Below are positions 1-64,000 of a stretch of DNA of 64,000 nucleotides, piece after piece. The stretch lies in NCBI RefSeq assembly GCF_000519265.1, contig NZ_KI912608.1:1990582-2054581 (forward strand), read 5' to 3'. Every line of letters starts with the position of its first letter. Positions within the stretch are counted from its first letter, which is position 1. Under the pieces are notes generated by a model. It was not told the origin of the DNA and did not search any database. It worked only from the letters and a program-made list of their open reading frames with translations. The position numbers and the translations under genes are program-made. This stretch comes from Desulfonatronum lacustre DSM 10312 (GTDB lineage: Bacteria > Desulfobacterota > Desulfovibrionia > Desulfovibrionales > Desulfonatronaceae).

Positions 1-1643
1 TCGATTCTATCCTGTTCACCGGAGAGAATCCGCCTGTCCGCCTCCTCGAGCAAATCGGCGGTCGCCGGATCGAAAAGCGCCCGCGCCGAATCCCCGCCGG
101 CTTGACCGGCCGAGACGTTCACCAATTTCGCAACCCGCCTGTTTCTGTACACATGGGCGAGACTCTCGTCCTTAATGTAAGCGTACACCGGGGTCTCATC
201 CATGAACGCCTGAAAACGTTGCTCGCTTTGCCGCAACCGCTCCTCCACGGCATACTCCTCGGTCACGTCACGGAACACCAGCACCACGCCGGTTATCGTG
301 CCTTGGCGGTCGCGGATGGGGGCCGCGCTGTCGGCGATCTGGTATTCCTCGCCATCCCTGGAGAGCAGCAGGGTGTGGTTGGCCAGACCCACGATCCGGC
401 CGGACTGAATCACTTGATGTACGGGATTTTCCATGACCTTCCGGGTCCGGGCGTCGACGATGCGAAACACTTCGTTCAACGACTTGCCTTTGGCTTCAGC
501 CAAAGACCAGCCGCAAAGCTTTTCCGCGACCTGATTCATATTGGTCACCAGACCTCGGGCGTCCGTGGCGATCACGCCGTCGCCGATGGAATGCAGGGTG
601 GTGGCGAGGTTCTCCTCACTGGCCTGCAGGTCCCGAGTCATCTTTTCCCGCTGGCGGATATTCCAGGCCATTTGCACGACCAGCACCAGGAGCACGGCGG
701 AGAAGGCCGTCAGGACGCCCAGAAAAAGACGGGTCCGGGTGGACAAGGCCGCCTCGGCCAGCTTGCGCTCGGTTTCGTCAAGGATCAGGGACAGCATCAC
801 CCGGTGTCCGTTCAACAGCACGACCTCGGCGGACCACAAGGCGTACCTGGCCTCTCCATCCTTGGTCATGAACTGGATCGGCTCGTCCTTGAAGAACCCT
901 TGCTCCGCTATCTTGGCCACGATGCGGTCCCGGTCCGCGGGATCGGCCCAGATGCCGACCTCCTTGGAAGTCCGTCCGATCATTTCCTCTCTGGCATACC
1001 CGAGCATCTCGTTCCAGCGTTCATTGACGTCCAGAAACAACCCGGTTTCGATCTCTGAGATGACCAGCGGCGCCGGACTGGAGTGAAAGGCCTTGGCGAA
1101 CCGCTCCTCGGACTGCTTACGATCCGTGATGTCCAACACGGTGAAGGTCACTCCGGCGGACAGGTCCTCCGGGTCCAGGGGAGTCGAGGAAAGGATGACG
1201 TCCAGGACGGCCCCGTCCTTGCGCAGCCAGCGGGTTTCCACGGACCCCGTACCCTTTTGGGAGATTTGACGATATTTTTCCCGCCCAACGTAGTCGTAGT
1301 CCTCCTGCGTGGGGTAGAGCATCCGCGCGCTCTGGCCGATCAGCTCCTCCCGGCTGTAGCCGGTCAGCTCCAAAACATAGTCGTTGACACTGACGATCAC
1401 CCGGTTTTCCACCATCCCGATGCCCGTGGGCGCGGTCTGGAGGATGGTGGCCAAAAGCTGATCGGCCAGCGAATGCCTGTCTTCCCCTTCGAGCTCATGA
1501 GAAAACGACGGCACGGCGAGCAACATCAAAAACAATACCAGCAGGCATGTCCCCGGCAGCCCGGAAATCGAACCGCCGGTTCCCTGCCTGTTCGCAACGA
1601 AACAAACCCGAATCTCAGAGCTTTGATCCTGGAGTGTGGTCAT
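1..1643 (-). CDS. Multi-PAS membrane sensor protein, C-terminus beyond the window
   Basis: The minus strand is open from an ATG at 1643 to the left edge (547 codons) with no stop. It encodes a sensor that probably ends in a kinase, cyclase or phosphodiesterase domain outside the window. A hydrophobic stretch at residues 31-45 is followed by a PAS domain (about 60-175, ending DITDRK) and a second PAS (about 180-295, ending DETERK). A membrane segment (about 305-328) follows, then a third PAS (about 340-465) and the start of a fourth. If both hydrophobic stretches span the membrane, the first two PAS domains face the periplasm. Output domain and ligand are unknown. The plus-strand open frames over this region are shadows. 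Confidence 0.85.
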   Translation of the reverse strand, partial: MTTLQDQSSEIRVCFVANRQGTGGSISGLPGTCLLVLFLMLLAVPSFSHELEGEDRHSLADQLLATILQTAPTGIGMVENRVIVSVNDYVLELTGYSREELIGQSARMLYPTQEDYDYVGREKYRQISQKGTGSVETRWLRKDGAVLDVILSSTPLDPEDLSAGVTFTVLDITDRKQSEERFAKAFHSSPAPLVISEIETGLFLDVNERWNEMLGYAREEMIGRTSKEVGIWADPADRDRIVAKIAEQGFFKDEPIQFMTKDGEARYALWSAEVVLLNGHRVMLSLILDETERKLAEAALSTRTRLFLGVLTAFSAVLLVLVVQMAWNIRQREKMTRDLQASEENLATTLHSIGDGVIATDARGLVTNMNQVAEKLCGWSLAEAKGKSLNEVFRIVDARTRKVMENPVHQVIQSGRIVGLANHTLLLSRDGEEYQIADSAAPIRDRQGTITGVVLVFRDVTEEYAVEERLRQSEQRFQAFMDETPVYAYIKDESLAHVYRNRRVAKLVNVSAGQAGGDSARALFDPATADLLEEADRRILSGEQDRI

Positions 1644-2140
1644 AACATGAGCCTTTTCTTTGTGTCTCGGTGAACCAGGTTCATATCGTCATCGCTTTGC
1701 AACTCGCCCATGCCTTACGAAAGATAAAGGAATCGGCACGATCTCAAGCTATCTGAAAAACCGGCCAATGACGAGCAAAAATCTGGCAAACAAGTCGAAT
1801 TTCAGCAACAAGAAATCAGGCCGAGCCTCGTGATCGTTTCTGGTGTTTCCCCATACAACCCATCCTACAGTGAATGCCTACATAAACGGATCACCGCGAA
1901 CAGAAGTCTTCCGGCACCTTCTTGACCTGAAAATAGGAGTTGATGTTTTTGCCTTCTCTTGCCTAAACTGACACGAAAAAGTCCAGTTCGCCCAACGATT
2001 TCATTGGTGCTTCGGGGGCCTGCTCGAAACGACGAAAACCATGCCTTCCTACTGAGTGTCTTGATTCCGACCTGCTTCTCCCGGCATGTTTATCTCCTCT
2101 GTCCGCCAAGCGCATCCATCCTTCAACACAGGAGCCGTCC
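1644..2140. other. Gene-free stretch between divergent sensor genes
   Basis: Roughly 500 bases separate the divergent starts of the left-edge sensor and the first hybrid kinase. I see no convincing small gene, RNA gene, terminator or repeat here. It must hold the promoters of both neighbours, but I could not pick out boxes with confidence. Confidence 0.5.
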
Positions 2141-4849
<2,709 letters not shown>

Positions 4850-4909
4850 ACCGAGCCGTGGCTACCACAACATCACGGCTCATGATCTTAACGCAACGCA
4901 TCGTTTTGT

Positions 4910-7132
<2,223 letters not shown>

Positions 7133-7770
7133 CCAACCAGACATGCGTCTTTGGCCGAATGATTCCTGAAACCTGAACACCCTTTGAGAACCATGCAGAC
7201 CATCCTGATCGTCGACGACGACCCCGACTTCCTGACCGTGGCCCGGCAAATCCTGGCCCCCACGATGTACTACCTGCTGATCGCGGACTCCGGAACCAAG
7301 GCCTGGGAAATTGGGGTGTTCGAGAAGTTCCAACAGGCGGATGCCTCAAGCACCCGCAAGTACGGAGGCAGCGGCCTGGGCCTGGCCATCTGCAAGCAGC
7401 TCGTCGAACTGATGGGCGGCAAGATGGGCGTGGAAAGCCGCGTCGGAGAGGGATCGGGATTCTGGTTCGTGATTCCGCTGGCCGTACAAGACCGGAAAAG
7501 CCCCGAGGCCGCGCCGAGCAACCGGAACCACGCATCACCGATCACCGACTACCCACTATTTGTCGGACGCGTGCTGCTGGTGGAGGACAATCAGGTCAAC
7601 CAGACGGTGGCCCTGGGAATTCTCAAAAAACTGGGCCTCCAAGCCGACGTCGCGTCCAACGGCCTGGAAGCCCTCAAAGCCCTGGAGCAAAACGACTACG
7701 ACCTGGTGCTGATGGACGTGCAAATGCCCGGAATGGACGGACTGGAAACGACGAGAAGGATTAGAGGTCA

Positions 7771-7805
7771 GGAGGCAGGAGGCAGGAGACAGGAGACAGG
7801 AGACA
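7771..7805. repeat. Five tandem 7-bp units (GGAGGCA/GGAGACA)
   Basis: Units GGAGGCA x2 and GGAGACA x3 are head to tail, with a degenerate GAGGTCA before them. The complement is TGCCTCC/TGTCTCC, the same family as the TGACTCC array at 35714. The array lies in the helix 3 to strand 4 loop of the relic receiver. Confidence 0.9.
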
Positions 7806-7829
7806 GACGTCGGAGATCGGCTCTCTGAA

Positions 7830-7864
7830 CCTCAGCCCTCAGGTTTCAGCCCTCAGCCCTCTCG
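7830..7864. repeat. Second 7-bp array (CCTCAGC type)
   Basis: Units CCTCAGC, CCTCAGG, TTTCAGC, CCTCAGC, CCTCTCG. Nearly the same units in the same order occur at 6938-6972 in the neighbouring hybrid kinase, again between receiver helix 3 and strand 4. Confidence 0.85.
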
Positions 7865-8050
7865 GCGAATGCCGATAATCGCCATGACCGCCGGAGCGAT
7901 GCGGGAAGACAGGGAACGCTCCAAGGAAGCAGGCATGGACGACCATCTGACCAAGCCCATTGATCCTCGGTCGCTGTGCGAGACTCTGGGACGATGGCTG
8001 CCCAGGCGCGAGCAGGACGCCGGATAAGGCCGGCTGGGTAAGAATCGTGC

Positions 8051-9631
8051 TCAGGCAACGGTGACCCTGTTGCGGCCCTGGTGTTTGCTTTCGTACAGGG
8101 CCTGATCAGCCCGCTTGCACAGGCCGTCGAACTCCTCGTCGGGCAGGAGCCCGGCCACCCCGAAGCTGGAGGTGATCCGGCCCGCTCCGGCAAAGGGTTC
8201 GGACTCCACCATCAGACGAAGCTTTTCAGCCAAAAGGGCCGCGGCTTCGGGGCCGTCGTCGGGCAGCAGGATCACGAACTCCTCCCCGCCCCAGCGGGCG
8301 AAAAGATCGATGCTCCGGATCGCTCCCTGAATGCGGGCGCAGAACTCGCGCAGCACGTCGTCCCCCACGTCGTGGCCGAAGGTGTCGTTGACTTTTTTGA
8401 AGTGATCGATGTCCAGGATGATCAAGGACAAGGAGCCGGGATGGCGCTGTCTGCGGGCCAGCGTGTTGTGGGCGACCTCGTTGAAGTAGAGCCGGTTGGG
8501 GATGCCGGTCAGGGCGTCGGTATAGGCCAGGCGATGCTTTTCCTTGAGCAACCCCTCGGCGGCGTCCAGCAGTTTGTTGAATCCGCGCACGATGATCCCG
8601 GCTTCTCCCTGGGCTGAAACACGGATACGGGTGGAAAAATCGCGGCTTTCGACGACCTTGTCGATACTTGCGGTCAGCGCGTCCAGGGCGTGGAGCACCT
8701 TGCGCATGGTGTAGACCACCAAGCCGAACACCAGCAGGCCGATCCCCAGGATCAGGACGATGTCCCGTGCAAGTCCGGAACGAACGGCGCGCATCAGATC
8801 GTCCACGTTTCGGGCCACCGTCTCCAGGACCGTCCTTTCCACTTTCCGGATTCCATCAATGGGCGGACTGACCAGGTCAAACCAGGAATCGCCTTCAACG
8901 TTCACCTCCCTGTAGCGCGGAGAGGCGATCAGGGAAACAAGTTCCAGGGCTTCCCGGACCGCGTCCCCGGCGACCACCCGATCAAAGACGGCCAGAGCCT
9001 CGGAGGAAGCGTTGCCTCGAAAAAGGTCCAGTCTGGAGCGCACCCGGGTTTCAAGACGGGCCGCGGCATAGCTGGTCTCCACGTCCACGTTCTTCCAGTC
9101 TTGCAGGGAACGATTCACCAGGGAACGAATCTGGCCCAGATCTTCCTTGGCTGTCACGAGATGCACCAGGGCTTGGAGATCCTCCGGAACCACGGGGCTG
9201 GTCCGCGTCAGTTCGGCCAGACGGCCCACAATCCGCTCCACCTCCCTGGTGTAAAAGGCATGGGGCGCGGTCCAGGACACGTTCCCGTCCAGGGCCTGGA
9301 CGCGCATCGCCTGAAGCTCCGCGTGCAGCCGCCGCACCTCCGCGTCGGACAGCGGATGCCCGGCAAGCACCTCGTCCGTGCGCTCGCGCTGGGCGAGCAT
9401 CAGCTCCAGGTGTTCCCAGGAAGGACGGCCCAAATAGCCGGAAGTCAGCCCGCGCTCGCGTTGCAGCTCGTGCACGATGGCCGACAAGGCCGGAACCAGA
9501 CGCAGTTCCTCGGCGACGATCCGTTGCGCCCGGTACGCGGCCGTTCGCCGCACGGCGCTCTCCGCCAGCAGATATGCAAGACTCAGCGCGGCTATCGCGC
9601 CGAGCAGAAGAATGCCCTGACGAATGCTCAA
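8051..9631 (-). CDS. Diguanylate cyclase with NIT sensor domain
   Basis: 526 residues, predicted to make cyclic di-GMP. An N-terminal membrane helix (about 5-23) is followed by a periplasmic NIT-type domain carrying the ERGLTSGYLG signature, a family associated with nitrate/nitrite sensing. A second membrane helix (about 290-312, ILIGIGLLVFGLVVYTM region) leads to a HAMP-like stretch and then the GGDEF domain (about 365-525). The active site reads GGEEF. RSID five residues upstream matches the RxxD inhibitory I-site, so product feedback is likely. It converges on the decayed kinase. The actual ligand is inferred from the family only. Confidence 0.9.
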   Translation of the reverse strand: MSIRQGILLLGAIAALSLAYLLAESAVRRTAAYRAQRIVAEELRLVPALSAIVHELQRERGLTSGYLGRPSWEHLELMLAQRERTDEVLAGHPLSDAEVRRLHAELQAMRVQALDGNVSWTAPHAFYTREVERIVGRLAELTRTSPVVPEDLQALVHLVTAKEDLGQIRSLVNRSLQDWKNVDVETSYAAARLETRVRSRLDLFRGNASSEALAVFDRVVAGDAVREALELVSLIASPRYREVNVEGDSWFDLVSPPIDGIRKVERTVLETVARNVDDLMRAVRSGLARDIVLILGIGLLVFGLVVYTMRKVLHALDALTASIDKVVESRDFSTRIRVSAQGEAGIIVRGFNKLLDAAEGLLKEKHRLAYTDALTGIPNRLYFNEVAHNTLARRQRHPGSLSLIILDIDHFKKVNDTFGHDVGDDVLREFCARIQGAIRSIDLFARWGGEEFVILLPDDGPEAAALLAEKLRLMVESEPFAGAGRITSSFGVAGLLPDEEFDGLCKRADQALYESKHQGRNRVTVA

Positions 9632-9802
9632 CGTTCACGCTCCTGATTGTTCGGTTTGAATCTGAAAGCGACGGCCCGATCAGCACGAGCCCGGCACGAC
9701 CAAAACCGGCGTCTCGACAATACTTCGCGGCGACGCCAAACACTGATGCGGTCTCCTCAAAGATTCACGTTCTGAAGAAATGCTCACGGCAAAATGTTTT
9801 TG

Positions 9803-9831
9803 TTGACAGCCCAATCCAATCCGAGTAGTTA
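9803..9831 (+). promoter_or_regulatory. Likely sigma-70 promoter for the RRM protein
   Basis: TTGACA at 9803-9808, a 17-bp spacer and TAGTTA at 9826-9831. It faces the RRM gene and leaves an untranslated leader of about 100 bases. The rest of the 9632-9939 gap holds nothing else I can recognise. Confidence 0.6.
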
Positions 9832-9939
9832 CTTTGAATTCGATTTGCAACGGCGGAGTCCCGTTCTACCTGAACACCGGGGTGTGCCCGGATTCAGAGA
9901 GACAGAATGTCCGCCTCAACCTTTTTTGGAGTTATTCGC

Positions 9940-10248
9940 ATGTCAAGTAAGTTGTATGTTGGGAATTTGCCTTTTACCGCCCAGGAAGACGATATTCGCG
10001 ATCTGTTCGCCACCTATGGCGAAGTTCTTTCCGTGGCCTTGATTAGTGATCGTGAAACAGGTCGTCCGCGTGGTTTCGCCTTCGTGGAAATGAACGAAGC
10101 CGGAGCCCGTTCCGCTCAGGAGGCGTTGGACGGCAAAGATTTCCAGGGACGTAGCCTGCGCATCAACGAAGCTCAGGAACGTGCCCCCCGTCCCAGTGGC
10201 GGTGGCGGCGGCTACGGGGACAGGAACCGTCAGTCCAAGCGCTGGTAA
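9940..10248 (+). CDS. Small RRM-type RNA-binding protein
   Basis: 102 residues from the ATG at 9940, preceded by GGAG at a suitable distance; an upstream in-frame ATG at 9907 has no such site. One RRM fold fills residues 3-80, with RNP-2 (KLYVGNLP) and RNP-1 (RGFAFVEM) motifs. A short glycine- and arginine-rich tail follows. Such single-RRM proteins are common in cyanobacteria and Desulfobacterota and are often cold-induced. The long leader and strong promoter here would fit that, but this is inference. A strong terminator follows, so the gene is probably monocistronic. Confidence 0.92.
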   Translation: MSSKLYVGNLPFTAQEDDIRDLFATYGEVLSVALISDRETGRPRGFAFVEMNEAGARSAQEALDGKDFQGRSLRINEAQERAPRPSGGGGGYGDRNRQSKRW

Positions 10249-10286
10249 CGGCTACCCGACTGCATTGATTCAATAAGGCCCTTGCG

Positions 10287-10325
10287 AAGCCCCGTCCTCT
10301 ATCTTCGTGAGGGCGGGGCTTTTTT
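10287..10325 (+). terminator. Rho-independent terminator after the RRM gene
   Basis: A 13-bp stem (AAGCCCCGTCCTC with GAGGGCGGGGCTT, one G-T pair) with a 9-base loop, followed directly by a T run. Confidence 0.9.
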
Positions 10326-10366
10326 CATCCCCGCGGGCCTTGAACAAGACAACCCAAGGAGGCCAA

Positions 10367-10585
10367 ATGGCCAAGGAAGAATGTATTGAAATGAGCGGCA
10401 TTGTTCAGGAAGCCTTGCCGAGCACCCTGTTTTCCGTGGAGCTGGAGACCGGGCACACTATTTTGGGGCATTTGTGCGGAAAAATGCGCAAGTTCCGCAT
10501 CCGCATCCTGCCCGGAGACAAGGTTCGTGTTCAGCTGTCTCCCTATGACCTGACCAAGGGACGGATCGTTTTTCGGGAAAAATAG
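10367..10585 (+). CDS. infA: Translation initiation factor IF-1
   Basis: A 72-residue protein of exactly the family length: a single S1/OB-fold domain with the conserved [16 protein letters not shown] and [14 protein letters not shown] segments. It binds the 30S A site during initiation. The ATG at 10367 follows a near-perfect AAGGAGG (10356-10362); a longer in-frame extension back to 10307 runs into the upstream terminator and is rejected. Flanked by terminators on both sides, so it is likely transcribed alone. Confidence 0.97.
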
Positions 10586-10600
10586 GCAACCCCGTACGGC

Positions 10601-10657
10601 AAGGGGGCGGCTGCCCAAAGCTCCGCCTCGGCCCGGCCCCCTTTCTCGCTTTTTTTT
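10601..10657 (+). terminator. Probable terminator after infA
   Basis: AAGGGGGC (10601-10608) can pair with GCCCCCTT (10636-10643), followed shortly by eight T residues. The stem is long-looped and less convincing than the one before infA. Confidence 0.5.
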
Positions 10658-10748
10658 ACGCTCCGCGAGCCCCCGGAACATCTTCCAGGGGCGTCTTGCG
10701 TCCTTCGGCTTCCATGCCGTCGTGCCAGGAACTCCACCCCCTCCGTTT

Positions 10749-12572
<1,824 letters not shown>

Positions 12573-12640
12573 GTGTGATGTGGTTGAAAGGTTGATGAAA
12601 GTATCGAGCGATATAGCCGACCGATAGTAACGGGCGTGCC

Positions 12641-14164
12641 TTATTTCCTGCCGCCCAGCAGCCCGCCCAGTACGCCGCGCAGCACCTGACGACCGATCTG
12701 GCTGCCCACGGTGCGCATGGCGGACTTGCCCATGGCCTCCAGGGCGCCCTGACGGCGCTTGGAGCCAAACAGGAAGTCCCGCATAGCCCCTGAGACACCA
12801 CCGGTAGCCCCACCGCCGCCCGCGGCTTCCTCGCTTCGGGTCGATTTCCCTCCAGAAGCGGTGCTCTCAATTGATTTCGCGGCCACGGCCTCCGCGGCCC
12901 GGGCCTGGAGGATTTCATAGGCGGACTCACGGTCAACAGGCGTGTCGTATTTCCCGCTCAAAGGGCTGCGTCCGCGAACAAGTTGCCGCTCCTCCGGCGT
13001 GATCACGCCGATCCGGCATCGGGGCGGGGCGACCAGAGCCCGTTCCACGGGCAGTGGGATGCCCTTGTCCTGCAAGGTGGTCACCAGGGCCTCGCCCACG
13101 GCCATGGCGGTCAGGGACTGGAGCACGTCCACCGCGGGGTTGGGCGGAAAGGTCTGGGCCGCAACACGCACGGCCTTTTGGTCTCGAGGCGTGTAGGCCC
13201 GTAGCGCGTGCTGGATGCGGTTGCCCAGCTGCCCCAAAATCTCCTGGGGCACGTCGTCCGGATACTGGCTGCAAAAATAGACGCCCACGCCCTTGGACCG
13301 GATCAGCCGGACCACCTGCTCCACCCGTTGCCGCAGGGCCGACGGCGCATCGGCGAACAGCAGATGGGCCTCGTCGAAAAAAAAGACCATCTTCGGCAGA
13401 TCCCGGTCCCCGACCTCCGGCAGGGTCTCGAACAGCTCCGAGAGCATCCAGAGCAGAAAGCTGGAATACATCCTGGGCCGCAGATACAACTTCTCCGCGG
13501 CCAGGACGTTGACGATCCCCCGGCCGGACATGTCCTGGCGCATGAAATCCGTCAACTCCAGGGCCGGTTCGCCGAAAAACAGGTCGCCGCCGTCCCCGTC
13601 CAACCGAAGCAGGGCCCGCTGGATCGCGGCCAGGGACGAGGCGTGAACCAGCCCGAACCGGGCCGACACGCTCTTCACGTTTTCGGAGGTGAAGATCAGC
13701 AGGGAGCGCAGGTCCTTGAGGTCCAGCAGGAGCAGCCCTTCCTCGTCCGCCAGACGGAAGACGATCTCCAGCACCCCGGCCTGGGTGTCGTTGAGTTCCA
13801 TCAGCCGGGCCAGCAGGGTCGGCCCCATCTGGGAGACCGTGGTGCGCAGCGGGTGTCCCAGTTCGCCGAAGATGTCCCAAAACAGGACCGGATTCGACTC
13901 GTTGGCGTAGCCCTCGATCCCGATGCTCTCCAACCGCGACCGGATCCGGTCGTTCATGGCCCCGGGCATGGCCAGCCCGGCCAGGTCGCCCTTGACGTCC
14001 GCCAGAAACACCGGCACCCCGAGCCGGGAAAAGCCCTCGGCCAGGACCATCAGGGAAACGCTCTTCCCCGTCCCCGTGGCCCCGGCGATCATCCCGTGCC
14101 GGTTGGCGTACCGTCCATGCAGAAACACCTGCTCCCGGCCCTTGCCGATCAGGATCGTGTTCAT
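12641..14164 (-). CDS. HerA-like P-loop ATPase (DUF853/YjgR family)
   Basis: 507 residues from the ATG at 14164, with GGAG seven bases upstream; a longer frame to 14224 lacks a ribosome site and would run into the antitoxin remnant. Walker A is GATGTGKS, Walker B is [10 protein letters not shown], and [11 protein letters not shown] is the sensor segment of this HerA/VirD4-related family. The tail after about residue 430 is low-complexity (Gly/Ser/Ala) and ends in a GGLLGGRK stretch. Members are usually annotated as DUF853 proteins and their biological role is poorly defined. No nuclease partner (NurA) is next to it, so a DNA-end-resection role is not supported here. Confidence 0.88.
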
Positions 14165-14186
14165 GGTCTTCTCCAGTTGAAACCAT

Positions 14187-14416
14187 TCACAAGTCACGAT
14201 ACGCAACGTTGTCAAAGGGGCCATCCCACTCGCTCAACGTGCTCTCCAGGCAATGAAGACAGTCAACCTCAAGATCCGACAGTCGCCGAACGCCGGCCAC
14301 GCCTTCCTGCTTGATTTCCCGGACGATAACGTCTCCAGGGCCAATCAGCATGGCTTTTCGAACGTCTTGAGGAAGGTTGTCCGCCCTTTGGACGTGATCT
14401 TCGAGGTGGCTGTCAT
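14187..14416 (-). pseudogene. Frameshifted AbrB/SpoVT-type antitoxin remnant
   Basis: From an ATG at 14416 with GGGAGG just upstream, the frame gives MTATSKITSKGRTT, the start of an AbrB-like swapped-hairpin DNA-binding domain, then shifts and stops. The next frame continues exactly where expected (PQDVRKAMLIGPGDVIV, then a further 40 residues) to a TGA at 14187. One missing base, most simply a C in ACC-CTT, explains the break. No toxin gene lies beside it; the HerA-like gene begins 22 bases downstream. It could also be a sequencing error. Confidence 0.75.
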
Positions 14417-14612
14417 TGCCAACCTCCCGGGGATACCGAGTTGGGCAAGAACATGAGTGAAAACTTTATTATCCTACAGAGTGAATAATCGGTTGTAAAC
14501 AAACGATGTTGTTGGACCGACTTTCTTTGATCCCGAATCACGTCCCGGATTGGACATCCGCCGCTCAAGCGGGCAAAATTATGCGGTTGTTTTCTCTTGG
14601 ACAAGGAGCACC

Positions 14613-15818
14613 GTGCCGACATTCCAATATGTGGCCCTGGATCAGCAGGGCGAACAGCGCAAGGGGCTGTGCGAGGCCGAAAGCCGCGCCACGGCCTATG
14701 CCAGACTCCAGGAACAAGGGCTCTTGCCGATCCGTCTCGGCAACGCCGGGCATGCGCAGGGCCGCACTCTGCGCGGCCTGCTTTCCCCCGGCTCCTGGCC
14801 GCGGCGCATCCGCCTGGACGAGGCCTTCTACTCCCTGGGCATGATGATCCAGGGAGGCGGATCCCTGGCCCAGAGCCTGGATCTGTTGGCCCGGATGTCC
14901 AGTGGAGCGTCGGCCCGGTTCTGGGTCCGGATCCGCGACGCGGTGGAAGGCGGCCAGGCCTTTTCCCAGGCACTGCAGGATCACCCGGGCGTCGTCTCGC
15001 CAGTGTACGCGGCCATGGTCCAGGTGGCGGAGCAGGTGGGCCGGTTGGGCGAAGTCCTGGAACGCATCGCCCGGTACGAGGAGGGCCGCCGGGACTTCCG
15101 GGAAAAGCTGCTCACCTCCCTGGGCTATCCCCTGACCATCCTGATCATCGGCCTGGGCGCGGTCTTTTTCCTGCTCTCTCGAGTCCTGCCCCGGATCGCG
15201 GACATCGTCACCGCCTCGGCCGGGGAACTGTCCTGGGACACCCGCCTGCTGCTGAATGTCGGGTCCTGGATGGAGTCCTGGGGCGGCTTGCTGCTGCTGG
15301 GTCTGGCCGGGATGATCTTCCTCGGCGTGACGACCTACAGGCGCCGCCCGAACTGGCGCATCCGCCTGGACCGCCTGCTCTGGCGGCTGCCGGTGGTCCA
15401 GAAGGGCGTTCTGGCCCGCTTTTCCGGCCTGGTCTCCTTTCAGATCCAGGCCGGAATCCCCTTGGTCCAGGCCTTGCAAAGCTCGGCCCAGGGAGTGGGG
15501 TCGCTTTTTTTCCGGGAAAAAATGCTCCAGGCCGCCCGGGAAGTCTCCACCGGCCAGCCTCTGGACGGCGTGCTCTGGAAACAGGGCGTCTACCCGGACG
15601 TCTTCCTGACCGCCATCAGCGCCGGCCGGGCCGCCGGAAAACTGGGCCCGTTCCTGGAACGCCTGGGCAAACTCCTGGAACGCGAAACCGACGCGTCCCT
15701 GAAACGCTTCGCCGCCCTGATCGAACCGGCCCTGATCCTGGGTCTGGGGCTGCTGGTGGGATTTCTGGTTCTGGCCGTAATGGGGCCGATCTTTGATCTG
15801 ACGTCCCGGGTCGGCTGA
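14613..15818 (+). CDS. gspF: Type II secretion inner-membrane platform protein GspF
   Basis: 401 residues starting at a GTG at 14613, preceded by AAGGAG; the protein then begins PTFQYVALD, as GspF/PilC proteins do. Two T2SSF domains (about 70-190 and 270-395) carry three membrane segments, the last being LILGLGLLVGFLVLAVMG. It forms the cytoplasmic-membrane platform that couples the ATPase GspE to pseudopilus assembly. It is the first gene of the plus-strand arm but is separated from the pseudopilin genes by a reversed DUF1624 gene and a lipoprotein gene. Confidence 0.93.
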   Translation: MPTFQYVALDQQGEQRKGLCEAESRATAYARLQEQGLLPIRLGNAGHAQGRTLRGLLSPGSWPRRIRLDEAFYSLGMMIQGGGSLAQSLDLLARMSSGASARFWVRIRDAVEGGQAFSQALQDHPGVVSPVYAAMVQVAEQVGRLGEVLERIARYEEGRRDFREKLLTSLGYPLTILIIGLGAVFFLLSRVLPRIADIVTASAGELSWDTRLLLNVGSWMESWGGLLLLGLAGMIFLGVTTYRRRPNWRIRLDRLLWRLPVVQKGVLARFSGLVSFQIQAGIPLVQALQSSAQGVGSLFFREKMLQAAREVSTGQPLDGVLWKQGVYPDVFLTAISAGRAAGKLGPFLERLGKLLERETDASLKRFAALIEPALILGLGLLVGFLVLAVMGPIFDLTSRVG

Positions 15819-15828
15819 CCCTTCACAC

Positions 15829-16587
15829 CTACCGCAGCAACAGATACAGCACGCCCATGAACAGCGGCTGGTGAAGCAGATAGATCAGCAGGCTGTGGCG
15901 TCCCAGCCAGGACAGTATCCCGGATCCCGGAAGAGACGAGGGCGCCTGGAGAATAGACAGGCGGTGGCGATGAATTGACTGGCCGATGTATAGCCCCAGG
16001 AGCAGGACGCCGAACCAGGGCAAAATCGGCACGTAGTCCTCGGTGAAGGGCTTGTGGGTCATCATGCCCAGCCAGTGCAGCCAGGGATGGTTGAAGACCG
16101 GGTGCTGAACGGTTAGGCCCACGAGCAGGAACAGCACGCCGAAGGCCGGGTTCAGATGGTGCAGACGCAGAAACGGCAGGCTCAGAATTCGAGCAACAAA
16201 AATGAAATGCAGGACGCCGAAGACCACCCAGGTCAGAGGGAAAATCAGGTACGTGCCCAAAGAAACCAAGCCCGCCGAGACGCCCAGGATGATTTGACGC
16301 CGCAGGAATCGCCGCGGGTTCAAGCCGTTGTGGGTGGACAGGGCCAGACTCGCGCCCACGGCAAACACGAAGCCCCCCACGATCACCGCCCGCAGGCCCA
16401 GCCAGAGCGGGTCGGTTTGGAACCGGATGGAAACGACCCCGAAGTAATTAAGATCGAAGCAAAAATGATAAACAAGCATCAGCAGCACGGCCGCGCCGCG
16501 AAACATGTCCAGTGCGGACAGGCGCATCGCGGAAGGTCCGAAAGATCCCGGCGAAGCGGGGGAAATGGAAGAATCGGCGTGATGCAT
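15829..16587 (-). CDS. DUF1624 multi-helix membrane protein
   Basis: About 252 residues with seven or so membrane helices and the opening RLSALDMFRGAAVLLMLVYH, typical of DUF1624 proteins (distantly related to heparan-alpha-glucosaminide acetyltransferase and acyltransferase-3 families). The HQPLF near the C-terminus also fits. A role in acylating a surface glycan is possible but not shown. It lies on the opposite strand inside the type II secretion locus, tail to tail with gspF and head to head with the lipoprotein gene. The start is uncertain: ATG at 16587, a TTG at 16623 and ATG at 16527 all lack a clear ribosome site. Confidence 0.8.
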   Translation of the reverse strand: MHHADSSISPASPGSFGPSAMRLSALDMFRGAAVLLMLVYHFCFDLNYFGVVSIRFQTDPLWLGLRAVIVGGFVFAVGASLALSTHNGLNPRRFLRRQIILGVSAGLVSLGTYLIFPLTWVVFGVLHFIFVARILSLPFLRLHHLNPAFGVLFLLVGLTVQHPVFNHPWLHWLGMMTHKPFTEDYVPILPWFGVLLLGLYIGQSIHRHRLSILQAPSSLPGSGILSWLGRHSLLIYLLHQPLFMGVLYLLLR

Positions 16588-16623
16588 GGTGGGGATGCCG
16601 GAGATTGGAGATATTTTACCCAA

Positions 16624-18336
16624 ATGACCGCCCAGAAGCTCAAAGCCCCCTTGGGCGAGACCGATTCACGCAGTACAAGCTTTTCGGCCAAAGGCCAACA
16701 GCCCCCCCGGCACCTACTCGGCATGGCCCTGTTCATCGGCGTGCTCCTCCTGCTGTCCGCCGCCTGCGCCCCGCGTGGGGCGCAGCCTCCCAAGCCCGCC
16801 CCCCTGCTCACCGAACAGACCCCCTTTGGGCCGAGCATCACGCTGGCCGAAATGCTCGAACAAAGCCTGCGCACCCAGTATCGGCCTCCGAACATCGACT
16901 TCCCCGTGCCGGAGCAAATGCCCGATTCCTCTTCCGATCCCCGGCACCGATCCGGCGACTACTTCATGGAAATGAGCCGGGAGCCCGTCACCCTGCATGT
17001 GGCGTCCGACGTCACCGCTTTTGTGCTCGGGCCGTCGGCGGCATCCAACGGAGCAATGCAAGCCGGGGAAGGCATGGCCGACATACCGGAAGCCGGGCTG
17101 GCCGTGGGCCACGCCAACGGAGACATCCACATTTGGAGCGCCTGGCCCTGCGCCTCCCTGACCCTGCCCACGAAGGCTCCGGTCACCCTGCTGACCTGGG
17201 ACGGCCTCGGGCCGTTTCTCGGCGCGGGCAATGCCCAAGGCGGGGAACTGCATGTCTTTGATCTGCGCCACTGCGCCCGGGTAGGCACGGTTCCCGGGCA
17301 GCGGCCATTGCGCGTCGCGGCTCTGTCCGCTTCATTGACCTGGGCCGCGGTCACGGATAGCGGCCAACGCCTGTTCGTGGGGCCGGTCGGCGAACCCTTT
17401 TCCAACCCGTCCAACGCCTCCCCGGTATTGGAACAAGACCCCATGCGTCACGTCGGCACCCTGCGTTTCCCGCCCCTGGCCCTGGCTTTCAGCCCACGAG
17501 AAGGTCTGCTCCAGAGCGTGGACCGGGCAGGATGGCTGTTGGTCTGGACCCTGCCGGAGTTGAACCTGCTGGAACAGGTCCGCATCCCTGGCGGCCCCTT
17601 TGGGGCAGCACTCTTCCATGGCGGCCATCTCATTCTGCGCCCAGCGAGCGACGAACAGGAGAGTCCGACTCCCTCGCACGACGGCTCCAACGAGCCTTTA
17701 CCCGAAGGGTCGCGCCGCGAGCTGGTAGTCTGGGACATTCCAGGTTCCCGCGCCGTTGCCGTCGAAGATATTTTACCGCCTCAACACGCCTCCGCCATGG
17801 ACCAAAACACGGCCTGGGATCTGCTCCACTTTTTCGAGCGGTTCAGCCTGGACGCCGGTTTGCTGACCTTCCTCACGGCCCGGGAGCACTGGCTGCGCAA
17901 GCTGCATTTCGGTACTCCCCGGTTCAGCGTGCATGCCGCGGACGATGTCGGCCTGCTGCGTGTGACCGAGCCGGACCAGACCCAACGCTGGTATCAGGCC
18001 GCAACCGGAAGGCCCACGGACGCTCCCGAAAATGAACCAACTCGCCTGACGCCCCTTGCCGTGGCCCCGAACGGGACGGTGTCCTGGAGCGGGCGGACCT
18101 ACGCCCTTGCCGATCCGATCCAGACCAGTGACGGATATGTGCTGCTGGGCCGGCATGTTCCGGAGCATCGCTTTTTCCTGTGGTGGATACCCATGGAAGA
18201 AGCTCGCACATCCTTAGACAGTTGGAACGTGCCCGATAAAACCGACCTCCTGCCGGTCAGAGGCAGCCTGCTTCAGGATTCGCCGCCGACCTGGATTTCC
18301 CTTTCCGACCACCAACCCCTTGGAGATATGCAATGA
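16624..18336 (+). CDS. Predicted lipoprotein with beta-propeller-like repeats, T2SS-linked
   Basis: 570 residues. A basic leader is followed by a hydrophobic stretch ending LLLLSAAC (Cys near residue 45), a good lipobox, so the mature protein should be anchored in the envelope. The body contains repeated WD/PQQ-like segments ([50 protein letters not shown]), consistent with a beta-propeller. It overlaps gspG by four bases and is probably translated with it, which links it to type II secretion. I do not recognise it as a standard Gsp subunit. A role as a pilotin-like or scaffold lipoprotein is only a guess. The first ATG (16624) has a distant GGAG; the ATG at 16723 is an alternative. Confidence 0.75.
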
Positions 18337-18770
18337 AACGCCAATCCGGCTTCAGCCTGATCGAGTTGATGATCGTCGTGGTCATCCTCGGACTGATGGC
18401 CACGCTGCTTGTGCCTCGAATCATGGATCGCCCGGACGAGGCCCGGGTGACCAAGGCCAAGGTGGACATCCGCACCCTGGAATCCGCCCTGCGCCTGTAC
18501 CGGCTGGACAACGGGGTCTATCCCACCACCGAGCAAGGGCTCGCCGCCCTGTTCCGTAAACCGGACATCGCCCCCATCCCCCGCAACTACCGCGACGGCG
18601 GCTACCTGGAAGCATCATCCGTGCCCAGGGACCCCTGGGGCAATGCCTACCGCTACCGCTCTCCCGGGCAACAAGGCCGGGACTATGAAATCACCAGCCT
18701 GGGCGCGGACGGCAAGGAGGGCGGGACCGGCTTCGCCCAGGACATCAACAGTTGGGAGTTGGACGATTGA
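18333..18770 (+). CDS. gspG: Type II secretion major pseudopilin GspG
   Basis: 145 residues. The prepilin leader MKRQSG is cut before [19 protein letters not shown], with Glu at mature position 5. The C-terminal body has the GspG features [26 protein letters not shown] and [10 protein letters not shown], the last forming the calcium-binding loop. It is the main subunit of the pseudopilus piston. It overlaps the lipoprotein gene upstream and gspH downstream by a few bases each, indicating coupled translation. Confidence 0.96.
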
Positions 18771-19210
18771 GCCGCTCCGGCCCGCGCGACCACGCCTCCG
18801 CCGGTCTGACCCTGGTCGAACTGCTGATCGTGCTGTTCATCGTCGGCCTGGGCTGGTTCACCCTACTGCCCCGGCTGGACCCCACCCGGCCTTCCGGAAG
18901 CAACGCACCGCTGCATGAAATGAACGTCTTTCTGGACCAGGTTCGAAGCGCGGCGATTGAAACCGGTCGGTTTCAGGTCATTCGCCTGGATCCCGTATCC
19001 GGCGGACTGTCCTGGAACGAGGCGACGCACCGCATGCCGCACCCGCCCAGCCGCTGCGTTCTGAACGAAATTCCATGCCCGCACCCTTTCAGCCACTTCC
19101 GCGTCTACCCCCAGGGCCACATGGACCGGCTCCTGTTCTCCTTCACGGACGGGGAACGCTGGATCACCGCGGACCTGGACGCCCGCCTGGTCAACGAGTA
19201 CGGCCCATGA
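18767..19210 (+). CDS. gspH: Minor pseudopilin GspH-like
   Basis: 147 residues, probably from the TTG at 18767 that overlaps the gspG stop (TTGA), with GGAG nine bases upstream. The prepilin leader ends SAG, followed by [20 protein letters not shown]. The rest is a divergent globular domain as usual for minor pseudopilins. Position between gspG and gspI supports GspH. It would sit at the tip of the pseudopilus. Confidence 0.85.
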
Positions 19211-19635
19211 CGTTTGGACGCTCTTCCACCAATCCACGGCATCAGCACGGCGACGCGAACCGCCCGCGAGGCTTCACTCTGGTTGAAGTCCTGGTGGCCC
19301 TGGTCATCGCCGCCATCCTGGCTTCCGGCCTGCTCGCCTCACAACGCCACGGTCTGAACCAGGCCAGGCAGGCGGACGTGCTCTGGCTGCACCTGAATAC
19401 GGCTCAGGAAGCGCTCATGGGCCGGGATATCGGCCGGGATATTGGTCGGAATATTGGGCGCGGGGATTCTCAGTTGACGGTGTCCGGCGGGATGACGCCT
19501 GATGGCCGCGACCCTCTGGCCGTCCGGATCACCACCAACCCGCCGACACCGGAGCGCCCCTCCCCATGGGTGACCCTGACCACGCGCCTGGAGGGACGGG
19601 AACTGGAGTGGTCCTGGCCAGCGGTCTCTCCGTGA
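19207..19635 (+). CDS. gspI: Minor pseudopilin GspI
   Basis: 142 residues from an ATG overlapping the gspH stop (ATGA). The leader is unusually long (about 23 residues) and ends RPRG before FTLVEVLVALVIAAILASGL. The mid-section contains a short tandem repeat, DIGRDIGRNIGRG, encoded by 12-bp units at about 19423-19465, directly after the AQEALMG helix. GspI normally nucleates the pseudopilus tip with GspJ and GspK. The repeat is an odd addition, resembling in codon pattern the tail of GspD in the same locus. Confidence 0.9.
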   Translation: MTFGRSSTNPRHQHGDANRPRGFTLVEVLVALVIAAILASGLLASQRHGLNQARQADVLWLHLNTAQEALMGRDIGRDIGRNIGRGDSQLTVSGGMTPDGRDPLAVRITTNPPTPERPSPWVTLTTRLEGRELEWSWPAVSP

Positions 19636-20255
19636 TGGATACGAAGAACCAAAAAATGACGCCACGGAACGCTTCCACTCATCACGACAGCTGCCCTACG
19701 CCCTCCCCTCCCGGCTTCACCCTGGTGGAAATCCTGGTGGCCCTGGTGGTGGCCGGGATGCTCACCGCATTGCTGGCGGCGATTCTCGGGCGCGGGGTCG
19801 TGGCCTCGTCCGCCCTGGAGGAAACCGTTGAAAACCAGCGTTCCCGGGTCGTCCTGCAGCGGTTGTTGAGCATGGATCTGCGGGGCATGCTTCCGGAAAC
19901 GGAACTGACCATCACGGAGCACGGATTCACGCTGGAGACGGTCGCCAACCACCTTGTTCCCGGCCCCCTGCCCATGACCGTGACCTGGGACTTTTCCCAG
20001 CGCCAGGTCCGCCGCACCGAGGAGCAGCCGGACCTGGACTATGTTCAGGAGCTGCTCGTGATCTCGAACTTGCAAGACTGGAGCCTGGCCTTCCACGATC
20101 TGACCGAAGGCCGCTGGGTGGACCTGCGCTCCTGGCTGCACGGCACGGAGCGACCGGCCCCGGCGGGCCTGCGGCTGGAACTGCGCCCTGCCGACGTAAA
20201 AACCGCATGGAATATCATCCATCGCCTATCCCTGGAGCACGATGCGCCGCTTTGA
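19635..20255 (+). CDS. gspJ: Minor pseudopilin GspJ
   Basis: 206 residues from an ATG overlapping the gspI stop (TGATG). A long leader ends SPPG, then FTLVEILVALVVAGMLTALLAAI. The globular part has the WDFSQRQVRR and WSLAFHDLTEGRWVDL segments expected for GspJ-type minor pseudopilins (quality-of-alignment judgement). Its order between gspI and gspK supports the call. Confidence 0.88.
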   Translation: MDTKNQKMTPRNASTHHDSCPTPSPPGFTLVEILVALVVAGMLTALLAAILGRGVVASSALEETVENQRSRVVLQRLLSMDLRGMLPETELTITEHGFTLETVANHLVPGPLPMTVTWDFSQRQVRRTEEQPDLDYVQELLVISNLQDWSLAFHDLTEGRWVDLRSWLHGTERPAPAGLRLELRPADVKTAWNIIHRLSLEHDAPL

Positions 20256-21219
20256 TCGCCCACCCCGCTCCTCTGGCGCCGTCCTCGTCCTGGTGCTGGT
20301 CACCCTGCTCCTGTTCAGCACCGTGGTGTTGCGTGTCGTCCAGCATGCCGCCCTGACCGAGGAGGAACACATTCTGCTGCTCCAGACCATCCAGGCCGGA
20401 TTCCAGGCCGAAGCCGCGGTGCACAAAGCCATGGAACTACTCGCTCTTTCCGCCGACCATCTCGACGCGGCAGACCAACCCCCGAGCCCGCCGGAATGGA
20501 GCGAGGACGGCATCCGGATCACCATCATCCCCACCAACGCCAAGCTGAACCTCAACGCCCTGCACCCGCCCTCCCTGCATCCCCAGGCCATGACCAGGTT
20601 GCGGGAAGGCCTGACCCGCCTGTTCCACCATGAGACCTTTCACGAAGGTTCCAGGGTGAATTTCCGAGGCGATACGCGGGACATCATGCTCTGGCTGGGT
20701 GAAGGCCATGACCCGGACCGGCCTGGTTCGGCCCGCGCCGCCGACGCACCCTACACCGGAATCCGGCCATCCTATCGCCCCAGGAAAGGCCCGATGCAAC
20801 GACCGGAAGAACTGCTCCTGGTCACCGGCTTTACGGACCTCGATCCGGCCTGGGTACGCCGACATTTCACGGTGTGGGGAACGGACGGACGGATCAACCT
20901 GAACCTGGCCGACAAAGAACTGATCCTGGCCGTGGCTCCGGAACTGGAAGCCTACTGGCCGGCCATCCAGCGCTACCGCACGGAACACGGTTTCCAGCGC
21001 CTGGACGAACTCCTCGCCCGCATCCGGCTGCCCATGGACGTCTACCAGCGCGTCCTGCCTCATCTGGCCCTGGAAGCGGACACCCTGGAAATCTCGGTTG
21101 AGGTCCGGCAACCCGCATGGTATGAACTCCATCGGATCATCGTGGAACGGCCATCCATCCTCGCCGACACCGCGCCCAGAATTCTGGCCAGGGATATCAT
21201 CGAGTCCAGGCCGCTTTGA
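20242..21219 (+). CDS. gspK: Pseudopilus tip protein GspK
   Basis: 325 residues, overlapping gspJ by 14 bases. The leader ends SSG, followed by AVLVLVLVTLLLFSTVVL without Glu at position 5, a known GspK trait. The large C-terminal alpha-domain includes TNAKLNLNAL, RPEELLLVTGF and DGRINLNLADKELILA, segments characteristic of GspK. It caps the GspI-J-K tip complex. Confidence 0.93.
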   Translation: MRRFDRPPRSSGAVLVLVLVTLLLFSTVVLRVVQHAALTEEEHILLLQTIQAGFQAEAAVHKAMELLALSADHLDAADQPPSPPEWSEDGIRITIIPTNAKLNLNALHPPSLHPQAMTRLREGLTRLFHHETFHEGSRVNFRGDTRDIMLWLGEGHDPDRPGSARAADAPYTGIRPSYRPRKGPMQRPEELLLVTGFTDLDPAWVRRHFTVWGTDGRINLNLADKELILAVAPELEAYWPAIQRYRTEHGFQRLDELLARIRLPMDVYQRVLPHLALEADTLEISVEVRQPAWYELHRIIVERPSILADTAPRILARDIIESRPL

Positions 21220-21278
21220 GCGCAGTGCCGTAACCGTCAAGCCATCCCTTTTCCAAGCATTGAACACGAGCCACCCCC

Positions 21279-22430
21279 TTGCCCCGCACCTCCACCAGCA
21301 ACCATTTTTTCGTCGTCCGGTTCACCAAGGACGTCCCGGTTTGGGAACGCTTTGACGGCCAAACTCTTCATCCGGTCCCGCATCCGGATCAGGCCTCGAA
21401 GTCTTTGCGCTCCCTGCCGGTGTTGGTGCTGATTCCGGATCGCTTGTTCTTTTTCTACCAGCCGGAGAGCGATCACCATTCCGGCAGCCTCCGGCAGCGC
21501 ACCGCCGCGGCCCGCCTGGAACTGGAGCAGGTCTTTCCCGCCCAAACGACGGAAAACGGCCCCGGGATCGTGCTCGATGCCGGACGCACCCACCTTTTGG
21601 GCTGTCTTCCGCACCCGGAGCTGACCGAATTCGCTCGTCGCCACCAGGATGTTCTGGCCCGAGCCAACGCCGTGACCACGCCGTTTTTTCTGGCCTGGAA
21701 CGCGGGGCATCGACGCAGGATCGAAAGCTGGGTCTGGAACAATCCGGAGGACGGGACCACGGCGGCCATGCTCCACGGCCAGATGACCTTCTTTCCCGGC
21801 AACGGCGCGGAACTGGAAACGCGGATCGGCGAAGCGTCGGGAGCCGGGAATACCGAACGGTCTCTCCAAGTCGACACGCAATGGAGCCTGCCAGATCTGC
21901 TTCAGGCCGCTCCGGACATCGGCTGGTCCCAGTTGCGCCTGCCTTTGCCCGCCGCGGCGGGCGAGGGATCGGACCTGGGCGGCCTGGTTCGATGGTGGAT
22001 CGCCGCGACGCTTCTTGGAGTTTTGATCTGCACCGGACAGGCCCTGCGCCTGACGGACCAACAAGCCCAAGTGGAACACTGGGAACAGGCCACCAATCGG
22101 CTCTATGCCGAAGTACTCACCCCGCCCCTGGGTGACGATCCTTTTGGCCGCCTGCTCTTCCGACATAGCCAGCTCCAGGGGCCGGTCCAATCCGGACCGG
22201 ACGCCCTGGCCATGCTGGGGCTGCTCAGCGCATCGGCACCACCGGAGTTCCATGTGGAAAACTTCTCTCTGGGCCCGAATTCCGGGATCATCCGGGCCAG
22301 ACTGGCCGACTATGAACAACTGGAATCCCTGCTCAAGGCCCTGGAGGGCCAGGGTCGCCTCCGTTTTGACCTGGACCAGGCCTCCAGCGCGGACGACGCC
22401 GTTCTGGCGACCCTGCGGGTGAGCTACTGA
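21279..22430 (+). CDS. gspL: Type II secretion assembly protein GspL-like
   Basis: 383 residues from a TTG at 21279. The N-terminal two thirds are a divergent cytoplasmic actin-like domain (weak VLVLIPDRLFFFYQP and ANAVTTPFFLAWN segments). One membrane helix (about 243-260, WWIAATLLGVLICTG) and a periplasmic ferredoxin-like domain follow. GspL links the ATPase GspE to the GspM/GspF platform. The call rests mainly on architecture and position after gspK. No clear ribosome site precedes the TTG. Confidence 0.8.
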   Translation: MPRTSTSNHFFVVRFTKDVPVWERFDGQTLHPVPHPDQASKSLRSLPVLVLIPDRLFFFYQPESDHHSGSLRQRTAAARLELEQVFPAQTTENGPGIVLDAGRTHLLGCLPHPELTEFARRHQDVLARANAVTTPFFLAWNAGHRRRIESWVWNNPEDGTTAAMLHGQMTFFPGNGAELETRIGEASGAGNTERSLQVDTQWSLPDLLQAAPDIGWSQLRLPLPAAAGEGSDLGGLVRWWIAATLLGVLICTGQALRLTDQQAQVEHWEQATNRLYAEVLTPPLGDDPFGRLLFRHSQLQGPVQSGPDALAMLGLLSASAPPEFHVENFSLGPNSGIIRARLADYEQLESLLKALEGQGRLRFDLDQASSADDAVLATLRVSY

Positions 22431-22461
22431 GGCAGACCCGGCAAACCGATCACCCCACCCC

Positions 22462-22989
22462 ATGAATCACGTAAAAACCATCTCCTTCCGGCACCGGCTG
22501 CACCACTTGGCCTTTTGGCGGGATTGGCCGTCCGGCCGCCGACGCGGAGCCCTGTATCTGCTCCTGGCCCTGACCACGGCGGGTTCCATGGCGGCTTGGC
22601 TCTCGCTGTACGCCGCGACCCAGCGCTCGATCCTTCGTGAGGAAGCGGCCATGGAGCTCCACCAGCACGTATCGGCATTGGTCGCGGAAATCCGGAGCCT
22701 GGACCGTGGGCCGAACCCGGAGCGGGCCAACCTGCCGATCCTGGTCGCGGCCCGTCAGCTCAGCCGCGACATCGGCCTGGAAGACAAGCTGATTTCAGTC
22801 AGGCCGGCCTTGCAGGCCACGGGCCGGGACGGAGTTCAACTTTACTACGAACGCCTGACCCTACCGGACCTGCTGGCCCTGCTGGAAACCCTGAGCCGCG
22901 ACGGCGGCCTGCAAACCTCCACCATGACCTTCAACCGGCGTCTGGACAATCCGTCCCTGGCCGATCTCCAACTGGTACTCTATCGATGA
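22462..22989 (+). CDS. gspM: Type II secretion assembly protein GspM-like
   Basis: 175 residues: a short cytoplasmic start, one membrane helix (about 30-50), a coiled-coil stretch and a small periplasmic ferredoxin-like domain ending LADLQLVLYR. This is the GspM/PilO plan. It follows gspL and overlaps the next gene by four bases. Confidence 0.82.
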   Translation: MNHVKTISFRHRLHHLAFWRDWPSGRRRGALYLLLALTTAGSMAAWLSLYAATQRSILREEAAMELHQHVSALVAEIRSLDRGPNPERANLPILVAARQLSRDIGLEDKLISVRPALQATGRDGVQLYYERLTLPDLLALLETLSRDGGLQTSTMTFNRRLDNPSLADLQLVLYR

Positions 22990-23777
22990 CCTCTCCCAAT
23001 CCTGCTCAGGACGCTCTTCGTGATCCAACTCCCCGCGACGCCGACAAAACCGTCTCCAAACCGGGCCTGCTCCGCCGCTTCGGCCCGGTGGGCACGATCT
23101 TCCTCATCGGCCTGCTGATCGGCGTGCTCTTCTTCCTGTCCAGGGAACTGCTCTGGAGCCAGGTGCTGCGGCACACCCTCGGCCACCTGCCCAACGCCTC
23201 CTGGAGTTGGCAGGCCGTCGGGGACCGGGGGCTGACGCACATTACCTACCAGCACTTTGAATTGCATGTGAACCAGAACCGGTTCTTCGTTCCAAAGCTG
23301 ACCATCCAACTGGGCACGACCCGCCCGGTGACCATGACCGCGGTCACCGGCCCGACCCTGGTGGCCGACTTGAGCTGGGACAAGGAACTGCGCCTTTCCG
23401 GCGGCGTGGATCTGCAACGGCTCATGCCCGAGCAGAGGGTCCAGGGAACCCTGGAGACCGATGGGTTCGTCCGCTGGCAAACCTGGGACCAGCCCCCGCA
23501 TCAAGGCGAGCTGGACATCCAGGCCCCCGGGCTCTTGGTGCTGGCCCCGGGAATCATGACCATCAACCTGCGCGGCCAGGCCACCCTGGAAGGCAACCAC
23601 CTCCGCCTGACCCCCCTGCAAGCCGACGGCCCGGTGGGCGTCACCGCCGACGCCGAAGGCTTCCTGGACTGGAACCGCCTGGAAAACACCACCTACTCCA
23701 TCTCCGGCACCCTGACCGGACTGGGCAACCTACCCTTTTCGGCCTCGGGAAGGTTGGGGAGTTTGTGGGGGAAATAG
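22986..23777 (+). CDS. gspN: Type II secretion protein GspN-like
   Basis: 263 residues with a membrane helix at about 35-55 and a periplasmic beta-rich region (repeated strands such as GGVDLQRLMPEQRVQGTLETDG and GVTADAEGFLDW). This is the general make-up of GspN/AsmA-like proteins. It overlaps gspM by four bases and ends the plus-strand arm, 40 bases from the converging gspE. Its function is poorly defined even in model systems. Confidence 0.7.
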   Translation: MTSPNPAQDALRDPTPRDADKTVSKPGLLRRFGPVGTIFLIGLLIGVLFFLSRELLWSQVLRHTLGHLPNASWSWQAVGDRGLTHITYQHFELHVNQNRFFVPKLTIQLGTTRPVTMTAVTGPTLVADLSWDKELRLSGGVDLQRLMPEQRVQGTLETDGFVRWQTWDQPPHQGELDIQAPGLLVLAPGIMTINLRGQATLEGNHLRLTPLQADGPVGVTADAEGFLDWNRLENTTYSISGTLTGLGNLPFSASGRLGSLWGK

Positions 23778-23816
23778 GACGAAAAAGAGGACGAGGAGAA
23801 AAGCCGGAGAGCCGAC

Positions 23817-25298
23817 TTACAGACTGGTGACCCGCAACAGCTCTTCCATGGTGGTTTTGCCCTGATCAACGAGGCGAAGGCCATGGTCGTGCATGGTTTG
23901 GAAGCCGGTTGTCTTGAGGTGGGTGCGGAGCTGTTCCACGGAGGCTTTCCGGACGACCAGGCTGCGCAAGGCCTCGTCCACGGGCATCAGCTCGAAAATC
24001 CCCTGGCGGCCGCGATAACCGCTGTGGCGACAGGCTTCGCAGCCGATGATGGGCGATGGCTGAGGTGAGTGGGGGATATGGGAAGGATCGGTAGGCGCGG
24101 AACACGTTGGACAATTTAGACGGACGAGGCGTTGACCGATGACCAGATGCAGGGATGAGGCCAGCAGGAAAGGTTCCACGCCCATTTCCAGCATCCGGGT
24201 GACCGCGGTGGGCGCGTCGTTGGTGTGCAGGGTGGCCAGGACCAGATGCCCGGTCAGGGAGGCCTGTACGGCGGTGCTCGCGGTTTCCTGGTCCCGGATC
24301 TCGCCCACCAGGATGATGTCCGGGTCCTGGCGCAGGAAGCCGCGGATGGCCGTGGCAAAGGTCACGCCGGCGGCCCGGTTCACCTGGACCTGGTTCACGC
24401 CGGGCAGGTGGTATTCCACCGGGTCCTCCACGGTCATGATGTTCCGGGATTCGCGGATCAGCTCGCGCAGGGCCGCGTAGAGGGTCGTGGTCTTGCCGCT
24501 GCCCGTGGGGCCGGTGACCAGGATGATCCCGTGGGGCGCGGCGATCATCCGGGTGATCACGGCCACGGCCTCCGGCTCCAGGCCGAGGTCGGACAAGGGA
24601 AGAATATTTTTGGATCGGTCCAGGATGCGCAGCACGGCCTTTTCGCCGTTGAGCGTGGGCATGGTGGAAACTCGGACGTCCACGTCTTTGCGGCCCACCC
24701 GGACCTGAAAGCGCCCGTCTTGCGGAGCCCGGCTTTCGGCCACGTCCATGTGCCCCATGACCTTGATCCGGGCCAGCACCGTGGATTGGACCGCCAGCTC
24801 CAGGCGGCGTTCGGTGCGCAGTTCGCCGTCAACCCGGAACCGGACCTGAAAGCCGTTTTCCCGGCCCTCGAAGTGAATGTCGCTGGCCCCCTGGCTCACC
24901 GCCTGGTGCAGCAACCGATTCACCAGCCGGACAATGGGCGCGTCCTCATGGGACCAGCCCAGCAGCTCCCTACCGGAGTCGTCCGCTTCCTCACCCCCGG
25001 CCTCCCCGTCGTCCTCCGCCGGAGCGTCCTCTTCCCAGAGCGCCAAGGCCTGCTCCAGAGCCGGAAAAAACACCTCGTTGCGGACCAATTCCGTGCGCAC
25101 CGCCAAGCCGAGTCTCCATGCCAGGAAGTCGGCCAGGGATCTGGCCCTGCCCGCCAGGAGCCAGACCCGAAGCACCCCGTCTTCCGCGGCCACGGGCAGA
25201 AATTCGTTACGCCGGGGAAAGGCCAGGTACTGGCTCACGATCTCCTGTGGCAAGCGCGACAGGTCCGGTGACGCGGAAAACGCGGCATCGGGCATCAT
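23817..25298 (-). CDS. gspE: Type II secretion ATPase GspE
   Basis: 493 residues. An N-terminal GspL-binding region (about 1-110) with an acidic linker is followed by the secretion ATPase core: Walker A GPTGSGKTTT, Asp box TVEDPVEYHL, Walker B ILVGEIRDQET, His box LATLHTND. A four-cysteine zinc motif (NCPTC and GCEAC, 14 residues apart) is present, as in GspE rather than PilT. It powers pseudopilus extension. Its ATG overlaps the gspD stop, so D and E are translationally coupled. Confidence 0.96.
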   Translation of the reverse strand: MMPDAAFSASPDLSRLPQEIVSQYLAFPRRNEFLPVAAEDGVLRVWLLAGRARSLADFLAWRLGLAVRTELVRNEVFFPALEQALALWEEDAPAEDDGEAGGEEADDSGRELLGWSHEDAPIVRLVNRLLHQAVSQGASDIHFEGRENGFQVRFRVDGELRTERRLELAVQSTVLARIKVMGHMDVAESRAPQDGRFQVRVGRKDVDVRVSTMPTLNGEKAVLRILDRSKNILPLSDLGLEPEAVAVITRMIAAPHGIILVTGPTGSGKTTTLYAALRELIRESRNIMTVEDPVEYHLPGVNQVQVNRAAGVTFATAIRGFLRQDPDIILVGEIRDQETASTAVQASLTGHLVLATLHTNDAPTAVTRMLEMGVEPFLLASSLHLVIGQRLVRLNCPTCSAPTDPSHIPHSPQPSPIIGCEACRHSGYRGRQGIFELMPVDEALRSLVVRKASVEQLRTHLKTTGFQTMHDHGLRLVDQGKTTMEELLRVTSL

Positions 25299-27325
25299 CG
25301 ACCAGGCTCCCGCTCCAACTCATGATCCCGTTCTCGCCCCGGTTCCCGGCCCAGTTCACGGCCCAGTTCACGGCCCATCTCCTGCTCAAGGTCGAAGCCG
25401 TGTTGCTCCCCACCCTGCCAGAACTCCCGCTGCAGCAGCTCGCGACTGGTCCGTTGGCCTTCGCGCAGGTTGTCCATGCGTCGCTTGGTCAGCTCATCGG
25501 CCTGCGCCACGGTGTTGATGATCCTGGCCGACAAGAAGACCATCAAAGTCGCTTTCTCCGCAGAAATCTGCTCCCGGCGAAACAGCCAGCCCAGAACGGG
25601 AACTTTGGACAACCCCGGTACGGCCCGGCGAATCTGGCCGAATTCGTTCTGCATCAACCCGCTGATGACCATGGTGAACCCGTCCGGAATCTGGACATTG
25701 GTTCTGGTGTTCCGGCTGCGGGTTCGCGGCCGGTCGTCCTCACCGGCCGAATCGATCACGTTGCTGACATCCTGCTCCACCTGCATCCGGATCACCCCGG
25801 TCTCGGCATTGATGTGCGGGGTGACCTTCAGCCGTATCCCGACGTCCCGGTATTCAAAGGTCTTGATGGCGTTATTCTGGGTGTCGTATTTCTCGCTGAC
25901 CTGGTAGGCGCGATTCTCGCCCACGAAGATTTCCGCCTCGGCATTGTCCAGGGTCATGATCTGCGGCGTGGAAAGAATATTGAAGTCCTGTGCAGTCTTC
26001 ATGAAGCTGATCAGGGCCCCCAGGGAGGAAAACGTCTGACCGGCATAGGTGATGGAATTGCCCAACGCACCCACGGTAAACCCTCCCGGCGCCAACGGCG
26101 GAGCCGCCGTCGCCAGCAAGGGAGCCAGGTTCGAAGGTGAACCCAGAAAACCGCCCGTGGCCACACCGTCGGAGCCTCCGCCGCCCACGACCCATTCTAC
26201 GCCAAAGTCCTGACTGTTCGTCAGGGACGTCTCCACGATCAGGGCCTCCACGAAGACCTGATCCAGGGGACGATCCAGGTGGGTAATGATGGATTCCACC
26301 TGGCGCTGGATCCGCGGTTCGGCCAGAACCAGCACGGAGTTGGTTTCCGCGTCCGCGGCCACCAAGACGCCGCGACCGTTCACGCCCTCCTCCTCCGCCC
26401 CGACTTGGTCTCCCTGGAGCAAAGTACGCAGCACGTCCGCGGCGGAGGAGGCCTTGGCGTTCTTCAGGGCGTACATGCTCATGTCCGCGCTGGAATCCGT
26501 GATTCGATCCAGATTGTCCAGCAAGCCGCGCACGGCCTGACGCTGCTCGTCGGAGCCGGCCACCAGCAGGGAGTTGGACCATTCCACCGCCAGGATCACC
26601 GGGGTCTCGGCCAGATGGCCGCGGGAAAACAGTTCCTCGTACAACTGGCCCACCTTCCGGGCCGTGACCCCGGCCTGGGCCTGATGCAGGGGGAGCAATT
26701 CCACGTCCCAGCGCGTGCCCAGGGACAACACCGCTTCCAGGACTTCCTGCATCTTGCGCACCCTGGAACGGGTGTCCCGAAGCAGCAAGGCCTGGGCCTG
26801 GGGAACTTCCATGATCATCCCGAACCGGGAAGCAAAGGGCTGCAACAATTCGCTGACCTGCTCCCGCGGCAAGCGCTGGTGCAGGCGGATGACCGTGGTC
26901 AACAGTTCGCTGTCCTCCCCGGGCTCCAGCCCGGGCCGGAGCGGATCGACCATTTCCGCGGCCTGCGGGGATTGCAGGACGTAGAACAGGTCGCCCTGGG
27001 CCACCAGATCCAGATTGTTGCTGGCCAGAACCCGGTCCAGCACGGCCAACAGTTCCGGTTCGGTCATGGGAGCCTGGGAATGCAGGGAAACCTTCACCGG
27101 TGGGATCTGATCCTCGCGAAAGACCATGTTCCGGCCGGTGAACCGGCCGACGAATACGATGAAATCACGTAGCGTGATCCCTTCCAGGTTGGCGGTCATT
27201 CGCTGTTCTTCGGCTTCCTCTGCCTCCTGGGCCAAAACCATACCTGGCAACAGCACGAGCCCGCAAAATAAGAGCAACAGGGCGATCAAACGCCACGCAC
27301 CGGAATATGCCGAAAATCTCTTCAT
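25295..27325 (-). CDS. gspD: Type II secretion outer-membrane secretin GspD
   Basis: 676 residues from the ATG at 27325; GAGGAA lies upstream and a signal peptide follows (LIALLLLFCGLVLLPGMVLAQ). N0-N3 domains run to about residue 350 (TLRDFIVFVGRFTGRNM; ALKNAKASSAADVL). The secretin domain follows, with VEALIVETSL, LSTPQIMTLDNAEAEIFVG and VPVLGWLFRRE. The final 25 residues are a GREL/GREP repeat encoded by 12-bp units and do not look like a normal pilotin-binding S-domain. It forms the outer-membrane channel. Overlaps gspE. Confidence 0.95.
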   Translation of the reverse strand: MKRFSAYSGAWRLIALLLLFCGLVLLPGMVLAQEAEEAEEQRMTANLEGITLRDFIVFVGRFTGRNMVFREDQIPPVKVSLHSQAPMTEPELLAVLDRVLASNNLDLVAQGDLFYVLQSPQAAEMVDPLRPGLEPGEDSELLTTVIRLHQRLPREQVSELLQPFASRFGMIMEVPQAQALLLRDTRSRVRKMQEVLEAVLSLGTRWDVELLPLHQAQAGVTARKVGQLYEELFSRGHLAETPVILAVEWSNSLLVAGSDEQRQAVRGLLDNLDRITDSSADMSMYALKNAKASSAADVLRTLLQGDQVGAEEEGVNGRGVLVAADAETNSVLVLAEPRIQRQVESIITHLDRPLDQVFVEALIVETSLTNSQDFGVEWVVGGGGSDGVATGGFLGSPSNLAPLLATAAPPLAPGGFTVGALGNSITYAGQTFSSLGALISFMKTAQDFNILSTPQIMTLDNAEAEIFVGENRAYQVSEKYDTQNNAIKTFEYRDVGIRLKVTPHINAETGVIRMQVEQDVSNVIDSAGEDDRPRTRSRNTRTNVQIPDGFTMVISGLMQNEFGQIRRAVPGLSKVPVLGWLFRREQISAEKATLMVFLSARIINTVAQADELTKRRMDNLREGQRTSRELLQREFWQGGEQHGFDLEQEMGRELGRELGREPGRERDHELEREPGR

Positions 27326-27378
27326 GGATACCGTTCCTCTCATCTTCGCCGGACGACGGTCAGCAAAATACAAGGGGT

Positions 27379-28221
27379 CTAATTCAATTCAAGGATAAAC
27401 GTCTGCATCTGGGAGGCTCGTTGAACATCCAGGGTCACAAGGGAAGACCGGTCCATGCCGGAATAGGCCTGGAGGAGCTGGGTCGGCCCGGTCAGCGCCT
27501 GGCCGTTGATCCGGGCCAGCACGTCCCCGTTACGCAGCCCGACCTTGTGCAGCAGAGAATCCGGACGGATGCTGAGCACCTGAAAGCCGCTGACCCGGCC
27601 GTCCACGGTGAACGGCTTGAAGCTGGCCATTTGCAGCAGCGTATTCGGATCAGAAAGCAGCGGCTGGACGTCCTGCCGGGAAAGACTGACCCGGGTCCCG
27701 ACGCCGGGAGCGGCCCAAGTCTGCATCTCAGCCGGACGCCCCCCCTCGCCTGCTTCCATTGTTTCTTGCTCGCCGTCCCACAGCGGGACTTCTTCCCGCC
27801 GACCTCCGGACGCGAACACCGCGGACCGGGTCCGCACTTCCACCAGTTCCCATCCGTCAAGCACGTCGCCCTGGTCGGCGATCACGAATTCCTCGTCGCG
27901 ACGCACCAGGGCCTTGGGCCTGGCCCCGATGACCGTGCCCAACAAACGCCAGTCAAAGGACGTAGCCGCCGAGACGGGTTCCGGCGAGAGCTGTTCTTGT
28001 TCGGGAGTTTCCAATCCCAGGATATTGGCTTCCAGAATCACCGCCGTCCAGGACTCGGAGGCGGCGCTGGTCGTTGCCATCGGACTTGGCGAGGCAAGCT
28101 TCGGCGTGGTCTCGGCATGCCTGTTCCACAAGCCCGTGAGCACGAAAGCCGCCGCCAGGCCGAACGCCAACGGCAGAAGCAACCGGAAGGACCGGAGGGA
28201 GAACAGCCGGGAGGAATTCAC
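27379..28221 (-). CDS. gspC: Type II secretion protein GspC-like with PDZ domain
   Basis: About 280 residues if the GTG at 28221 is the start; the frame is open further up to a TTG at 28323. A membrane helix (about 15-35) is followed by the homology region (ILGLETPE, FDWRLLGTVIGARPKALVRRD). A C-terminal PDZ-like domain completes it (VLSIRPDSLLHKVGLRNGDVLARINGQAL). GspC connects the inner-membrane platform to the secretin and helps choose substrates. It lies 53 bases upstream of gspD, completing a C-D-E operon. Confidence 0.88.
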   Translation of the reverse strand: MNSSRLFSLRSFRLLLPLAFGLAAAFVLTGLWNRHAETTPKLASPSPMATTSAASESWTAVILEANILGLETPEQEQLSPEPVSAATSFDWRLLGTVIGARPKALVRRDEEFVIADQGDVLDGWELVEVRTRSAVFASGGRREEVPLWDGEQETMEAGEGGRPAEMQTWAAPGVGTRVSLSRQDVQPLLSDPNTLLQMASFKPFTVDGRVSGFQVLSIRPDSLLHKVGLRNGDVLARINGQALTGPTQLLQAYSGMDRSSLVTLDVQRASQMQTFILELN

Positions 28222-28345
28222 GAAGAGGAGGAGAAAGGGTTCAGGATGTGGGGCACGGGGAAAACTAAAACATTCATCCGTTCCGGGCAAGAAGAAACGT
28301 TGAGATGACGACAACCGGCCCAAGGCAACCTGTTCTCATCAAAAT

Positions 28346-28458
28346 CCAAATCGCAATCGAAATCGAAATCGGAAAATACTGTACATCACTACATGATTAC
28401 AGCATCTCTTGGACACGACGTTCGATTACGATCACGATTACGATTTCGATTTCGATAC
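28346..28458. repeat. Inverted arrays of a 6-bp repeat (AATCGA/TCGATT)
   Basis: A left arm of about four AATCGA-type units (28346-28372) faces a right arm of six TCGATT-type units (28421-28458) across about 50 bases. The RNA could fold into a long stem. It fills the gap between gspC and fliQ, and a similar pair occurs at 46276-46527. Confidence 0.8.
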
Positions 28459-28487
28459 CAATTCAGACAATGTATGGATGTGCAGCG

Positions 28488-28757
28488 CTACCCCACATAG
28501 TTCGGCAGGTTCAAAAACAACTCACGGGTAAAGGTGACCAGCTTGTCCATGATCCAGGGAAAGGAAAACAGCAACGCCAGAAAAATGGAAATGATCTTGG
28601 GCACGAAGGTCAGGGTCATTTCCTGGATCTGCGTCGCGGCCTGGATAATGCTGACCAGGACGCCCACAATCAAGCCAATACCCAACATGGGCAGGGCGAT
28701 CATCAGGGTCAGTTCAATGGATTGACGGGCAAAGCCGATCACGAATTCAGGGGTCAT
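28488..28757 (-). CDS. fliQ: Flagellar export apparatus protein FliQ
   Basis: 89 residues, the usual length: two membrane helices with the family segments TPEFVIGFARQSIELTLMIA and IIQAATQIQEMTLTFVPKI. It is part of the FliPQR export gate. GGAG lies seven or so bases before the ATG. A gap of 168 bases filled with heptamer repeats separates it from fliP, which is unusual for this pair. fliR and flhB do not follow. Confidence 0.95.
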   Translation of the reverse strand: MTPEFVIGFARQSIELTLMIALPMLGIGLIVGVLVSIIQAATQIQEMTLTFVPKIISIFLALLFSFPWIMDKLVTFTRELFLNLPNYVG

Positions 28758-28792
28758 ACTGGTCTCCGGGCAAGAGGATCTGGTTAAAAAGA

Positions 28793-28840
28793 GGGGCTAG
28801 GGGCTAGGGGCCAGGGGCCAGGGGCCAGGGGCCAGGGGCC
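28793..28840. repeat. Heptamer array GGGGCTA/GGGGCCA between fliP and fliQ
   Basis: Seven head-to-tail 7-bp units (two GGGGCTA, four GGGGCCA, one partial). A second, degenerate set of four units of the TGACTCC family follows at 28890-28917 next to the fliP stop. Confidence 0.9.
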
Positions 28841-28925
28841 TGAAATGTAACACATCGATTTAAAAGTCAAATTCCCCGTCACTGTCACCTGACTTCTGAA
28901 TCCTGACTCCTGTCTTCAGCCCCAA

Positions 28926-29726
28926 TCACGCAAAGCCGTTCACCAGCGAAAAGATCAGCAGATTCCAACCATCCACCATCACGAACAGCAGCAGTTTGAA
29001 CGGCAGGGAGATCATCACCGGGGGCAGCATCATCATGCCCATGGACAGCAGGATGCTGGCCACGACCATGTCCAGGATCAGGAACGGGATGTAGATCAAA
29101 AAGCCCATCTGGAAGGCGGTTTTCAATTCGCTGATCACGAAGGCGGGAACCAGGATGATGGTCGGCACCTCGTCTCGGTTGGACGGGCGATCCATTTGGG
29201 TGATGGAGTAGAACAGCGAGAGGTCTTTTTCACGGGTGTGCTTGAACAGGAAGGCCCGCATGGGTTGTTCGGCCCGGGTCAGCGCTTCTTGAAAACCGAT
29301 ATCCTCGGTTAAATATGGCTGGAGCGCCGTGTCGTTGATCTCTTTGCCGACGGGCATCATGATCACGAACGTCAAAAAAATGGCCAGACTGGCCAGGACC
29401 TGATTGGGCGGCATCTGCTGCGTGCCCATGGCCTGACGGATAAAGGAAAAAACGATGACGATGCGGGTGAAGCAGGTGGCCGTGAGCAGGATGGCCGGGG
29501 CCACGGAAAGGACGGTGAGTAGGAAAAGGATTTCCAGGGCGATGGAAACGTTGTCCGGCTCGCTGGCCCCGCCGCTCAAGGTCAGGTTCAGGGCCGGAGC
29601 CCCGGTCTGGGCGGCGGCGAGGCCGGACAGCAGGGGCAGAAGTATCAGGGCGGCAAAGCCGAGCCTAACCGCCTGTGGTCCTGGATTGCTCCAGATGCTT
29701 GGAAAAGTCGGCTTGTTGGTGGTCAT
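28926..29726 (-). CDS. fliP: Flagellar export gate protein FliP
   Basis: 266 residues. A signal-like first helix (AALILLPLLSGLAAA) is followed by four membrane segments with FliP hallmarks: FTRIVIVFSFIRQAMGTQQMPPNQ region, VPAFVISELKTAFQMGFLIYIPFLILDMV, and SMGMMMLPPVMISLPFKLLLFV. It forms the core of the export gate with FliQ and FliR. Its start overlaps the fliO coding region by 62 bases, with GGAG before the ATG. Confidence 0.96.
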   Translation of the reverse strand: MTTNKPTFPSIWSNPGPQAVRLGFAALILLPLLSGLAAAQTGAPALNLTLSGGASEPDNVSIALEILFLLTVLSVAPAILLTATCFTRIVIVFSFIRQAMGTQQMPPNQVLASLAIFLTFVIMMPVGKEINDTALQPYLTEDIGFQEALTRAEQPMRAFLFKHTREKDLSLFYSITQMDRPSNRDEVPTIILVPAFVISELKTAFQMGFLIYIPFLILDMVVASILLSMGMMMLPPVMISLPFKLLLFVMVDGWNLLIFSLVNGFA

Positions 29727-30021
29727 GGTGCGTCTCCGTGAGCAGCGTTATGGAAGTATCGGTCACTCCCAGCACCATGTCCTTATTCAAATACCGGACC
29801 ACCACCACGCTCTTGCGCGGCCCCAGGGCCATCTGGCCCACCAGCTTGAGGTCCGCTGGAAGCTGGCGGGTCAACCCGGCCTTGTGCCCGTACCGTTTAA
29901 GCAGGTGGAGAACCACGAACAGCAGGGCCAGGACCAGAAACAGGCCCCCGACCATTTTCAACGCCGCGAAGCCGAAGTCCCAGGTCGGGGCCGCGACGGA
30001 CGGTTCGACTGGATCAGGCAA
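29665..30021 (-). CDS. fliO: Flagellar biosynthesis protein FliO
   Basis: 118 residues: one membrane helix (about 18-40), then the FliO domain (LKLVGQMALGPRKSVVVVRY, KDMVLGVTDTSITLL). FliO assists FliP assembly. It lies between fliN (8-base overlap) and fliP (62-base overlap), as in most flagellar operons. Confidence 0.92.
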   Translation of the reverse strand: MPDPVEPSVAAPTWDFGFAALKMVGGLFLVLALLFVVLHLLKRYGHKAGLTRQLPADLKLVGQMALGPRKSVVVVRYLNKDMVLGVTDTSITLLTETHHDHQQADFSKHLEQSRTTGG

Positions 30022-30574
30022 GTTGTTTCACCCTCTCGATGGGGCTGATGATGTCCGTCAATCGCACCCCGAATTTTTCGTTGATCACCACGGCCTCGCC
30101 CCGGGCCACCAGCTTGCCGTTGACGAAAATTTCCAAAGGTTCGCCGGCCAGCTTGTTCAACTCCACCACGGAACCCTGCCCGAGTTGGAGCAGCTCGTTG
30201 ATCAACAGCTTGGTCCGCCCCAGTTCGGCGGAAACATCCAGCGGGATGTCCAGGATGAAGTCCAGGTCCCGCTTGGTCTTCTCCTTGGGGCTCTTGGCGT
30301 CCGACGTCAAATCCTTGAACTTGGGATCCTCGGTCTTGGCAGCGAAGGACTTCTGCTGTTTCTCCTTCTTCAGCTGGGTCTCCTCTTCCATGGCCAGGGC
30401 CTTGGCCCATTCGTCCGCCATATCCTCCTGGCTTTCACTTTCTTTCCCGGCCTGGGCGGCGGCTTTGGTGGCCGCCTCGAACGGATCTTCCGGCTCTCCG
30501 CCCTCGTCCATATCTTCCAGGGCCTTGGCCCACTCTTCAGCCAGTTTATCCTGGTCCATTGACTCGTCGCTCAT
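30014..30574 (-). CDS. fliN: Flagellar switch protein FliN with long acidic N-terminus
   Basis: 186 residues. The C-terminal 85 are the SpoA/FliN domain (FILDIPLDVSAELGRTKLLINELLQLGQGSVVELNKLAG). The preceding 100 are charged and low-complexity with repeated EEWAKALE/DEWAKALA motifs (residues 9-16 and 54-61), longer than enteric FliN. Such extended forms are known in Desulfobacterota and firmicutes. It is part of the C-ring that receives CheY-P signalling through FliM. Confidence 0.94.
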   Translation of the reverse strand: MSDESMDQDKLAEEWAKALEDMDEGGEPEDPFEAATKAAAQAGKESESQEDMADEWAKALAMEEETQLKKEKQQKSFAAKTEDPKFKDLTSDAKSPKEKTKRDLDFILDIPLDVSAELGRTKLLINELLQLGQGSVVELNKLAGEPLEIFVNGKLVARGEAVVINEKFGVRLTDIISPIERVKQLA

Positions 30575-30646
30575 GCGGGACCTCGTTTCAGTCTCAGCGG
30601 CCGCTTCCGGCTCGCTGGTGATTGTTGATCGTCGATTGAAGCATGG

Positions 30647-31624
30647 TCAGTATCGAACTTCCGCTTCCTTGACCACCTGGATCGCCCTGTTCGCCTTGAC
30701 GAAGCCGGGCTGGCAATAGAACTTGTCCACTCCGTGAATTTTCACTTCCAAATGCTGGTCCGTGTCCGTATCCAACAACAAAATGTCACCGATATCCAGA
30801 TTCAGCAACTGCCGTCCGGTGATGGAAGTCCGGCCCAGAGGAACCACCAGTTCCACCGGGATTTCCATCATTCGTTCCTTAAACCGGGAAAGCCAAGCGT
30901 GATCCACCTCCAGTCGCTCGGACTGGAAGGAAGCATAGAGCTTGGAACGGATCGGCTCAATGGTCGAGTACGGCAGGCAAAACACCAGGGAGCCGATGGC
31001 GTTCTCCAGTTCCACTTCCATGGAAATCACGACGACTACGTCGCTGGGCGGCACAATGCTGGCGAACTGGGGGTTGATTTCCATGCGCTGAAGCTCAATG
31101 CGTACATCATGCACCGGGGTCCAGGCCTGTTCCATGGCGTTGAGAAAAAGCTTGACGACCCGCTCGATCACCGACTGCTCAATGGGGGTGAAGTCTCGGC
31201 CTTCGATCTTGGGCTGGGTGCCTTGCCCGCCGAAAAAATTCTCCACCAGGGCGAAAACCAATCTGGTGTCCACGACCAGAATGGCATTACCGCGCAAGGG
31301 CTCGATCTTGAAAATGTTAATGCTCGTGGGAACGGGCAAGGAGCGCATGAAGTCCCCGAACTTGGACATATCGATGGACACCGGGTTGACGTCGACCTTC
31401 TTGCGCATGGTGTTGGCCAAAGCATTGGAAGACAAGCGGGCGAAACGATCGTTGACGATCTCCATTACCGGCATTCGCCCGCGGATAATTCGGTCCTGAT
31501 TGGCCAGGTCAAAAGAGATGACCCCCGTATCATCGTCGACATCCGCGGATTCGGTCTCGAGTTCCCCGCCGGTCAGCCCTCGCAAGAGAGAGTCGACTTC
31601 GTCCTGGGACAGTATTTTGTTCAT
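30647..31624 (-). CDS. fliM: Flagellar motor switch protein FliM
   Basis: 325 residues. The N-terminus ILSQDEVDSLLRG is the CheY-P binding peptide. The CheC-like middle domain includes LALVENFFGGQG in the form VFALVENFFGGQG. The C-terminal SpoA domain reads VPLGRTSITGRQLLNLDIGDIL. Normal length. Lies between fliL and fliN in the operon. Confidence 0.96.
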   Translation of the reverse strand: MNKILSQDEVDSLLRGLTGGELETESADVDDDTGVISFDLANQDRIIRGRMPVMEIVNDRFARLSSNALANTMRKKVDVNPVSIDMSKFGDFMRSLPVPTSINIFKIEPLRGNAILVVDTRLVFALVENFFGGQGTQPKIEGRDFTPIEQSVIERVVKLFLNAMEQAWTPVHDVRIELQRMEINPQFASIVPPSDVVVVISMEVELENAIGSLVFCLPYSTIEPIRSKLYASFQSERLEVDHAWLSRFKERMMEIPVELVVPLGRTSITGRQLLNLDIGDILLLDTDTDQHLEVKIHGVDKFYCQPGFVKANRAIQVVKEAEVRY

Positions 31625-31678
31625 ATGTCGATCATCCGTGCGGAAAACGTTTCTTAGATCCCTGGGCCTCGCCTCGGT

Positions 31679-32191
31679 TCACTGGACCACGAACTCCGTG
31701 AAATACACGTTGGTCACCCTGCCGCCCCCGACGATCTGGTTCAGTCGCTCCACGATCTGGTTTTTCAAGGTGATTTTTCCTTCCATGCTGGCCAGGTCGG
31801 CGAAGGACTTGCCGGCCAACAGGAGAATCACCGCGTCACGAATCCGGGAGTTATTGCGTTGCACGTCGGCGATGGCGGCCCTGTTCAGCACTTCCACGTC
31901 CAGGGTCATGCGCAGGAACCGCCTGCCCAGCGGATCAGCCAGGTTGACGACGAACGTATCCAGGGTCACGATCTCCGGAACGAATTCCGTCCGAGCCCCC
32001 TGCAGGCCTGCTTGATCCCCTTCCTGTTCCAGGGCACCGTCCTCGGAAACGGCTCCGGGTCCCATCAAAAACCAGTAGGCAGCTCCCCCGCCACCGGCCA
32101 GCAGCAGCAAAACCAGCAGCAAAACGATCCACTTCACCTTCGCTCCCTTTTTCTTTTCCTCGTCCACCGGAAGAGCATCTTTTTTCGCCAT
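31679..32191 (-). CDS. fliL: Flagellar basal-body protein FliL
   Basis: 170 residues: a basic start, one membrane helix (about 21-45), a linker, and the periplasmic FliL domain (VNLADPLGRRFLRMTLDVEV; RDAVILLLAGKSFADL; FTEFVVQ at the end). It surrounds the stator units at the motor. It precedes fliM, as usual. Confidence 0.93.
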   Translation of the reverse strand: MAKKDALPVDEEKKKGAKVKWIVLLLVLLLLAGGGGAAYWFLMGPGAVSEDGALEQEGDQAGLQGARTEFVPEIVTLDTFVVNLADPLGRRFLRMTLDVEVLNRAAIADVQRNNSRIRDAVILLLAGKSFADLASMEGKITLKNQIVERLNQIVGGGRVTNVYFTEFVVQ

Positions 32192-32261
32192 GCATCACCT
32201 CGTCGAGACGGTTTGCGGAACACAAAGAACCGCGGAGCCGTCTTCACGCTCATCTGATCTG

Positions 32262-32981
32262 TTACAATGCGTTCTTGAAGAGAATTTCCACCCGGCGATT
32301 CAAGGCCCGTCCTTCCGGGATCCGATTATCCCCCACCGGCATGCGCTCGGCGTAGGCGGAAACGGACAGTTTGGCATCCGGAACCCCGGAAAGCAGCAAA
32401 ACTTCCAGCACGGCCATGGCCCGCAGGGCGGACAGGGTGTCGTTGTCCATGGTTCTCCCCGGCAAACTGTCCGTGTGCCCGGAAACATTGACGACATTGT
32501 GCACGTACAGAACCAACGGGGCCAGTACTTCCAAAAGCCTTTTGGCCGGATCGGTCAATTCATGGCCACCCAAGGGGAAAAGCAATTCGTCCGTCAGCAG
32601 AATGGCCACTCCCTCGGGACGTTCCAGAAGTTTCAAATTCTCATCCAACGTGGATCTTGGAATTTCCCGCGGCAGGACATCGTCCGGAAAAAGCAGGTCG
32701 CGGATGCGCTGTTCACTGTCCCGGAACTCCCAGGGACGTTCCAAAAGCTTCATCACCTCTTCCACCCTAGTGGGAATCCGTCCGGCCGTCTGTTTGGAAA
32801 GAACGCCCATATCCCCTCTGAAAAAGGTCGCGGCATCCATGACCACCTGTCGATCCATGGAGGACATGCTGAGCAGCAGGACGAAAAAGGTCAAGAGCAG
32901 GGTGATCAGGTCGGAAAACGTGATCAGCCAACCCATGGGATCGACGCTGACCCCGCCGCCCTTTTTCTTCTTTTTGCCCAC
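32262..32981 (-). CDS. motB: MotB/PomB-type stator protein, Asp intact
   Basis: 239 residues. The single membrane helix carries the ion-binding residue Asp24 in WLITFSDLITLLLTFFVLLL. A plug/linker and an OmpA-like peptidoglycan-binding domain follow (VSGHTDSLPG, DNDTLSALRAMAV, NRRVEILF). Sequence around the helix resembles PomB, so sodium coupling is likely. It is separated from the other motB-like gene by a structured repeat element. Confidence 0.92.
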   Translation of the reverse strand: MGKKKKKGGGVSVDPMGWLITFSDLITLLLTFFVLLLSMSSMDRQVVMDAATFFRGDMGVLSKQTAGRIPTRVEEVMKLLERPWEFRDSEQRIRDLLFPDDVLPREIPRSTLDENLKLLERPEGVAILLTDELLFPLGGHELTDPAKRLLEVLAPLVLYVHNVVNVSGHTDSLPGRTMDNDTLSALRAMAVLEVLLLSGVPDAKLSVSAYAERMPVGDNRIPEGRALNRRVEILFKNAL

Positions 32982-33034
32982 GGTCGCTCCGTCCCGGCTC
33001 GTTCAGCTAGCTGAGTGTTGAAAAGCCTTTATCG

Positions 33035-33237
33035 GCAGTCCGTTCAAAAATCCCAAGTGCAAGAAGCAAGAAAAGCTATCCGGACACGTCCTGTGTCCGG
33101 CCCCTCCGGGCTGTGGCTGCGCCACATTTTCGATTGCCGTCCTGGCAATCGAATCAAGGTCAAAGCGTATTTATTGATACGTGAGAGTTTGAACTTTATG
33201 CGGCGACGCAGCAATTGGGAGTTTTTCAACGGACTGC
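33035..33237. mobile_element. MITE-like structured element with terminal inverted repeats
   Basis: Left arm GCAGTCCGTTCAAAAATCCC (33035-33054) and right arm (33215-33237) are inverted copies, about 20 of 23 positions alike. Inside are two perfect hairpins with the same GTCCT loop: CCGGACAC/GTGTCCGG (33080-33100) and TTCGATTGCC/GGCAATCGAA (33129-33153). There is no transposase. The right arm reaches the stop codon of the upstream motB-like gene. Confidence 0.6.
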
Positions 33238-34070
33238 TAAGGTCGCGGGGAGTTGTCCGGCGCATCGGGAAACCGGAAAATAAAGTCCCTGTAAATATAT
33301 TCCTCCGGCATGGTGCTCGCATCCGGTCGGGCCAAGCGCGGCGTCCAGGTTTCGTTGCGTCGATCCAGAATAAAGTCCACCCTTCTGTTGGCGCGACGTC
33401 CTTGCGGCGTTTGCGGGCTTTCCCGCGGCTGGAACCGCCCCAGTCCTTCCATGCGCAGGTTTTCCACGGGAACGCCTTGCTCCAAAAGAAAACGGTACAC
33501 GCTCATCGCCCGGAACAAGGACAAGGTCCAGGAAGGATCCGGAACTTCGTCAGACATCGCCGTCTGGTAGATCGCCTCGAACTCATCCCGCAACACCGAG
33601 GTATGCCCGGCGATCTGCACGGGAGCCTCGACCACGCGCAGCACCGGAACCACCTGTCGCAAAAACGCTCTGCCCCCGGGCGATAGGTCCGTTTCTCCGG
33701 AGGGAAACAAGACCGCCGTATTCACGCTGAAAATCTGCACGAACCGGTTGCTGACGAACTGCAAGTCCTCCTCGATGTCGTCCCAGAGCAGTTCCTTGAG
33801 CGCGGCCAGATCCCGATCCGGGGGAATCGGCCCGGGATGGGCGGATTCCAAACTTTCCTGGACGCCCAGGACGTCCGGCTTGGCCTGAGTCATCCCGAAC
33901 GTGCCCAGTAACGAACCGAGAGCCAGTCGAATCCTGCGCTCATCCATCAAGGAGGCGTTGGTCACCAGGTAGACGAAAAATGCCATGATCAGGATCATCA
34001 AACCCGTGAAGGTCAGCAGCCAACCGGGAGTTTGCGGTGCGGCCTTCTTTTTTTCCCGCTTCTTGCCCAT
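33237..34070 (-). CDS. MotB-like protein lacking the ion-binding aspartate
   Basis: 277 residues with the MotB layout: basic start, one membrane helix, linker, OmpA-like domain (IAGHTSVLRDEFEAIYQTAM; GRRANRRVDFIL). The helix reads GWLLTFTGLMILIMAFFVYL, so the essential Asp of MotB/PomB is Gly23 here (codon GGT). The OmpA domain is also degenerate at the peptidoglycan-binding Asp. It directly follows motA (24-base gap). It may be a structural or regulatory stator partner beside the intact MotB, or a motor accessory. Paired MotB-like genes occur in related bacteria, but I cannot say whether the loss of Asp is general. Confidence 0.88.
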   Translation of the reverse strand: MGKKREKKKAAPQTPGWLLTFTGLMILIMAFFVYLVTNASLMDERRIRLALGSLLGTFGMTQAKPDVLGVQESLESAHPGPIPPDRDLAALKELLWDDIEEDLQFVSNRFVQIFSVNTAVLFPSGETDLSPGGRAFLRQVVPVLRVVEAPVQIAGHTSVLRDEFEAIYQTAMSDEVPDPSWTLSLFRAMSVYRFLLEQGVPVENLRMEGLGRFQPRESPQTPQGRRANRRVDFILDRRNETWTPRLARPDASTMPEEYIYRDFIFRFPDAPDNSPRP

Positions 34071-34094
34071 GGAAATATCCGGTCCAGCTCGGCA

Positions 34095-34856
34095 TCAGTC
34101 CGACTGGGTGCGCACTTTGGGAGGCAGAAAACCGTTCAATTTTTCTTCGATGATCCTGGGGTTTTCTCCTCGGGAAATGGACAAAATGCCCTCCAGGGCC
34201 AATTCCCGGAGCAGCACTTCCTCTTTGCTGCGGGTTTTCAGTTTGCCGGAAAGAGGGTTGAAGACCAGGTTGGCCAAAACCGCGCCGTAGAACGTGGTGA
34301 TCAAGGCCACGGCCATGGCCGGCCCGATGGCCGACGGGTCGTCCATGCTTTGCAGCATCTGGACCAGCCCGATGACCGTGCCGATCATCCCCAGGGCCGG
34401 CGCGTACATGCCCATGGCCGCGAAAATGTCCGCCCCGGTCTCATGGCGTTCCTGCAGGTAGGCGATTTCCGTTTCCATGATGTCCTGAATCATCTGCGGC
34501 TCCACCCCGTCCACCGTGAGCTGCATGGCCTTGCGGAGATAAGCGTCGTCGATCTCCTTGAGCAGGGGCTCCAGGGAAAGAATCCCCTCCTTGCGCGCCC
34601 GGTTGGCATAGTCCAGAAACTGGCCGATGGTGTCGCCGGGCTTGGGCAATTGATTGAAAAAGCAGTTCTTGACCACGCCGGTCACGCCGAGAATATGGCC
34701 CAGCGGGTAGTGGACCAGGGTCGCCCCGATGGTCCCGCCGACCACGATCAGGAGCGAAGGAATCGACACGAACACGAACAGGCTGCTGCCCATCATGATC
34801 GCGGAAATAACCAGCCCAAAAGAAAGCACTACCCCGATGATCGTCGCCAGATCCAT
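34095..34856 (-). CDS. motA: Stator protein MotA/PomA (sodium type)
   Basis: 253 residues with four membrane helices. The LGMIGTVIGLVQMLQSMDDP and IGPAMAVALITTFYGAVLAN segments match PomA/MotP (sodium-driven) rather than the longer enteric proton-type MotA. The cytoplasmic loop keeps charged residues for FliG contact. With MotB it forms the torque-generating channel. Sodium coupling is inference from family resemblance. Gene order is motA, then the Asp-less motB-like gene, then motB. Confidence 0.94.
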   Translation of the reverse strand: MDLATIIGVVLSFGLVISAIMMGSSLFVFVSIPSLLIVVGGTIGATLVHYPLGHILGVTGVVKNCFFNQLPKPGDTIGQFLDYANRARKEGILSLEPLLKEIDDAYLRKAMQLTVDGVEPQMIQDIMETEIAYLQERHETGADIFAAMGMYAPALGMIGTVIGLVQMLQSMDDPSAIGPAMAVALITTFYGAVLANLVFNPLSGKLKTRSKEEVLLRELALEGILSISRGENPRIIEEKLNGFLPPKVRTQSD

Positions 34857-34946
34857 AAGGGACCCTCAATTCCTTTTACCTCACGCGGCCCCAAACGGCC
34901 AGGCCGCGCCCACGTTTTAGATTTTTACTTTTTTCGCGTTCCCTGG

Positions 34947-35693
34947 TCACGACGCAACCCGCGTCGGGCGCTCGCCGAAAATCCGCGTCCCGATCCGCAC
35001 CATGGTCGCCCCTTCGGCAATGGCCTGGGGAAAATCATCCGTCGTGCCCATGGAAAGCTCCGGTAACGCGAGCCCGGTCTGCCGCCGTACAGCATCCCGC
35101 AGCTTCCTAAGTTCACTGAAGAGGCGCTGCTTATGCGCCAAATCCAATTCAAAGGGCGGCAGTGCCATCAAGCCGCGCAAAGCCAATCCGGACAACCCGC
35201 CGACATGCTCCACCAGGTTCGAAAGCTCTTCCGGAGCTATCCCGCCTTTTTGCCGCTCGTCTCCGAGGTTCACCTGAATAAGGACATCCAGCACTTGGCT
35301 TTTGGCTTGAAATCTTTCATGCAAATCCAAAGCCAACACCGCATTGTCGAGACCATGAAACAGAATAAAGTTTCCGGGCAGGTACTTGGCCTTATTGCGT
35401 TGCAACCTGCCCAAAAAGTGCCATCGCAAATCCGGACGACGGATTTCCCGCTGCTTGGCCAGGGCCTCTTGGACGTAGTTTTCGCCGAAGTCGCGCTGCC
35501 CCGCTTCGGCCAGGGTCGCCACGGCAGCCGCGGGCTGATACTTGGACACGGCGACGATCCGGACCTCCTCCGGTTTTCGGCCATGGCGGACGGCGAGTTC
35601 GGCGACCATTCGCCGGGTTCGCGCATACCGCTCATGCAAATCCGCCGCACACTCCTCGCTCTCATGGGCATCCAATCCCGTCGTCACATTCAT
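34947..35693 (-). CDS. yggS: YggS/PLPBP-family pyridoxal-phosphate homeostasis protein
   Basis: 248 residues forming a single PLP-binding TIM barrel like the N-domain of alanine racemase. The PLP lysine lies in IVAVSKYQPAA; WHFLGRLQRNKAKYL and MVRIGTRIFGER are family signatures. The usual SMGMS motif is SMGTT here. It has no racemase activity in the family and regulates PLP and amino-acid pools. It precedes motA on the same strand and may share its promoter. Confidence 0.94.
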   Translation of the reverse strand: MNVTTGLDAHESEECAADLHERYARTRRMVAELAVRHGRKPEEVRIVAVSKYQPAAAVATLAEAGQRDFGENYVQEALAKQREIRRPDLRWHFLGRLQRNKAKYLPGNFILFHGLDNAVLALDLHERFQAKSQVLDVLIQVNLGDERQKGGIAPEELSNLVEHVGGLSGLALRGLMALPPFELDLAHKQRLFSELRKLRDAVRRQTGLALPELSMGTTDDFPQAIAEGATMVRIGTRIFGERPTRVAS

Positions 35694-35713
35694 CCCCCAT
35701 CCGCCTTCGTTTT

Positions 35714-35789
<76 letters not shown>

Positions 35790-35954
35790 TTCAAAACGCC
35801 CACCTTGAATTGTTCACCCGCGCTGGTCAATACGCGAGCTGAAAAACAGCCCGGCGGGCCTTGTGCTGGGCCGACCTTTGGAGTTACAAAACCGTGGTTC
35901 ACGGCTTACTACCGGACCATCGCCGTCCGTCAATTTCATTTTTCAGGAGAACCC

Positions 35955-37133
35955 ATGCATATCGCCAAAAAAATTCGCTCCATTCCACCGTCGGCCACCC
36001 TGGCCGTGAACGCCAAGGCTCAGGAACTGACGGCCCAAGGAAAAAAGATCATCAGCCTGGCCGTCGGCGAACCGGACTTTCCCACCCCCGAGCATGTCCG
36101 CCAAGCGGCCAAGGATGCCCTGGACGAGGGGTTCACCCGCTACACCCCGGTACCCGGCATTCCGGCCCTGCGCAAGACCGTGGCCGGCTACTTCGCCGGG
36201 ATCGCCGGCCAGGACGAGCTGCCCGCCGAGGCGACCATGATCTGCAACGGCGGCAAGCATGCCCTGTACAACCTGTTCCAGGCCTTGCTGGAGCCCGGCG
36301 ATTCGGTGCTGATTCCCGCGCCCTACTGGGTCAGTTATCCGCCCATGGTTCTGCTGGCCGAAGGCAAGCCGACCATCATCCCCTCCACGCCGGAGCGGCG
36401 CTTTCTGATCACCCCGGAAGACCTGGAGCGCCACGCCCCCCAAGGCGCCAGAGTACTCCTGCTCAATTCCCCCTCCAACCCCACGGGCTGCCACTATTCC
36501 CAGGACGAACTGGACGCCCTGATCGGCTGGGCCCTGGAGCGGGACATCTTCGTGATCTCCGATGAAATCTACGACCAACTGGTCTATCCGCCGGCCCGCC
36601 CCAGCAGCGCGGTCTCCTGGTGGGTCAAATTTCCGGACAAGGTCGCGGTGGTCAACGGTCTGTCCAAGTCCATGGCCATGACCGGCTGGCGGATCGGCTA
36701 CGTCCTGGCCCACCCGGACCTGATCAAGGCCATGGTTCGCATCCAGGGTCAAAGCACGTCCAACGTCTGCTCCATCACCCAGAAGGCCGCCCTGGCCGCC
36801 CTGACCGGCCCCATGGACAGCCTCCGGGAGATGCGCGTCGCATTCCAGCGCCGCCGGGATCTGGCCCTGGAGAAGATCGCCTCCTGGCCCGGGGTGGTCT
36901 GCCCCAAGCCGGACGGGGCCTTCTACCTGTTCCCTCGGCTGGACGCCCTGTTCACCAAGGACCGAAACGATTCCGCGGCCTTGTGCACGTACATCCTGGA
37001 GCGGGCCGGCGTGGCCCTGGTCCCTGGAGTCGCTTTTGGCGACGATCGCTGCGTGCGCTTCTCCTACGCCCTGGACGATGAAACCCTGGTCACGGCCCTG
37101 GACCTGGTCCGGAACGCCCTGCTGGACGCGTAA
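35955..37133 (+). CDS. Class I PLP aminotransferase (aspartate aminotransferase-like)
   Basis: 392 residues from the ATG at 35955, preceded by AGGAGA. Fold type I features: VGEPDFPTPEHV, NGGKHALYNLF, the NSPSNPTGCHYS segment, SDEIYDQLVY, and the PLP lysine in VNGLSKSMAMTGWRIGY; the substrate arginine is in VRFSYAL. This matches aspartate aminotransferase of the AspC/AspB-beta type, although prephenate or alanine substrates cannot be excluded. A two-component pair follows within seven bases. Confidence 0.93.
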   Translation: MHIAKKIRSIPPSATLAVNAKAQELTAQGKKIISLAVGEPDFPTPEHVRQAAKDALDEGFTRYTPVPGIPALRKTVAGYFAGIAGQDELPAEATMICNGGKHALYNLFQALLEPGDSVLIPAPYWVSYPPMVLLAEGKPTIIPSTPERRFLITPEDLERHAPQGARVLLLNSPSNPTGCHYSQDELDALIGWALERDIFVISDEIYDQLVYPPARPSSAVSWWVKFPDKVAVVNGLSKSMAMTGWRIGYVLAHPDLIKAMVRIQGQSTSNVCSITQKAALAALTGPMDSLREMRVAFQRRRDLALEKIASWPGVVCPKPDGAFYLFPRLDALFTKDRNDSAALCTYILERAGVALVPGVAFGDDRCVRFSYALDDETLVTALDLVRNALLDA

Positions 37134-37139
37134 TCACCC

Positions 37140-38585
37140 TTGAAAACCAAGATCACCTTCGGCCCCAGGCCGTTTCAGCCCGTCAAATTCCTGTCATGGA
37201 GTTCGCTGGTCCTGATCCTGGCGGTGAACCTGCTGCTGTCCGTGTTCATCGCCAACTCCGCCCGCCAGACCATGCTGGAAAAGAACCAGGAGTTCGCCAT
37301 TCTGTTGGCCGAAAACCTGAACCATCAGATTTTCCAGCGCTTCACCCTGCCCACGGTGATCGGCTTTGGTCGGATCGAGCTGCGCAATCCGGCCCAGTAC
37401 GAGCGGCTGGACCAGATCGTGTTGTCCACGATCCACAGCTTCCACGTCCTGGAAGTCCGCATCTACGACTTCGACCACCAAATCGCCTACTCCACCAATC
37501 AGGATTTGGTGGGCAAGACCGAGGCCGCGGGCAAGGCCGTGCGGCAAGCCCTGGACCCGGGCGTTTCCAGTTTTGAGCTGGTCAGCCGCGTCTCTTCCTG
37601 GTGGGCCATGTTCTCCCTCGAACTGGCCCCGGAAAGCTTCGTTCTGCGGACCATCTACCCTTTGCGGGCCGAGCGCGGGTTCGACCCGGTGACCGGGCCG
37701 GGGCCGATCATGGGCGCACTGGAATTCACCCAGGACATCACCGACGACTACGAAGCCGTGCTCCTGTTTCAGCTTATGATCCTGGCCGCCTCCTTCGCCT
37801 CGTCCCTGGTGCTCTTCTCCGTGCTCTACCTGATCATTCGCCGGGCCGCCGGGACCATTGCCAAGCGGGCTGAAGAAAAGGAGCGTTTGGAGAGGGAACT
37901 GCACCAGAATGAAAAGCTAGCCAGCATGGGACGGACCGTGGCCAGCATCGCCCACGAGATCCGCAACCCCCTGGGCATCATCCGCAGCACGGCCGAACTG
38001 CTCATGAAGCGCTCCCAAAACCGCGAGGGAGCGGGAGATCCGCAGCAAACCCGCCTGCTCAAGGCGATTTTCGACGAGTCCCTGCGACTCTCCCAGACCG
38101 TGAACGACTTTCTGGACTATGCCCGGCCCAAGGCCCCGAACAAGACCAATGTCGACCTGTCCCATGTCCTGGACCAGGTCCTGGCCTTCTGGGAACACGA
38201 GATGGCCGAAAAAGGCGTGGAGGTCCACCGAACCGACACCGCCGGGCTGGCGGTCATGGGTGACAAGGACTTGCTCTACCGAGCCGTCTACAACATCCTG
38301 GCCAACGCCCTGCAAGCCATGAACGGCCCCGGGGCCATCCATATTTCCACGCAAAAAGATTCCGCGGGCGTCACGCTGACCATCCGGGACACCGGACCCG
38401 GGATCCCTGTGCAGCTCACGGACAAAATCCTGGACCCCTTCTTCACCACCAAGGAAAAAGGTACGGGGCTCGGCCTGTCCATCGTCAACAGCATCCTGCG
38501 CAGCCATGACGCCCGGCTCGAACTGGCCAACCATCCCCAGGGCGGCGCGGAAGTCCGAATGTTTTTTCCAGAAGGGGAGAGCTGA
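37140..38585 (+). CDS. Membrane sensor histidine kinase, NtrB/AtoS-like
   Basis: 481 residues from a TTG six bases after the aminotransferase stop. Two membrane helices (about 18-40 and 205-230) enclose a periplasmic sensor domain of about 160 residues (PAS/Cache-like). HisKA has His272 in ASIAHEIRNPLG; HATPase motifs are NALQAM, DTGPGIP and GTGLGLSI. The AHEIRNPL form is typical of kinases paired with NtrC-type regulators, and the next gene is one. The signal is unknown. Confidence 0.92.
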   Translation: MKTKITFGPRPFQPVKFLSWSSLVLILAVNLLLSVFIANSARQTMLEKNQEFAILLAENLNHQIFQRFTLPTVIGFGRIELRNPAQYERLDQIVLSTIHSFHVLEVRIYDFDHQIAYSTNQDLVGKTEAAGKAVRQALDPGVSSFELVSRVSSWWAMFSLELAPESFVLRTIYPLRAERGFDPVTGPGPIMGALEFTQDITDDYEAVLLFQLMILAASFASSLVLFSVLYLIIRRAAGTIAKRAEEKERLERELHQNEKLASMGRTVASIAHEIRNPLGIIRSTAELLMKRSQNREGAGDPQQTRLLKAIFDESLRLSQTVNDFLDYARPKAPNKTNVDLSHVLDQVLAFWEHEMAEKGVEVHRTDTAGLAVMGDKDLLYRAVYNILANALQAMNGPGAIHISTQKDSAGVTLTIRDTGPGIPVQLTDKILDPFFTTKEKGTGLGLSIVNSILRSHDARLELANHPQGGAEVRMFFPEGES

Positions 38586-38586
38586 C

Positions 38587-39960
38587 ATGTCCAACCACGT
38601 TCTCGTACTCGACGACGAACAAAACTATCTGCTGCTGCTGGAAACCCTGCTCGGCGACGAAGGCTACACCGTCACCGCTCTCCAGGACCCGGAACTGGCC
38701 TTGGCCTATCTGGAGGAATCCGAAGTGGACGTGATCATCACGGACATGAAGATGCCCAAGATGTCCGGCCAGGACGTGCTGGCCCACGTTCAGAAAAACT
38801 ACCCGCACATTCCGGTGCTGATCATGACCGCCTACGGGTCCATCGATACCGCGGTGGTGGCCATGCGTCACGGAGCCTTCGACTACATCACCAAGCCCTT
38901 TGCCAACGATGAAATAACTCTCTCCGTGCGCAAGGCCGCGCAACTGGCCCAAGCTCAGCGCCGCTACAGCCTGCTTTCCGAGAACCTGGAGCAACGCTAC
39001 GGCGTGCACCAGATCATTGGTCGGAGCAAGGCCATGCGGCGGGTTCTGGACATGGTCGACCGGGCCGCGCCCAGCAAGAGCACGGTCCTGATCACCGGGG
39101 AATCCGGGACCGGCAAGGAACTCATCGCCAAGGCCATCCATTTCACCTCCCCGCGCAAAAAAGGGCCGTTCATTTCCGTAAACTGCATGGCCCTGAACCC
39201 CGGAGTCCTGGAAAGCGAGCTGTTCGGCCATGAAAAAGGCTCCTTCACCGGAGCCGTGGCCCGCAAGCGCGGCCGCTTTGAACTGGCCCACGGGGGCACG
39301 CTGTTTTTGGATGAAATCGGCGAATTGTCCCAGGATTTGCAGGTCAAGCTCCTGCGCGTGCTCCAGGAGCGCAGCTTCGAGCGGGTGGGCGGATCCGAGC
39401 TCATCAGCGTGGACATCCGGATCGTCACGGCCACCAACAAGGACTTGCAGGCCTCGATCCAGTCCGGGGCGTTCCGCGAGGACCTCTTCTACCGCCTGAA
39501 CGTGGTCCAGATCCCCCTGCCGTCTCTGCGGGAGCGCCGGGAGGACATCCCGCTGCTGGCGGCCCATTTTCTGAAAAAATTCTCCGAGGAAAATGCCGGG
39601 CACGTCAAAGGCTTCACCGCGGACGCCATCGACTATCTCACGGCCTACGAATGGCCGGGCAACGTCCGGCAACTGGAGAACGTGGTGGAGCGCTGCGTGG
39701 TCATGGCCGGGGACGAGATGATCCGGGCGGACGACCTGCCGCCCGAGATCAAGGACGAGGAGGCCCAGTTCAAAAGCGCCGTGGACCTGCTCCCGGCCCG
39801 TCTGAACCTGGCCGACACCCTGGAAAAAATCGAAGCCGCCCTGATCCGCCGCGCCCTGGTCCACACCAACTTCGTCCAGGTCAAAACCGCGGACATGCTC
39901 GGCATCTCCAAGAGCCTGTTGCAGTACAAGCTGAAGAAATACAAGTTGACGGGAAATTGA
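38587..39960 (+). CDS. Sigma-54-dependent response regulator, NtrC family
   Basis: 457 residues from the ATG at 38587, after GGGGAG and one base beyond the kinase stop. The receiver has Asp53 (ITDMKMPKMSG). The AAA+ domain has Walker A GESGTGKE, a GSFTGA loop (GAFTGA variant that contacts sigma-54), Walker B GGTLFLDEIGE and arginine finger region REDLFYRLN. A short Fis-type helix-turn-helix ends the protein (ADMLGISKSLLQYKLKKY). It activates sigma-54 promoters when phosphorylated by the adjacent kinase; targets are not identifiable here. Confidence 0.95.
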   Translation: MSNHVLVLDDEQNYLLLLETLLGDEGYTVTALQDPELALAYLEESEVDVIITDMKMPKMSGQDVLAHVQKNYPHIPVLIMTAYGSIDTAVVAMRHGAFDYITKPFANDEITLSVRKAAQLAQAQRRYSLLSENLEQRYGVHQIIGRSKAMRRVLDMVDRAAPSKSTVLITGESGTGKELIAKAIHFTSPRKKGPFISVNCMALNPGVLESELFGHEKGSFTGAVARKRGRFELAHGGTLFLDEIGELSQDLQVKLLRVLQERSFERVGGSELISVDIRIVTATNKDLQASIQSGAFREDLFYRLNVVQIPLPSLRERREDIPLLAAHFLKKFSEENAGHVKGFTADAIDYLTAYEWPGNVRQLENVVERCVVMAGDEMIRADDLPPEIKDEEAQFKSAVDLLPARLNLADTLEKIEAALIRRALVHTNFVQVKTADMLGISKSLLQYKLKKYKLTGN

Positions 39961-39981
39961 ACGGCTCGAACGGCCGAATGA

Positions 39982-40365
39982 TCAGCAAAGCATGCAAACG
40001 GGATCGCCATACGCGCCGACATGCTCGTCCGCCGTCAAAAGGGCGACGTCCTCGTAGCGGGCTTGGGCGATCAAGAGACGGTCAAACGGATCATTATGAA
40101 GAAGAGGCAAATCGACGGTTGTAGCTGCATGGTCGGCGGAGACGGGTAACACAATCATCCGGGCTTCTCGAACCGACGCCAACAACAGACGAGGCGCGAC
40201 ATGGAGCTTGCCCAGCTTGTATTTGATCCCGACTTCCCAAATGGAGGCGACACTGACCAAGCATGTCGCTTCCTTGATCTGCTTGCACCCGGAAGCGCTC
40301 AACCGAGGATGCCCGGCAAGCCACCAGAGAACGATGTGCGTATCCAGCAAAAGCTTCGCCGTCAT
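39982..40365 (-). CDS. VapC-like PIN-domain toxin
   Basis: 127 residues. The acidic PIN residues appear as LLLDTHIVLWWL at the start, SIWEVGIKYKLGKL in the middle, and NDPFDRLLIAQA then LTADEHVG at the end. This is the DUF4411/VapC subgroup of ribonuclease toxins. Its ATG overlaps the antitoxin stop by four bases, the usual toxin-antitoxin arrangement. Confidence 0.92.
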   Translation of the reverse strand: MTAKLLLDTHIVLWWLAGHPRLSASGCKQIKEATCLVSVASIWEVGIKYKLGKLHVAPRLLLASVREARMIVLPVSADHAATTVDLPLLHNDPFDRLLIAQARYEDVALLTADEHVGAYGDPVCMLC

Positions 40366-40619
40366 GAAGCGTTTCCAGCGTGAGGATTGAACAGGGCCGC
40401 GACCTCTTCTTCCACCTCGGAGGAGAAAGCCGCGTCAAGTTCATCGGCTGAAATGTCCAAGGAGTGATAGCCCGTGGTGCGATGAGCGGGTTCCGAAAGC
40501 GGGGTGAGCCGGACAAGGGGCTTGCCGGAGCTGAAAAGCAGGACGTGTTCTCCAGCCAACGCGGCCTGCATCAATTGAAAAATCTGTGTATCACGATCAT
40601 CGATATGAACTTCCAGCAT
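40362..40619 (-). CDS. Phd/YefM-like antitoxin partner of the PIN toxin
   Basis: 85 residues from the ATG at 40619, preceded by a GGGGG stretch; the frame is open upstream but crosses the recD2 start and is not used. LMQAALAGEHVLLFSSGKPLVRLTPL matches the N-terminal fold of Phd/YefM antitoxins, followed by a C-terminal toxin-binding tail. It would bind the VapC-like toxin and repress its own promoter, located in the short divergent gap with recD2. Confidence 0.85.
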   Translation of the reverse strand: MLEVHIDDRDTQIFQLMQAALAGEHVLLFSSGKPLVRLTPLSEPAHRTTGYHSLDISADELDAAFSSEVEEEVAALFNPHAGNAS

Positions 40620-40689
40620 AAACGCCCCCTTTACTCCGAGTGTATGGGGAACCGATCCGAAGTCAACCCAGCCTCCAAAGCAGCCGATC

Positions 40690-42909
40690 ATGACTGACTC
40701 CGCGACCCAAAATCCGCGATCCGCGGACCCGCCTTCCTCCGTCACCCTGAATGCCGAGGTCAACGGCGTGACCTTCTTCAACCCGGAGAACGGCTACGCC
40801 GTGCTCCGGATCAAGGTCCGGAACGAACCGGGGATTATAACCGCGGTGGGCAACGTGGTCCAGGTCAAACCCGGAGAGACGCTCAACCTCTCCGGCCGGT
40901 GGAAGGAGCATCCCAAGTACGGACGACAGTTCCAGATCGAAACGGCCGAGCCGCTGCTTCCGGCCGGGGTCAACGCCATTCGTCGCTATCTGGCCTCCGG
41001 GCAACTCAAGGGCGTAGGCCCGACCCTGGCCGAGCGGCTGATCAAGCAGTTCAAGGACAAGACCCTGGACATCATCGACACGGACCCGGACCAGCTCCTG
41101 CGGGTGGACGGCATCGGTCCGTCCAAGTTGAAAAAAATCGTCCAGTCCTGGGAAGAGCAGCATCATGTCCGGGCCCTGATCCTTTTTCTCCAGGAACACG
41201 ACGTCTCCCCGGCCCTGGCCGCCCGCATCCATCGCCATTACGGCCCCCAGGCCCTGCACAAGGTGCGCGAGAACCCGTATGATCTGGCCTACGAGGTCCA
41301 CGGCATCGGTTTCAAGACCGCGGACGTCATCGCTCTGAAACTGGGGTTTGCCCCGGACTGCCGGGAGCGATTGGAAGCGGCCCTGATTTTCGTGCTCTTC
41401 CAGTTCAGCGAATCCGGGCATCTTTTCGCGCCACTGGACGAACTGCTGGAAAAAACCTCGGCTCTGCTCGGCGGTACGCCGACGGAAAGCCTTTACGGGG
41501 CACTGGAGGTACTCAAGGAGCGCAAGCGGGTGATCCTGGAGGAACTCCCGGCCCAGGGACTGGGCACGGTGGTCTACCTGGGCCATTTTCACCGCTGGGA
41601 AAAGGAAATCGCCCAACGCCTGCAAGCCCTGATCGAGCACCCCACGGGCCTGGACGCCAAGAAACTGCGCGTCGTGCTCAAGCAGCTGGAGGCCCGGCAC
41701 CGGATCACCCTCTCGCCGCAGCAGCGCCAGGCCGTGGAGGACGCCTGTCTGAACAAGGTCTTCATCCTCACCGGCGGCCCGGGCACGGGCAAGACCACCA
41801 TCACCCGGTTCGTGGTCGAAGCCATTGCCGAGCTGGGCATCACGGTCAAGCTGGCCGCGCCCACGGGCCGGGCCGCCAAGCGCCTCTCCGAGGCCACCCG
41901 CACCCCGGCCTCCACCCTGCACCGCCTCCTCCAGTACGCGCCGGACGGGGGCTTCGCCATCAACGACACGAAAATGCTCAAGGCCGGCATGCTGGTGGTG
42001 GACGAGGCCTCCATGCTGGACTGCCACCTTTTCCTGGCCGTGCTCCGGGCCTTGCCCATGACAGCACGCCTCGTTCTGGTGGGGGACGTGAACCAGCTTC
42101 CCTCGGTGGGACCGGGCAACGTCCTGGGCGACCTGCTCCAAAGCGGCGCCCTGCCCAGCACGGAGCTGACCCACATCTACCGCCAGGCCCAGGAAAGCAT
42201 GATCGTAGTCAACGCCCACCGCATCAACCAGGGCCGGTTTCCGCTCCACTCGCCCAAGGCCGCGCCGGAGGCCGATTTTTTCTGGATTGAACAGGACGAC
42301 GCGACACGGGTCCAGGACATGATTCTACGGATGGTCTGCGAGCGCATCCCGGCGGGCTACGGTCTGGATCCGCGCCAGGACATCCAGGTGCTCACGCCCA
42401 TGCACAAGGGCGAGGTGGGCACCCAGCAGTTGAACGCCCTGCTCCAGCAGCGGCTCAACCCCGGCGGACGAGAGTTCGCCGTGGGCTTTCGCAAGCTGCG
42501 CGTGGGGGACCGGGTGCTCCAGACGCGCAACAACTACGACAAGGACGTGTTCAACGGCGACCTGGGCTGGATCGCCTCGGTGGATATGGAAGAAGGCCAG
42601 GCCGTGGTGGCATTCGACGGCCGGGACGTGACCTACGAACTGACCGAAATGGACGAACTAAACCTGGCCTACGCCGTGAGCGTGCACAAATCCCAGGGCA
42701 GCGAATATCCGGCCGTGGTCATGCCCCTGCTCACCCAGCACTTCCTGCTCCTGCAGCGCAACCTGATCTACACCGGCCTGACCCGGGCCAGACGCTTGGC
42801 GGTGATCCTGGGCGGCAAGAAAGCCCTGGCCATCGGCCTGAAAAACGCCACGGCCCGGACACGGTACACGAATTTGGCGCACCGGATCATGGAGATGATG
42901 AATGGGTGA
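40690..42909 (+). CDS. recD2: RecD2-type SF1B DNA helicase
   Basis: 739 residues, the RecD2 length. The N-terminal OB-like and helix-hairpin-helix region (LKGVGPTLAERLI; VDGIGPSKLKKIV) is followed by helicase motifs: I LTGGPGTGKTT, Ia LAAPTGRAAKRL, II VVDEASML, III VLVGDVNQLPSVGPG, V/VI YAVSVHKSQGSEYP and IYTGLTRARR. RecD2 is a 5'-3' helicase that functions without RecBC. The ATG at 40690 is divergent from the toxin-antitoxin pair. Confidence 0.95.
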   Translation: MTDSATQNPRSADPPSSVTLNAEVNGVTFFNPENGYAVLRIKVRNEPGIITAVGNVVQVKPGETLNLSGRWKEHPKYGRQFQIETAEPLLPAGVNAIRRYLASGQLKGVGPTLAERLIKQFKDKTLDIIDTDPDQLLRVDGIGPSKLKKIVQSWEEQHHVRALILFLQEHDVSPALAARIHRHYGPQALHKVRENPYDLAYEVHGIGFKTADVIALKLGFAPDCRERLEAALIFVLFQFSESGHLFAPLDELLEKTSALLGGTPTESLYGALEVLKERKRVILEELPAQGLGTVVYLGHFHRWEKEIAQRLQALIEHPTGLDAKKLRVVLKQLEARHRITLSPQQRQAVEDACLNKVFILTGGPGTGKTTITRFVVEAIAELGITVKLAAPTGRAAKRLSEATRTPASTLHRLLQYAPDGGFAINDTKMLKAGMLVVDEASMLDCHLFLAVLRALPMTARLVLVGDVNQLPSVGPGNVLGDLLQSGALPSTELTHIYRQAQESMIVVNAHRINQGRFPLHSPKAAPEADFFWIEQDDATRVQDMILRMVCERIPAGYGLDPRQDIQVLTPMHKGEVGTQQLNALLQQRLNPGGREFAVGFRKLRVGDRVLQTRNNYDKDVFNGDLGWIASVDMEEGQAVVAFDGRDVTYELTEMDELNLAYAVSVHKSQGSEYPAVVMPLLTQHFLLLQRNLIYTGLTRARRLAVILGGKKALAIGLKNATARTRYTNLAHRIMEMMNG

Positions 42910-42911
42910 TG

Positions 42912-42950
42912 GGGCTATGGGCTATGGGCTATGGGCTATGGGCCATGGGC
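42912..42950. repeat. Heptamer array GGGCTAT between converging genes
   Basis: Four GGGCTAT units, one GGGCCAT and one degenerate GGGCGAG lie in the 46-base gap between the recD2 stop and the methyltransferase stop. Confidence 0.9.
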
Positions 42951-42955
42951 GAGGT

Positions 42956-43936
42956 TCAGACTATGCACACCCAGGTCAATTCGTGCTTGTTGTGCGCGAG
43001 ATGCAGGAGGCGGGAGTGGGGGATGGACCGGAACTGGTCGACGACCTGGAAGTCCGTCTCTCCCTGGAACTTGATGGTGCAGACCATGTTCCGGACCGTC
43101 CCGGCGTCCAGCCAGCGGCGGACCATGGCCAGCAGGCGCTCGGGATAGCAGACCACGTCCGAAAACAGCCAGTCCACCGGGCCAAAGGCTTGTGGGTCCT
43201 GGGCAAAGGCGCTTTCAGCCCGAAAGGTGATCCCCGGTAGTCCGGCCAGTCGGGCATCCAGCGGGGCCTTGTCCACGCTGATCACCCGTGCGCCCAACTC
43301 GTGCAGCACCCAGGTCCATCCGCCGGGGCTGGAGCCCAGGTCCAGGCAGAGCTGACCCGGCCGGGGACGCCGGTCCAGCAGGGTGAACACTTCCCACAGC
43401 TTCAGATAGGCCCGGCTCGGCGGGCCGGTCTTGTCCTCCACGAACAGCGCCTCGCCGTGGGCGAAGGGGCTGGAGCAACGGGGCGAGGCCAGCAGGGTGG
43501 TGTCGTCGAGCAAGGTCCAGGAACCAAGCGGGTGCTTGGGCAACGGGTCGCCGAAGACCAGGGGCCGGGAAGAGGGGCCGCGTAGCCGTTGCTGGATCAA
43601 GCGGGCCCGACCCCGGCGCGGCAGGTGTTCGTCGTACAAGGCCCAGCGCGGCCCCAACCCCTTGAGCGCGGTGGCGGCCTGGGCTATGGACGTGAAGGGG
43701 ATCACCCGAAGATCGTGCCAGATATTTTGCGCCCAGGCCGGAAGAACAGTGGCCGGAAGAGCAGTGGCCGGAAAAACAGTGATCGGACGAACAGCCACCG
43801 GATGAGCAAGCGGCGCGACGCACAGCGCCAAGCGTCCCAAGACACCTTCCACCGCGCCCAGTTCCCGCAGCAGCTCCGGCAGAAATCCCTCGGGCGCGAA
43901 ATACCCGACGCCGCCACGCGGCACCGCGAATCCCAT
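42956..43936 (-). CDS. FtsJ/RlmM-like SAM-dependent RNA methyltransferase
   Basis: 326 residues from the ATG at 43936; a GTG at 43960 is possible but almost abuts thiD. The C-terminal half is a Rossmann methyltransferase: SAM motif CLDLGSSPGGWTWVL, VISVDKAPL, and VDWLFSDVVCYPERLL. A catalytic K-D-K-E set is plausible (Lys in LKLWEVF, Asp in SDVV, Lys in CTIKFQGE, Glu beyond). This fits RlmM/FtsJ 2'-O-methylation of rRNA. The N-terminal third contains a PITVFPATALPATVLPA stretch encoded by four 15-bp repeats (about 43733-43795). Confidence 0.85.
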   Translation of the reverse strand: MGFAVPRGGVGYFAPEGFLPELLRELGAVEGVLGRLALCVAPLAHPVAVRPITVFPATALPATVLPAWAQNIWHDLRVIPFTSIAQAATALKGLGPRWALYDEHLPRRGRARLIQQRLRGPSSRPLVFGDPLPKHPLGSWTLLDDTTLLASPRCSSPFAHGEALFVEDKTGPPSRAYLKLWEVFTLLDRRPRPGQLCLDLGSSPGGWTWVLHELGARVISVDKAPLDARLAGLPGITFRAESAFAQDPQAFGPVDWLFSDVVCYPERLLAMVRRWLDAGTVRNMVCTIKFQGETDFQVVDQFRSIPHSRLLHLAHNKHELTWVCIV

Positions 43937-43974
43937 CAGTCGCCCCAACCACGTACACACAAGAGGTTCATTCC

Positions 43975-44886
43975 ATGTCCATCCCGCCCTGCCTCCTGAC
44001 CATCGCCGGTTCCGACTCCAGCGGCGGTGCCGGCATCCAGGCCGACCTGAAAACCTTCACCGTGCTGGGCGGCTACGGAGCCTCGGTGCTCACCGCGCTC
44101 ACGGCCCAGAACACCCAGGGCGTTCAGGACATCCTGCCCTTGCCGGAAGCCTTCGTGGTCCAGCAGCTTCGTTCGGTTCTGGACGACCTGCCCATTGCCG
44201 CGGCCAAGACCGGAATGCTCTTTTCCGCGGACCTGATCCGCGCCCTGGCCCGGGAACTGAACAACAAATCCTTTCCTCTGGTGGTGGACCCGGTCTGCGT
44301 GAGCAAAAGCGGCCACAACCTGCTCCTGCCCGAGGCCGTGGAAACCCTGAAGACGGTCTTCCTGCCCCTGGCCGACCTGATCACCCCCAACCGCCCGGAA
44401 GCGGAACTGCTGGCCCGGATGACCATTGCCGACGAGACGGACGTCCCCGAGGCCCTGGAACGCCTGCTGGCCCTGGGCCCCAAAGCCGTGCTGCTCAAGG
44501 GCGGCCACTTCTCCGGCGACATCCTCACGGACTGGCTGGCCATACCCGGCCAAAAGCCGCGCGCCTTCCAGCACCCCCGGCTGTCCAACCAGAACACCCA
44601 CGGCACGGGCTGCACCCTCTCCGCGGCCATCGCCGCGGGCCTGGGCCGCGGCCTGGACCTGGAAACCGCCGTGGGCCACGCCGTGGACTACATCCACGAA
44701 GCCATCCGCACCGCATATCCCCTGGGCCGAGGCGTCGGGCCGGTCAATCATCTGCATCCGCTGGTACACATCCAGCACAAGCTGGATCAAGGCAACCTCC
44801 AAAATACTCTGCTCGAAAATCTCGCGGCCAGGGTCAGCAAGCTTGAAGCCAGGAAAGCCGGAGACGACAGCGGCACTTTCTCGTAA
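43975..44886 (+). CDS. thiD: Hydroxymethylpyrimidine (phosphomethylpyrimidine) kinase ThiD
   Basis: 303 residues. The ribokinase-like core has the ThiD signatures [38 protein letters not shown] and the anion-hole/catalytic [15 protein letters not shown]. It phosphorylates HMP and HMP-P in thiamine synthesis. The last 40 residues form a charged extension beyond the usual end. AGAGG lies before the ATG. No other thiamine gene is adjacent. Confidence 0.94.
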
Positions 44887-44942
44887 ACAGCAGGCGGAGG
44901 TAACTACTCAGCAACTCCGGGCAACTGAAGCCCACCAAAACA

Positions 44943-44972
44943 CCTGGACCCCGGCCTACGCCGGGGTGACGA
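44943..44972. repeat. REP-like palindrome
   Basis: ACCCCGGC/GCCGGGGT with a CTAC loop (44948-44967) lies in the gap between converging thiD and hemC. It is the same design as the palindromes at 46380-46455 and may act as a bidirectional terminator. Confidence 0.65.
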
Positions 44973-44993
44973 GTGTCGCTGGAGCATTTCCCA

Positions 44994-45935
44994 TCACGCC
45001 CCATACACCTCGGCCAAAATCTCCCGCCCCCCGCGATCCAGAATCGCCTGGGCCACCCGGCGGCCCAGTTCTTCGGCGTCCCGGGGCTTGTCCGTGGCCT
45101 CCTCGATAATCAGGGTCTTCCCGTCCACATCGGCCACGAGCCCGCGCAGGGTGATCCGGTTCGGGGCGCTGACGTGGGCGTACCCGCCAATGGGCACTTG
45201 GCATCCGCCCTCCAGGGTGGCCAGAAAAGCCCGTTCCGCGCGGACGCAGCAGTGGGTGTCCGGATGGTTCAAAAAACCCAAAAGTTCCACCAAGTCCTCG
45301 CGGTCCTGGGCGTATTCCAGACCCAACGCCCCCTGGCCCACGGCGGGCAGGAACAGCGGCGGCCCCAACGGCGTGGACTTGGGAACACTGAGCCCGAGGC
45401 GGTTCATCCCGGCCTGGGCCACGATGATGGCGTCGTAGTCCCCAGCCAGCAGCTTGTTCACCCGGGTATCCAGATTGCCGCGCAGGTTCAGGATTTTCAG
45501 GTCCGGACGCAGCGCCAGAAGCTGGCAGCGCCGACGCAGGCTGCTGGTGCCCACCCGGGCGCCCTCGGGCAGACCGTCCAACCCGTCGTACTGCACGGAC
45601 AACAGGGCGTCGGTCATGTTTTCCCGTTCCGGGATGACCCCCAGGACCAGCCCTTCCGGCAGTTCGGCCGGGACGTCCTTCATGCTGTGCACGGCCAGGT
45701 CGGCCCGTCCGTCAAGCAGGGCCTCTTCGATTTCCTTCACGAACAACCCCTTGCCGCCGACCTTGGCCAGGGGCACGTCCTGAATCTTGTCGCCCATGGT
45801 TTTGATGAGCAGCAGTTCCACTTCCAGCCCGGGATAGCGCTCCAGCAACCGGCTCTTGACGTGCTCCGCCTGCCACAAAGCCAGCTTGCTGCCCCGGGTC
45901 GCGATGGTGATGCGTTCCAACATGGCCATGCCCAT
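44994..45935 (-). CDS. hemC: Porphobilinogen deaminase HemC
   Basis: 313 residues. Family motifs are [15 protein letters not shown], the catalytic Asp region [40 protein letters not shown], and the dipyrromethane cofactor cysteine in [13 protein letters not shown]. It joins four porphobilinogens into hydroxymethylbilane. The start overlaps or nearly touches the zinc-ribbon gene upstream, so they are probably co-transcribed; [11 protein letters not shown] four codons in is an alternative start. Confidence 0.96.
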
Positions 45936-45936
45936 C

Positions 45937-46176
45937 TCAATGGCACCCGGCGCAACTGGACGCCGAGCACCCGGAACAGGATGAGCCGGAACCGGAACTT
46001 GCCGGTGCCGCCGAACCTACGGCGTCGCCCCCGCCGCCGGATTTATGCCGGCACCGGGACATCAGCTTGCCGGTCCTGGCTGATCCGCAATGCGGACAAA
46101 TCACTTTAGGGTCTCCAAAGACCAGTTCCTCGAACTCTTTCTCGCAATCATCGCACAGATATTCATAAATCGGCAT
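45937..46176 (-). CDS. FmdB-type small zinc-ribbon protein
   Basis: 79 residues from the ATG at 46176, with AAGGAG upstream. [16 protein letters not shown] and [15 protein letters not shown] form the FmdB/CxxC-CxxC zinc ribbon, thought to be regulatory. The tail is rich in Gly, Ser and Cys (six cysteines in the last 14 residues), an odd but recurrent feature of such proteins. It lies directly upstream of hemC. The longer upstream frame through the intergenic repeats is not coding. Confidence 0.88.
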
Positions 46177-46275
46177 ATTCTCTCCTTGATGGACGCTTTG
46201 TTCTCGCCCGGCGTCTTTGATATCGAGCTTATTCGGATTCCCGTTCCATTTATGATGCGTACACCCAAGGCAGCA

Positions 46276-46527
46276 CGAATCGAAATCCAAATCGAGATCG
46301 AAATCGTAATCGAACCATGACACACTTGAATGTATGCACAATTTGTCCGGGCAATCGAAGACCACAAAAAAAGACCTGGATTCCGGCCTTCGCCGGAATG
46401 ACTGATAACAGCAAGCCCTTCCCGCAAAGTCACCCGGCGCAGGCCGGGGTCCAGGCGAGTTCTCCGAGTGCTTGAGTAATTTCACTGAATTTCTCGATTT
46501 CGATCCCGATTTCGATTTCGATTTCGG
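46276..46527. repeat. Hexamer inverted arms enclosing paired REP-like palindromes
   Basis: The 395-base gap between gmhA and fmdB has an (AATCGA)n-type arm at 46276-46314 and an opposing (TCGATT)n-type arm at 46493-46527. Between them are two palindromes in opposite orientation: ATTCCGGC/GCCGGAAT with a CTTC loop (46380-46399), and a second reading ACCCCGGC on the other strand (about 46430-46452). No gene is visible in this gap. Confidence 0.8.
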
Positions 46528-46571
46528 CTCAAAAGTCGAGTTGCTCAAGCAATATTTTACGCAACGAACCG

Positions 46572-47198
46572 TTACCCTTCCCCAAACAAAATTTCATCCG
46601 TCACCAAGCACAACAAGTGCCCCACCGTGATGTGAATCTCCTGAATAAGCGGCGTCCGACGCGAGGGCACGGCCAGCAGATAATCGCACAGCCCCCGCAT
46701 CGCGCCGCCTCCCTCGCCGGTCAGACCGATGGTGATCATGCCCAAGGCCCGACCGGCTTCCAGGGCCGCGACCACGTTCGGACTGTTGCCGGAGGTGGAC
46801 AGCCCCAGCAGCACGTCGCCTTCCCGGCCCAGAGCCTGTACTTGTTTGGCAAAGACCAGATCGAAGCCGAAATCGTTGCCCACCGCCGTCAGGATGGAGG
46901 TGTCCGTGGTCAGGGCCAGGGCTGGAAGCGGACGACGGTCGATGAGAAACCGGTTCACGAATTCCGCGGCCAGGTGTTGGGCGTCCGCGGCGCTGCCGCC
47001 GTTGCCGCAAAGCAGAATCTTGCCTCCCCGGGCCAAGGCCCCGGCCAGAACATGCGCCAGCCGCACCACCTCTTCCCCCTGCGCGGAGAAAAAGGCTTCC
47101 CGCAACGCGTCGCCCTCGGCCACGTACGTTTCCAACCGTTCAAAATCGCGTCGCAATACGTCATCATTATTCATGGCCAATCGCCTCGCCCCGGTCAT
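46572..47198 (-). CDS. gmhA: Phosphoheptose isomerase GmhA / DiaA-type SIS protein
   Basis: 208 residues. A SIS domain with ILLCGNGGSAADAQHLAAEFVNRF, LTTDTSILTAVGNDFGFD, LGLSTSGNSPNVV and the C-terminal EIHITVGHLLC segment. These match GmhA, which makes heptose phosphate for lipopolysaccharide core; DiaA paralogs are similar. The ATG overlaps the stop of the unknown gene upstream (ATGA), so they are translated together. Confidence 0.92.
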   Translation of the reverse strand: MTGARRLAMNNDDVLRRDFERLETYVAEGDALREAFFSAQGEEVVRLAHVLAGALARGGKILLCGNGGSAADAQHLAAEFVNRFLIDRRPLPALALTTDTSILTAVGNDFGFDLVFAKQVQALGREGDVLLGLSTSGNSPNVVAALEAGRALGMITIGLTGEGGGAMRGLCDYLLAVPSRRTPLIQEIHITVGHLLCLVTDEILFGEG

Positions 47199-47965
47199 GG
47201 TTGTACCTCCAACGGTCTTTCGCTTCGTTCGTCATCGCCGCCGGTGACGGACTCCTTCCCCCCAACGAGAGCCAGCCCCTCTTCCTCGGCCCGGACCGCT
47301 TCCCGCTCCCAGCCCCCCAGCATGAGACTTTGCGCGGCGAGGTGGTACATTTTTTCGGGACGACCTCCATACAGGGCAGAGATCAAAGCTTGGTAGTCCT
47401 GGGCAAAAGCCATGCGTACCAGGCTGTTCTGGTCATAGAGCAGACGGGCCAACAAGGCGTTGTCCCCGTGCTCCGGCAAGTAGCGAATAAACAGTTGCCG
47501 ACTGGACGAGATAATAAACCGAATCCTGGCCACCTCGCGGCGCATGCTTTCCCGGGTTTGGTCGACCACCTTGGAGAGCTCCCCGACGATGCCCCGCTCT
47601 TCCGGACGCAGCCCGATCTGTCGAAACTCCAGAAACCGTCCTCCGTAGATCTCTCGTTGGTAGGCGTCTTCCTTCAGTTTCATGGTTTCATGAAAAATAT
47701 ATCCCAGACACCACCCCAGCAACTGACCGTGGACGTCCGCGTCCCGGTCCGTGCGAAACAGATGATGCGCGGTGTCTTTCAATCGCCAGAGCAGCCCCTT
47801 GTTCATCTCCACGCCCAACACTTCCCGCAGAACCTCGAAGTCCAGGCGTTCCTCGGCGTCAAACATCCTGAACTGGTTCTCCAGAACCTGCTGACTCAGG
47901 CAAAAGTCGCGCAGAATGTCTCGGACGAATTCGGATCGTTTTGACCGTATCCAGGCTCGGAACAT
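47195..47965 (-). CDS. Unknown conserved-looking protein coupled to gmhA
   Basis: 256 residues, mainly helical and charged, without signal peptide or membrane segment. Visible segments include WCLGYIFHETMKLKEDAYQR, RIRFIISSSRQLFIRYL and LIYDQNSLVRMAFAQDY-like helices, suggesting an all-alpha fold. The last 25 residues are acidic and probably disordered. I do not recognise the family. It overlaps gmhA by four bases, which suggests a shared role in heptose or envelope metabolism, but nothing in the sequence proves that. Confidence 0.75.
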   Translation of the reverse strand: MFRAWIRSKRSEFVRDILRDFCLSQQVLENQFRMFDAEERLDFEVLREVLGVEMNKGLLWRLKDTAHHLFRTDRDADVHGQLLGWCLGYIFHETMKLKEDAYQREIYGGRFLEFRQIGLRPEERGIVGELSKVVDQTRESMRREVARIRFIISSSRQLFIRYLPEHGDNALLARLLYDQNSLVRMAFAQDYQALISALYGGRPEKMYHLAAQSLMLGGWEREAVRAEEEGLALVGGKESVTGGDDERSERPLEVQP

Positions 47966-48120
47966 GACGTATGCTTGCTCGTTTATGGTTGCGAAGTTGA
48001 CGACGCTTGGGGCGACGGACGATTATTGACCGATGCCTCTCGACTAGGATAGTCGGAGGGATGTCGCGAAGGACGCGAATGTGTAACCTCAAGCCGGTAA
48101 AAAATCAAAAGAGCTTGTCC

Positions 48121-49497
48121 ATGAAAATGCAATCGTTTTTTCCGTCTTTTTTCTTATTTTTCTTGTCCGCCTTGTTTTTCGTCGCTTCCCCGACCCCGGG
48201 CCAAGCCATGGAACCAGCCGGCGCTCCGGACGCGATTTCCCCCGACGCAATTTCCTCGGACGTCCTCGTTCCCAACGCCTTCACTCTGGAACAGGCCGTC
48301 CGGCAAGGTTTGCGGGCCAATCCACGGATGGCCGCGGTTCGCGCCGCCCTCCGCGGAGCGGAGTTCGGGGAAATGTCGGCCAAGTCCGCTTTTTACCCCA
48401 CTTTCTCAGCCAACTATGGCTTTGGCTACGATGACAAGCCCTTAGCTGGCGGAGACAAGGACACCTGGACCCTGAACATCAACCTCAGCCAGCCCGTGTT
48501 CACCGGCTGGCGACTGCTGAACACGCACCAAAAAGCCCAATTGACCGTGGAACGAACCCAGGTCGAAGTGGAGAACATCGAGCTGAACCTGATCCTGCTC
48601 ATTCAGGAACAATTTCTGGAGTTGCTCAAGGCCAGGGAGAACGTCCGCAGCGCCCAGGACTCGGTCACCCGCCTGCAGTCCCAGTTGCAAAACGCTCAGG
48701 CTTTTTTCGACGTCGGACTGCGGCCCAAGTTCGACGTGCTCCAGGCCGAGGTGGACCTGGCCCGGGCCGAACAGGACTTGCTCATCGCCCAAAACGCCGT
48801 GGCCACCCAGATCGCCCGGCTGAACACCCTGCTCAATCTGGACCTGTCCACCGAAACGGACTACGTCGGCGAACTCACCTATGTGCCCTATGCGCCCCAA
48901 TTCGAGGAATCCCTGGAAACCGCGTACCGGCTGCGCCCGGATATCATCCTGGCCCTCAAGGCCGAGGAGATCGCGGACAAGGACGTTGAAATCACGGCCA
49001 GTGACCTCTATCCCCAAGTCTCCGCGGACCTGGATCTGTACAGCCGCGGGACTGACCCCACTGTTTCCGGTACCGACTCACGGCCCGATCCCTGGTGGAC
49101 CGCCGGCGTCAATATGCGCTGGCAGGCCTTCGACTGGGGCCGGACCCGCTACGCAACGGAACAGTCCCGCCAAAACGTCCTCCGGTTGCGCGAAGAGACG
49201 GCCAACCTGCGCCTGGAAGTCTCCTTTGCCGTCAAATCCCTGCATCTCAAGCTGGACGAAACCGCGGCCCGCATCGCGGTGGCCAACAAGGCCCTGGAAG
49301 AAGCCCGAGAAGGTTTTCGCATCGCCCAAGCCCGATTCCAGGCCCAGGTCGGCACCAACACGGACGTCCTGGACGCCCAGGCCCGCCTGACCCGCGGGGA
49401 AGCCGACCTGACCGACGCCATGGCCGACTACCAACTCACCCTGGCCCGCCTCTTCGCCGCCACCGGGGAACGAAACCCGGGGTTGCTGGTCCCGTAG
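48121..49497 (+). CDS. TolC-family outer-membrane channel protein
   Basis: 458 residues from the ATG at 48121. A signal peptide (FFLFFLSALFFVASPTPGQA) precedes two outer-membrane efflux repeats: FTLEQAVRQGLRANPRM, a beta hairpin ending NLSQPVFTGWRLL, and long helices with LKARENVRSAQDSV, FDVGLRPKFDVLQAEVDLARA and FQAQVGTNTDVLDAQARLTRGE. It would form a trimeric tunnel for type I export or efflux. It is the first gene after the gmhA divergent gap. Its first extracellular loop is short (about 12 residues), unlike that of the second TolC-like protein. Confidence 0.92.
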   Translation: MKMQSFFPSFFLFFLSALFFVASPTPGQAMEPAGAPDAISPDAISSDVLVPNAFTLEQAVRQGLRANPRMAAVRAALRGAEFGEMSAKSAFYPTFSANYGFGYDDKPLAGGDKDTWTLNINLSQPVFTGWRLLNTHQKAQLTVERTQVEVENIELNLILLIQEQFLELLKARENVRSAQDSVTRLQSQLQNAQAFFDVGLRPKFDVLQAEVDLARAEQDLLIAQNAVATQIARLNTLLNLDLSTETDYVGELTYVPYAPQFEESLETAYRLRPDIILALKAEEIADKDVEITASDLYPQVSADLDLYSRGTDPTVSGTDSRPDPWWTAGVNMRWQAFDWGRTRYATEQSRQNVLRLREETANLRLEVSFAVKSLHLKLDETAARIAVANKALEEAREGFRIAQARFQAQVGTNTDVLDAQARLTRGEADLTDAMADYQLTLARLFAATGERNPGLLVP

Positions 49498-49569
49498 CGA
49501 GCCCAGACAAGCAAATCAGGCAAGCGAATCGGACAAGCCTGTCGGGCACGCCAAACCGAGGATACATCC

Positions 49570-50019
49570 ATGCAATCGGATCAGATCACCCGGGAAATCC
49601 TCTCCAGCCCAGCCTTTCGGGATCTGCTGGACAAGCATGTCGCGGACAGCCTGGCCGCCTTCGTGGAACTCCAGGAGAAGCGCGCCGGCCAGGCCTCGCT
49701 CATCGAGCGGATCGTCCGTGTCGAGGAGGCCCAGCGCTCCCACGAAGCCCTGACCCGGCTGCTCCTGGAACAGATCAACCTGCGCTTCGAGGAAATGCAG
49801 AAGTACATGGACAGCCGCTTCGAGCAGGTGGAAAAACGTTTCGAGCAGATCGACAAGCGCTTTGAGCAAATAGAAAAACGTTTTGAGCAGATGGATAAGC
49901 GCTTCGAGCAGGTGGACAAGCGCTTTGAAGCCCTGACCCGCCGCCTGGACCGCTTCATGATCTGGTCCCTGGGCTTGGTCGCCTCGTCCACGGCCCTGAT
50001 CATCACCATCTTAAAGTAG
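49570..50019 (+). CDS. Coiled-coil protein with C-terminal membrane anchor
   Basis: 149 residues. The middle contains tandem 7-residue repeats RFEQVEK, RFEQIDK, RFEQIEK, RFEQMDK, RFEQVDK (about residues 83-117), encoded by near-identical 21-bp units, giving a long coiled coil. A C-terminal membrane helix follows (MIWSLGLVASSTALIITIL). The design resembles Bdr/DUF1640-like proteins of unknown function. GAGG precedes the ATG. A decayed copy of its last 93 bases lies at 55264-55356. Confidence 0.8.
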   Translation: MQSDQITREILSSPAFRDLLDKHVADSLAAFVELQEKRAGQASLIERIVRVEEAQRSHEALTRLLLEQINLRFEEMQKYMDSRFEQVEKRFEQIDKRFEQIEKRFEQMDKRFEQVDKRFEALTRRLDRFMIWSLGLVASSTALIITILK

Positions 50020-50085
50020 CCATGCCGTCACCGGCTCCGCCCCATACCGTATAACCCGCGCCTTCCCGCCCCACACACTCAAGCC

Positions 50086-50113
50086 CCCATCGCCTATCGC
50101 CCCTAGCCCATCG
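50086..50113. repeat. Degenerate heptamer array before a glycosyltransferase gene
   Basis: Four units CCCATCG, CCTATCG, CCCCTAG, CCCATCG followed by a C run end seven bases before the ATG at 50121, filling the place where a Shine-Dalgarno would lie. Confidence 0.75.
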
Positions 50114-50120
50114 CCCCCCC

Positions 50121-50942
50121 ATGCCCCGCATCACCATCATCACCCCGAACAAGAACGGGGAGCGCTTTCTGGACCAAGCCATCCGGAGCGTCCTGGCCCA
50201 GCGCAATGACGGCGTCGACCTGGAGTACATCGTCCTGGACGGAGCCAGCACGGACGGCTCAATGAAGATCATTGAGCGCTACCGGAATCTGATCGACCTG
50301 GTGATCTCCGAACCGGATCAGGGGCCCGCCTCGGCGATCAACAAGGGGCTGCGTCTGGCCCGAGGGGAAATTCTGGCCTGGCTCAACGCCGACGATGTCT
50401 ATCACCCGAACACGCTCGCCCGGGTCCTGAAGGTGATGGACGCAAACCCAAAGGCGGCCCTGTGCTTCGGCTCCTGCCGGATCATCGACGAGCAAAACCG
50501 GGAAATCCGCCGGCCCATCACCCGCTTCAAGGAATGCTTCTTTCCCCTCTCCAGCCGCTTCACCATCCAGTGCATCAACTATATCTCCCAACCGTCCATG
50601 TTCTTTCGCCGCCGTGCCCTGGACCAGGCCGGGCCACTTCGTGAAGATCTCACAGCGGCCTTTGACTACGACTTCACTTTGCGCCTCCGGCGTCATGGCG
50701 ACGCGGCCCGCGTCCCCGGCCCGCCCCTGGCGGACTTCCGTTGGCGTCCCGATTCCATCAGCGGCTCCGGCTTCCAGATTCAGTTCCGGGAAGAACTCCA
50801 GGCCGTTGCCCGGGACGCCGGCCCCCTGGCCCCCCAAACCCTTGTCCACCACGGGGTCAGATGGGGTATCGTGGGCATCTACGCCTTGATGGCCTGGAGG
50901 CGAAACCAGCAAACGCGAAATCCATCGCGAAGCCCCGCGTAG
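50121..50942 (+). CDS. Family 2 glycosyltransferase
   Basis: 273 residues, GT-A fold. The N-terminal nucleotide-sugar region has TIITPNKNGERFLDQAIRSV, VLDGASTDGS and the metal-binding LAWLNADDVYHP. The acceptor half has YISQPSMFFRRRALDQAG and FDYDFTLRLRRHG. It probably adds a sugar to a surface glycan. First gene of a cassette of four glycosyltransferase-type genes and a membrane protein. Only C-rich heptamers precede the ATG and no ribosome site is visible. Confidence 0.9.
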   Translation: MPRITIITPNKNGERFLDQAIRSVLAQRNDGVDLEYIVLDGASTDGSMKIIERYRNLIDLVISEPDQGPASAINKGLRLARGEILAWLNADDVYHPNTLARVLKVMDANPKAALCFGSCRIIDEQNREIRRPITRFKECFFPLSSRFTIQCINYISQPSMFFRRRALDQAGPLREDLTAAFDYDFTLRLRRHGDAARVPGPPLADFRWRPDSISGSGFQIQFREELQAVARDAGPLAPQTLVHHGVRWGIVGIYALMAWRRNQQTRNPSRSPA

Positions 50943-50956
50943 CCCCGGACGACATC

Positions 50957-52093
50957 ATGGCCCGCATCGGCATCAGCGCGGTGGCTTTGGAGCCGCATCG
51001 GACCGGAGGAGCGGAAACCTATATCCGCCAACTTCTGCGATGCCCGGCGTTTCACCACGCCCTTCGCCGTCACGAGGTGCTCGTCTTCACCGGACAAACC
51101 ATTGACCCGGCTCTGGAAAATTGCGGCCTCAGACTCGTCCGCGCCACCGTGGACCCCGCTTGCCGCAACCATCGTCTGCTCTGGGAACAGTATGCTTTCC
51201 CAGGACTGTTGCGGCGTCATGACATCGACCTGGTTCACTTTCCCTATTCCGGTTTTCCCTGGGCCTGCCGGACGCCCTTCGTGGTCACGATTCACGACAC
51301 GACGAACTTCGTGATGCCCGGATCGGTCAGTCTCCCTGAGCGCGTCTACCGGCGCATTCTCCAGCGACGACTGCCAAAGATCGATCACGGCCACGTGATC
51401 ACCGTCTCGGACGCGGATCGGACCGTCTTTCTCCGCCATGTCCCTTTGGATGCCCGTCGCTGTACCACGGTGCATCATGGCCGCTCGCCGGACTTTACCT
51501 GTCCCGAACCGCTGCTCGGACAGCCCAGGCCGGACGGAGACCTGATCTGGTTCGGTCGCCCGTACCATCACAAGAACATCGACCTGCTGCCCCGGATGAT
51601 GCCCCACCTATACGCCTTGCTGGACCAAGCATCCCTGAGATCGCGTCCCAAGCTCCGCCTCGTGGGGCTGGATGCCGAGGAACAGCGACGCGCCCTGGCC
51701 CTCGGACAATCCCTGAGCATCACATCCCATATAACGGTGGAGCCCCCGGTCCCCCATGAACGATTGCCCGATTACCTCCGCAAGGCGCGCCTGCTGATTT
51801 TTCCATCAACCTACGAAAGCTTTGGCCTGCCCGCGCTGGAAGCCATGTCCAGCGGCACCCCGGTGGTCTGCTCCGACATTCCGGTCTTTCGAGAACTGTT
51901 CGCCGATGCGGCGATCTACGCGGACCCGTCTCGGCCGGAAGACTTTGCCCGAGCCTGTTTCGGACTGCTCAGCGTGCCAGAGTCCTGGCATAGTCAAGCC
52001 GTGCTTGGTTTTCATCGGGCCCAAGTCTATACGTGGGCGCGCTGCGCTGAAGAAACGGCGGCGGTTTATGAAAGAATTGCGTGGTCAATATGA
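50957..52093 (+). CDS. Family 1/4 glycosyltransferase (GT-B)
   Basis: 378 residues from the ATG at 50957, 14 bases after the previous gene. GT-B features: GGAETYIRQLL near the N-terminus, the HDTTNFVMP hinge region, and the C-terminal nucleotide-binding YESFGLPALEAMSSGTPVVCSD with the EX7E pair. It transfers a sugar from a nucleotide donor with retention of configuration, as in GT4. Substrate unknown. Its end overlaps the next gene. Confidence 0.9.
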   Translation: MARIGISAVALEPHRTGGAETYIRQLLRCPAFHHALRRHEVLVFTGQTIDPALENCGLRLVRATVDPACRNHRLLWEQYAFPGLLRRHDIDLVHFPYSGFPWACRTPFVVTIHDTTNFVMPGSVSLPERVYRRILQRRLPKIDHGHVITVSDADRTVFLRHVPLDARRCTTVHHGRSPDFTCPEPLLGQPRPDGDLIWFGRPYHHKNIDLLPRMMPHLYALLDQASLRSRPKLRLVGLDAEEQRRALALGQSLSITSHITVEPPVPHERLPDYLRKARLLIFPSTYESFGLPALEAMSSGTPVVCSDIPVFRELFADAAIYADPSRPEDFARACFGLLSVPESWHSQAVLGFHRAQVYTWARCAEETAAVYERIAWSI

Positions 52094-54413
52094 CCCCACC
52101 GCGTCTCAGCTCCCGAAACCAATTTTCCAGCCTCACATGACCAGCTTAAAAAACCTCGAGATCTGCGTCTTGATCTACGCCCTTCTGGGGGCCCTGCTTT
52201 TCCTTCGCCCACACCAGGAAACCTTTATCGGTCTGGACAGCTCGGCCATCCGCCTGATGACCCATGCTCCGACGCATGGCCGCGACCTGATCGGCGTGGA
52301 CCAGACCTTGACTCGCGTCCTGCCTGAACTGCGAACCTCCTTCCTGTACATCCCCGCCCCGCACCTGCGCATGACCCGGGACCGCTCCTTTCAACTGGAC
52401 GACCTGGATAGCTGTACCTATCGCCCTTGGTTCTATCCTTTTCTCACCTATGCCGCCTTGGGGTTCGATCATATCATCCCCGGAAAAGCGGTTGACTACT
52501 TTCTCCCTTCCCTGACCCTGCTCTTCTTCATCCTGGCCGGTGCGTTCATGGCGTCCAAGACCGGTTTGCCGGGACTGGTCGCCGCCCTGGGACTGATCGC
52601 CGGCCTGCCGCTGATTCCCTGGTTCGCTCGGGGATATTATCCGGAATGGGCGGCCTTGCTCCTGGTTTTTCCGGTGGTCCTGAACTGGTTGCGGGATCAA
52701 AGCCCCCCATCCTCTGGCCGCCACGCTTCAATTTTTCGCACTTCAGGCCACCCGCCTTCGTCGGCTTCACTATGTCTCAGCGCCTTTGTGCTCGGCTTGG
52801 CCGCCTGTTTTCACCCCGTGATCCTGCCCTGGTCCGGAGCCGTCTTTCTGCTGTTGATCATCGGATTCCCCACGATCCAAAATCTCCGAGTCCTGGCGGC
52901 GGGGGGCTGTTTCGCCCTCGGGCTGACTCCCTTGGTCATAGTGACCCAATGGGTGACCCGTCCCTACGGGGACATCTTCAACCCACGGTGGATGCTGGGC
53001 GCGGCCCAGGGCAGCACGTTGTTCTTCCTGCTGCTTCTGATCGCCGCGACCGGCTTGGCAGCCGCGGGCCTGCTCCTGACGCCGCGAGGCCGCTCCCGAC
53101 TCCACGACCTACTGTTCTCTCCAGGCTGGACGGCCCATGCCCTTCGCCTCTGCGCGGCCATGATCCCCACGGGCTTGCTCCTGCTGTCGGAGCAGACGAC
53201 AGCCGCGACTGCCGAAGGGCTGGCCGACCTCTGGTCCGTGCTGACCACGCCCTACGGGTTCATCGCGGCCGCCACCATTCTGGCCTCGTTCCTGCCGGCC
53301 GTTCGCCCCCGCCCCCGGGTCCTCCTGGTGGCCACCGTGGCCCTGGCCTCGGTCTATCTCTACCTCAAGGGCATTGAGCCCTTTGGCCTCTGGAGCCAGC
53401 GCCGTCTGCTGCCGGTCCTGTTTCCCTTCATCGTCGCGTCCCTGGCCGTCTGGCGCGACGTGCTTCATGCTCATGGACACCAGTGGCGAACAAACACGCT
53501 CATCCCCGGCGGGCTGGCCGCCATTGCCGCCGTCATGTTTACTCTGCACTCCCCCTTCTACCTGCTCCGGGCCGAATCCGGCGCGGATGCGGCGATCCGG
53601 ATGCTGGACGAAGCGACACAAGACGGGCTGACCTTCTACGACTACCATCAATATGGTTCTCCCCTGGCCGCACTGGGCCAAGTTGGGGCCTTGCCGCTCT
53701 CCAACCGCCTCACCGACGAAGCCCGCGAACAGGTGCTGCTCTGGGCCGAAAAGGCCGCTGCCAGCGAACCGGTCCGCTGGGTCTCGGCCTTTGCCAATCC
53801 AGGACTGGAACAAGGTGTAATTCTTGTGGAATCGCTGACCATCCGACAGGATCTGCCCCGCCTACGCGCCCGACGAGCATTCCCCGCCCAGGTCGCCCAA
53901 CATCCTCTGTCCATGACCGTCCTTGAGGCCCGTCCGATTCAGAACGCATCCCCCCTTCTCAAGCTGGACAAGATTCTGGATCGAGGGCCGCTAGCCTTGC
54001 GCGGGCCTTGGGGCAGGCCGGACATCCCTTTGTCGGCTCCGAACGGCGATCGTTTACCAGCACGTTGGACTCGTGAAGGTTCGGCGGTCATAGGCCCGCT
54101 ACCCGCTCCCGGAGAAGCCGTGCGGATCGAGATGGTCGCCGGGGCGGCCCGACGCGACGACCAAGCCCACCAAGTGGTCACCATCACCCCGCCCTGGCCC
54201 GGACCGGCCCTGGAATTGCGGGTGGAGAACACCCACACCGGGGTCTCGGGCCTCCTGCGCCGCCCACGAAACGCCGACTCCCCGGAGGATCGCACCGGCC
54301 AGTACGTTCTGACCACCCATGATCCCTACGATCCGGCGCAATACGACATCCGCGGTTTCGACGCCGATCTCGGCGTCCTGCTGCACCGCATCCGCATTGA
54401 GGCGGTGGATTGA
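52068..54413 (+). CDS. Large polytopic membrane protein, glycan-related
   Basis: About 781 residues with some 11 membrane helices in the first 500 and a 250-residue C-terminal soluble part. A luminal-type loop after the first helix (GLDSSAIRLMTHA, DDLDSCTYRPWFYP) resembles GT-C glycosyltransferases or flippase-associated glucosyltransferases that use lipid-linked sugars, but I cannot place it in a named family. The first ATG (52068) overlaps the upstream gene by 26 bases; ATG 52137 is an alternative. It ends TGATG with the next gene. Context suggests a step in assembling or transferring an oligosaccharide at the membrane. Confidence 0.72.
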   Translation: MKELRGQYDPTASQLPKPIFQPHMTSLKNLEICVLIYALLGALLFLRPHQETFIGLDSSAIRLMTHAPTHGRDLIGVDQTLTRVLPELRTSFLYIPAPHLRMTRDRSFQLDDLDSCTYRPWFYPFLTYAALGFDHIIPGKAVDYFLPSLTLLFFILAGAFMASKTGLPGLVAALGLIAGLPLIPWFARGYYPEWAALLLVFPVVLNWLRDQSPPSSGRHASIFRTSGHPPSSASLCLSAFVLGLAACFHPVILPWSGAVFLLLIIGFPTIQNLRVLAAGGCFALGLTPLVIVTQWVTRPYGDIFNPRWMLGAAQGSTLFFLLLLIAATGLAAAGLLLTPRGRSRLHDLLFSPGWTAHALRLCAAMIPTGLLLLSEQTTAATAEGLADLWSVLTTPYGFIAAATILASFLPAVRPRPRVLLVATVALASVYLYLKGIEPFGLWSQRRLLPVLFPFIVASLAVWRDVLHAHGHQWRTNTLIPGGLAAIAAVMFTLHSPFYLLRAESGADAAIRMLDEATQDGLTFYDYHQYGSPLAALGQVGALPLSNRLTDEAREQVLLWAEKAAASEPVRWVSAFANPGLEQGVILVESLTIRQDLPRLRARRAFPAQVAQHPLSMTVLEARPIQNASPLLKLDKILDRGPLALRGPWGRPDIPLSAPNGDRLPARWTREGSAVIGPLPAPGEAVRIEMVAGAARRDDQAHQVVTITPPWPGPALELRVENTHTGVSGLLRRPRNADSPEDRTGQYVLTTHDPYDPAQYDIRGFDADLGVLLHRIRIEAVD

Positions 54414-55297
54414 TGCCCTCCCTCCATGTCGTGGTGATCGTTCTGAACTGGAACGGATGGTCGGACACTGCGGCCTGCGTTCGTTCCGTTCTTCAAAGCA
54501 CGTATGCCGACTTTGACGTCATGGTGGTGGACAACGGTTCCACGGACGACTCGGTCATCCGACTGCGCCGGGAATTTCCCGACCTGACCATCCTGGAGAC
54601 CGGCGAAAACCTGGGCTTTGCCGGCGGCAACAACGCCGGAATGCGCCATGCCCTGGACCACCAGACGGCGGATTTCATCTGGCTGCTGAACAACGACACC
54701 CAGCCCCGGGCCGACGCCATGGAGGCCCTGGTTCAAGCCGCGAACGCCGCCCCCCGCGTCGGAGCTTTAGGCGCGTTGATCATGGAAGCGGAGAACCCGG
54801 AGATCGTCCAGCTTCGGGGAGGGCATCGCTTTTCTCTCCGGCTGGGCATGCCGTTGCCCGCACCGCATGGACGCCCCCCGGACTATCTGTGCGGCGCCAG
54901 CATGTTCCTGCGCCGCGACTGCCTGGAACAATGCGGCCTGCTGGACCCCGGTTATTTCTTTTATTTCGAGGACACGGAATTTTGCTTCCGCATCCGGCGT
55001 CATAACTGGACCCTTGCCGTGGAGGAACGAGCCGTGGTCCTGCATCGCGGTTCGGCCAGCGTCGGCGCGGGCAGCTTCACCCAGGCCTACTGGTACCGTC
55101 GCGGCCTGATCCGCTTTCTGCGCACCCACGCCCCTTTCCCCTGGCTCCCGATCCTCGGCACCACCGCCGCCCGCCTTCTGCTGGCCGTCCTGGCCCGGAA
55201 CGGACCGGTGCTTCGGGGGACCTGGAACGGCTTTTGGGACGGCCTCGCGGAGCCGAGGCCAACGAAGCCCTGGCCCGCCGACTGGACCGCTTCATGA
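54413..55297 (+). CDS. Family 2 glycosyltransferase (rhamnosyltransferase-like)
   Basis: 294 residues from the ATG overlapping the previous stop. VVIVLNWNGWSDTAACVRSV, VVDNGSTDDSV, NLGFAGGNNAGMRHAL and FIWLLNNDTQP are typical of WbbL-type rhamnosyltransferases; FFYFEDTEFCFRIRRHNW is the acceptor motif. The last 11 or so codons lie, out of frame, in a relic of the coiled-coil gene, so the natural C-terminus appears to have been replaced by a recombination event. Confidence 0.88.
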   Translation: MPSLHVVVIVLNWNGWSDTAACVRSVLQSTYADFDVMVVDNGSTDDSVIRLRREFPDLTILETGENLGFAGGNNAGMRHALDHQTADFIWLLNNDTQPRADAMEALVQAANAAPRVGALGALIMEAENPEIVQLRGGHRFSLRLGMPLPAPHGRPPDYLCGASMFLRRDCLEQCGLLDPGYFFYFEDTEFCFRIRRHNWTLAVEERAVVLHRGSASVGAGSFTQAYWYRRGLIRFLRTHAPFPWLPILGTTAARLLLAVLARNGPVLRGTWNGFWDGLAEPRPTKPWPADWTAS

Positions 55298-55356
55298 TCT
55301 GAACCCTGGGCTTGATCGCTTCCTCCACGGCCTTGATCATCACCGTTTTGAAGTAA
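55264..55356 (+). pseudogene. Relic of the 3' end of the coiled-coil membrane gene
   Basis: 93 bases align without gaps to 49927-50019, about 81 identical. In that frame it reads EALARRLDRFMI, a stop (TGA for TGG), then TLGLIASSTALIITVLK and a stop. It overlaps the 3' end of the preceding glycosyltransferase gene. Confidence 0.85.
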
Positions 55357-55412
55357 TCACCTCGTCTGGAATGGTTGCCGAGTCCCGCCTTTTTGGCTAA
55401 GGGCCTAGGATC

Positions 55413-56174
55413 ATGTCCGCGCATCACGTTCAAGACGCCCCCTTCCGCCAAACTCCGCCGTTGCCCAAAGCCGCTTCCCCTGTACTGGTCGTCATTCCGG
55501 CCTGGAACGAGCAAGCCAGCATCGGTGATGTTGTCCGTCAAGTCATTGCTCTTGAAGAATTCCACGTCTTGGTTGTGGACGACGCCAGCACGGACGACAC
55601 GGCTGATCTCGCCCTGCGGGCCGGCGCCCAGGTGGTGACGCTGCCGGTCAATCTGGGAGCTTGGGGCGCCATGCAGACCGGGATGCGCTACGCCCGACAA
55701 AACGGCTATCAAACAGTGATCACCATGGACGCCGACGGACAGCACCTGGCCGAAACCCTGCCGTCGCTGCTCACGCCCCTTCGCGACTACCACGCCGACG
55801 TGGTCATCGGCTCCTGCACCCCTCGGGGCAGCCGGGCTCGAAAAACCGCCTGGACCCTCTTCCGCCGACTGTCCGGCCTGAACGTCCGGGATCTGACCTC
55901 CGGGCTGAGGGCCTACTCCGGCCCGGCCGTCACGCTGCTGGCCTCCAGTCGGGCCTCTCTCCTGGATTACCAGGACGTCGGGGTCCTGCTCCTGCTGCGC
56001 AAGGCCGGGCTGCGCATTCAGGAAGTCCAGGTGGCCATGTGCCCGCGCCGACACGGTTCATCCAAGGTTTTCAGCTCCTGGTTGAAGGTCGGCGAGTACA
56101 TGCTGCTGACGCTGGTCCTTTGTCTTTCCCACTGCATGTCCCGGCCAACCCCCCAGCCACAAGGCACCAAGTGA
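55413..56174 (+). CDS. Family 2 glycosyltransferase, polyprenyl-phosphate-sugar synthase-like
   Basis: 253 residues. VLVVIPAWNEQASIGDVV, VVDDASTDDTADLA, LPVNLGAWGAMQTGMRYA, TMDADGQH and GSRARKTAWTLFRRLSG are typical of DPM1-like enzymes that put a sugar on a polyprenyl phosphate carrier. There is no long C-terminal membrane pair, but a hydrophobic tail (MLLTLVLCLSHCM). The next gene (DUF2304) is a frequent neighbour of such enzymes. Confidence 0.9.
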   Translation: MSAHHVQDAPFRQTPPLPKAASPVLVVIPAWNEQASIGDVVRQVIALEEFHVLVVDDASTDDTADLALRAGAQVVTLPVNLGAWGAMQTGMRYARQNGYQTVITMDADGQHLAETLPSLLTPLRDYHADVVIGSCTPRGSRARKTAWTLFRRLSGLNVRDLTSGLRAYSGPAVTLLASSRASLLDYQDVGVLLLLRKAGLRIQEVQVAMCPRRHGSSKVFSSWLKVGEYMLLTLVLCLSHCMSRPTPQPQGTK

Positions 56175-56542
56175 CCCCCCTTCCAATCCCCTTGCAATGG
56201 ACCACCGGCCTGCTCGGCCTGGGCATTGCCTGCGCGATTCTGCTGCTCATCCGCAAGGACAGCCTGCACGTCCGGCATTCCATCTGGTGGCTGACCGTGG
56301 CAGCGGGTTCGGTCCTGCTCGGTTTTTTTCCCCGCCTTGTGGACCAACTCGGCACCCTGCTCGGCGTCCATTACCCACCCATCCTTTTCCTGACCATGGC
56401 CGTCGGCATGATCCTGATCAAGATCCTGACCATGGACATTGAACGCTCCCGCCAGGAACGCGCCCTGCGTCGGCTGACCCAACGGATGGCCATCCTGGAA
56501 GCCCGGCTTCCCGATCAACATCAGGCCGACGACGAGTCCTGA
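56171..56542 (+). CDS. DUF2304 small membrane protein
   Basis: 123 residues from a GTG overlapping the previous stop (GTGA). Three membrane helices (about 9-25, 38-57, 68-88) and a C-terminal coiled coil (SRQERALRRLTQRMAILEAR). This is the DUF2304 plan; members sit beside DPM1-type glycosyltransferases and may assist their membrane step. Function not established. Confidence 0.85.
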   Translation: MTPLPIPLQWTTGLLGLGIACAILLLIRKDSLHVRHSIWWLTVAAGSVLLGFFPRLVDQLGTLLGVHYPPILFLTMAVGMILIKILTMDIERSRQERALRRLTQRMAILEARLPDQHQADDES

Positions 56543-56604
56543 TCCCTTTTCGACCTCTTTCTCCCCGACTCCCCTCATTTCGAATTCCAGGCTGAAACAG
56601 CAGC

Positions 56605-56633
56605 TTGACATGGCGACCATGGAACCATATACG
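56605..56633 (+). promoter_or_regulatory. Likely sigma-70 promoter for the type I secretion operon
   Basis: TTGACA (56605-56610), a 17-bp spacer and TATACG (56628-56633), about 140 bases before the second tolC-like gene. The remainder of the 56543-56771 gap shows nothing else. Confidence 0.55.
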
Positions 56634-56771
56634 GAACCACTGGCGCCAAGATGCTCCGTTCCACCCTGACCAAAAATACTCTCGGGGCTTCATCGGCTCT
56701 TTCGACGCAAAACATTTCAAACGCTTACTGCAATGCATACCACCAAAGACCTGTCTCCAGAGGAATCCTTG

Positions 56772-58547
56772 ATGTCACGGAAATACTCGCCCTCCCTCCC
56801 AACACTTTCCAAGCAGGTTCTCTCCGGCCTGCTCGTCATTGCTCTCACGCTCCCGCCCCTGCCGATCCTGGCTCGAGAGGCCGAAGAGATTGAAAACAAC
56901 GCCCCGGACGCCACGAGCGCCCTGATTCTGGAAATGGAGGAATGCGTCCAGATCGGCCTGGTCCGCAATCCCCGCATCAAGGCCGCTGAATACGCCGTCC
57001 AACGGGCCGGTTCGGACGTCCATGCCGCTTTCGCCGATTTTCTGCCCCGGATTGACACCGGTTTTCAGGCTCGGAGGATGCGCCAAATGCGCTCCGGACT
57101 GCCGTCCACGGATACCGAAGAACAAGAAAACGGGGATTCCGCTGAAAGTGACGACAACGACCACTACGACGGCCCGGCTGAAGGCGAAGGCGCCAGGATG
57201 CTGGCCCGGGCCCTGGCCAAAAATAAAGACGACACCCCGCTCCCTGCGGACCCGGTCAATCCCACCCCCGTCTTCAACCCATTTGAAGAACTTCAGCAGC
57301 AACTCAATCAGATCAACGAGGGCTTGAATCAACAGAATCAAGCCCTGGCCGGCCTTGATGAGAATTTGAGCAACCTCGATGAAAACCTGGAGGAACTCAA
57401 CGTCAAGCTGGACGATCTCCAGGAGGCCCTGAACAAGCGCCCCCTGGACGCGGATTCCACCAGTTTCGACGAGACCGTCTGGTATGCGCGCATCAGCCAG
57501 CCCGTGTTCACCGGCTTCACCATCACCAACACCTACCTCCGTTCCCGGTTGACCCGGGAAATGACGGAAGCGGAGTTGGAATACGTTCGACTGGAGGTGG
57601 CTCGGGATATCCGCGTGGCCTTCCTGAACGTGCTCTGGGCCCAGGAGGACATGCGCAGCCTGGAAGCCCGAATCACCCGCCTGGAAGCCCAGCTTGAGGC
57701 GGCTGAAGCCTTCACGCGTCTCGGCATGAAGCCCTACCTGGATGTGCTGCAGGCCGAAGTGGATCTCAGCGAGGCCCGCCAGGATCACACCCAGGTGCTC
57801 AACGCCCAACGGGTGCACACGGCCCGTCTGCTGACCCTGATGGGCATGCCCTCGGAAACCCCCCTGGAGGTCGCCGGACGCCTGGAGTCCTTTCAGCCCG
57901 ACTTTTCCCTGACCTTGCATGAATGCTTGGCCGAGTCCCGCAACAATCGCCCGGACCTGTTCATCGCCCACAAGGCCGTGGAAGTGGCTGAAAAAGACGT
58001 TCATCTTGCCTGGGGCCGGTTCGCGCCCACGGCATCCGTGGATTTCGCCTACAATGTTCAGGACCGGAAATACCGGGACCGAGAAGTCGCCGAACGCTAC
58101 GACTACAGCGACCGCCAGTACTGGACCCTGGGCCTGAACGTCTCCATGAACCTGTTCGAAGGGGGCCGTTCACGGGCCATGGTCATGCGCGCACGCCATG
58201 AGCTGTTCCGGATTCGGGAGGATATGCTGCACCACGAGATGCAGGCCGCCTACGAAGTGGAGTCCGCGTACCTGGTCCTGCATGAAGCCCAACAGCGCAT
58301 CGATTCCACGGTCAAGGTCCGGGCCGCGGCCCAGGAAGCCTACGACATGGCCCTGGTCCGCTACCGCACCGAAATCGGCACCCAAACCGAACTCCTGGAC
58401 GCCCAGGAACGCCTGGCCCGCTCGGAAACCAATACCAATCAGGCCCGCGCCCAATACAACCGCGCCCGCGCCCAACTCTACTTCGCCATGGGCTGGCTCG
58501 AATCCCACCCAACCCCACAAACCCAACAAGCTCAACAAACCCAATAA
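56772..58547 (+). CDS. TolC-family protein with large extracellular-loop insertion
   Basis: 591 residues from the ATG at 56772, then a signal peptide (VLSGLLVIALTLPPLPILA). TolC features: LEMEECVQIGLVRNPRIKAAEY, WYARISQPVFTGF, FTRLGMKPYLDVLQAEVDLSEA, WTLGLNVSMNLFEGG, YRTEIGTQTELLDAQERLARSE. Between the first two beta strands (about residues 102-233) it carries an acidic segment and a coiled coil (QQQLNQINEGLNQQNQ, NLDENLEELNVKLDDLQEAL), absent from the other TolC-like protein here. By TolC topology this loop is outside the cell. The C-terminus (PTPQTQQAQQTQ) is encoded by the 9-bp repeat array. First gene of the type I secretion operon. Confidence 0.92.
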   Translation: MSRKYSPSLPTLSKQVLSGLLVIALTLPPLPILAREAEEIENNAPDATSALILEMEECVQIGLVRNPRIKAAEYAVQRAGSDVHAAFADFLPRIDTGFQARRMRQMRSGLPSTDTEEQENGDSAESDDNDHYDGPAEGEGARMLARALAKNKDDTPLPADPVNPTPVFNPFEELQQQLNQINEGLNQQNQALAGLDENLSNLDENLEELNVKLDDLQEALNKRPLDADSTSFDETVWYARISQPVFTGFTITNTYLRSRLTREMTEAELEYVRLEVARDIRVAFLNVLWAQEDMRSLEARITRLEAQLEAAEAFTRLGMKPYLDVLQAEVDLSEARQDHTQVLNAQRVHTARLLTLMGMPSETPLEVAGRLESFQPDFSLTLHECLAESRNNRPDLFIAHKAVEVAEKDVHLAWGRFAPTASVDFAYNVQDRKYRDREVAERYDYSDRQYWTLGLNVSMNLFEGGRSRAMVMRARHELFRIREDMLHHEMQAAYEVESAYLVLHEAQQRIDSTVKVRAAAQEAYDMALVRYRTEIGTQTELLDAQERLARSETNTNQARAQYNRARAQLYFAMGWLESHPTPQTQQAQQTQ

Positions 58548-58562
58548 ACCCAACAAACCCAA
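58516..58562. repeat. 9-bp array (CCCAACAAA type) at the tolC/hicB-like junction
   Basis: About five units of CCCAACAAA/CCCAATAAA run from the last codons of the tolC-like gene to the base before the next ATG. The stretch contains no G-rich ribosome site. Confidence 0.9.
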
Positions 58563-59051
58563 ATGCCTTCCACCTACTCCATAACCTTGCTCTGGGATGA
58601 ACAACGGGACGGATATATCGCCTACTGCCCTGAATTCCCCGAGTTGGAGGCCTTTTCTTCCTCCCCCGCAACCGCCGCCGCCGGGATTGAAGCCCAGATC
58701 CTGGCACGGCTCAACGAGATGCATGGCCGCGGAGCTCCTCCTCCTGCTCCGCGGCACTGCGTCCCGTTCAGCGGCCAGTTCCGGCTCCGCCTGCCCAAGA
58801 GCCTGCATGCCACCCTGTCTCGAGAAGCCGAGGACGAAGGCCTCTCCTTGAACGGCTACATCCAATACCTTCTGGCCGCCCGGCACGCCGCGACCATCGC
58901 GACCCAGCCAAACGCGACGCACCGGATCGACGACATCCAGGAAACCGTCCGCCTGATCCAGGACCGGGTCGACAGCCTGACCTTCACCCAGGAAGAACAC
59001 CCGAATTTCCTCTGGAACAACGAATCCGCCGCCACCATCTCGTTGCAATAG
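58563..59051 (+). CDS. HicB-like protein without HicA partner
   Basis: 162 residues. The N-terminal part is a HicB partial RNase H-like fold (YSITLLWDEQRDGYIAYCPE, FSSSPATAAAGIEAQI). FRLRLPKSLHATLSREAEDEG, LSLNGYIQYLLA form a ribbon-helix-helix DNA-binding domain. An additional C-terminal helix (DDIQETVRLIQDRVDSL) follows. HicB proteins normally neutralise HicA toxins; no hicA is present. Its place between a tolC-like and the ABC exporter genes suggests a regulator of this operon or its substrate, but that is inference. No Shine-Dalgarno is visible. Confidence 0.85.
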   Translation: MPSTYSITLLWDEQRDGYIAYCPEFPELEAFSSSPATAAAGIEAQILARLNEMHGRGAPPPAPRHCVPFSGQFRLRLPKSLHATLSREAEDEGLSLNGYIQYLLAARHAATIATQPNATHRIDDIQETVRLIQDRVDSLTFTQEEHPNFLWNNESAATISLQ

Positions 59052-59190
59052 GGTTTGTTGGGTTTGTGGAGTTTGTTAGGTTTGTGGAGCTAAATAAAAT
59101 TTCCTAACCAACCAAAACAACCCAATAAACCCAACAAACCCAATACAACCCAACAAACCCCAAAAACCCAACAAACCCAAAAAAACCAAA
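59051..59190. repeat. Inverted 9-bp arrays able to form a long hairpin
   Basis: GGGTTTGTT-type units (59051-59089) face CCCAACAAA-type units (59107-59187) across about 17 bases of AT-rich sequence. The RNA stem could exceed 30 bp. The second arm ends at the ATG of the next gene, again without a ribosome site. Confidence 0.88.
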
Positions 59191-59619
59191 ATGATTCGCC
59201 TAATCTGGTCCGTCCTTTGCCGAGAAATCCTCACCGACCGGGAAACCAATTCCGTGAGCTACATCCATAGCATAGAGGAGGGGGCCGCCACGGTTCTGCC
59301 CACCCGCATCGCGCCCGTGAGCCTGGGAACGCTCTGGGAAATGGACGGCACGCAGCCGGAGCCCTTCGCCGCCCGGATCACGCTCGGCACCCCCTCGGGC
59401 CAGGAGATCGGCATGCTCCAGACCGGCCGGTTGACCTTCACCAACCCCAGGCACCGCCTCCATTTTCGCCTTCAAGGCCTGCCCATGACCGAGTTCGGCC
59501 GCCACGAAATCCGTCTGGATTTCACCAAAGACAACCAATGGCAACGCGCCGCGACCATGCCCTTCGTCCTGCGCCGCCTCATACTCCCCCCAACCCCAAA
59601 AACCCCACCAACCCCATAA
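59191..59619 (+). CDS. Unknown small protein of the type I secretion operon
   Basis: 142 residues, no signal peptide or membrane helix. LCREILTDRETNSVSYIHSIEEG and ARITLGTPSGQEIGML, then FRLQGLPMTEFGRHEIRLDF suggest a beta-sandwich (C2-like) fold; similar small proteins of unknown function exist in bacteria, but I do not recognise a named family. The last ten residues (LPPTPKTPPTP) are encoded by the next 9-bp array. Lies between the HicB-like and exporter genes, so probably part of the operon. Confidence 0.72.
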   Translation: MIRLIWSVLCREILTDRETNSVSYIHSIEEGAATVLPTRIAPVSLGTLWEMDGTQPEPFAARITLGTPSGQEIGMLQTGRLTFTNPRHRLHFRLQGLPMTEFGRHEIRLDFTKDNQWQRAATMPFVLRRLILPPTPKTPPTP

Positions 59620-59634
59620 ACCCAACAAACCCAA
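59585..59634. repeat. 9-bp array before the first ABC exporter gene
   Basis: About five CCCAACAAA-like units extend from the last codons of the unknown gene to the ATG at 59635. As at the two previous junctions, no Shine-Dalgarno is present. Confidence 0.88.
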
Positions 59635-61362
59635 ATGTCTTACCCAGCCACCATCTCCACCCAAACCGTCCACCCGCTCAGCGCGACCAGCAAACCGGCC
59701 GGCATGGACCCGGTCACGGCCAAGCTCCGCGCCCTGACCCGTCACGTTTTCGGCCGCACCCTGCTTTTCAGCTTCGTGGCCGGGGTCCTGCGCCTGGCCG
59801 TGCCCATGAACATGCTGGCCATGTACAGCATCGTCATTCCCAGCCAGGACCCTCTCAACGCCTACGTCATCACCGGCGCGGCCCTGGGGGCGCTTTTGGC
59901 CATGGGGCTGCTGGAACTGGTCCGCTCCAGGTTGATGGTCCGATACGGAGTGGCGGTGCAGCGCGACCTGTCCGACACGGTGCTTTCCGGAATGCTCCGG
60001 GACTCCGCGGAAATGCATTCCCAGGGTTTTTCGGAGGCCATGGGCAACCTGCAAAAGGTGCGCAACTTCGTCAGTTCGCCGGCTGTGTTCGCGCTGTTCG
60101 ACTGCCTGCTCGCCCCGTTTCTGCTGCTCATCGTCTTTCTGATCCACCCGATTATGGGCCTGACGGCCCTGGTTTCCATCGGCTGCGTCGTCCTGCTGGC
60201 CTGGAGAATGGAAAAAGGCTCCAAGGCCCCCTTGAAGCAGGCCAATGTCCTGGCCGGCAAGAACAACTCTTTTTTGCAGGAATGTCTGCGCGGCAAGGCC
60301 GCCATCCAGGCCATGGGCATGACCGACGCGGTTTCCGGCCTCTGGCGCCGGGATCAGGACAAAGTCCTGGCCCTGCAGTCCGGGGCCAGCGATCAGGCCG
60401 GCCGGCTTTCGGCCATGTCCAAGCTGGTGACCATGGGCAACACCGTCGTCTTATTCGGCATCGGCGCCCATCTGGTGATCAATTCGCCCATGGGCGCGGG
60501 CAACGTTCTGATGGCCGTGATCATTGCCGGACAGGCCATCATGCCCCTGCACCAGGCCATGGCCAACTGGACCAATCTCCAGGAAGCCCGCCAGGCTTAC
60601 GGCAACCTGAAGGACCTGCTGGCCGGGTCCGCCGAGCAGGCCGAGCGCATGGAACTGCCTCCGCCCAAGGGCGCCCTGGCCCTGGAACAACTGGTCTTCG
60701 CCCTTCCCGGACAGGCGATTCTGCGCGGCGTATCCCTTTCCCTGGAGCCCGGTGAATTCCTGGGCGTGATCGGCCCCATGGCCGCGGGCAAGACCACCCT
60801 GGCCCGCCTGCTGACCGGGGTGGTCAGGCCCACCTCCGGAACCATTCGCCTGGACGGCGCGGACATGTACAACTGGGACCAGACCCGCCTGGGAAAATTT
60901 CTGGGATATCTGCCCCAGGAAGTTGAACTGTTCCCCGGGACCATCAGCGAGAACATCGCCCGGATGGCCGAGCCGGCCCCCGAATTCCTGGACCGGGCCG
61001 CGGCCATGTCCGGGCTGGACTCGGCCCTGGCCGGGCAGCCCGACGGGTTGGACACCCTGATCGCCGAAGGCGGGGCCAACCTGCCCGGTGGTCTGCGCCA
61101 ACGCATCGGCCTGGCCCGTGCTCTGTACGGCAACCCGCGGCTGGTCATCCTGGACGAACCCGACGCCAATCTTGATCAAGCCGGCCGCGACGCCCTGCTG
61201 GCCGCCCTGGCCGAACTCAAGCGCCGCCAGGTCACCGTGGTCATGGTCACCCACCGCGTCTCCCTGATCACCCGCTCCGACAAACTCCTGGTCCTCCAAC
61301 AAGGCGTCCCGGTCCAATACGGCCCCACGTCCGATGTCCTGTCCAAACTTCAAAACAAATAG
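59635..61362 (+). CDS. Type I secretion ABC exporter, PrtD-like (first of two)
   Basis: 575 residues. Six membrane helices in the first 330 (LLFSFVAGVLRLAVPMNMLAMY; LFDCLLAPFLLLIVFLIHPIMGL), no peptidase or C39-like domain. Nucleotide-binding domain: Walker A GPMAAGKTT, Q-loop YLPQEVELF, signature LPGGLRQR (degenerate LSGGQ), Walker B LVILDEPDANLD, switch His in VMVTHR. This is the PrtD subgroup exporting RTX-type proteases or adhesins. An ABC paralogue and an HlyD adaptor follow, and a TolC-like gene lies upstream, making a full tripartite system. No RTX substrate is in the window. Confidence 0.93.
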   Translation: MSYPATISTQTVHPLSATSKPAGMDPVTAKLRALTRHVFGRTLLFSFVAGVLRLAVPMNMLAMYSIVIPSQDPLNAYVITGAALGALLAMGLLELVRSRLMVRYGVAVQRDLSDTVLSGMLRDSAEMHSQGFSEAMGNLQKVRNFVSSPAVFALFDCLLAPFLLLIVFLIHPIMGLTALVSIGCVVLLAWRMEKGSKAPLKQANVLAGKNNSFLQECLRGKAAIQAMGMTDAVSGLWRRDQDKVLALQSGASDQAGRLSAMSKLVTMGNTVVLFGIGAHLVINSPMGAGNVLMAVIIAGQAIMPLHQAMANWTNLQEARQAYGNLKDLLAGSAEQAERMELPPPKGALALEQLVFALPGQAILRGVSLSLEPGEFLGVIGPMAAGKTTLARLLTGVVRPTSGTIRLDGADMYNWDQTRLGKFLGYLPQEVELFPGTISENIARMAEPAPEFLDRAAAMSGLDSALAGQPDGLDTLIAEGGANLPGGLRQRIGLARALYGNPRLVILDEPDANLDQAGRDALLAALAELKRRQVTVVMVTHRVSLITRSDKLLVLQQGVPVQYGPTSDVLSKLQNK

Positions 61363-61434
61363 TCCGGTAAGCCTTGGACCAAAATCCTGTCACAACCGTT
61401 GAACCGTGAACCACTGAACCGAGAAACCAATAAA

Positions 61435-63111
61435 ATGTTCCGCTTCATCCCCAAATCCCTCATCCCCATCTACGCTACGGCCTTTTTTTTCAGCCTGTTC
61501 ATCAACGTGCTCAGTTTGGCCGTGCCGTTGCACATGCTGCAAATCTTCGACCGGGTGCTCACCGGGCGCAGCGAGGCCACGTTGATCTTCGTGACCATGG
61601 CGGCCCTGCTGGCCTTGACGATCATGGGCGTTCTGGAGGGGCTGCGCTCCCGGCTTCTGGTTCGGCTGGGCAACCGGGTGGACCAGCGCATGGGCGATCC
61701 CGTAATCAAGGCCATGTTCACGCCCAAGGGGCTGCCCGGAACGCCGAGCTACGAACGCGGCGCCGCGGACCTGAACGCGGTGAAGGCGTTTCTCGGCGGC
61801 ACCGGCATTTTCGCTTTTTTCGACCTGCCCTGGCTGCCCATCTATCTGGCCGTGACCTTCATGCTCCATCCGGTGATCGGCATGGTTTCCACGGTCGGGG
61901 CCGTGGTGCTGTTCCTGCTGTTGTTCGTCAACGAGTCCCTGACCCGCAAGGCGGCCCGCGAAGCAGCCGAGTCCTCCTCCCAGGCCGCGACCATCCTCCG
62001 CACGGCCCAGCGCAACGTCCATGCCGTGTACGCCATGGGCATGCTCCCGGACATCGTGGCCCGGTGGCAGCGCAACGGGGGCCGCGACCTGGCCATGGAA
62101 ACCCGGGTCCACAACCGGACCGGCCTCAGCTCAGCCATGACCAAAACCCTGCGCATGGGCCTGCAGGCCATTATTCTCAGCGTGGGCGCGGTGCTGGTGA
62201 TCGCCAACGAGATTACCGCCGGGGTGATGATCGTGGGGTCGATCATGATGGGCAAGGCCCTCCAGCCCCTGGACCTAATCCTGGCCGGCTGGCGGCAGTT
62301 TCAGGAAGCCCGCCTGGCCGCGGGGCGCTTGAACCTGGCCGTGCCAAGTTCCGACCGCTCTTCGGCTTCCGACCGGCTCCGGCCACGGCAAACCCTGGAA
62401 CTGCCCTCGGGCTCGGCCGCCCCGGTTCCCACGCCCCACCCAGGGCTGCTCGTCCGTGACCTGAACCTCCGGCTCCACGATCGCCCGATCCTCACCAACG
62501 TCTCCCTGGACCTGCCTCCCGGCCGGATCATGGCCCTGGTCGGCCCCAGCGGTGCGGGAAAGACCACGCTGGCCGGCACCCTGGTCGGCCTGTACGCCCC
62601 GGAATCCGGAGAACTGCGTCTCGACGGTCACGACCTGACCACCCTGGACGAGGCGTCAAGATCCTCGCTCATCGGCTATCTTCCCCAGGACGTGGAGCTG
62701 CTCCCGGCCACGGTGGGCCAGAACATCGGCCGGATGAGCGACGAAGACGCCCAAGGCATCGTCACCGCGGCCCAGGCCGCCGGGGCGCACGAATTGATTC
62801 TCCGCCTTCCCCGGGGCTACGACACCCCGGTCGCGCCACGGGCCGCCAACCTCTCAGCCGGGCAGCGCCAGCGCATCGCCCTGGCCCGCGCCCTCTACGG
62901 CCACCCGCGGCTGCTGGTCCTGGACGAACCCGACGCCAACCTGGACGACGAAGGCCGCCAGGCCCTGGCCAGGGCCATCGCCGCGGCCCGAAGCAACGGC
63001 AACCTCATCCTGCTCATCTCCCACCGCCCCTGGATCCTCAAAATGGCCGACGCCGTGATCCAACTTGAAGAGGGAAAGGTAATAACCCAACAATCTCCAC
63101 AAACCCCATAA
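61435..63111 (+). CDS. Type I secretion ABC exporter, PrtD-like (second of two)
   Basis: 558 residues from the ATG at 61435. Six membrane helices (FFFSLFINVLSLAVPLHMLQIFDRVL is the PrtD start), no peptidase domain. NBD motifs: Walker A GPSGAGKTT, Q-loop YLPQDVELL, signature LSAGQRQR, Walker B LLVLDEPDANLD, His in LLISHR. It is a paralogue of the preceding exporter. The two may form a heterodimer, the first having the weaker signature motif. Its C-terminal ITQQSPQTP again runs into 9-bp repeat-like sequence. Confidence 0.93.
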   Translation: MFRFIPKSLIPIYATAFFFSLFINVLSLAVPLHMLQIFDRVLTGRSEATLIFVTMAALLALTIMGVLEGLRSRLLVRLGNRVDQRMGDPVIKAMFTPKGLPGTPSYERGAADLNAVKAFLGGTGIFAFFDLPWLPIYLAVTFMLHPVIGMVSTVGAVVLFLLLFVNESLTRKAAREAAESSSQAATILRTAQRNVHAVYAMGMLPDIVARWQRNGGRDLAMETRVHNRTGLSSAMTKTLRMGLQAIILSVGAVLVIANEITAGVMIVGSIMMGKALQPLDLILAGWRQFQEARLAAGRLNLAVPSSDRSSASDRLRPRQTLELPSGSAAPVPTPHPGLLVRDLNLRLHDRPILTNVSLDLPPGRIMALVGPSGAGKTTLAGTLVGLYAPESGELRLDGHDLTTLDEASRSSLIGYLPQDVELLPATVGQNIGRMSDEDAQGIVTAAQAAGAHELILRLPRGYDTPVAPRAANLSAGQRQRIALARALYGHPRLLVLDEPDANLDDEGRQALARAIAAARSNGNLILLISHRPWILKMADAVIQLEEGKVITQQSPQTP

Positions 63112-63118
63112 ACTCATC

Positions 63119-64000
63119 ATGAAAAACCAACTTTCACTCCCCACTGCGTCGAAACCCCATACCGAACCAACGGCCCCTTCCGACAACACCCGACCGATCA
63201 TCATCGCCGGGCTGCTGATCATTCTGCTCTTTTTCGGAGGGCTGGGCGCCTGGGCGGCCATGGCCACCATCAGCGCGGCGGTCATCGCCCAGGGCGAGGT
63301 CAAGGTGGATTCCAACCGCCGCACCGTTCAGCACCTGGAGGGCGGCATCGTCCGGGAAATTCTGGTCCGTGACGGCGATCGGGTCAGCCGCGGGCAGGTT
63401 TTGATTCGCCTCGAGGCCGAGCAGGTCAGCGCGGCCTACGATCTCCAGCAGGGCCAACGCGACCATCTCCTGGCCGTCAAGGCCCGTCTGGAAGCCGAGC
63501 GGGATCGCGCCGAGCGCGTATCCTGGCCCCCGGAACTGCTGGAGCGCCGGGACGAGTCCAACGTGTCCGCCACCATGGAAGGGGAAAACAAGATCTTTCA
63601 GGCCCGCCGCTCCGCCCTGCAAAACCAGACCGGACTGCTGCATACCCAGATCGAGCAGTTGCAAATCTTCATTCGCAGCCTGGACGAACAGGCCGTGGCC
63701 GTGGACCGGATCATCGCCTCCCTGGTCGACGAGATCGACTCCAAGACCATTCTCATGGAAGGCCGCTACCTGGAAAAATCACATATCATGGAGTTGACCA
63801 GAACGTTGGACGGCCATCGCGCCCGCCAGGAACAGCTCATCGGCGAACGGGCCCAGACCCGGGAGCGCATCGCCGAATTGCGGCTGCGCATCCAGGATCT
63901 GAACACCCAGTACATGCAGGAGGCCGTGACCAAACTCGGCGAAACCCAGAACGCCCTGTTCGAGTTGGAGGACCGTCGACGGCCCACCGTGGACCAGGCC
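63119..64000 (+). CDS. HlyD/PrtE-family membrane fusion protein, 3' end outside the window
   Basis: 294 codons from the ATG at 63119 to the right edge, no stop. A membrane helix (about 25-48, PIIIAGLLIILLFFGGLGAW) is followed by the HlyD lipoyl half (AQGEVKVDSNRRTVQHLEGG, then GIVREILVRDGDRVSRGQVLIRL) and a long coiled coil. It bridges the ABC exporter and the TolC-like channel. It belongs to the same operon, seven bases after the second exporter. Confidence 0.93.
   Translation, partial: MKNQLSLPTASKPHTEPTAPSDNTRPIIIAGLLIILLFFGGLGAWAAMATISAAVIAQGEVKVDSNRRTVQHLEGGIVREILVRDGDRVSRGQVLIRLEAEQVSAAYDLQQGQRDHLLAVKARLEAERDRAERVSWPPELLERRDESNVSATMEGENKIFQARRSALQNQTGLLHTQIEQLQIFIRSLDEQAVAVDRIIASLVDEIDSKTILMEGRYLEKSHIMELTRTLDGHRARQEQLIGERAQTRERIAELRLRIQDLNTQYMQEAVTKLGETQNALFELEDRRRPTVDQA

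Follow-up and report, generated by a model that had tools for sequence, protein, structure and literature searches.

Why should a small set of glycosyltransferase genes be flanked by two copies of the end of one and the same gene? In the 64,000-nucleotide stretch of the Desulfonatronum lacustre DSM 10312 chromosome that we analysed (hereafter, the window), the final 93 bases of a coiled-coil (CC) gene, at 49927-50019, are seen again at 55264-55356. The original prediction was that the intervening genes had been inserted or replaced by recombination at this sequence, which would make the 3' end of the CC gene a recombination point. We found that the repeat is real and has an ordinary cause. Most likely, two ordinary processes overlap at this locus, an exchange of glycan genes and the loss of a CC gene in place by microhomology deletion.

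The end of a coiled-coil gene recurs beyond a set of glycosyltransferase genes

All features of the locus lie on the + strand. Its left flank is TolC1 (48007-49497), which encodes an outer membrane efflux protein (Pfam OEP) and is conserved in all eight genus genomes sampled. Downstream lies a full-length 5' CC gene (CC5, 49570-50019), whose 149-aa product has heptad repeats and a hydrophobic tail. It is followed by a GT2 glycosyltransferase gene (GT2a, 50121-50942; Pfam Glycos_transf_2), a GT4-type (GT-B) glycosyltransferase gene (GT4a, 50957-52093; Pfam Glycos_transf_1), a gene for a 758-aa multi-helix membrane protein (MEMB, 52137-54413) that matches no Pfam or other family, and a second GT2 gene (GT2b, 54413-55297), in which out-of-frame sequence of the second copy, hereafter the relic (55264-55356), has taken the place of the last codons and the stop. 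Next come a DPM1-like GT2 gene (55413-56174; Pfam GT2) and, adjoining it, a gene for a small DUF2304 membrane protein (56171-56542; Pfam PF10066). The Pfam glycosyltransferases suggest a glycan function for the genes of the locus. MEMB is at most a candidate GT-C protein, with a structure model of pLDDT 33.

The two copies align without gaps at 81/93 positions (87.1%), the longest exact run being 20 nt, and a slightly longer pairing (repeat D5, 49927-50029 with 55264-55366) is 84% identical over 103 nt. By comparison, no other ungapped placement in the window exceeds 46/93 matches, and a score of 81 is 11 SD over background. When translated in the CC frame, the relic reads EALARRLDRFMI, a stop, TLGLIASSTALIITVLK and the final stop, the internal stop being due to a TGG to TGA (W-to-stop) change. 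Its homology begins on the left at the tetramer GAAG (55264-55267) and extends on the right to ~10 bases past the stop codon at most. The repeat, with its equal length, ~87% identity and stop mutation, is thus as originally described, and so are the two GT2 genes, GT-B gene and large membrane protein between the copies and the out-of-frame end of the last GT2 gene, whose stop, at 55297, lies inside the relic in a different frame. A search for more copies over the entire chromosome (3.76 Mb in one contig), which had been proposed as a check, returned just these two, and scattering of the 93-base end through the genome was therefore rejected, though distant CC relatives exist.

A relative carries a complete coiled-coil gene at the place of the relic

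We compared the locus across eight genomes of the genus, including that of the window (G000), and searched for MEMB among 150 genomes of the order. Two of the assemblies are fragmented, G007 (440 contigs) and G001 (a metagenome-assembled Desulfovibrionales bacterium, REDL01000075.1; 140 contigs), and the whole locus is covered in three genomes only, with an intact 3' CC gene in one only. MEMB was found in G000, G001 and G003 only, and the same three are the only ones of the eight in which the DPM1-like gene or a close CC gene was found. When contigs were scanned with the DPM1-like protein, G001 was the only close relative returned.

The gene order in the window is TolC1, CC5, GT2a, GT4a, MEMB, GT2b, relic, DPM1. 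In G001, it is TolC1, CC5, a small ORF, GT2a, GT4b, MEMB, DPM1, and GT2b is absent. In G003, TolC1 is followed by a small ORF, a methyltransferase gene, a GT2 gene, a GT4-type gene, MEMB, GT2b, a full-length CC gene (CC3) and DPM1. G007 has TolC1, GT2a and GT4b, the first two without an intervening CC gene, and its contig ends there; G002, G004, G005 and G006 carry other sequence past TolC1, as far as their contigs extend. CC5 has an ortholog at the same position in G001 (89.3% nucleotide identity), and a CC gene at the 5' position is absent in G003 and G007, one genome of the same group thereby having no upstream CC gene whatever. The GT4 slot holds a different, distantly related gene in G001 (26% amino acid identity) and yet another in G003. 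Among the relatives, MEMB is 56-71% identical at the amino acid level, and the DPM1-like protein of the window is 88% identical to that of G003 and 79% to that of G001.

In G003, the place of the relic is taken exactly by CC3, a complete CC gene of 149 codons with GT2b on one side and the DPM1-like gene on the other. At 92.5% identity, the relic is closer to the end of CC3 than to CC5 of either the window or G001 (87.1% each). At sites where these sequences divide two against two, five of six pair the relic with G003 and CC5 with G001, the stop codon (TAA versus TAG) included. Identity between the window and G003 is ~88-94% over a collinear stretch covering the 3' part of GT2b, the relic and the spacer preceding DPM1, and the DPM1-like gene starts a right flank that is again collinear. 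The relic and the intact CC3 have the same left neighbor, the 3' end of GT2b, which argues that the relic is a remnant left in place. It bears the marks of a pseudogene remnant, having an intact homolog at the corresponding site of a relative and disabling changes, with 357 of 450 nt missing besides the internal stop. We consider it very probable that the relic is the leftover of a second, complete CC gene and that the glycan genes were exchanged separately, by homologous recombination.

The junction in the window reads GCCAACGAAG immediately followed by CCCTGGCC. In G003, GCCAACGAAGGC is found at the GT2b end and CTTTGAAGCCCTG inside CC3, 420 bp apart, with GAAG at both ends of the 420 bp that the window has lost relative to G003. 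The ancestor would have had a complete CC3 between GT2b and the DPM1-like gene, and ~420 bp would have been deleted between a GAAG tetramer close to the GT2b stop and another within CC3. This deletion would have taken the stop codon of GT2b, the spacer and the initial 357 of the 450 CC3 bases, after which GT2b would have terminated out of frame within the remnant; the W-to-stop change in the remnant may have occurred before or after. A deletion from GAAG to GAAG would account for the left boundary and 93-base length of the repeat as well as for the out-of-frame end of GT2b. We infer the order of events and the direction, a deletion in the window lineage, which is favored because the alternative would require the reconstruction of an entire gene at this site. 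Microhomology-mediated deletion can leave a pseudogene remnant. The present case likewise has the same short tetramer at either end of what was lost, with one copy retained, and shows no notable difference from such deletions, its junction being deduced from one diverged relative rather than from a close pair of strains with and without the deletion.

Glycan genes appear to be exchanged between conserved flanks

Within the outer genes of the set, sequence identity changes abruptly. Between the window and G007, identity in GT2a drops from 94.4% to 75.8% near 50535 (LR 56.4; 0/500 permutations), and between the window and G003, identity in GT2b rises from 64.0% to 89.8% near 55088 (LR 51.4; 0/500 permutations). 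At four-fold degenerate sites, where the tests rest on fewer sites, the steps are 88 to 60% in GT2a and 38 to 73% in GT2b, with the observed value reached in 4/500 and 5/500 permutations, respectively. The change points are ~520 bases past the CC5 stop and ~175 bases before the relic, and therefore neither marks the CC end. Since they come from separate genomes (G007 and G003), they need not bound one exchange.

The flanks tell conflicting histories. By rpoB, G001 pairs with G003 (91.1%) and G000 with G005 (91.1%), identities between these groups being 82.5-84.7%. The left flank, comprising TolC1 and gene 47195, gives 92-94% for G001-G003 and ~76-82% between groups, and here too G000 pairs with G005. 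In the right flank (DPM1, DUF2304 and TolC2), G000-G003 identity is 84-86% and G001-G003 identity 72-78%; these three genes and gene 59191 group G000 with G003, contrary to rpoB. Four-fold degenerate sites show the reversal as well, those of gene 59191 being 88% identical for G000-G003 and 47% for G001-G003. Given this reversal between rpoB and the left flank on one side and the right flank on the other, the sequences suggest that the right flank of one of the two, G001 or G003, was probably received from elsewhere, the simplest reading being a donor in the group of the window and G003 as recipient. For the stretch from DPM1 to the type I secretion block (TolC2 at L015 16751-18529 and L016 7155-8921), exchange across species is likely. 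A candidate exchange tract at TolC1/CC5, where G000-G001 identity is raised, was rejected because every pair shows conservation in the 3' half of TolC1.

The locus thus has both signs of exchange, with variable glycan genes (the GT4 genes, MEMB and GT2b) between flanks that are kept (TolC1 and DPM1), and mosaic ancestry with breakpoints at ~50535 and ~55088 and conflicting flank relationships. The glycan genes between these flanks have probably been swapped among related species by homologous recombination, presumably of the RecA type, independently of the deletion and with crossovers within GT2a and GT2b. For capsule and O-antigen loci, exchange proceeds through homologous recombination in the conserved genes that flank them (PMC6249986), and here too variable glycosyltransferase genes, conserved flanks, mosaic relatives and crossovers in shared genes are found. 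In contrast to those loci, ours is small (4-5 genes), is bordered by a TolC gene and a DPM1-like/DUF2304/type I secretion block, and has its crossovers inside the outer GT2 genes (PMC6249986). Accordingly, cassette replacement as originally proposed holds in that the content between TolC1 and DPM1 varies and is mosaic, but not in naming the CC 3' end as the exchange site; the outer GT2 genes are the apparent places where cassettes have been swapped between species.

Other origins of the repeat

Could the repeat nevertheless have arisen as first proposed, through insertion or replacement of the cassette at the CC 3' end, with a duplicated 93-base target left on the far side? A direct repeat does flank the cassette, and the glycan genes that relatives carry in this interval do differ. 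However, the relic has the left neighbor of the intact CC3, identity changes in GT2a and GT2b, G007 has GT2a directly after TolC1 without a CC gene, and the copies share no exact run longer than 20 nt, making this origin highly improbable. A role for the CC 3' end as a recombination point is contradicted by the intact CC3 at the place of the relic and by the changes inside GT2a and GT2b. Relatives with the same cassette and no second copy, which were expected to speak against the original prediction, exist in part, G001 having GT2a and MEMB with one CC gene. The CC copies might instead have come from a duplication and, when full length, served as direct repeats able to loop out or swap the whole cassette. 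This is unlikely, even though CC genes in direct orientation occur 5' in the window and G001, 3' in G003, and on both sides (one decayed) in the window. Speaking against it, CC5 and CC3 are only ~83-85% identical, other CC members adjoin sensor kinase, pilin and motility genes rather than glycan cassettes, and the predicted product, TolC1-CC-DPM1, with the CC gene directly before DPM1, was seen in none of the eight genus genomes. That paired CC genes once acted as such arms in the genus, of which the window would be a decaying example, is a little more doubtful still.

A known precedent for repeat-driven excision is wzy of Salmonella Typhimurium, which is reversibly excised between 113-bp direct repeats (PMC12074656). 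Like wzy, the glycan region here lies between two direct copies of ~100 bp; unlike the wzy repeats, which are identical and att-like, these copies are 87% identical and consist of a gene end and a decayed gene, and the excised form was not found (PMC12074656). The near-identical repeats of an excisable cassette are missing, and a one-copy form is absent from the eight genomes, a small sample. Excision of the wzy kind is not supported, because exact matches between the copies extend over 20 bases at most and no TolC1-CC-DPM1 product was found. It is barely credible that the relic is a conserved functional element, such as an RNA or regulatory site, matching the CC end by chance: while it is still 92.5% identical to the G003 gene, it matches coding sequence right up to the stop codon, is interrupted by an in-frame stop, shows neither a terminator-like nor a promoter-like site and is no more conserved than its flanks. 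The relic is best read as a deletion remnant, which illustrates how a gene duplicate lost in place can give rise to a conspicuous repeat flanking a glycan cassette. The lesson, a modest one, is to inspect the same position in relatives before calling a flanking repeat a recombination site.

Minor features of the locus and its relatives

A general link between CC genes and glycan loci was rejected, as other members adjoin sensor kinase, prepilin and motA/motB-like genes (names assigned by visual inspection of the sequences). Of the distant relatives (L022 7071-7595, L131 6607-7194, L018 4110-4841 and L019 8392-9366), one type is beside prepilin genes in the genome of the window and in G003, and another is between sensor-kinase genes in G001 and G003. 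The number of 21-base heptad-coding repeats in the CC gene varies by species (window 49802-49948; L015 9898-10431; L016 10378-10827), giving 149 codons in the window and G003 and 177 in G001. The small ORF of ~105 codons (MSDQR...HPSRHLR...; L015 about 10560-10885; L016 about 17113-17430, minus strand) is 3' of TolC1 in G003 and 3' of CC5 in G001, and is missing in the window.

Degenerate heptamer arrays (GGGCTAT/GGGCGAT) are found in intergenic regions across the genus, including the window (42902-42960 and 50085-50120), L126 (1-290 and 6400-6962) and L128 (6690-6900), and in G005 they flank a gene resembling that of a four-helix-bundle (S23-type) protein. Xanthomonas and Nostoc are reported to carry G-rich heptamer repeats (PMC4692102). 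Separate 9-base arrays (AACCCAACA/AACCCAATA), in both orientations, occupy intergenic spaces of the type I secretion operon (58493-58573, 59045-59200, 59584-59645 and 63084-63119 in the window).

Follow-up and report, generated by a model that had tools for sequence, protein, structure and literature searches.

Before at least five genes of a type I secretion system (T1SS) operon in the Desulfovibrionales genome considered here (G000), the Shine-Dalgarno (SD) site is replaced by a 9-base repeat. The window, that is, the whole stretch of 64,000 nucleotides that was analysed, belongs to a genome of 3.76 Mb in a single contig. The repeats were detected with Tandem Repeats Finder and form CCCAACAAA-type arrays, whose 9-bp unit occurs with variants, contains no G and is rich in C and A. 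These arrays stop 0-4 nt short of the start codons of the hicB-like, small, ABC1 and subtilase genes, and a degenerate, weaker version is found at the hlyD start. With moderate confidence, we attribute this organization to slippage-expanded arrays that overwrote the SD sites and persist as open, SD-free, ACA-rich leaders, with translational coupling assisting at the tight junctions.

Array placement in the operon and in the genome

The operon runs in the order tolC, hicB-like gene, small gene, ABC1, ABC2, hlyD and subtilase, all operon features located below lying on the plus strand; the subtilase gene, whose product has a weak RTX-repeat match, and a gene for a 92-aa protein lie beyond the window. 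As in PrtD/HlyD/TolC systems, an ABC transporter, a HlyD adaptor and a TolC channel are encoded in one operon. TIGR01842 exceeded its cut-off in both ABC genes, and TIGR01843 and TIGR01844 scored below theirs, HlyD being truncated at the window end. Upstream of tolC, a promoter with a palindromic operator is predicted at 56605-56638, where TTGACA-N17-TATACG overlaps GGAACCATATACGGAACC. This element is the sole match in the whole genome with up to one mismatch allowed; it is kept before tolC in the related genomes G003 and G001 and before hicB in G001, and variants occur near hicB in G021 and G041. The palindrome may possibly be the operator of the HicB-like protein. The first gene, tolC, which encodes a TolC-type outer membrane channel (56772-58547; PF02321), has an ordinary SD, AGAGGAATCCTTG (-6.0 kcal/mol), if its start is 56772; this start is the likely one, and the same start is found in G003.

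Array 1 (58511-58562, 5.8 units) covers the tolC stop codon (58545-58547) and abuts the ATG of the gene for a HicB-family (ribbon-helix-helix) protein (58563-59051; PF05534, 3e-11), the start of which is common to the outgroup G021, where it has an SD. Directly at the hicB stop codon lies an inverted partner arm, (GGGTTTGTT)n (59051-59089), followed by array 2 (59112 to about 59190, ~8.7 units; 59112-59191 in the repeat-finder output), which abuts the ATG of the small gene (59191-59619). The latter encodes a small conserved protein that belongs to no named family, with no Pfam or NCBIfam match and a dN/dS of ~0.2. Its relatives also occur in four outgroups, adjoining T1SS genes or a hicB-like gene; none was found among named genome contigs. 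Array 3 (59586 to about 59634, ~5 units; 59586-59632 in the same output) covers the small-gene stop codon (59617-59619) and abuts the ATG of ABC1 (59635-61362), which encodes a PrtD-type T1SS ABC transporter (TIGR01842, 524.9 bits, above cut-off). The second PrtD-type transporter gene, ABC2 (61435-63111; TIGR01842, 551 bits), is preceded by a different repeat in G000 (AACCGTTGAACCGTGAACC..., 61394-61434) and in G003, and by a CCCAACAAA array at that place in G001. Finally, the degenerate array 4 (63086-63118), in line with the weaker repeat that the preliminary description had reported at this junction, covers the ABC2 stop codon (63109-63111) and precedes the gene for the HlyD-type adaptor (63119-64000; TIGR01843), which passes the window end (full ORF, L009:13701-15056).

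Three genes, tolC, the small gene and ABC2, terminate within an array, their TAA being provided by CCCAATAAA-type units. The claim that the arrays also encode the ends of the upstream proteins holds for TolC (...QQAQQTQ) and the small protein (...KTPPTP) and fails for the array between hicB and the small gene, which is non-coding and located in a 139-nt gap. The phenomenon is larger than first noted, as the subtilase and 92-aa genes beyond the window likewise bear arrays; at the latter gene, the array is followed by GGAG and then by the ATG.

A genome-wide search in G000 located this array family only at C1:2049083-2070903, a region of 22 kb. The only other long G-free 9-mer array of the genome, (AACCCATTC)n, is built from a different unit; with 9.9 copies at L147 5833-5921, it fills the gap before an rmlA-like nucleotidyltransferase gene that has a strong SD, GGGAGGAATC. 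Across three genomes, eight of the nine distinct array sites have a start codon at most 12 nt downstream, and the search thereby bore out the overwhelming association of the arrays with starts. Under a simple placement null in which sites are taken as independent, this placement has P ~1e-17, and chance is therefore excluded. One array copy is found in a coding region (L010:10864-10906), within an FkbM-like ORF, where it encodes PNKPHKPNKPKEPK; start-site function is therefore not the sole reason for array persistence. This copy and the numerous other tandem arrays in gaps of the genome would suit near-neutral slippage products that spread in the locus and were tolerated as the 9-bp unit keeps the reading frame, with coupling or a low basal level of initiation as the only basis of translation. 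We regard such an origin as possible, with a rather limited likelihood, and the orientation and position of the arrays, which are strongly non-random, speak against it.

Other repeats were also observed. The large TPR/FkbM-like ORF of L010 carries, besides its in-frame 9-bp array, an AGGTC pentamer array (12488-12545) near its 3' end. Paired inverted hexamers, (ATCGAA)n ... (TTCGAT)n, ~15-180 bp apart, occur in the window at 28338-28456 and 46278-46526, and dozens of such pairs are present in a 736-kb genome sample, often near gene 3' ends. At 35714-35789 of the window, (ACTCCTG) x 10.9 corresponds on the minus strand to (CAGGAGT)n, every unit of which contains an SD-like GGAG, and is located ~20 nt upstream of a minus-strand gene start.

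Absence of SD sites and comparison with relatives

Pairing with the anti-SD was compared with a background of 506 genes from the 736-kb sample, obtained by SD-blind automatic gene calls. Start sites are predicted ones, and a standard anti-SD was assumed in all pairing energies because the 16S 3' end was not found in the genome copy used. The five array-led operon starts gave +1.6 to +2.4 kcal/mol versus a genome median of -5.6 kcal/mol. The original observation, that 9-bp arrays stand in place of SD sites at 58563, 59191 and 59635, was confirmed, with energies of +1.6, +2.2 and +1.6 kcal/mol, respectively; starts equally weak make up 1.4-2.8% of the 506 sampled genes. It was further verified that G-free leaders are unusual in this genome, as 30-nt leaders without G were found in five of eight operon genes versus two of ~503 others (Fisher p ~4e-9, genes taken as independent). 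The statement that most starts have GGAG proved too strong: an SD match of 4 bases is present in 47% of the sampled genes, and the pairing energy is -4 kcal/mol or lower in 63%.

Misannotation of the starts was ruled out on three grounds. The starts of the hicB-like and small genes are common to outgroups and are therefore not misannotated; differences within the first 23 ABC1 codons fall mainly at third positions, favouring the start at 59635; and the other in-frame starts checked for the hicB-like, ABC1 and hlyD genes include none with a good SD. Internal promoters were also sought, and no sigma-70 promoter was found inside the arrays; the single weak promoter-like match, at 59073-59100 in the hicB/small-gene gap, is about what the chance rate provides. 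The array-bearing starts that keep an SD are those of the subtilase gene in G003 and the 92-aa gene in G000.

Three of the eight same-genus genomes (G000, G001 and G003) have the small gene and the arrays, and the other five have neither. G001 and G003 carry arrays at the same junctions as G000 with different copy numbers (the tolC/hicB array differs by 27 bp, that is, by whole units, between G000 and G003), and two G001 contigs terminate in arrays. In these three genomes, 16 array-led starts gave +0.2 to +2.4 kcal/mol, whereas 12 orthologous starts in another family (G021, G025, G033 and G041) are SD-like, at -2.9 to -11.9 kcal/mol, the two ranges being non-overlapping and the outgroup numbers small. 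Since the outgroup orthologues have SD-like sites, the most simple interpretation is that the arrays replaced SD sites within the genus. The SD-less genes have dN/dS values of ~0.1-0.3 when G000, G003 and G001 are compared, and this purifying selection indicates that they are translated and used. The array-encoded C-terminal tails vary between species while the protein cores are conserved, so that a function residing in the tails was ruled out and the peptide is not the selected feature.

In G001 and G003, arrays occur at the T1SS locus and also at an HMA_2 gene unrelated to the operon, where the array stands directly before the ATG, with ~5 units in G001 and ~15 in G003. At the HMA_2 start of G000 and G005, an (AACCAAG)n-like A/C-rich repeat is found instead, and G004 has an SD. 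Near-neutral slippage would be compatible with the differences in array-encoded tails and with the shifts of copy number by whole units. On the other hand, it leaves aside the occurrence of a different A/C-rich unit at the same start in other species, and the 139-nt and 185-nt gaps, as well as the HMA gene, are poorly suited to the simple coupling on which it would depend. Because copy number at each junction differs across species, it could also be supposed that its changes adjust the proportions of the secretion subunits or make them phase-variable. This is very improbable: 9-bp units keep the frame and so offer no on/off switch, leaders of all lengths are equally SD-less, copy number varies freely across species, and the subtilase start is predicted to be hairpin-hidden in the long transcript.

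In a metagenome-assembled genome of another family (G022), similar arrays occur before nusB, which lacks an SD and starts directly after the array, before dxr, which has a weak site, and before ftsZ, which has an SD. G033 and a second GEM2.Bin26 contig show a comparable layout in their T1SS loci, built from other units: the stop codon is followed by a G-rich repeat, and the next start is preceded by a C/A-rich one. In G033 (L056 9690-10740 and 12280-12700), the T1SS gaps are filled by repeats, which are of the GTATGGGAG type behind a stop codon and of the CATACTCCC type ahead of the following start; a small ORF lies nested in the interval from ABC1 to ABC2.

Leader structure and initiation of translation

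In a context of 150 nt, the predicted unpaired probability of the leaders is 0.77-0.99 versus a median of 0.43, and the minimum free energies of the local folds of the ABC1 (0.0) and hlyD (-0.9) leaders, versus a median of -15.1, place them among the least structured of the genome. Predicted structure around the AUG is low at most junctions in these local folds. When the context is lengthened to 250 nt, however, the subtilase start of G000 and the hicB start of G001 are predicted to be closed, hidden by a hairpin between inverted arms (unpaired probability of 0.12).

The events that we favour would thus begin with the expansion of 9-bp arrays, presumably by slippage, which would have overwritten the ancestral SD sites of successive operon genes. 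The array RNA would form a long, G-free, ACA-rich, unfolded leader on which the ribosome could start without an SD, with ribosomal protein S1 and the accessibility of the AUG as the most likely means; a full-length S1 is encoded in the genome. It has been described that ACA motifs enhance initiation (PMC3879156), that an ACAA repeat promotes SD-less initiation, as reported in work cited there (PMC3879156), and that E. coli can initiate without an SD where structure is locally lacking (PMC3121790). At the tight junctions, where stop and start are 15, 15 and 7 nt apart, reinitiation by the ribosome that has finished the upstream gene would probably contribute. The preliminary description had offered alternative initiation, coupling and unstructured leaders together. 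The lack of SD sites is supported, as is, at most junctions in predicted local folds, an unusually unstructured leader. Coupling may plausibly operate across gaps of 15 and 7 nt but gives no simple account of the 139-nt and 185-nt gaps. The main difficulty for an open leader lies in the subtilase start of G000 and the hicB start of G001, which the folding model hides, unless the transcript has its origin between the two arms or the hairpin is opened in some other way. In G001, a promoter/operator-like site is located between the arms, before hicB, and would give rise to a transcript with an open hicB leader.

The arms themselves may be given a more active role. The reverse-complement arm, which is G/T-rich, starts at the stop codon at both the hicB/small-gene and the hlyD/subtilase junctions, its C/A-rich partner standing ahead of the following gene, where the predicted hairpins are strong (z of -5.1 and -5.8, respectively). 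The arms could form a regulatory hairpin that would hide the start in a read-through transcript and expose it either in a transcript initiated within the loop or when a ribosome reaches the end of the upstream gene; the site between the arms of G001 would fit such a device. We judge this unlikely, considering that arms are present at only some junctions, that such z-scores come from any inverted array pair and that the predicted hicB/small-gene fold leaves the AUG and the array end next to it mostly open. A wider proposal, to which we likewise assign a low probability, is that A/C-rich arrays are selected, renewable SD-free ribosome-entry sites in Desulfovibrionales, whose units arise independently at the same starts and replace SD sites, and in which hairpins formed by the G-rich arms gate the next gene.

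Relation to known repeats and significance

The closest resemblance was found to the TAACTGA heptamer direct repeats of marine Beggiatoaceae, for which S1 was proposed as the binder (MacGregor 2015, PMC4679880). Those repeats form forward tandem arrays a few nucleotides before starts, over the expected SD place and mostly without an SD; some overlap the ends of upstream ORFs, and their copy numbers differ by whole units between relatives (PMC4679880). In the present case, a forward tandem unit also stands a few nucleotides before the starts of the hicB-like gene, the small gene, ABC1, the subtilase gene and the HMA gene of the relatives, and no SD lies between repeat and start at 16 starts, the exceptions being the 92-aa gene and the subtilase gene of G003. 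The TAACTGA unit has 7 bp and occupies ~170 dispersed places in one genome (PMC4679880), whereas the unit here is CCCAACAAA and its variants, 9 bp long and G-free, and is not dispersed over many genes: it is restricted to one operon region and, in relatives, one further gene. Inverted arms accompany it, and the outgroups bear SD-like sites.

The GGGNATC/GGGGAYT quadruplex repeats of Xanthomonas and Nostoc (Rehm 2015, PMC4692102) obey the same orientation rule, in which the sense strand is G-rich just behind stop codons and the antisense strand just ahead of starts; they have 7-bp units distributed genome-wide, and SD loss is not among their described features (PMC4692102). This shared orientation could point to an action at the DNA level, where GGG tracts on the template strand would give rise to G-quadruplexes or serve as recombination sites, a role suggested for the GGGNATC repeats. 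Such an action is improbable here, since some arrays, as that of hlyD, are too degenerate to hold four GGG tracts, and the A/C-rich substitutes at the HMA gene, which have no GGG on the opposite strand, would be left unexplained. ACA enhancers and SD-independent leaders (PMC3879156, PMC3121790) resemble the present arrays in being CA/ACA-rich and unstructured upstream of the AUG; those elements are short, mostly accompanied by an SD and tested in enterobacteria, whereas the present ones are natural tandem arrays known from sequence. A literature search on the order Desulfovibrionales returned nothing relevant.

Start-site repeats of this kind are already known but poorly understood, and the CCCAACAAA arrays are a local, well-documented case. 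They constitute a natural experiment, in which the same starts have SD sites in outgroups and a repeat leader in one genus, with the genes under purifying selection. The case illustrates how slippage arrays can rewrite translation signals one gene at a time within an operon, and through it the role of start-site repeats, as well as the extent to which bacteria can forgo SD pairing, become directly testable.
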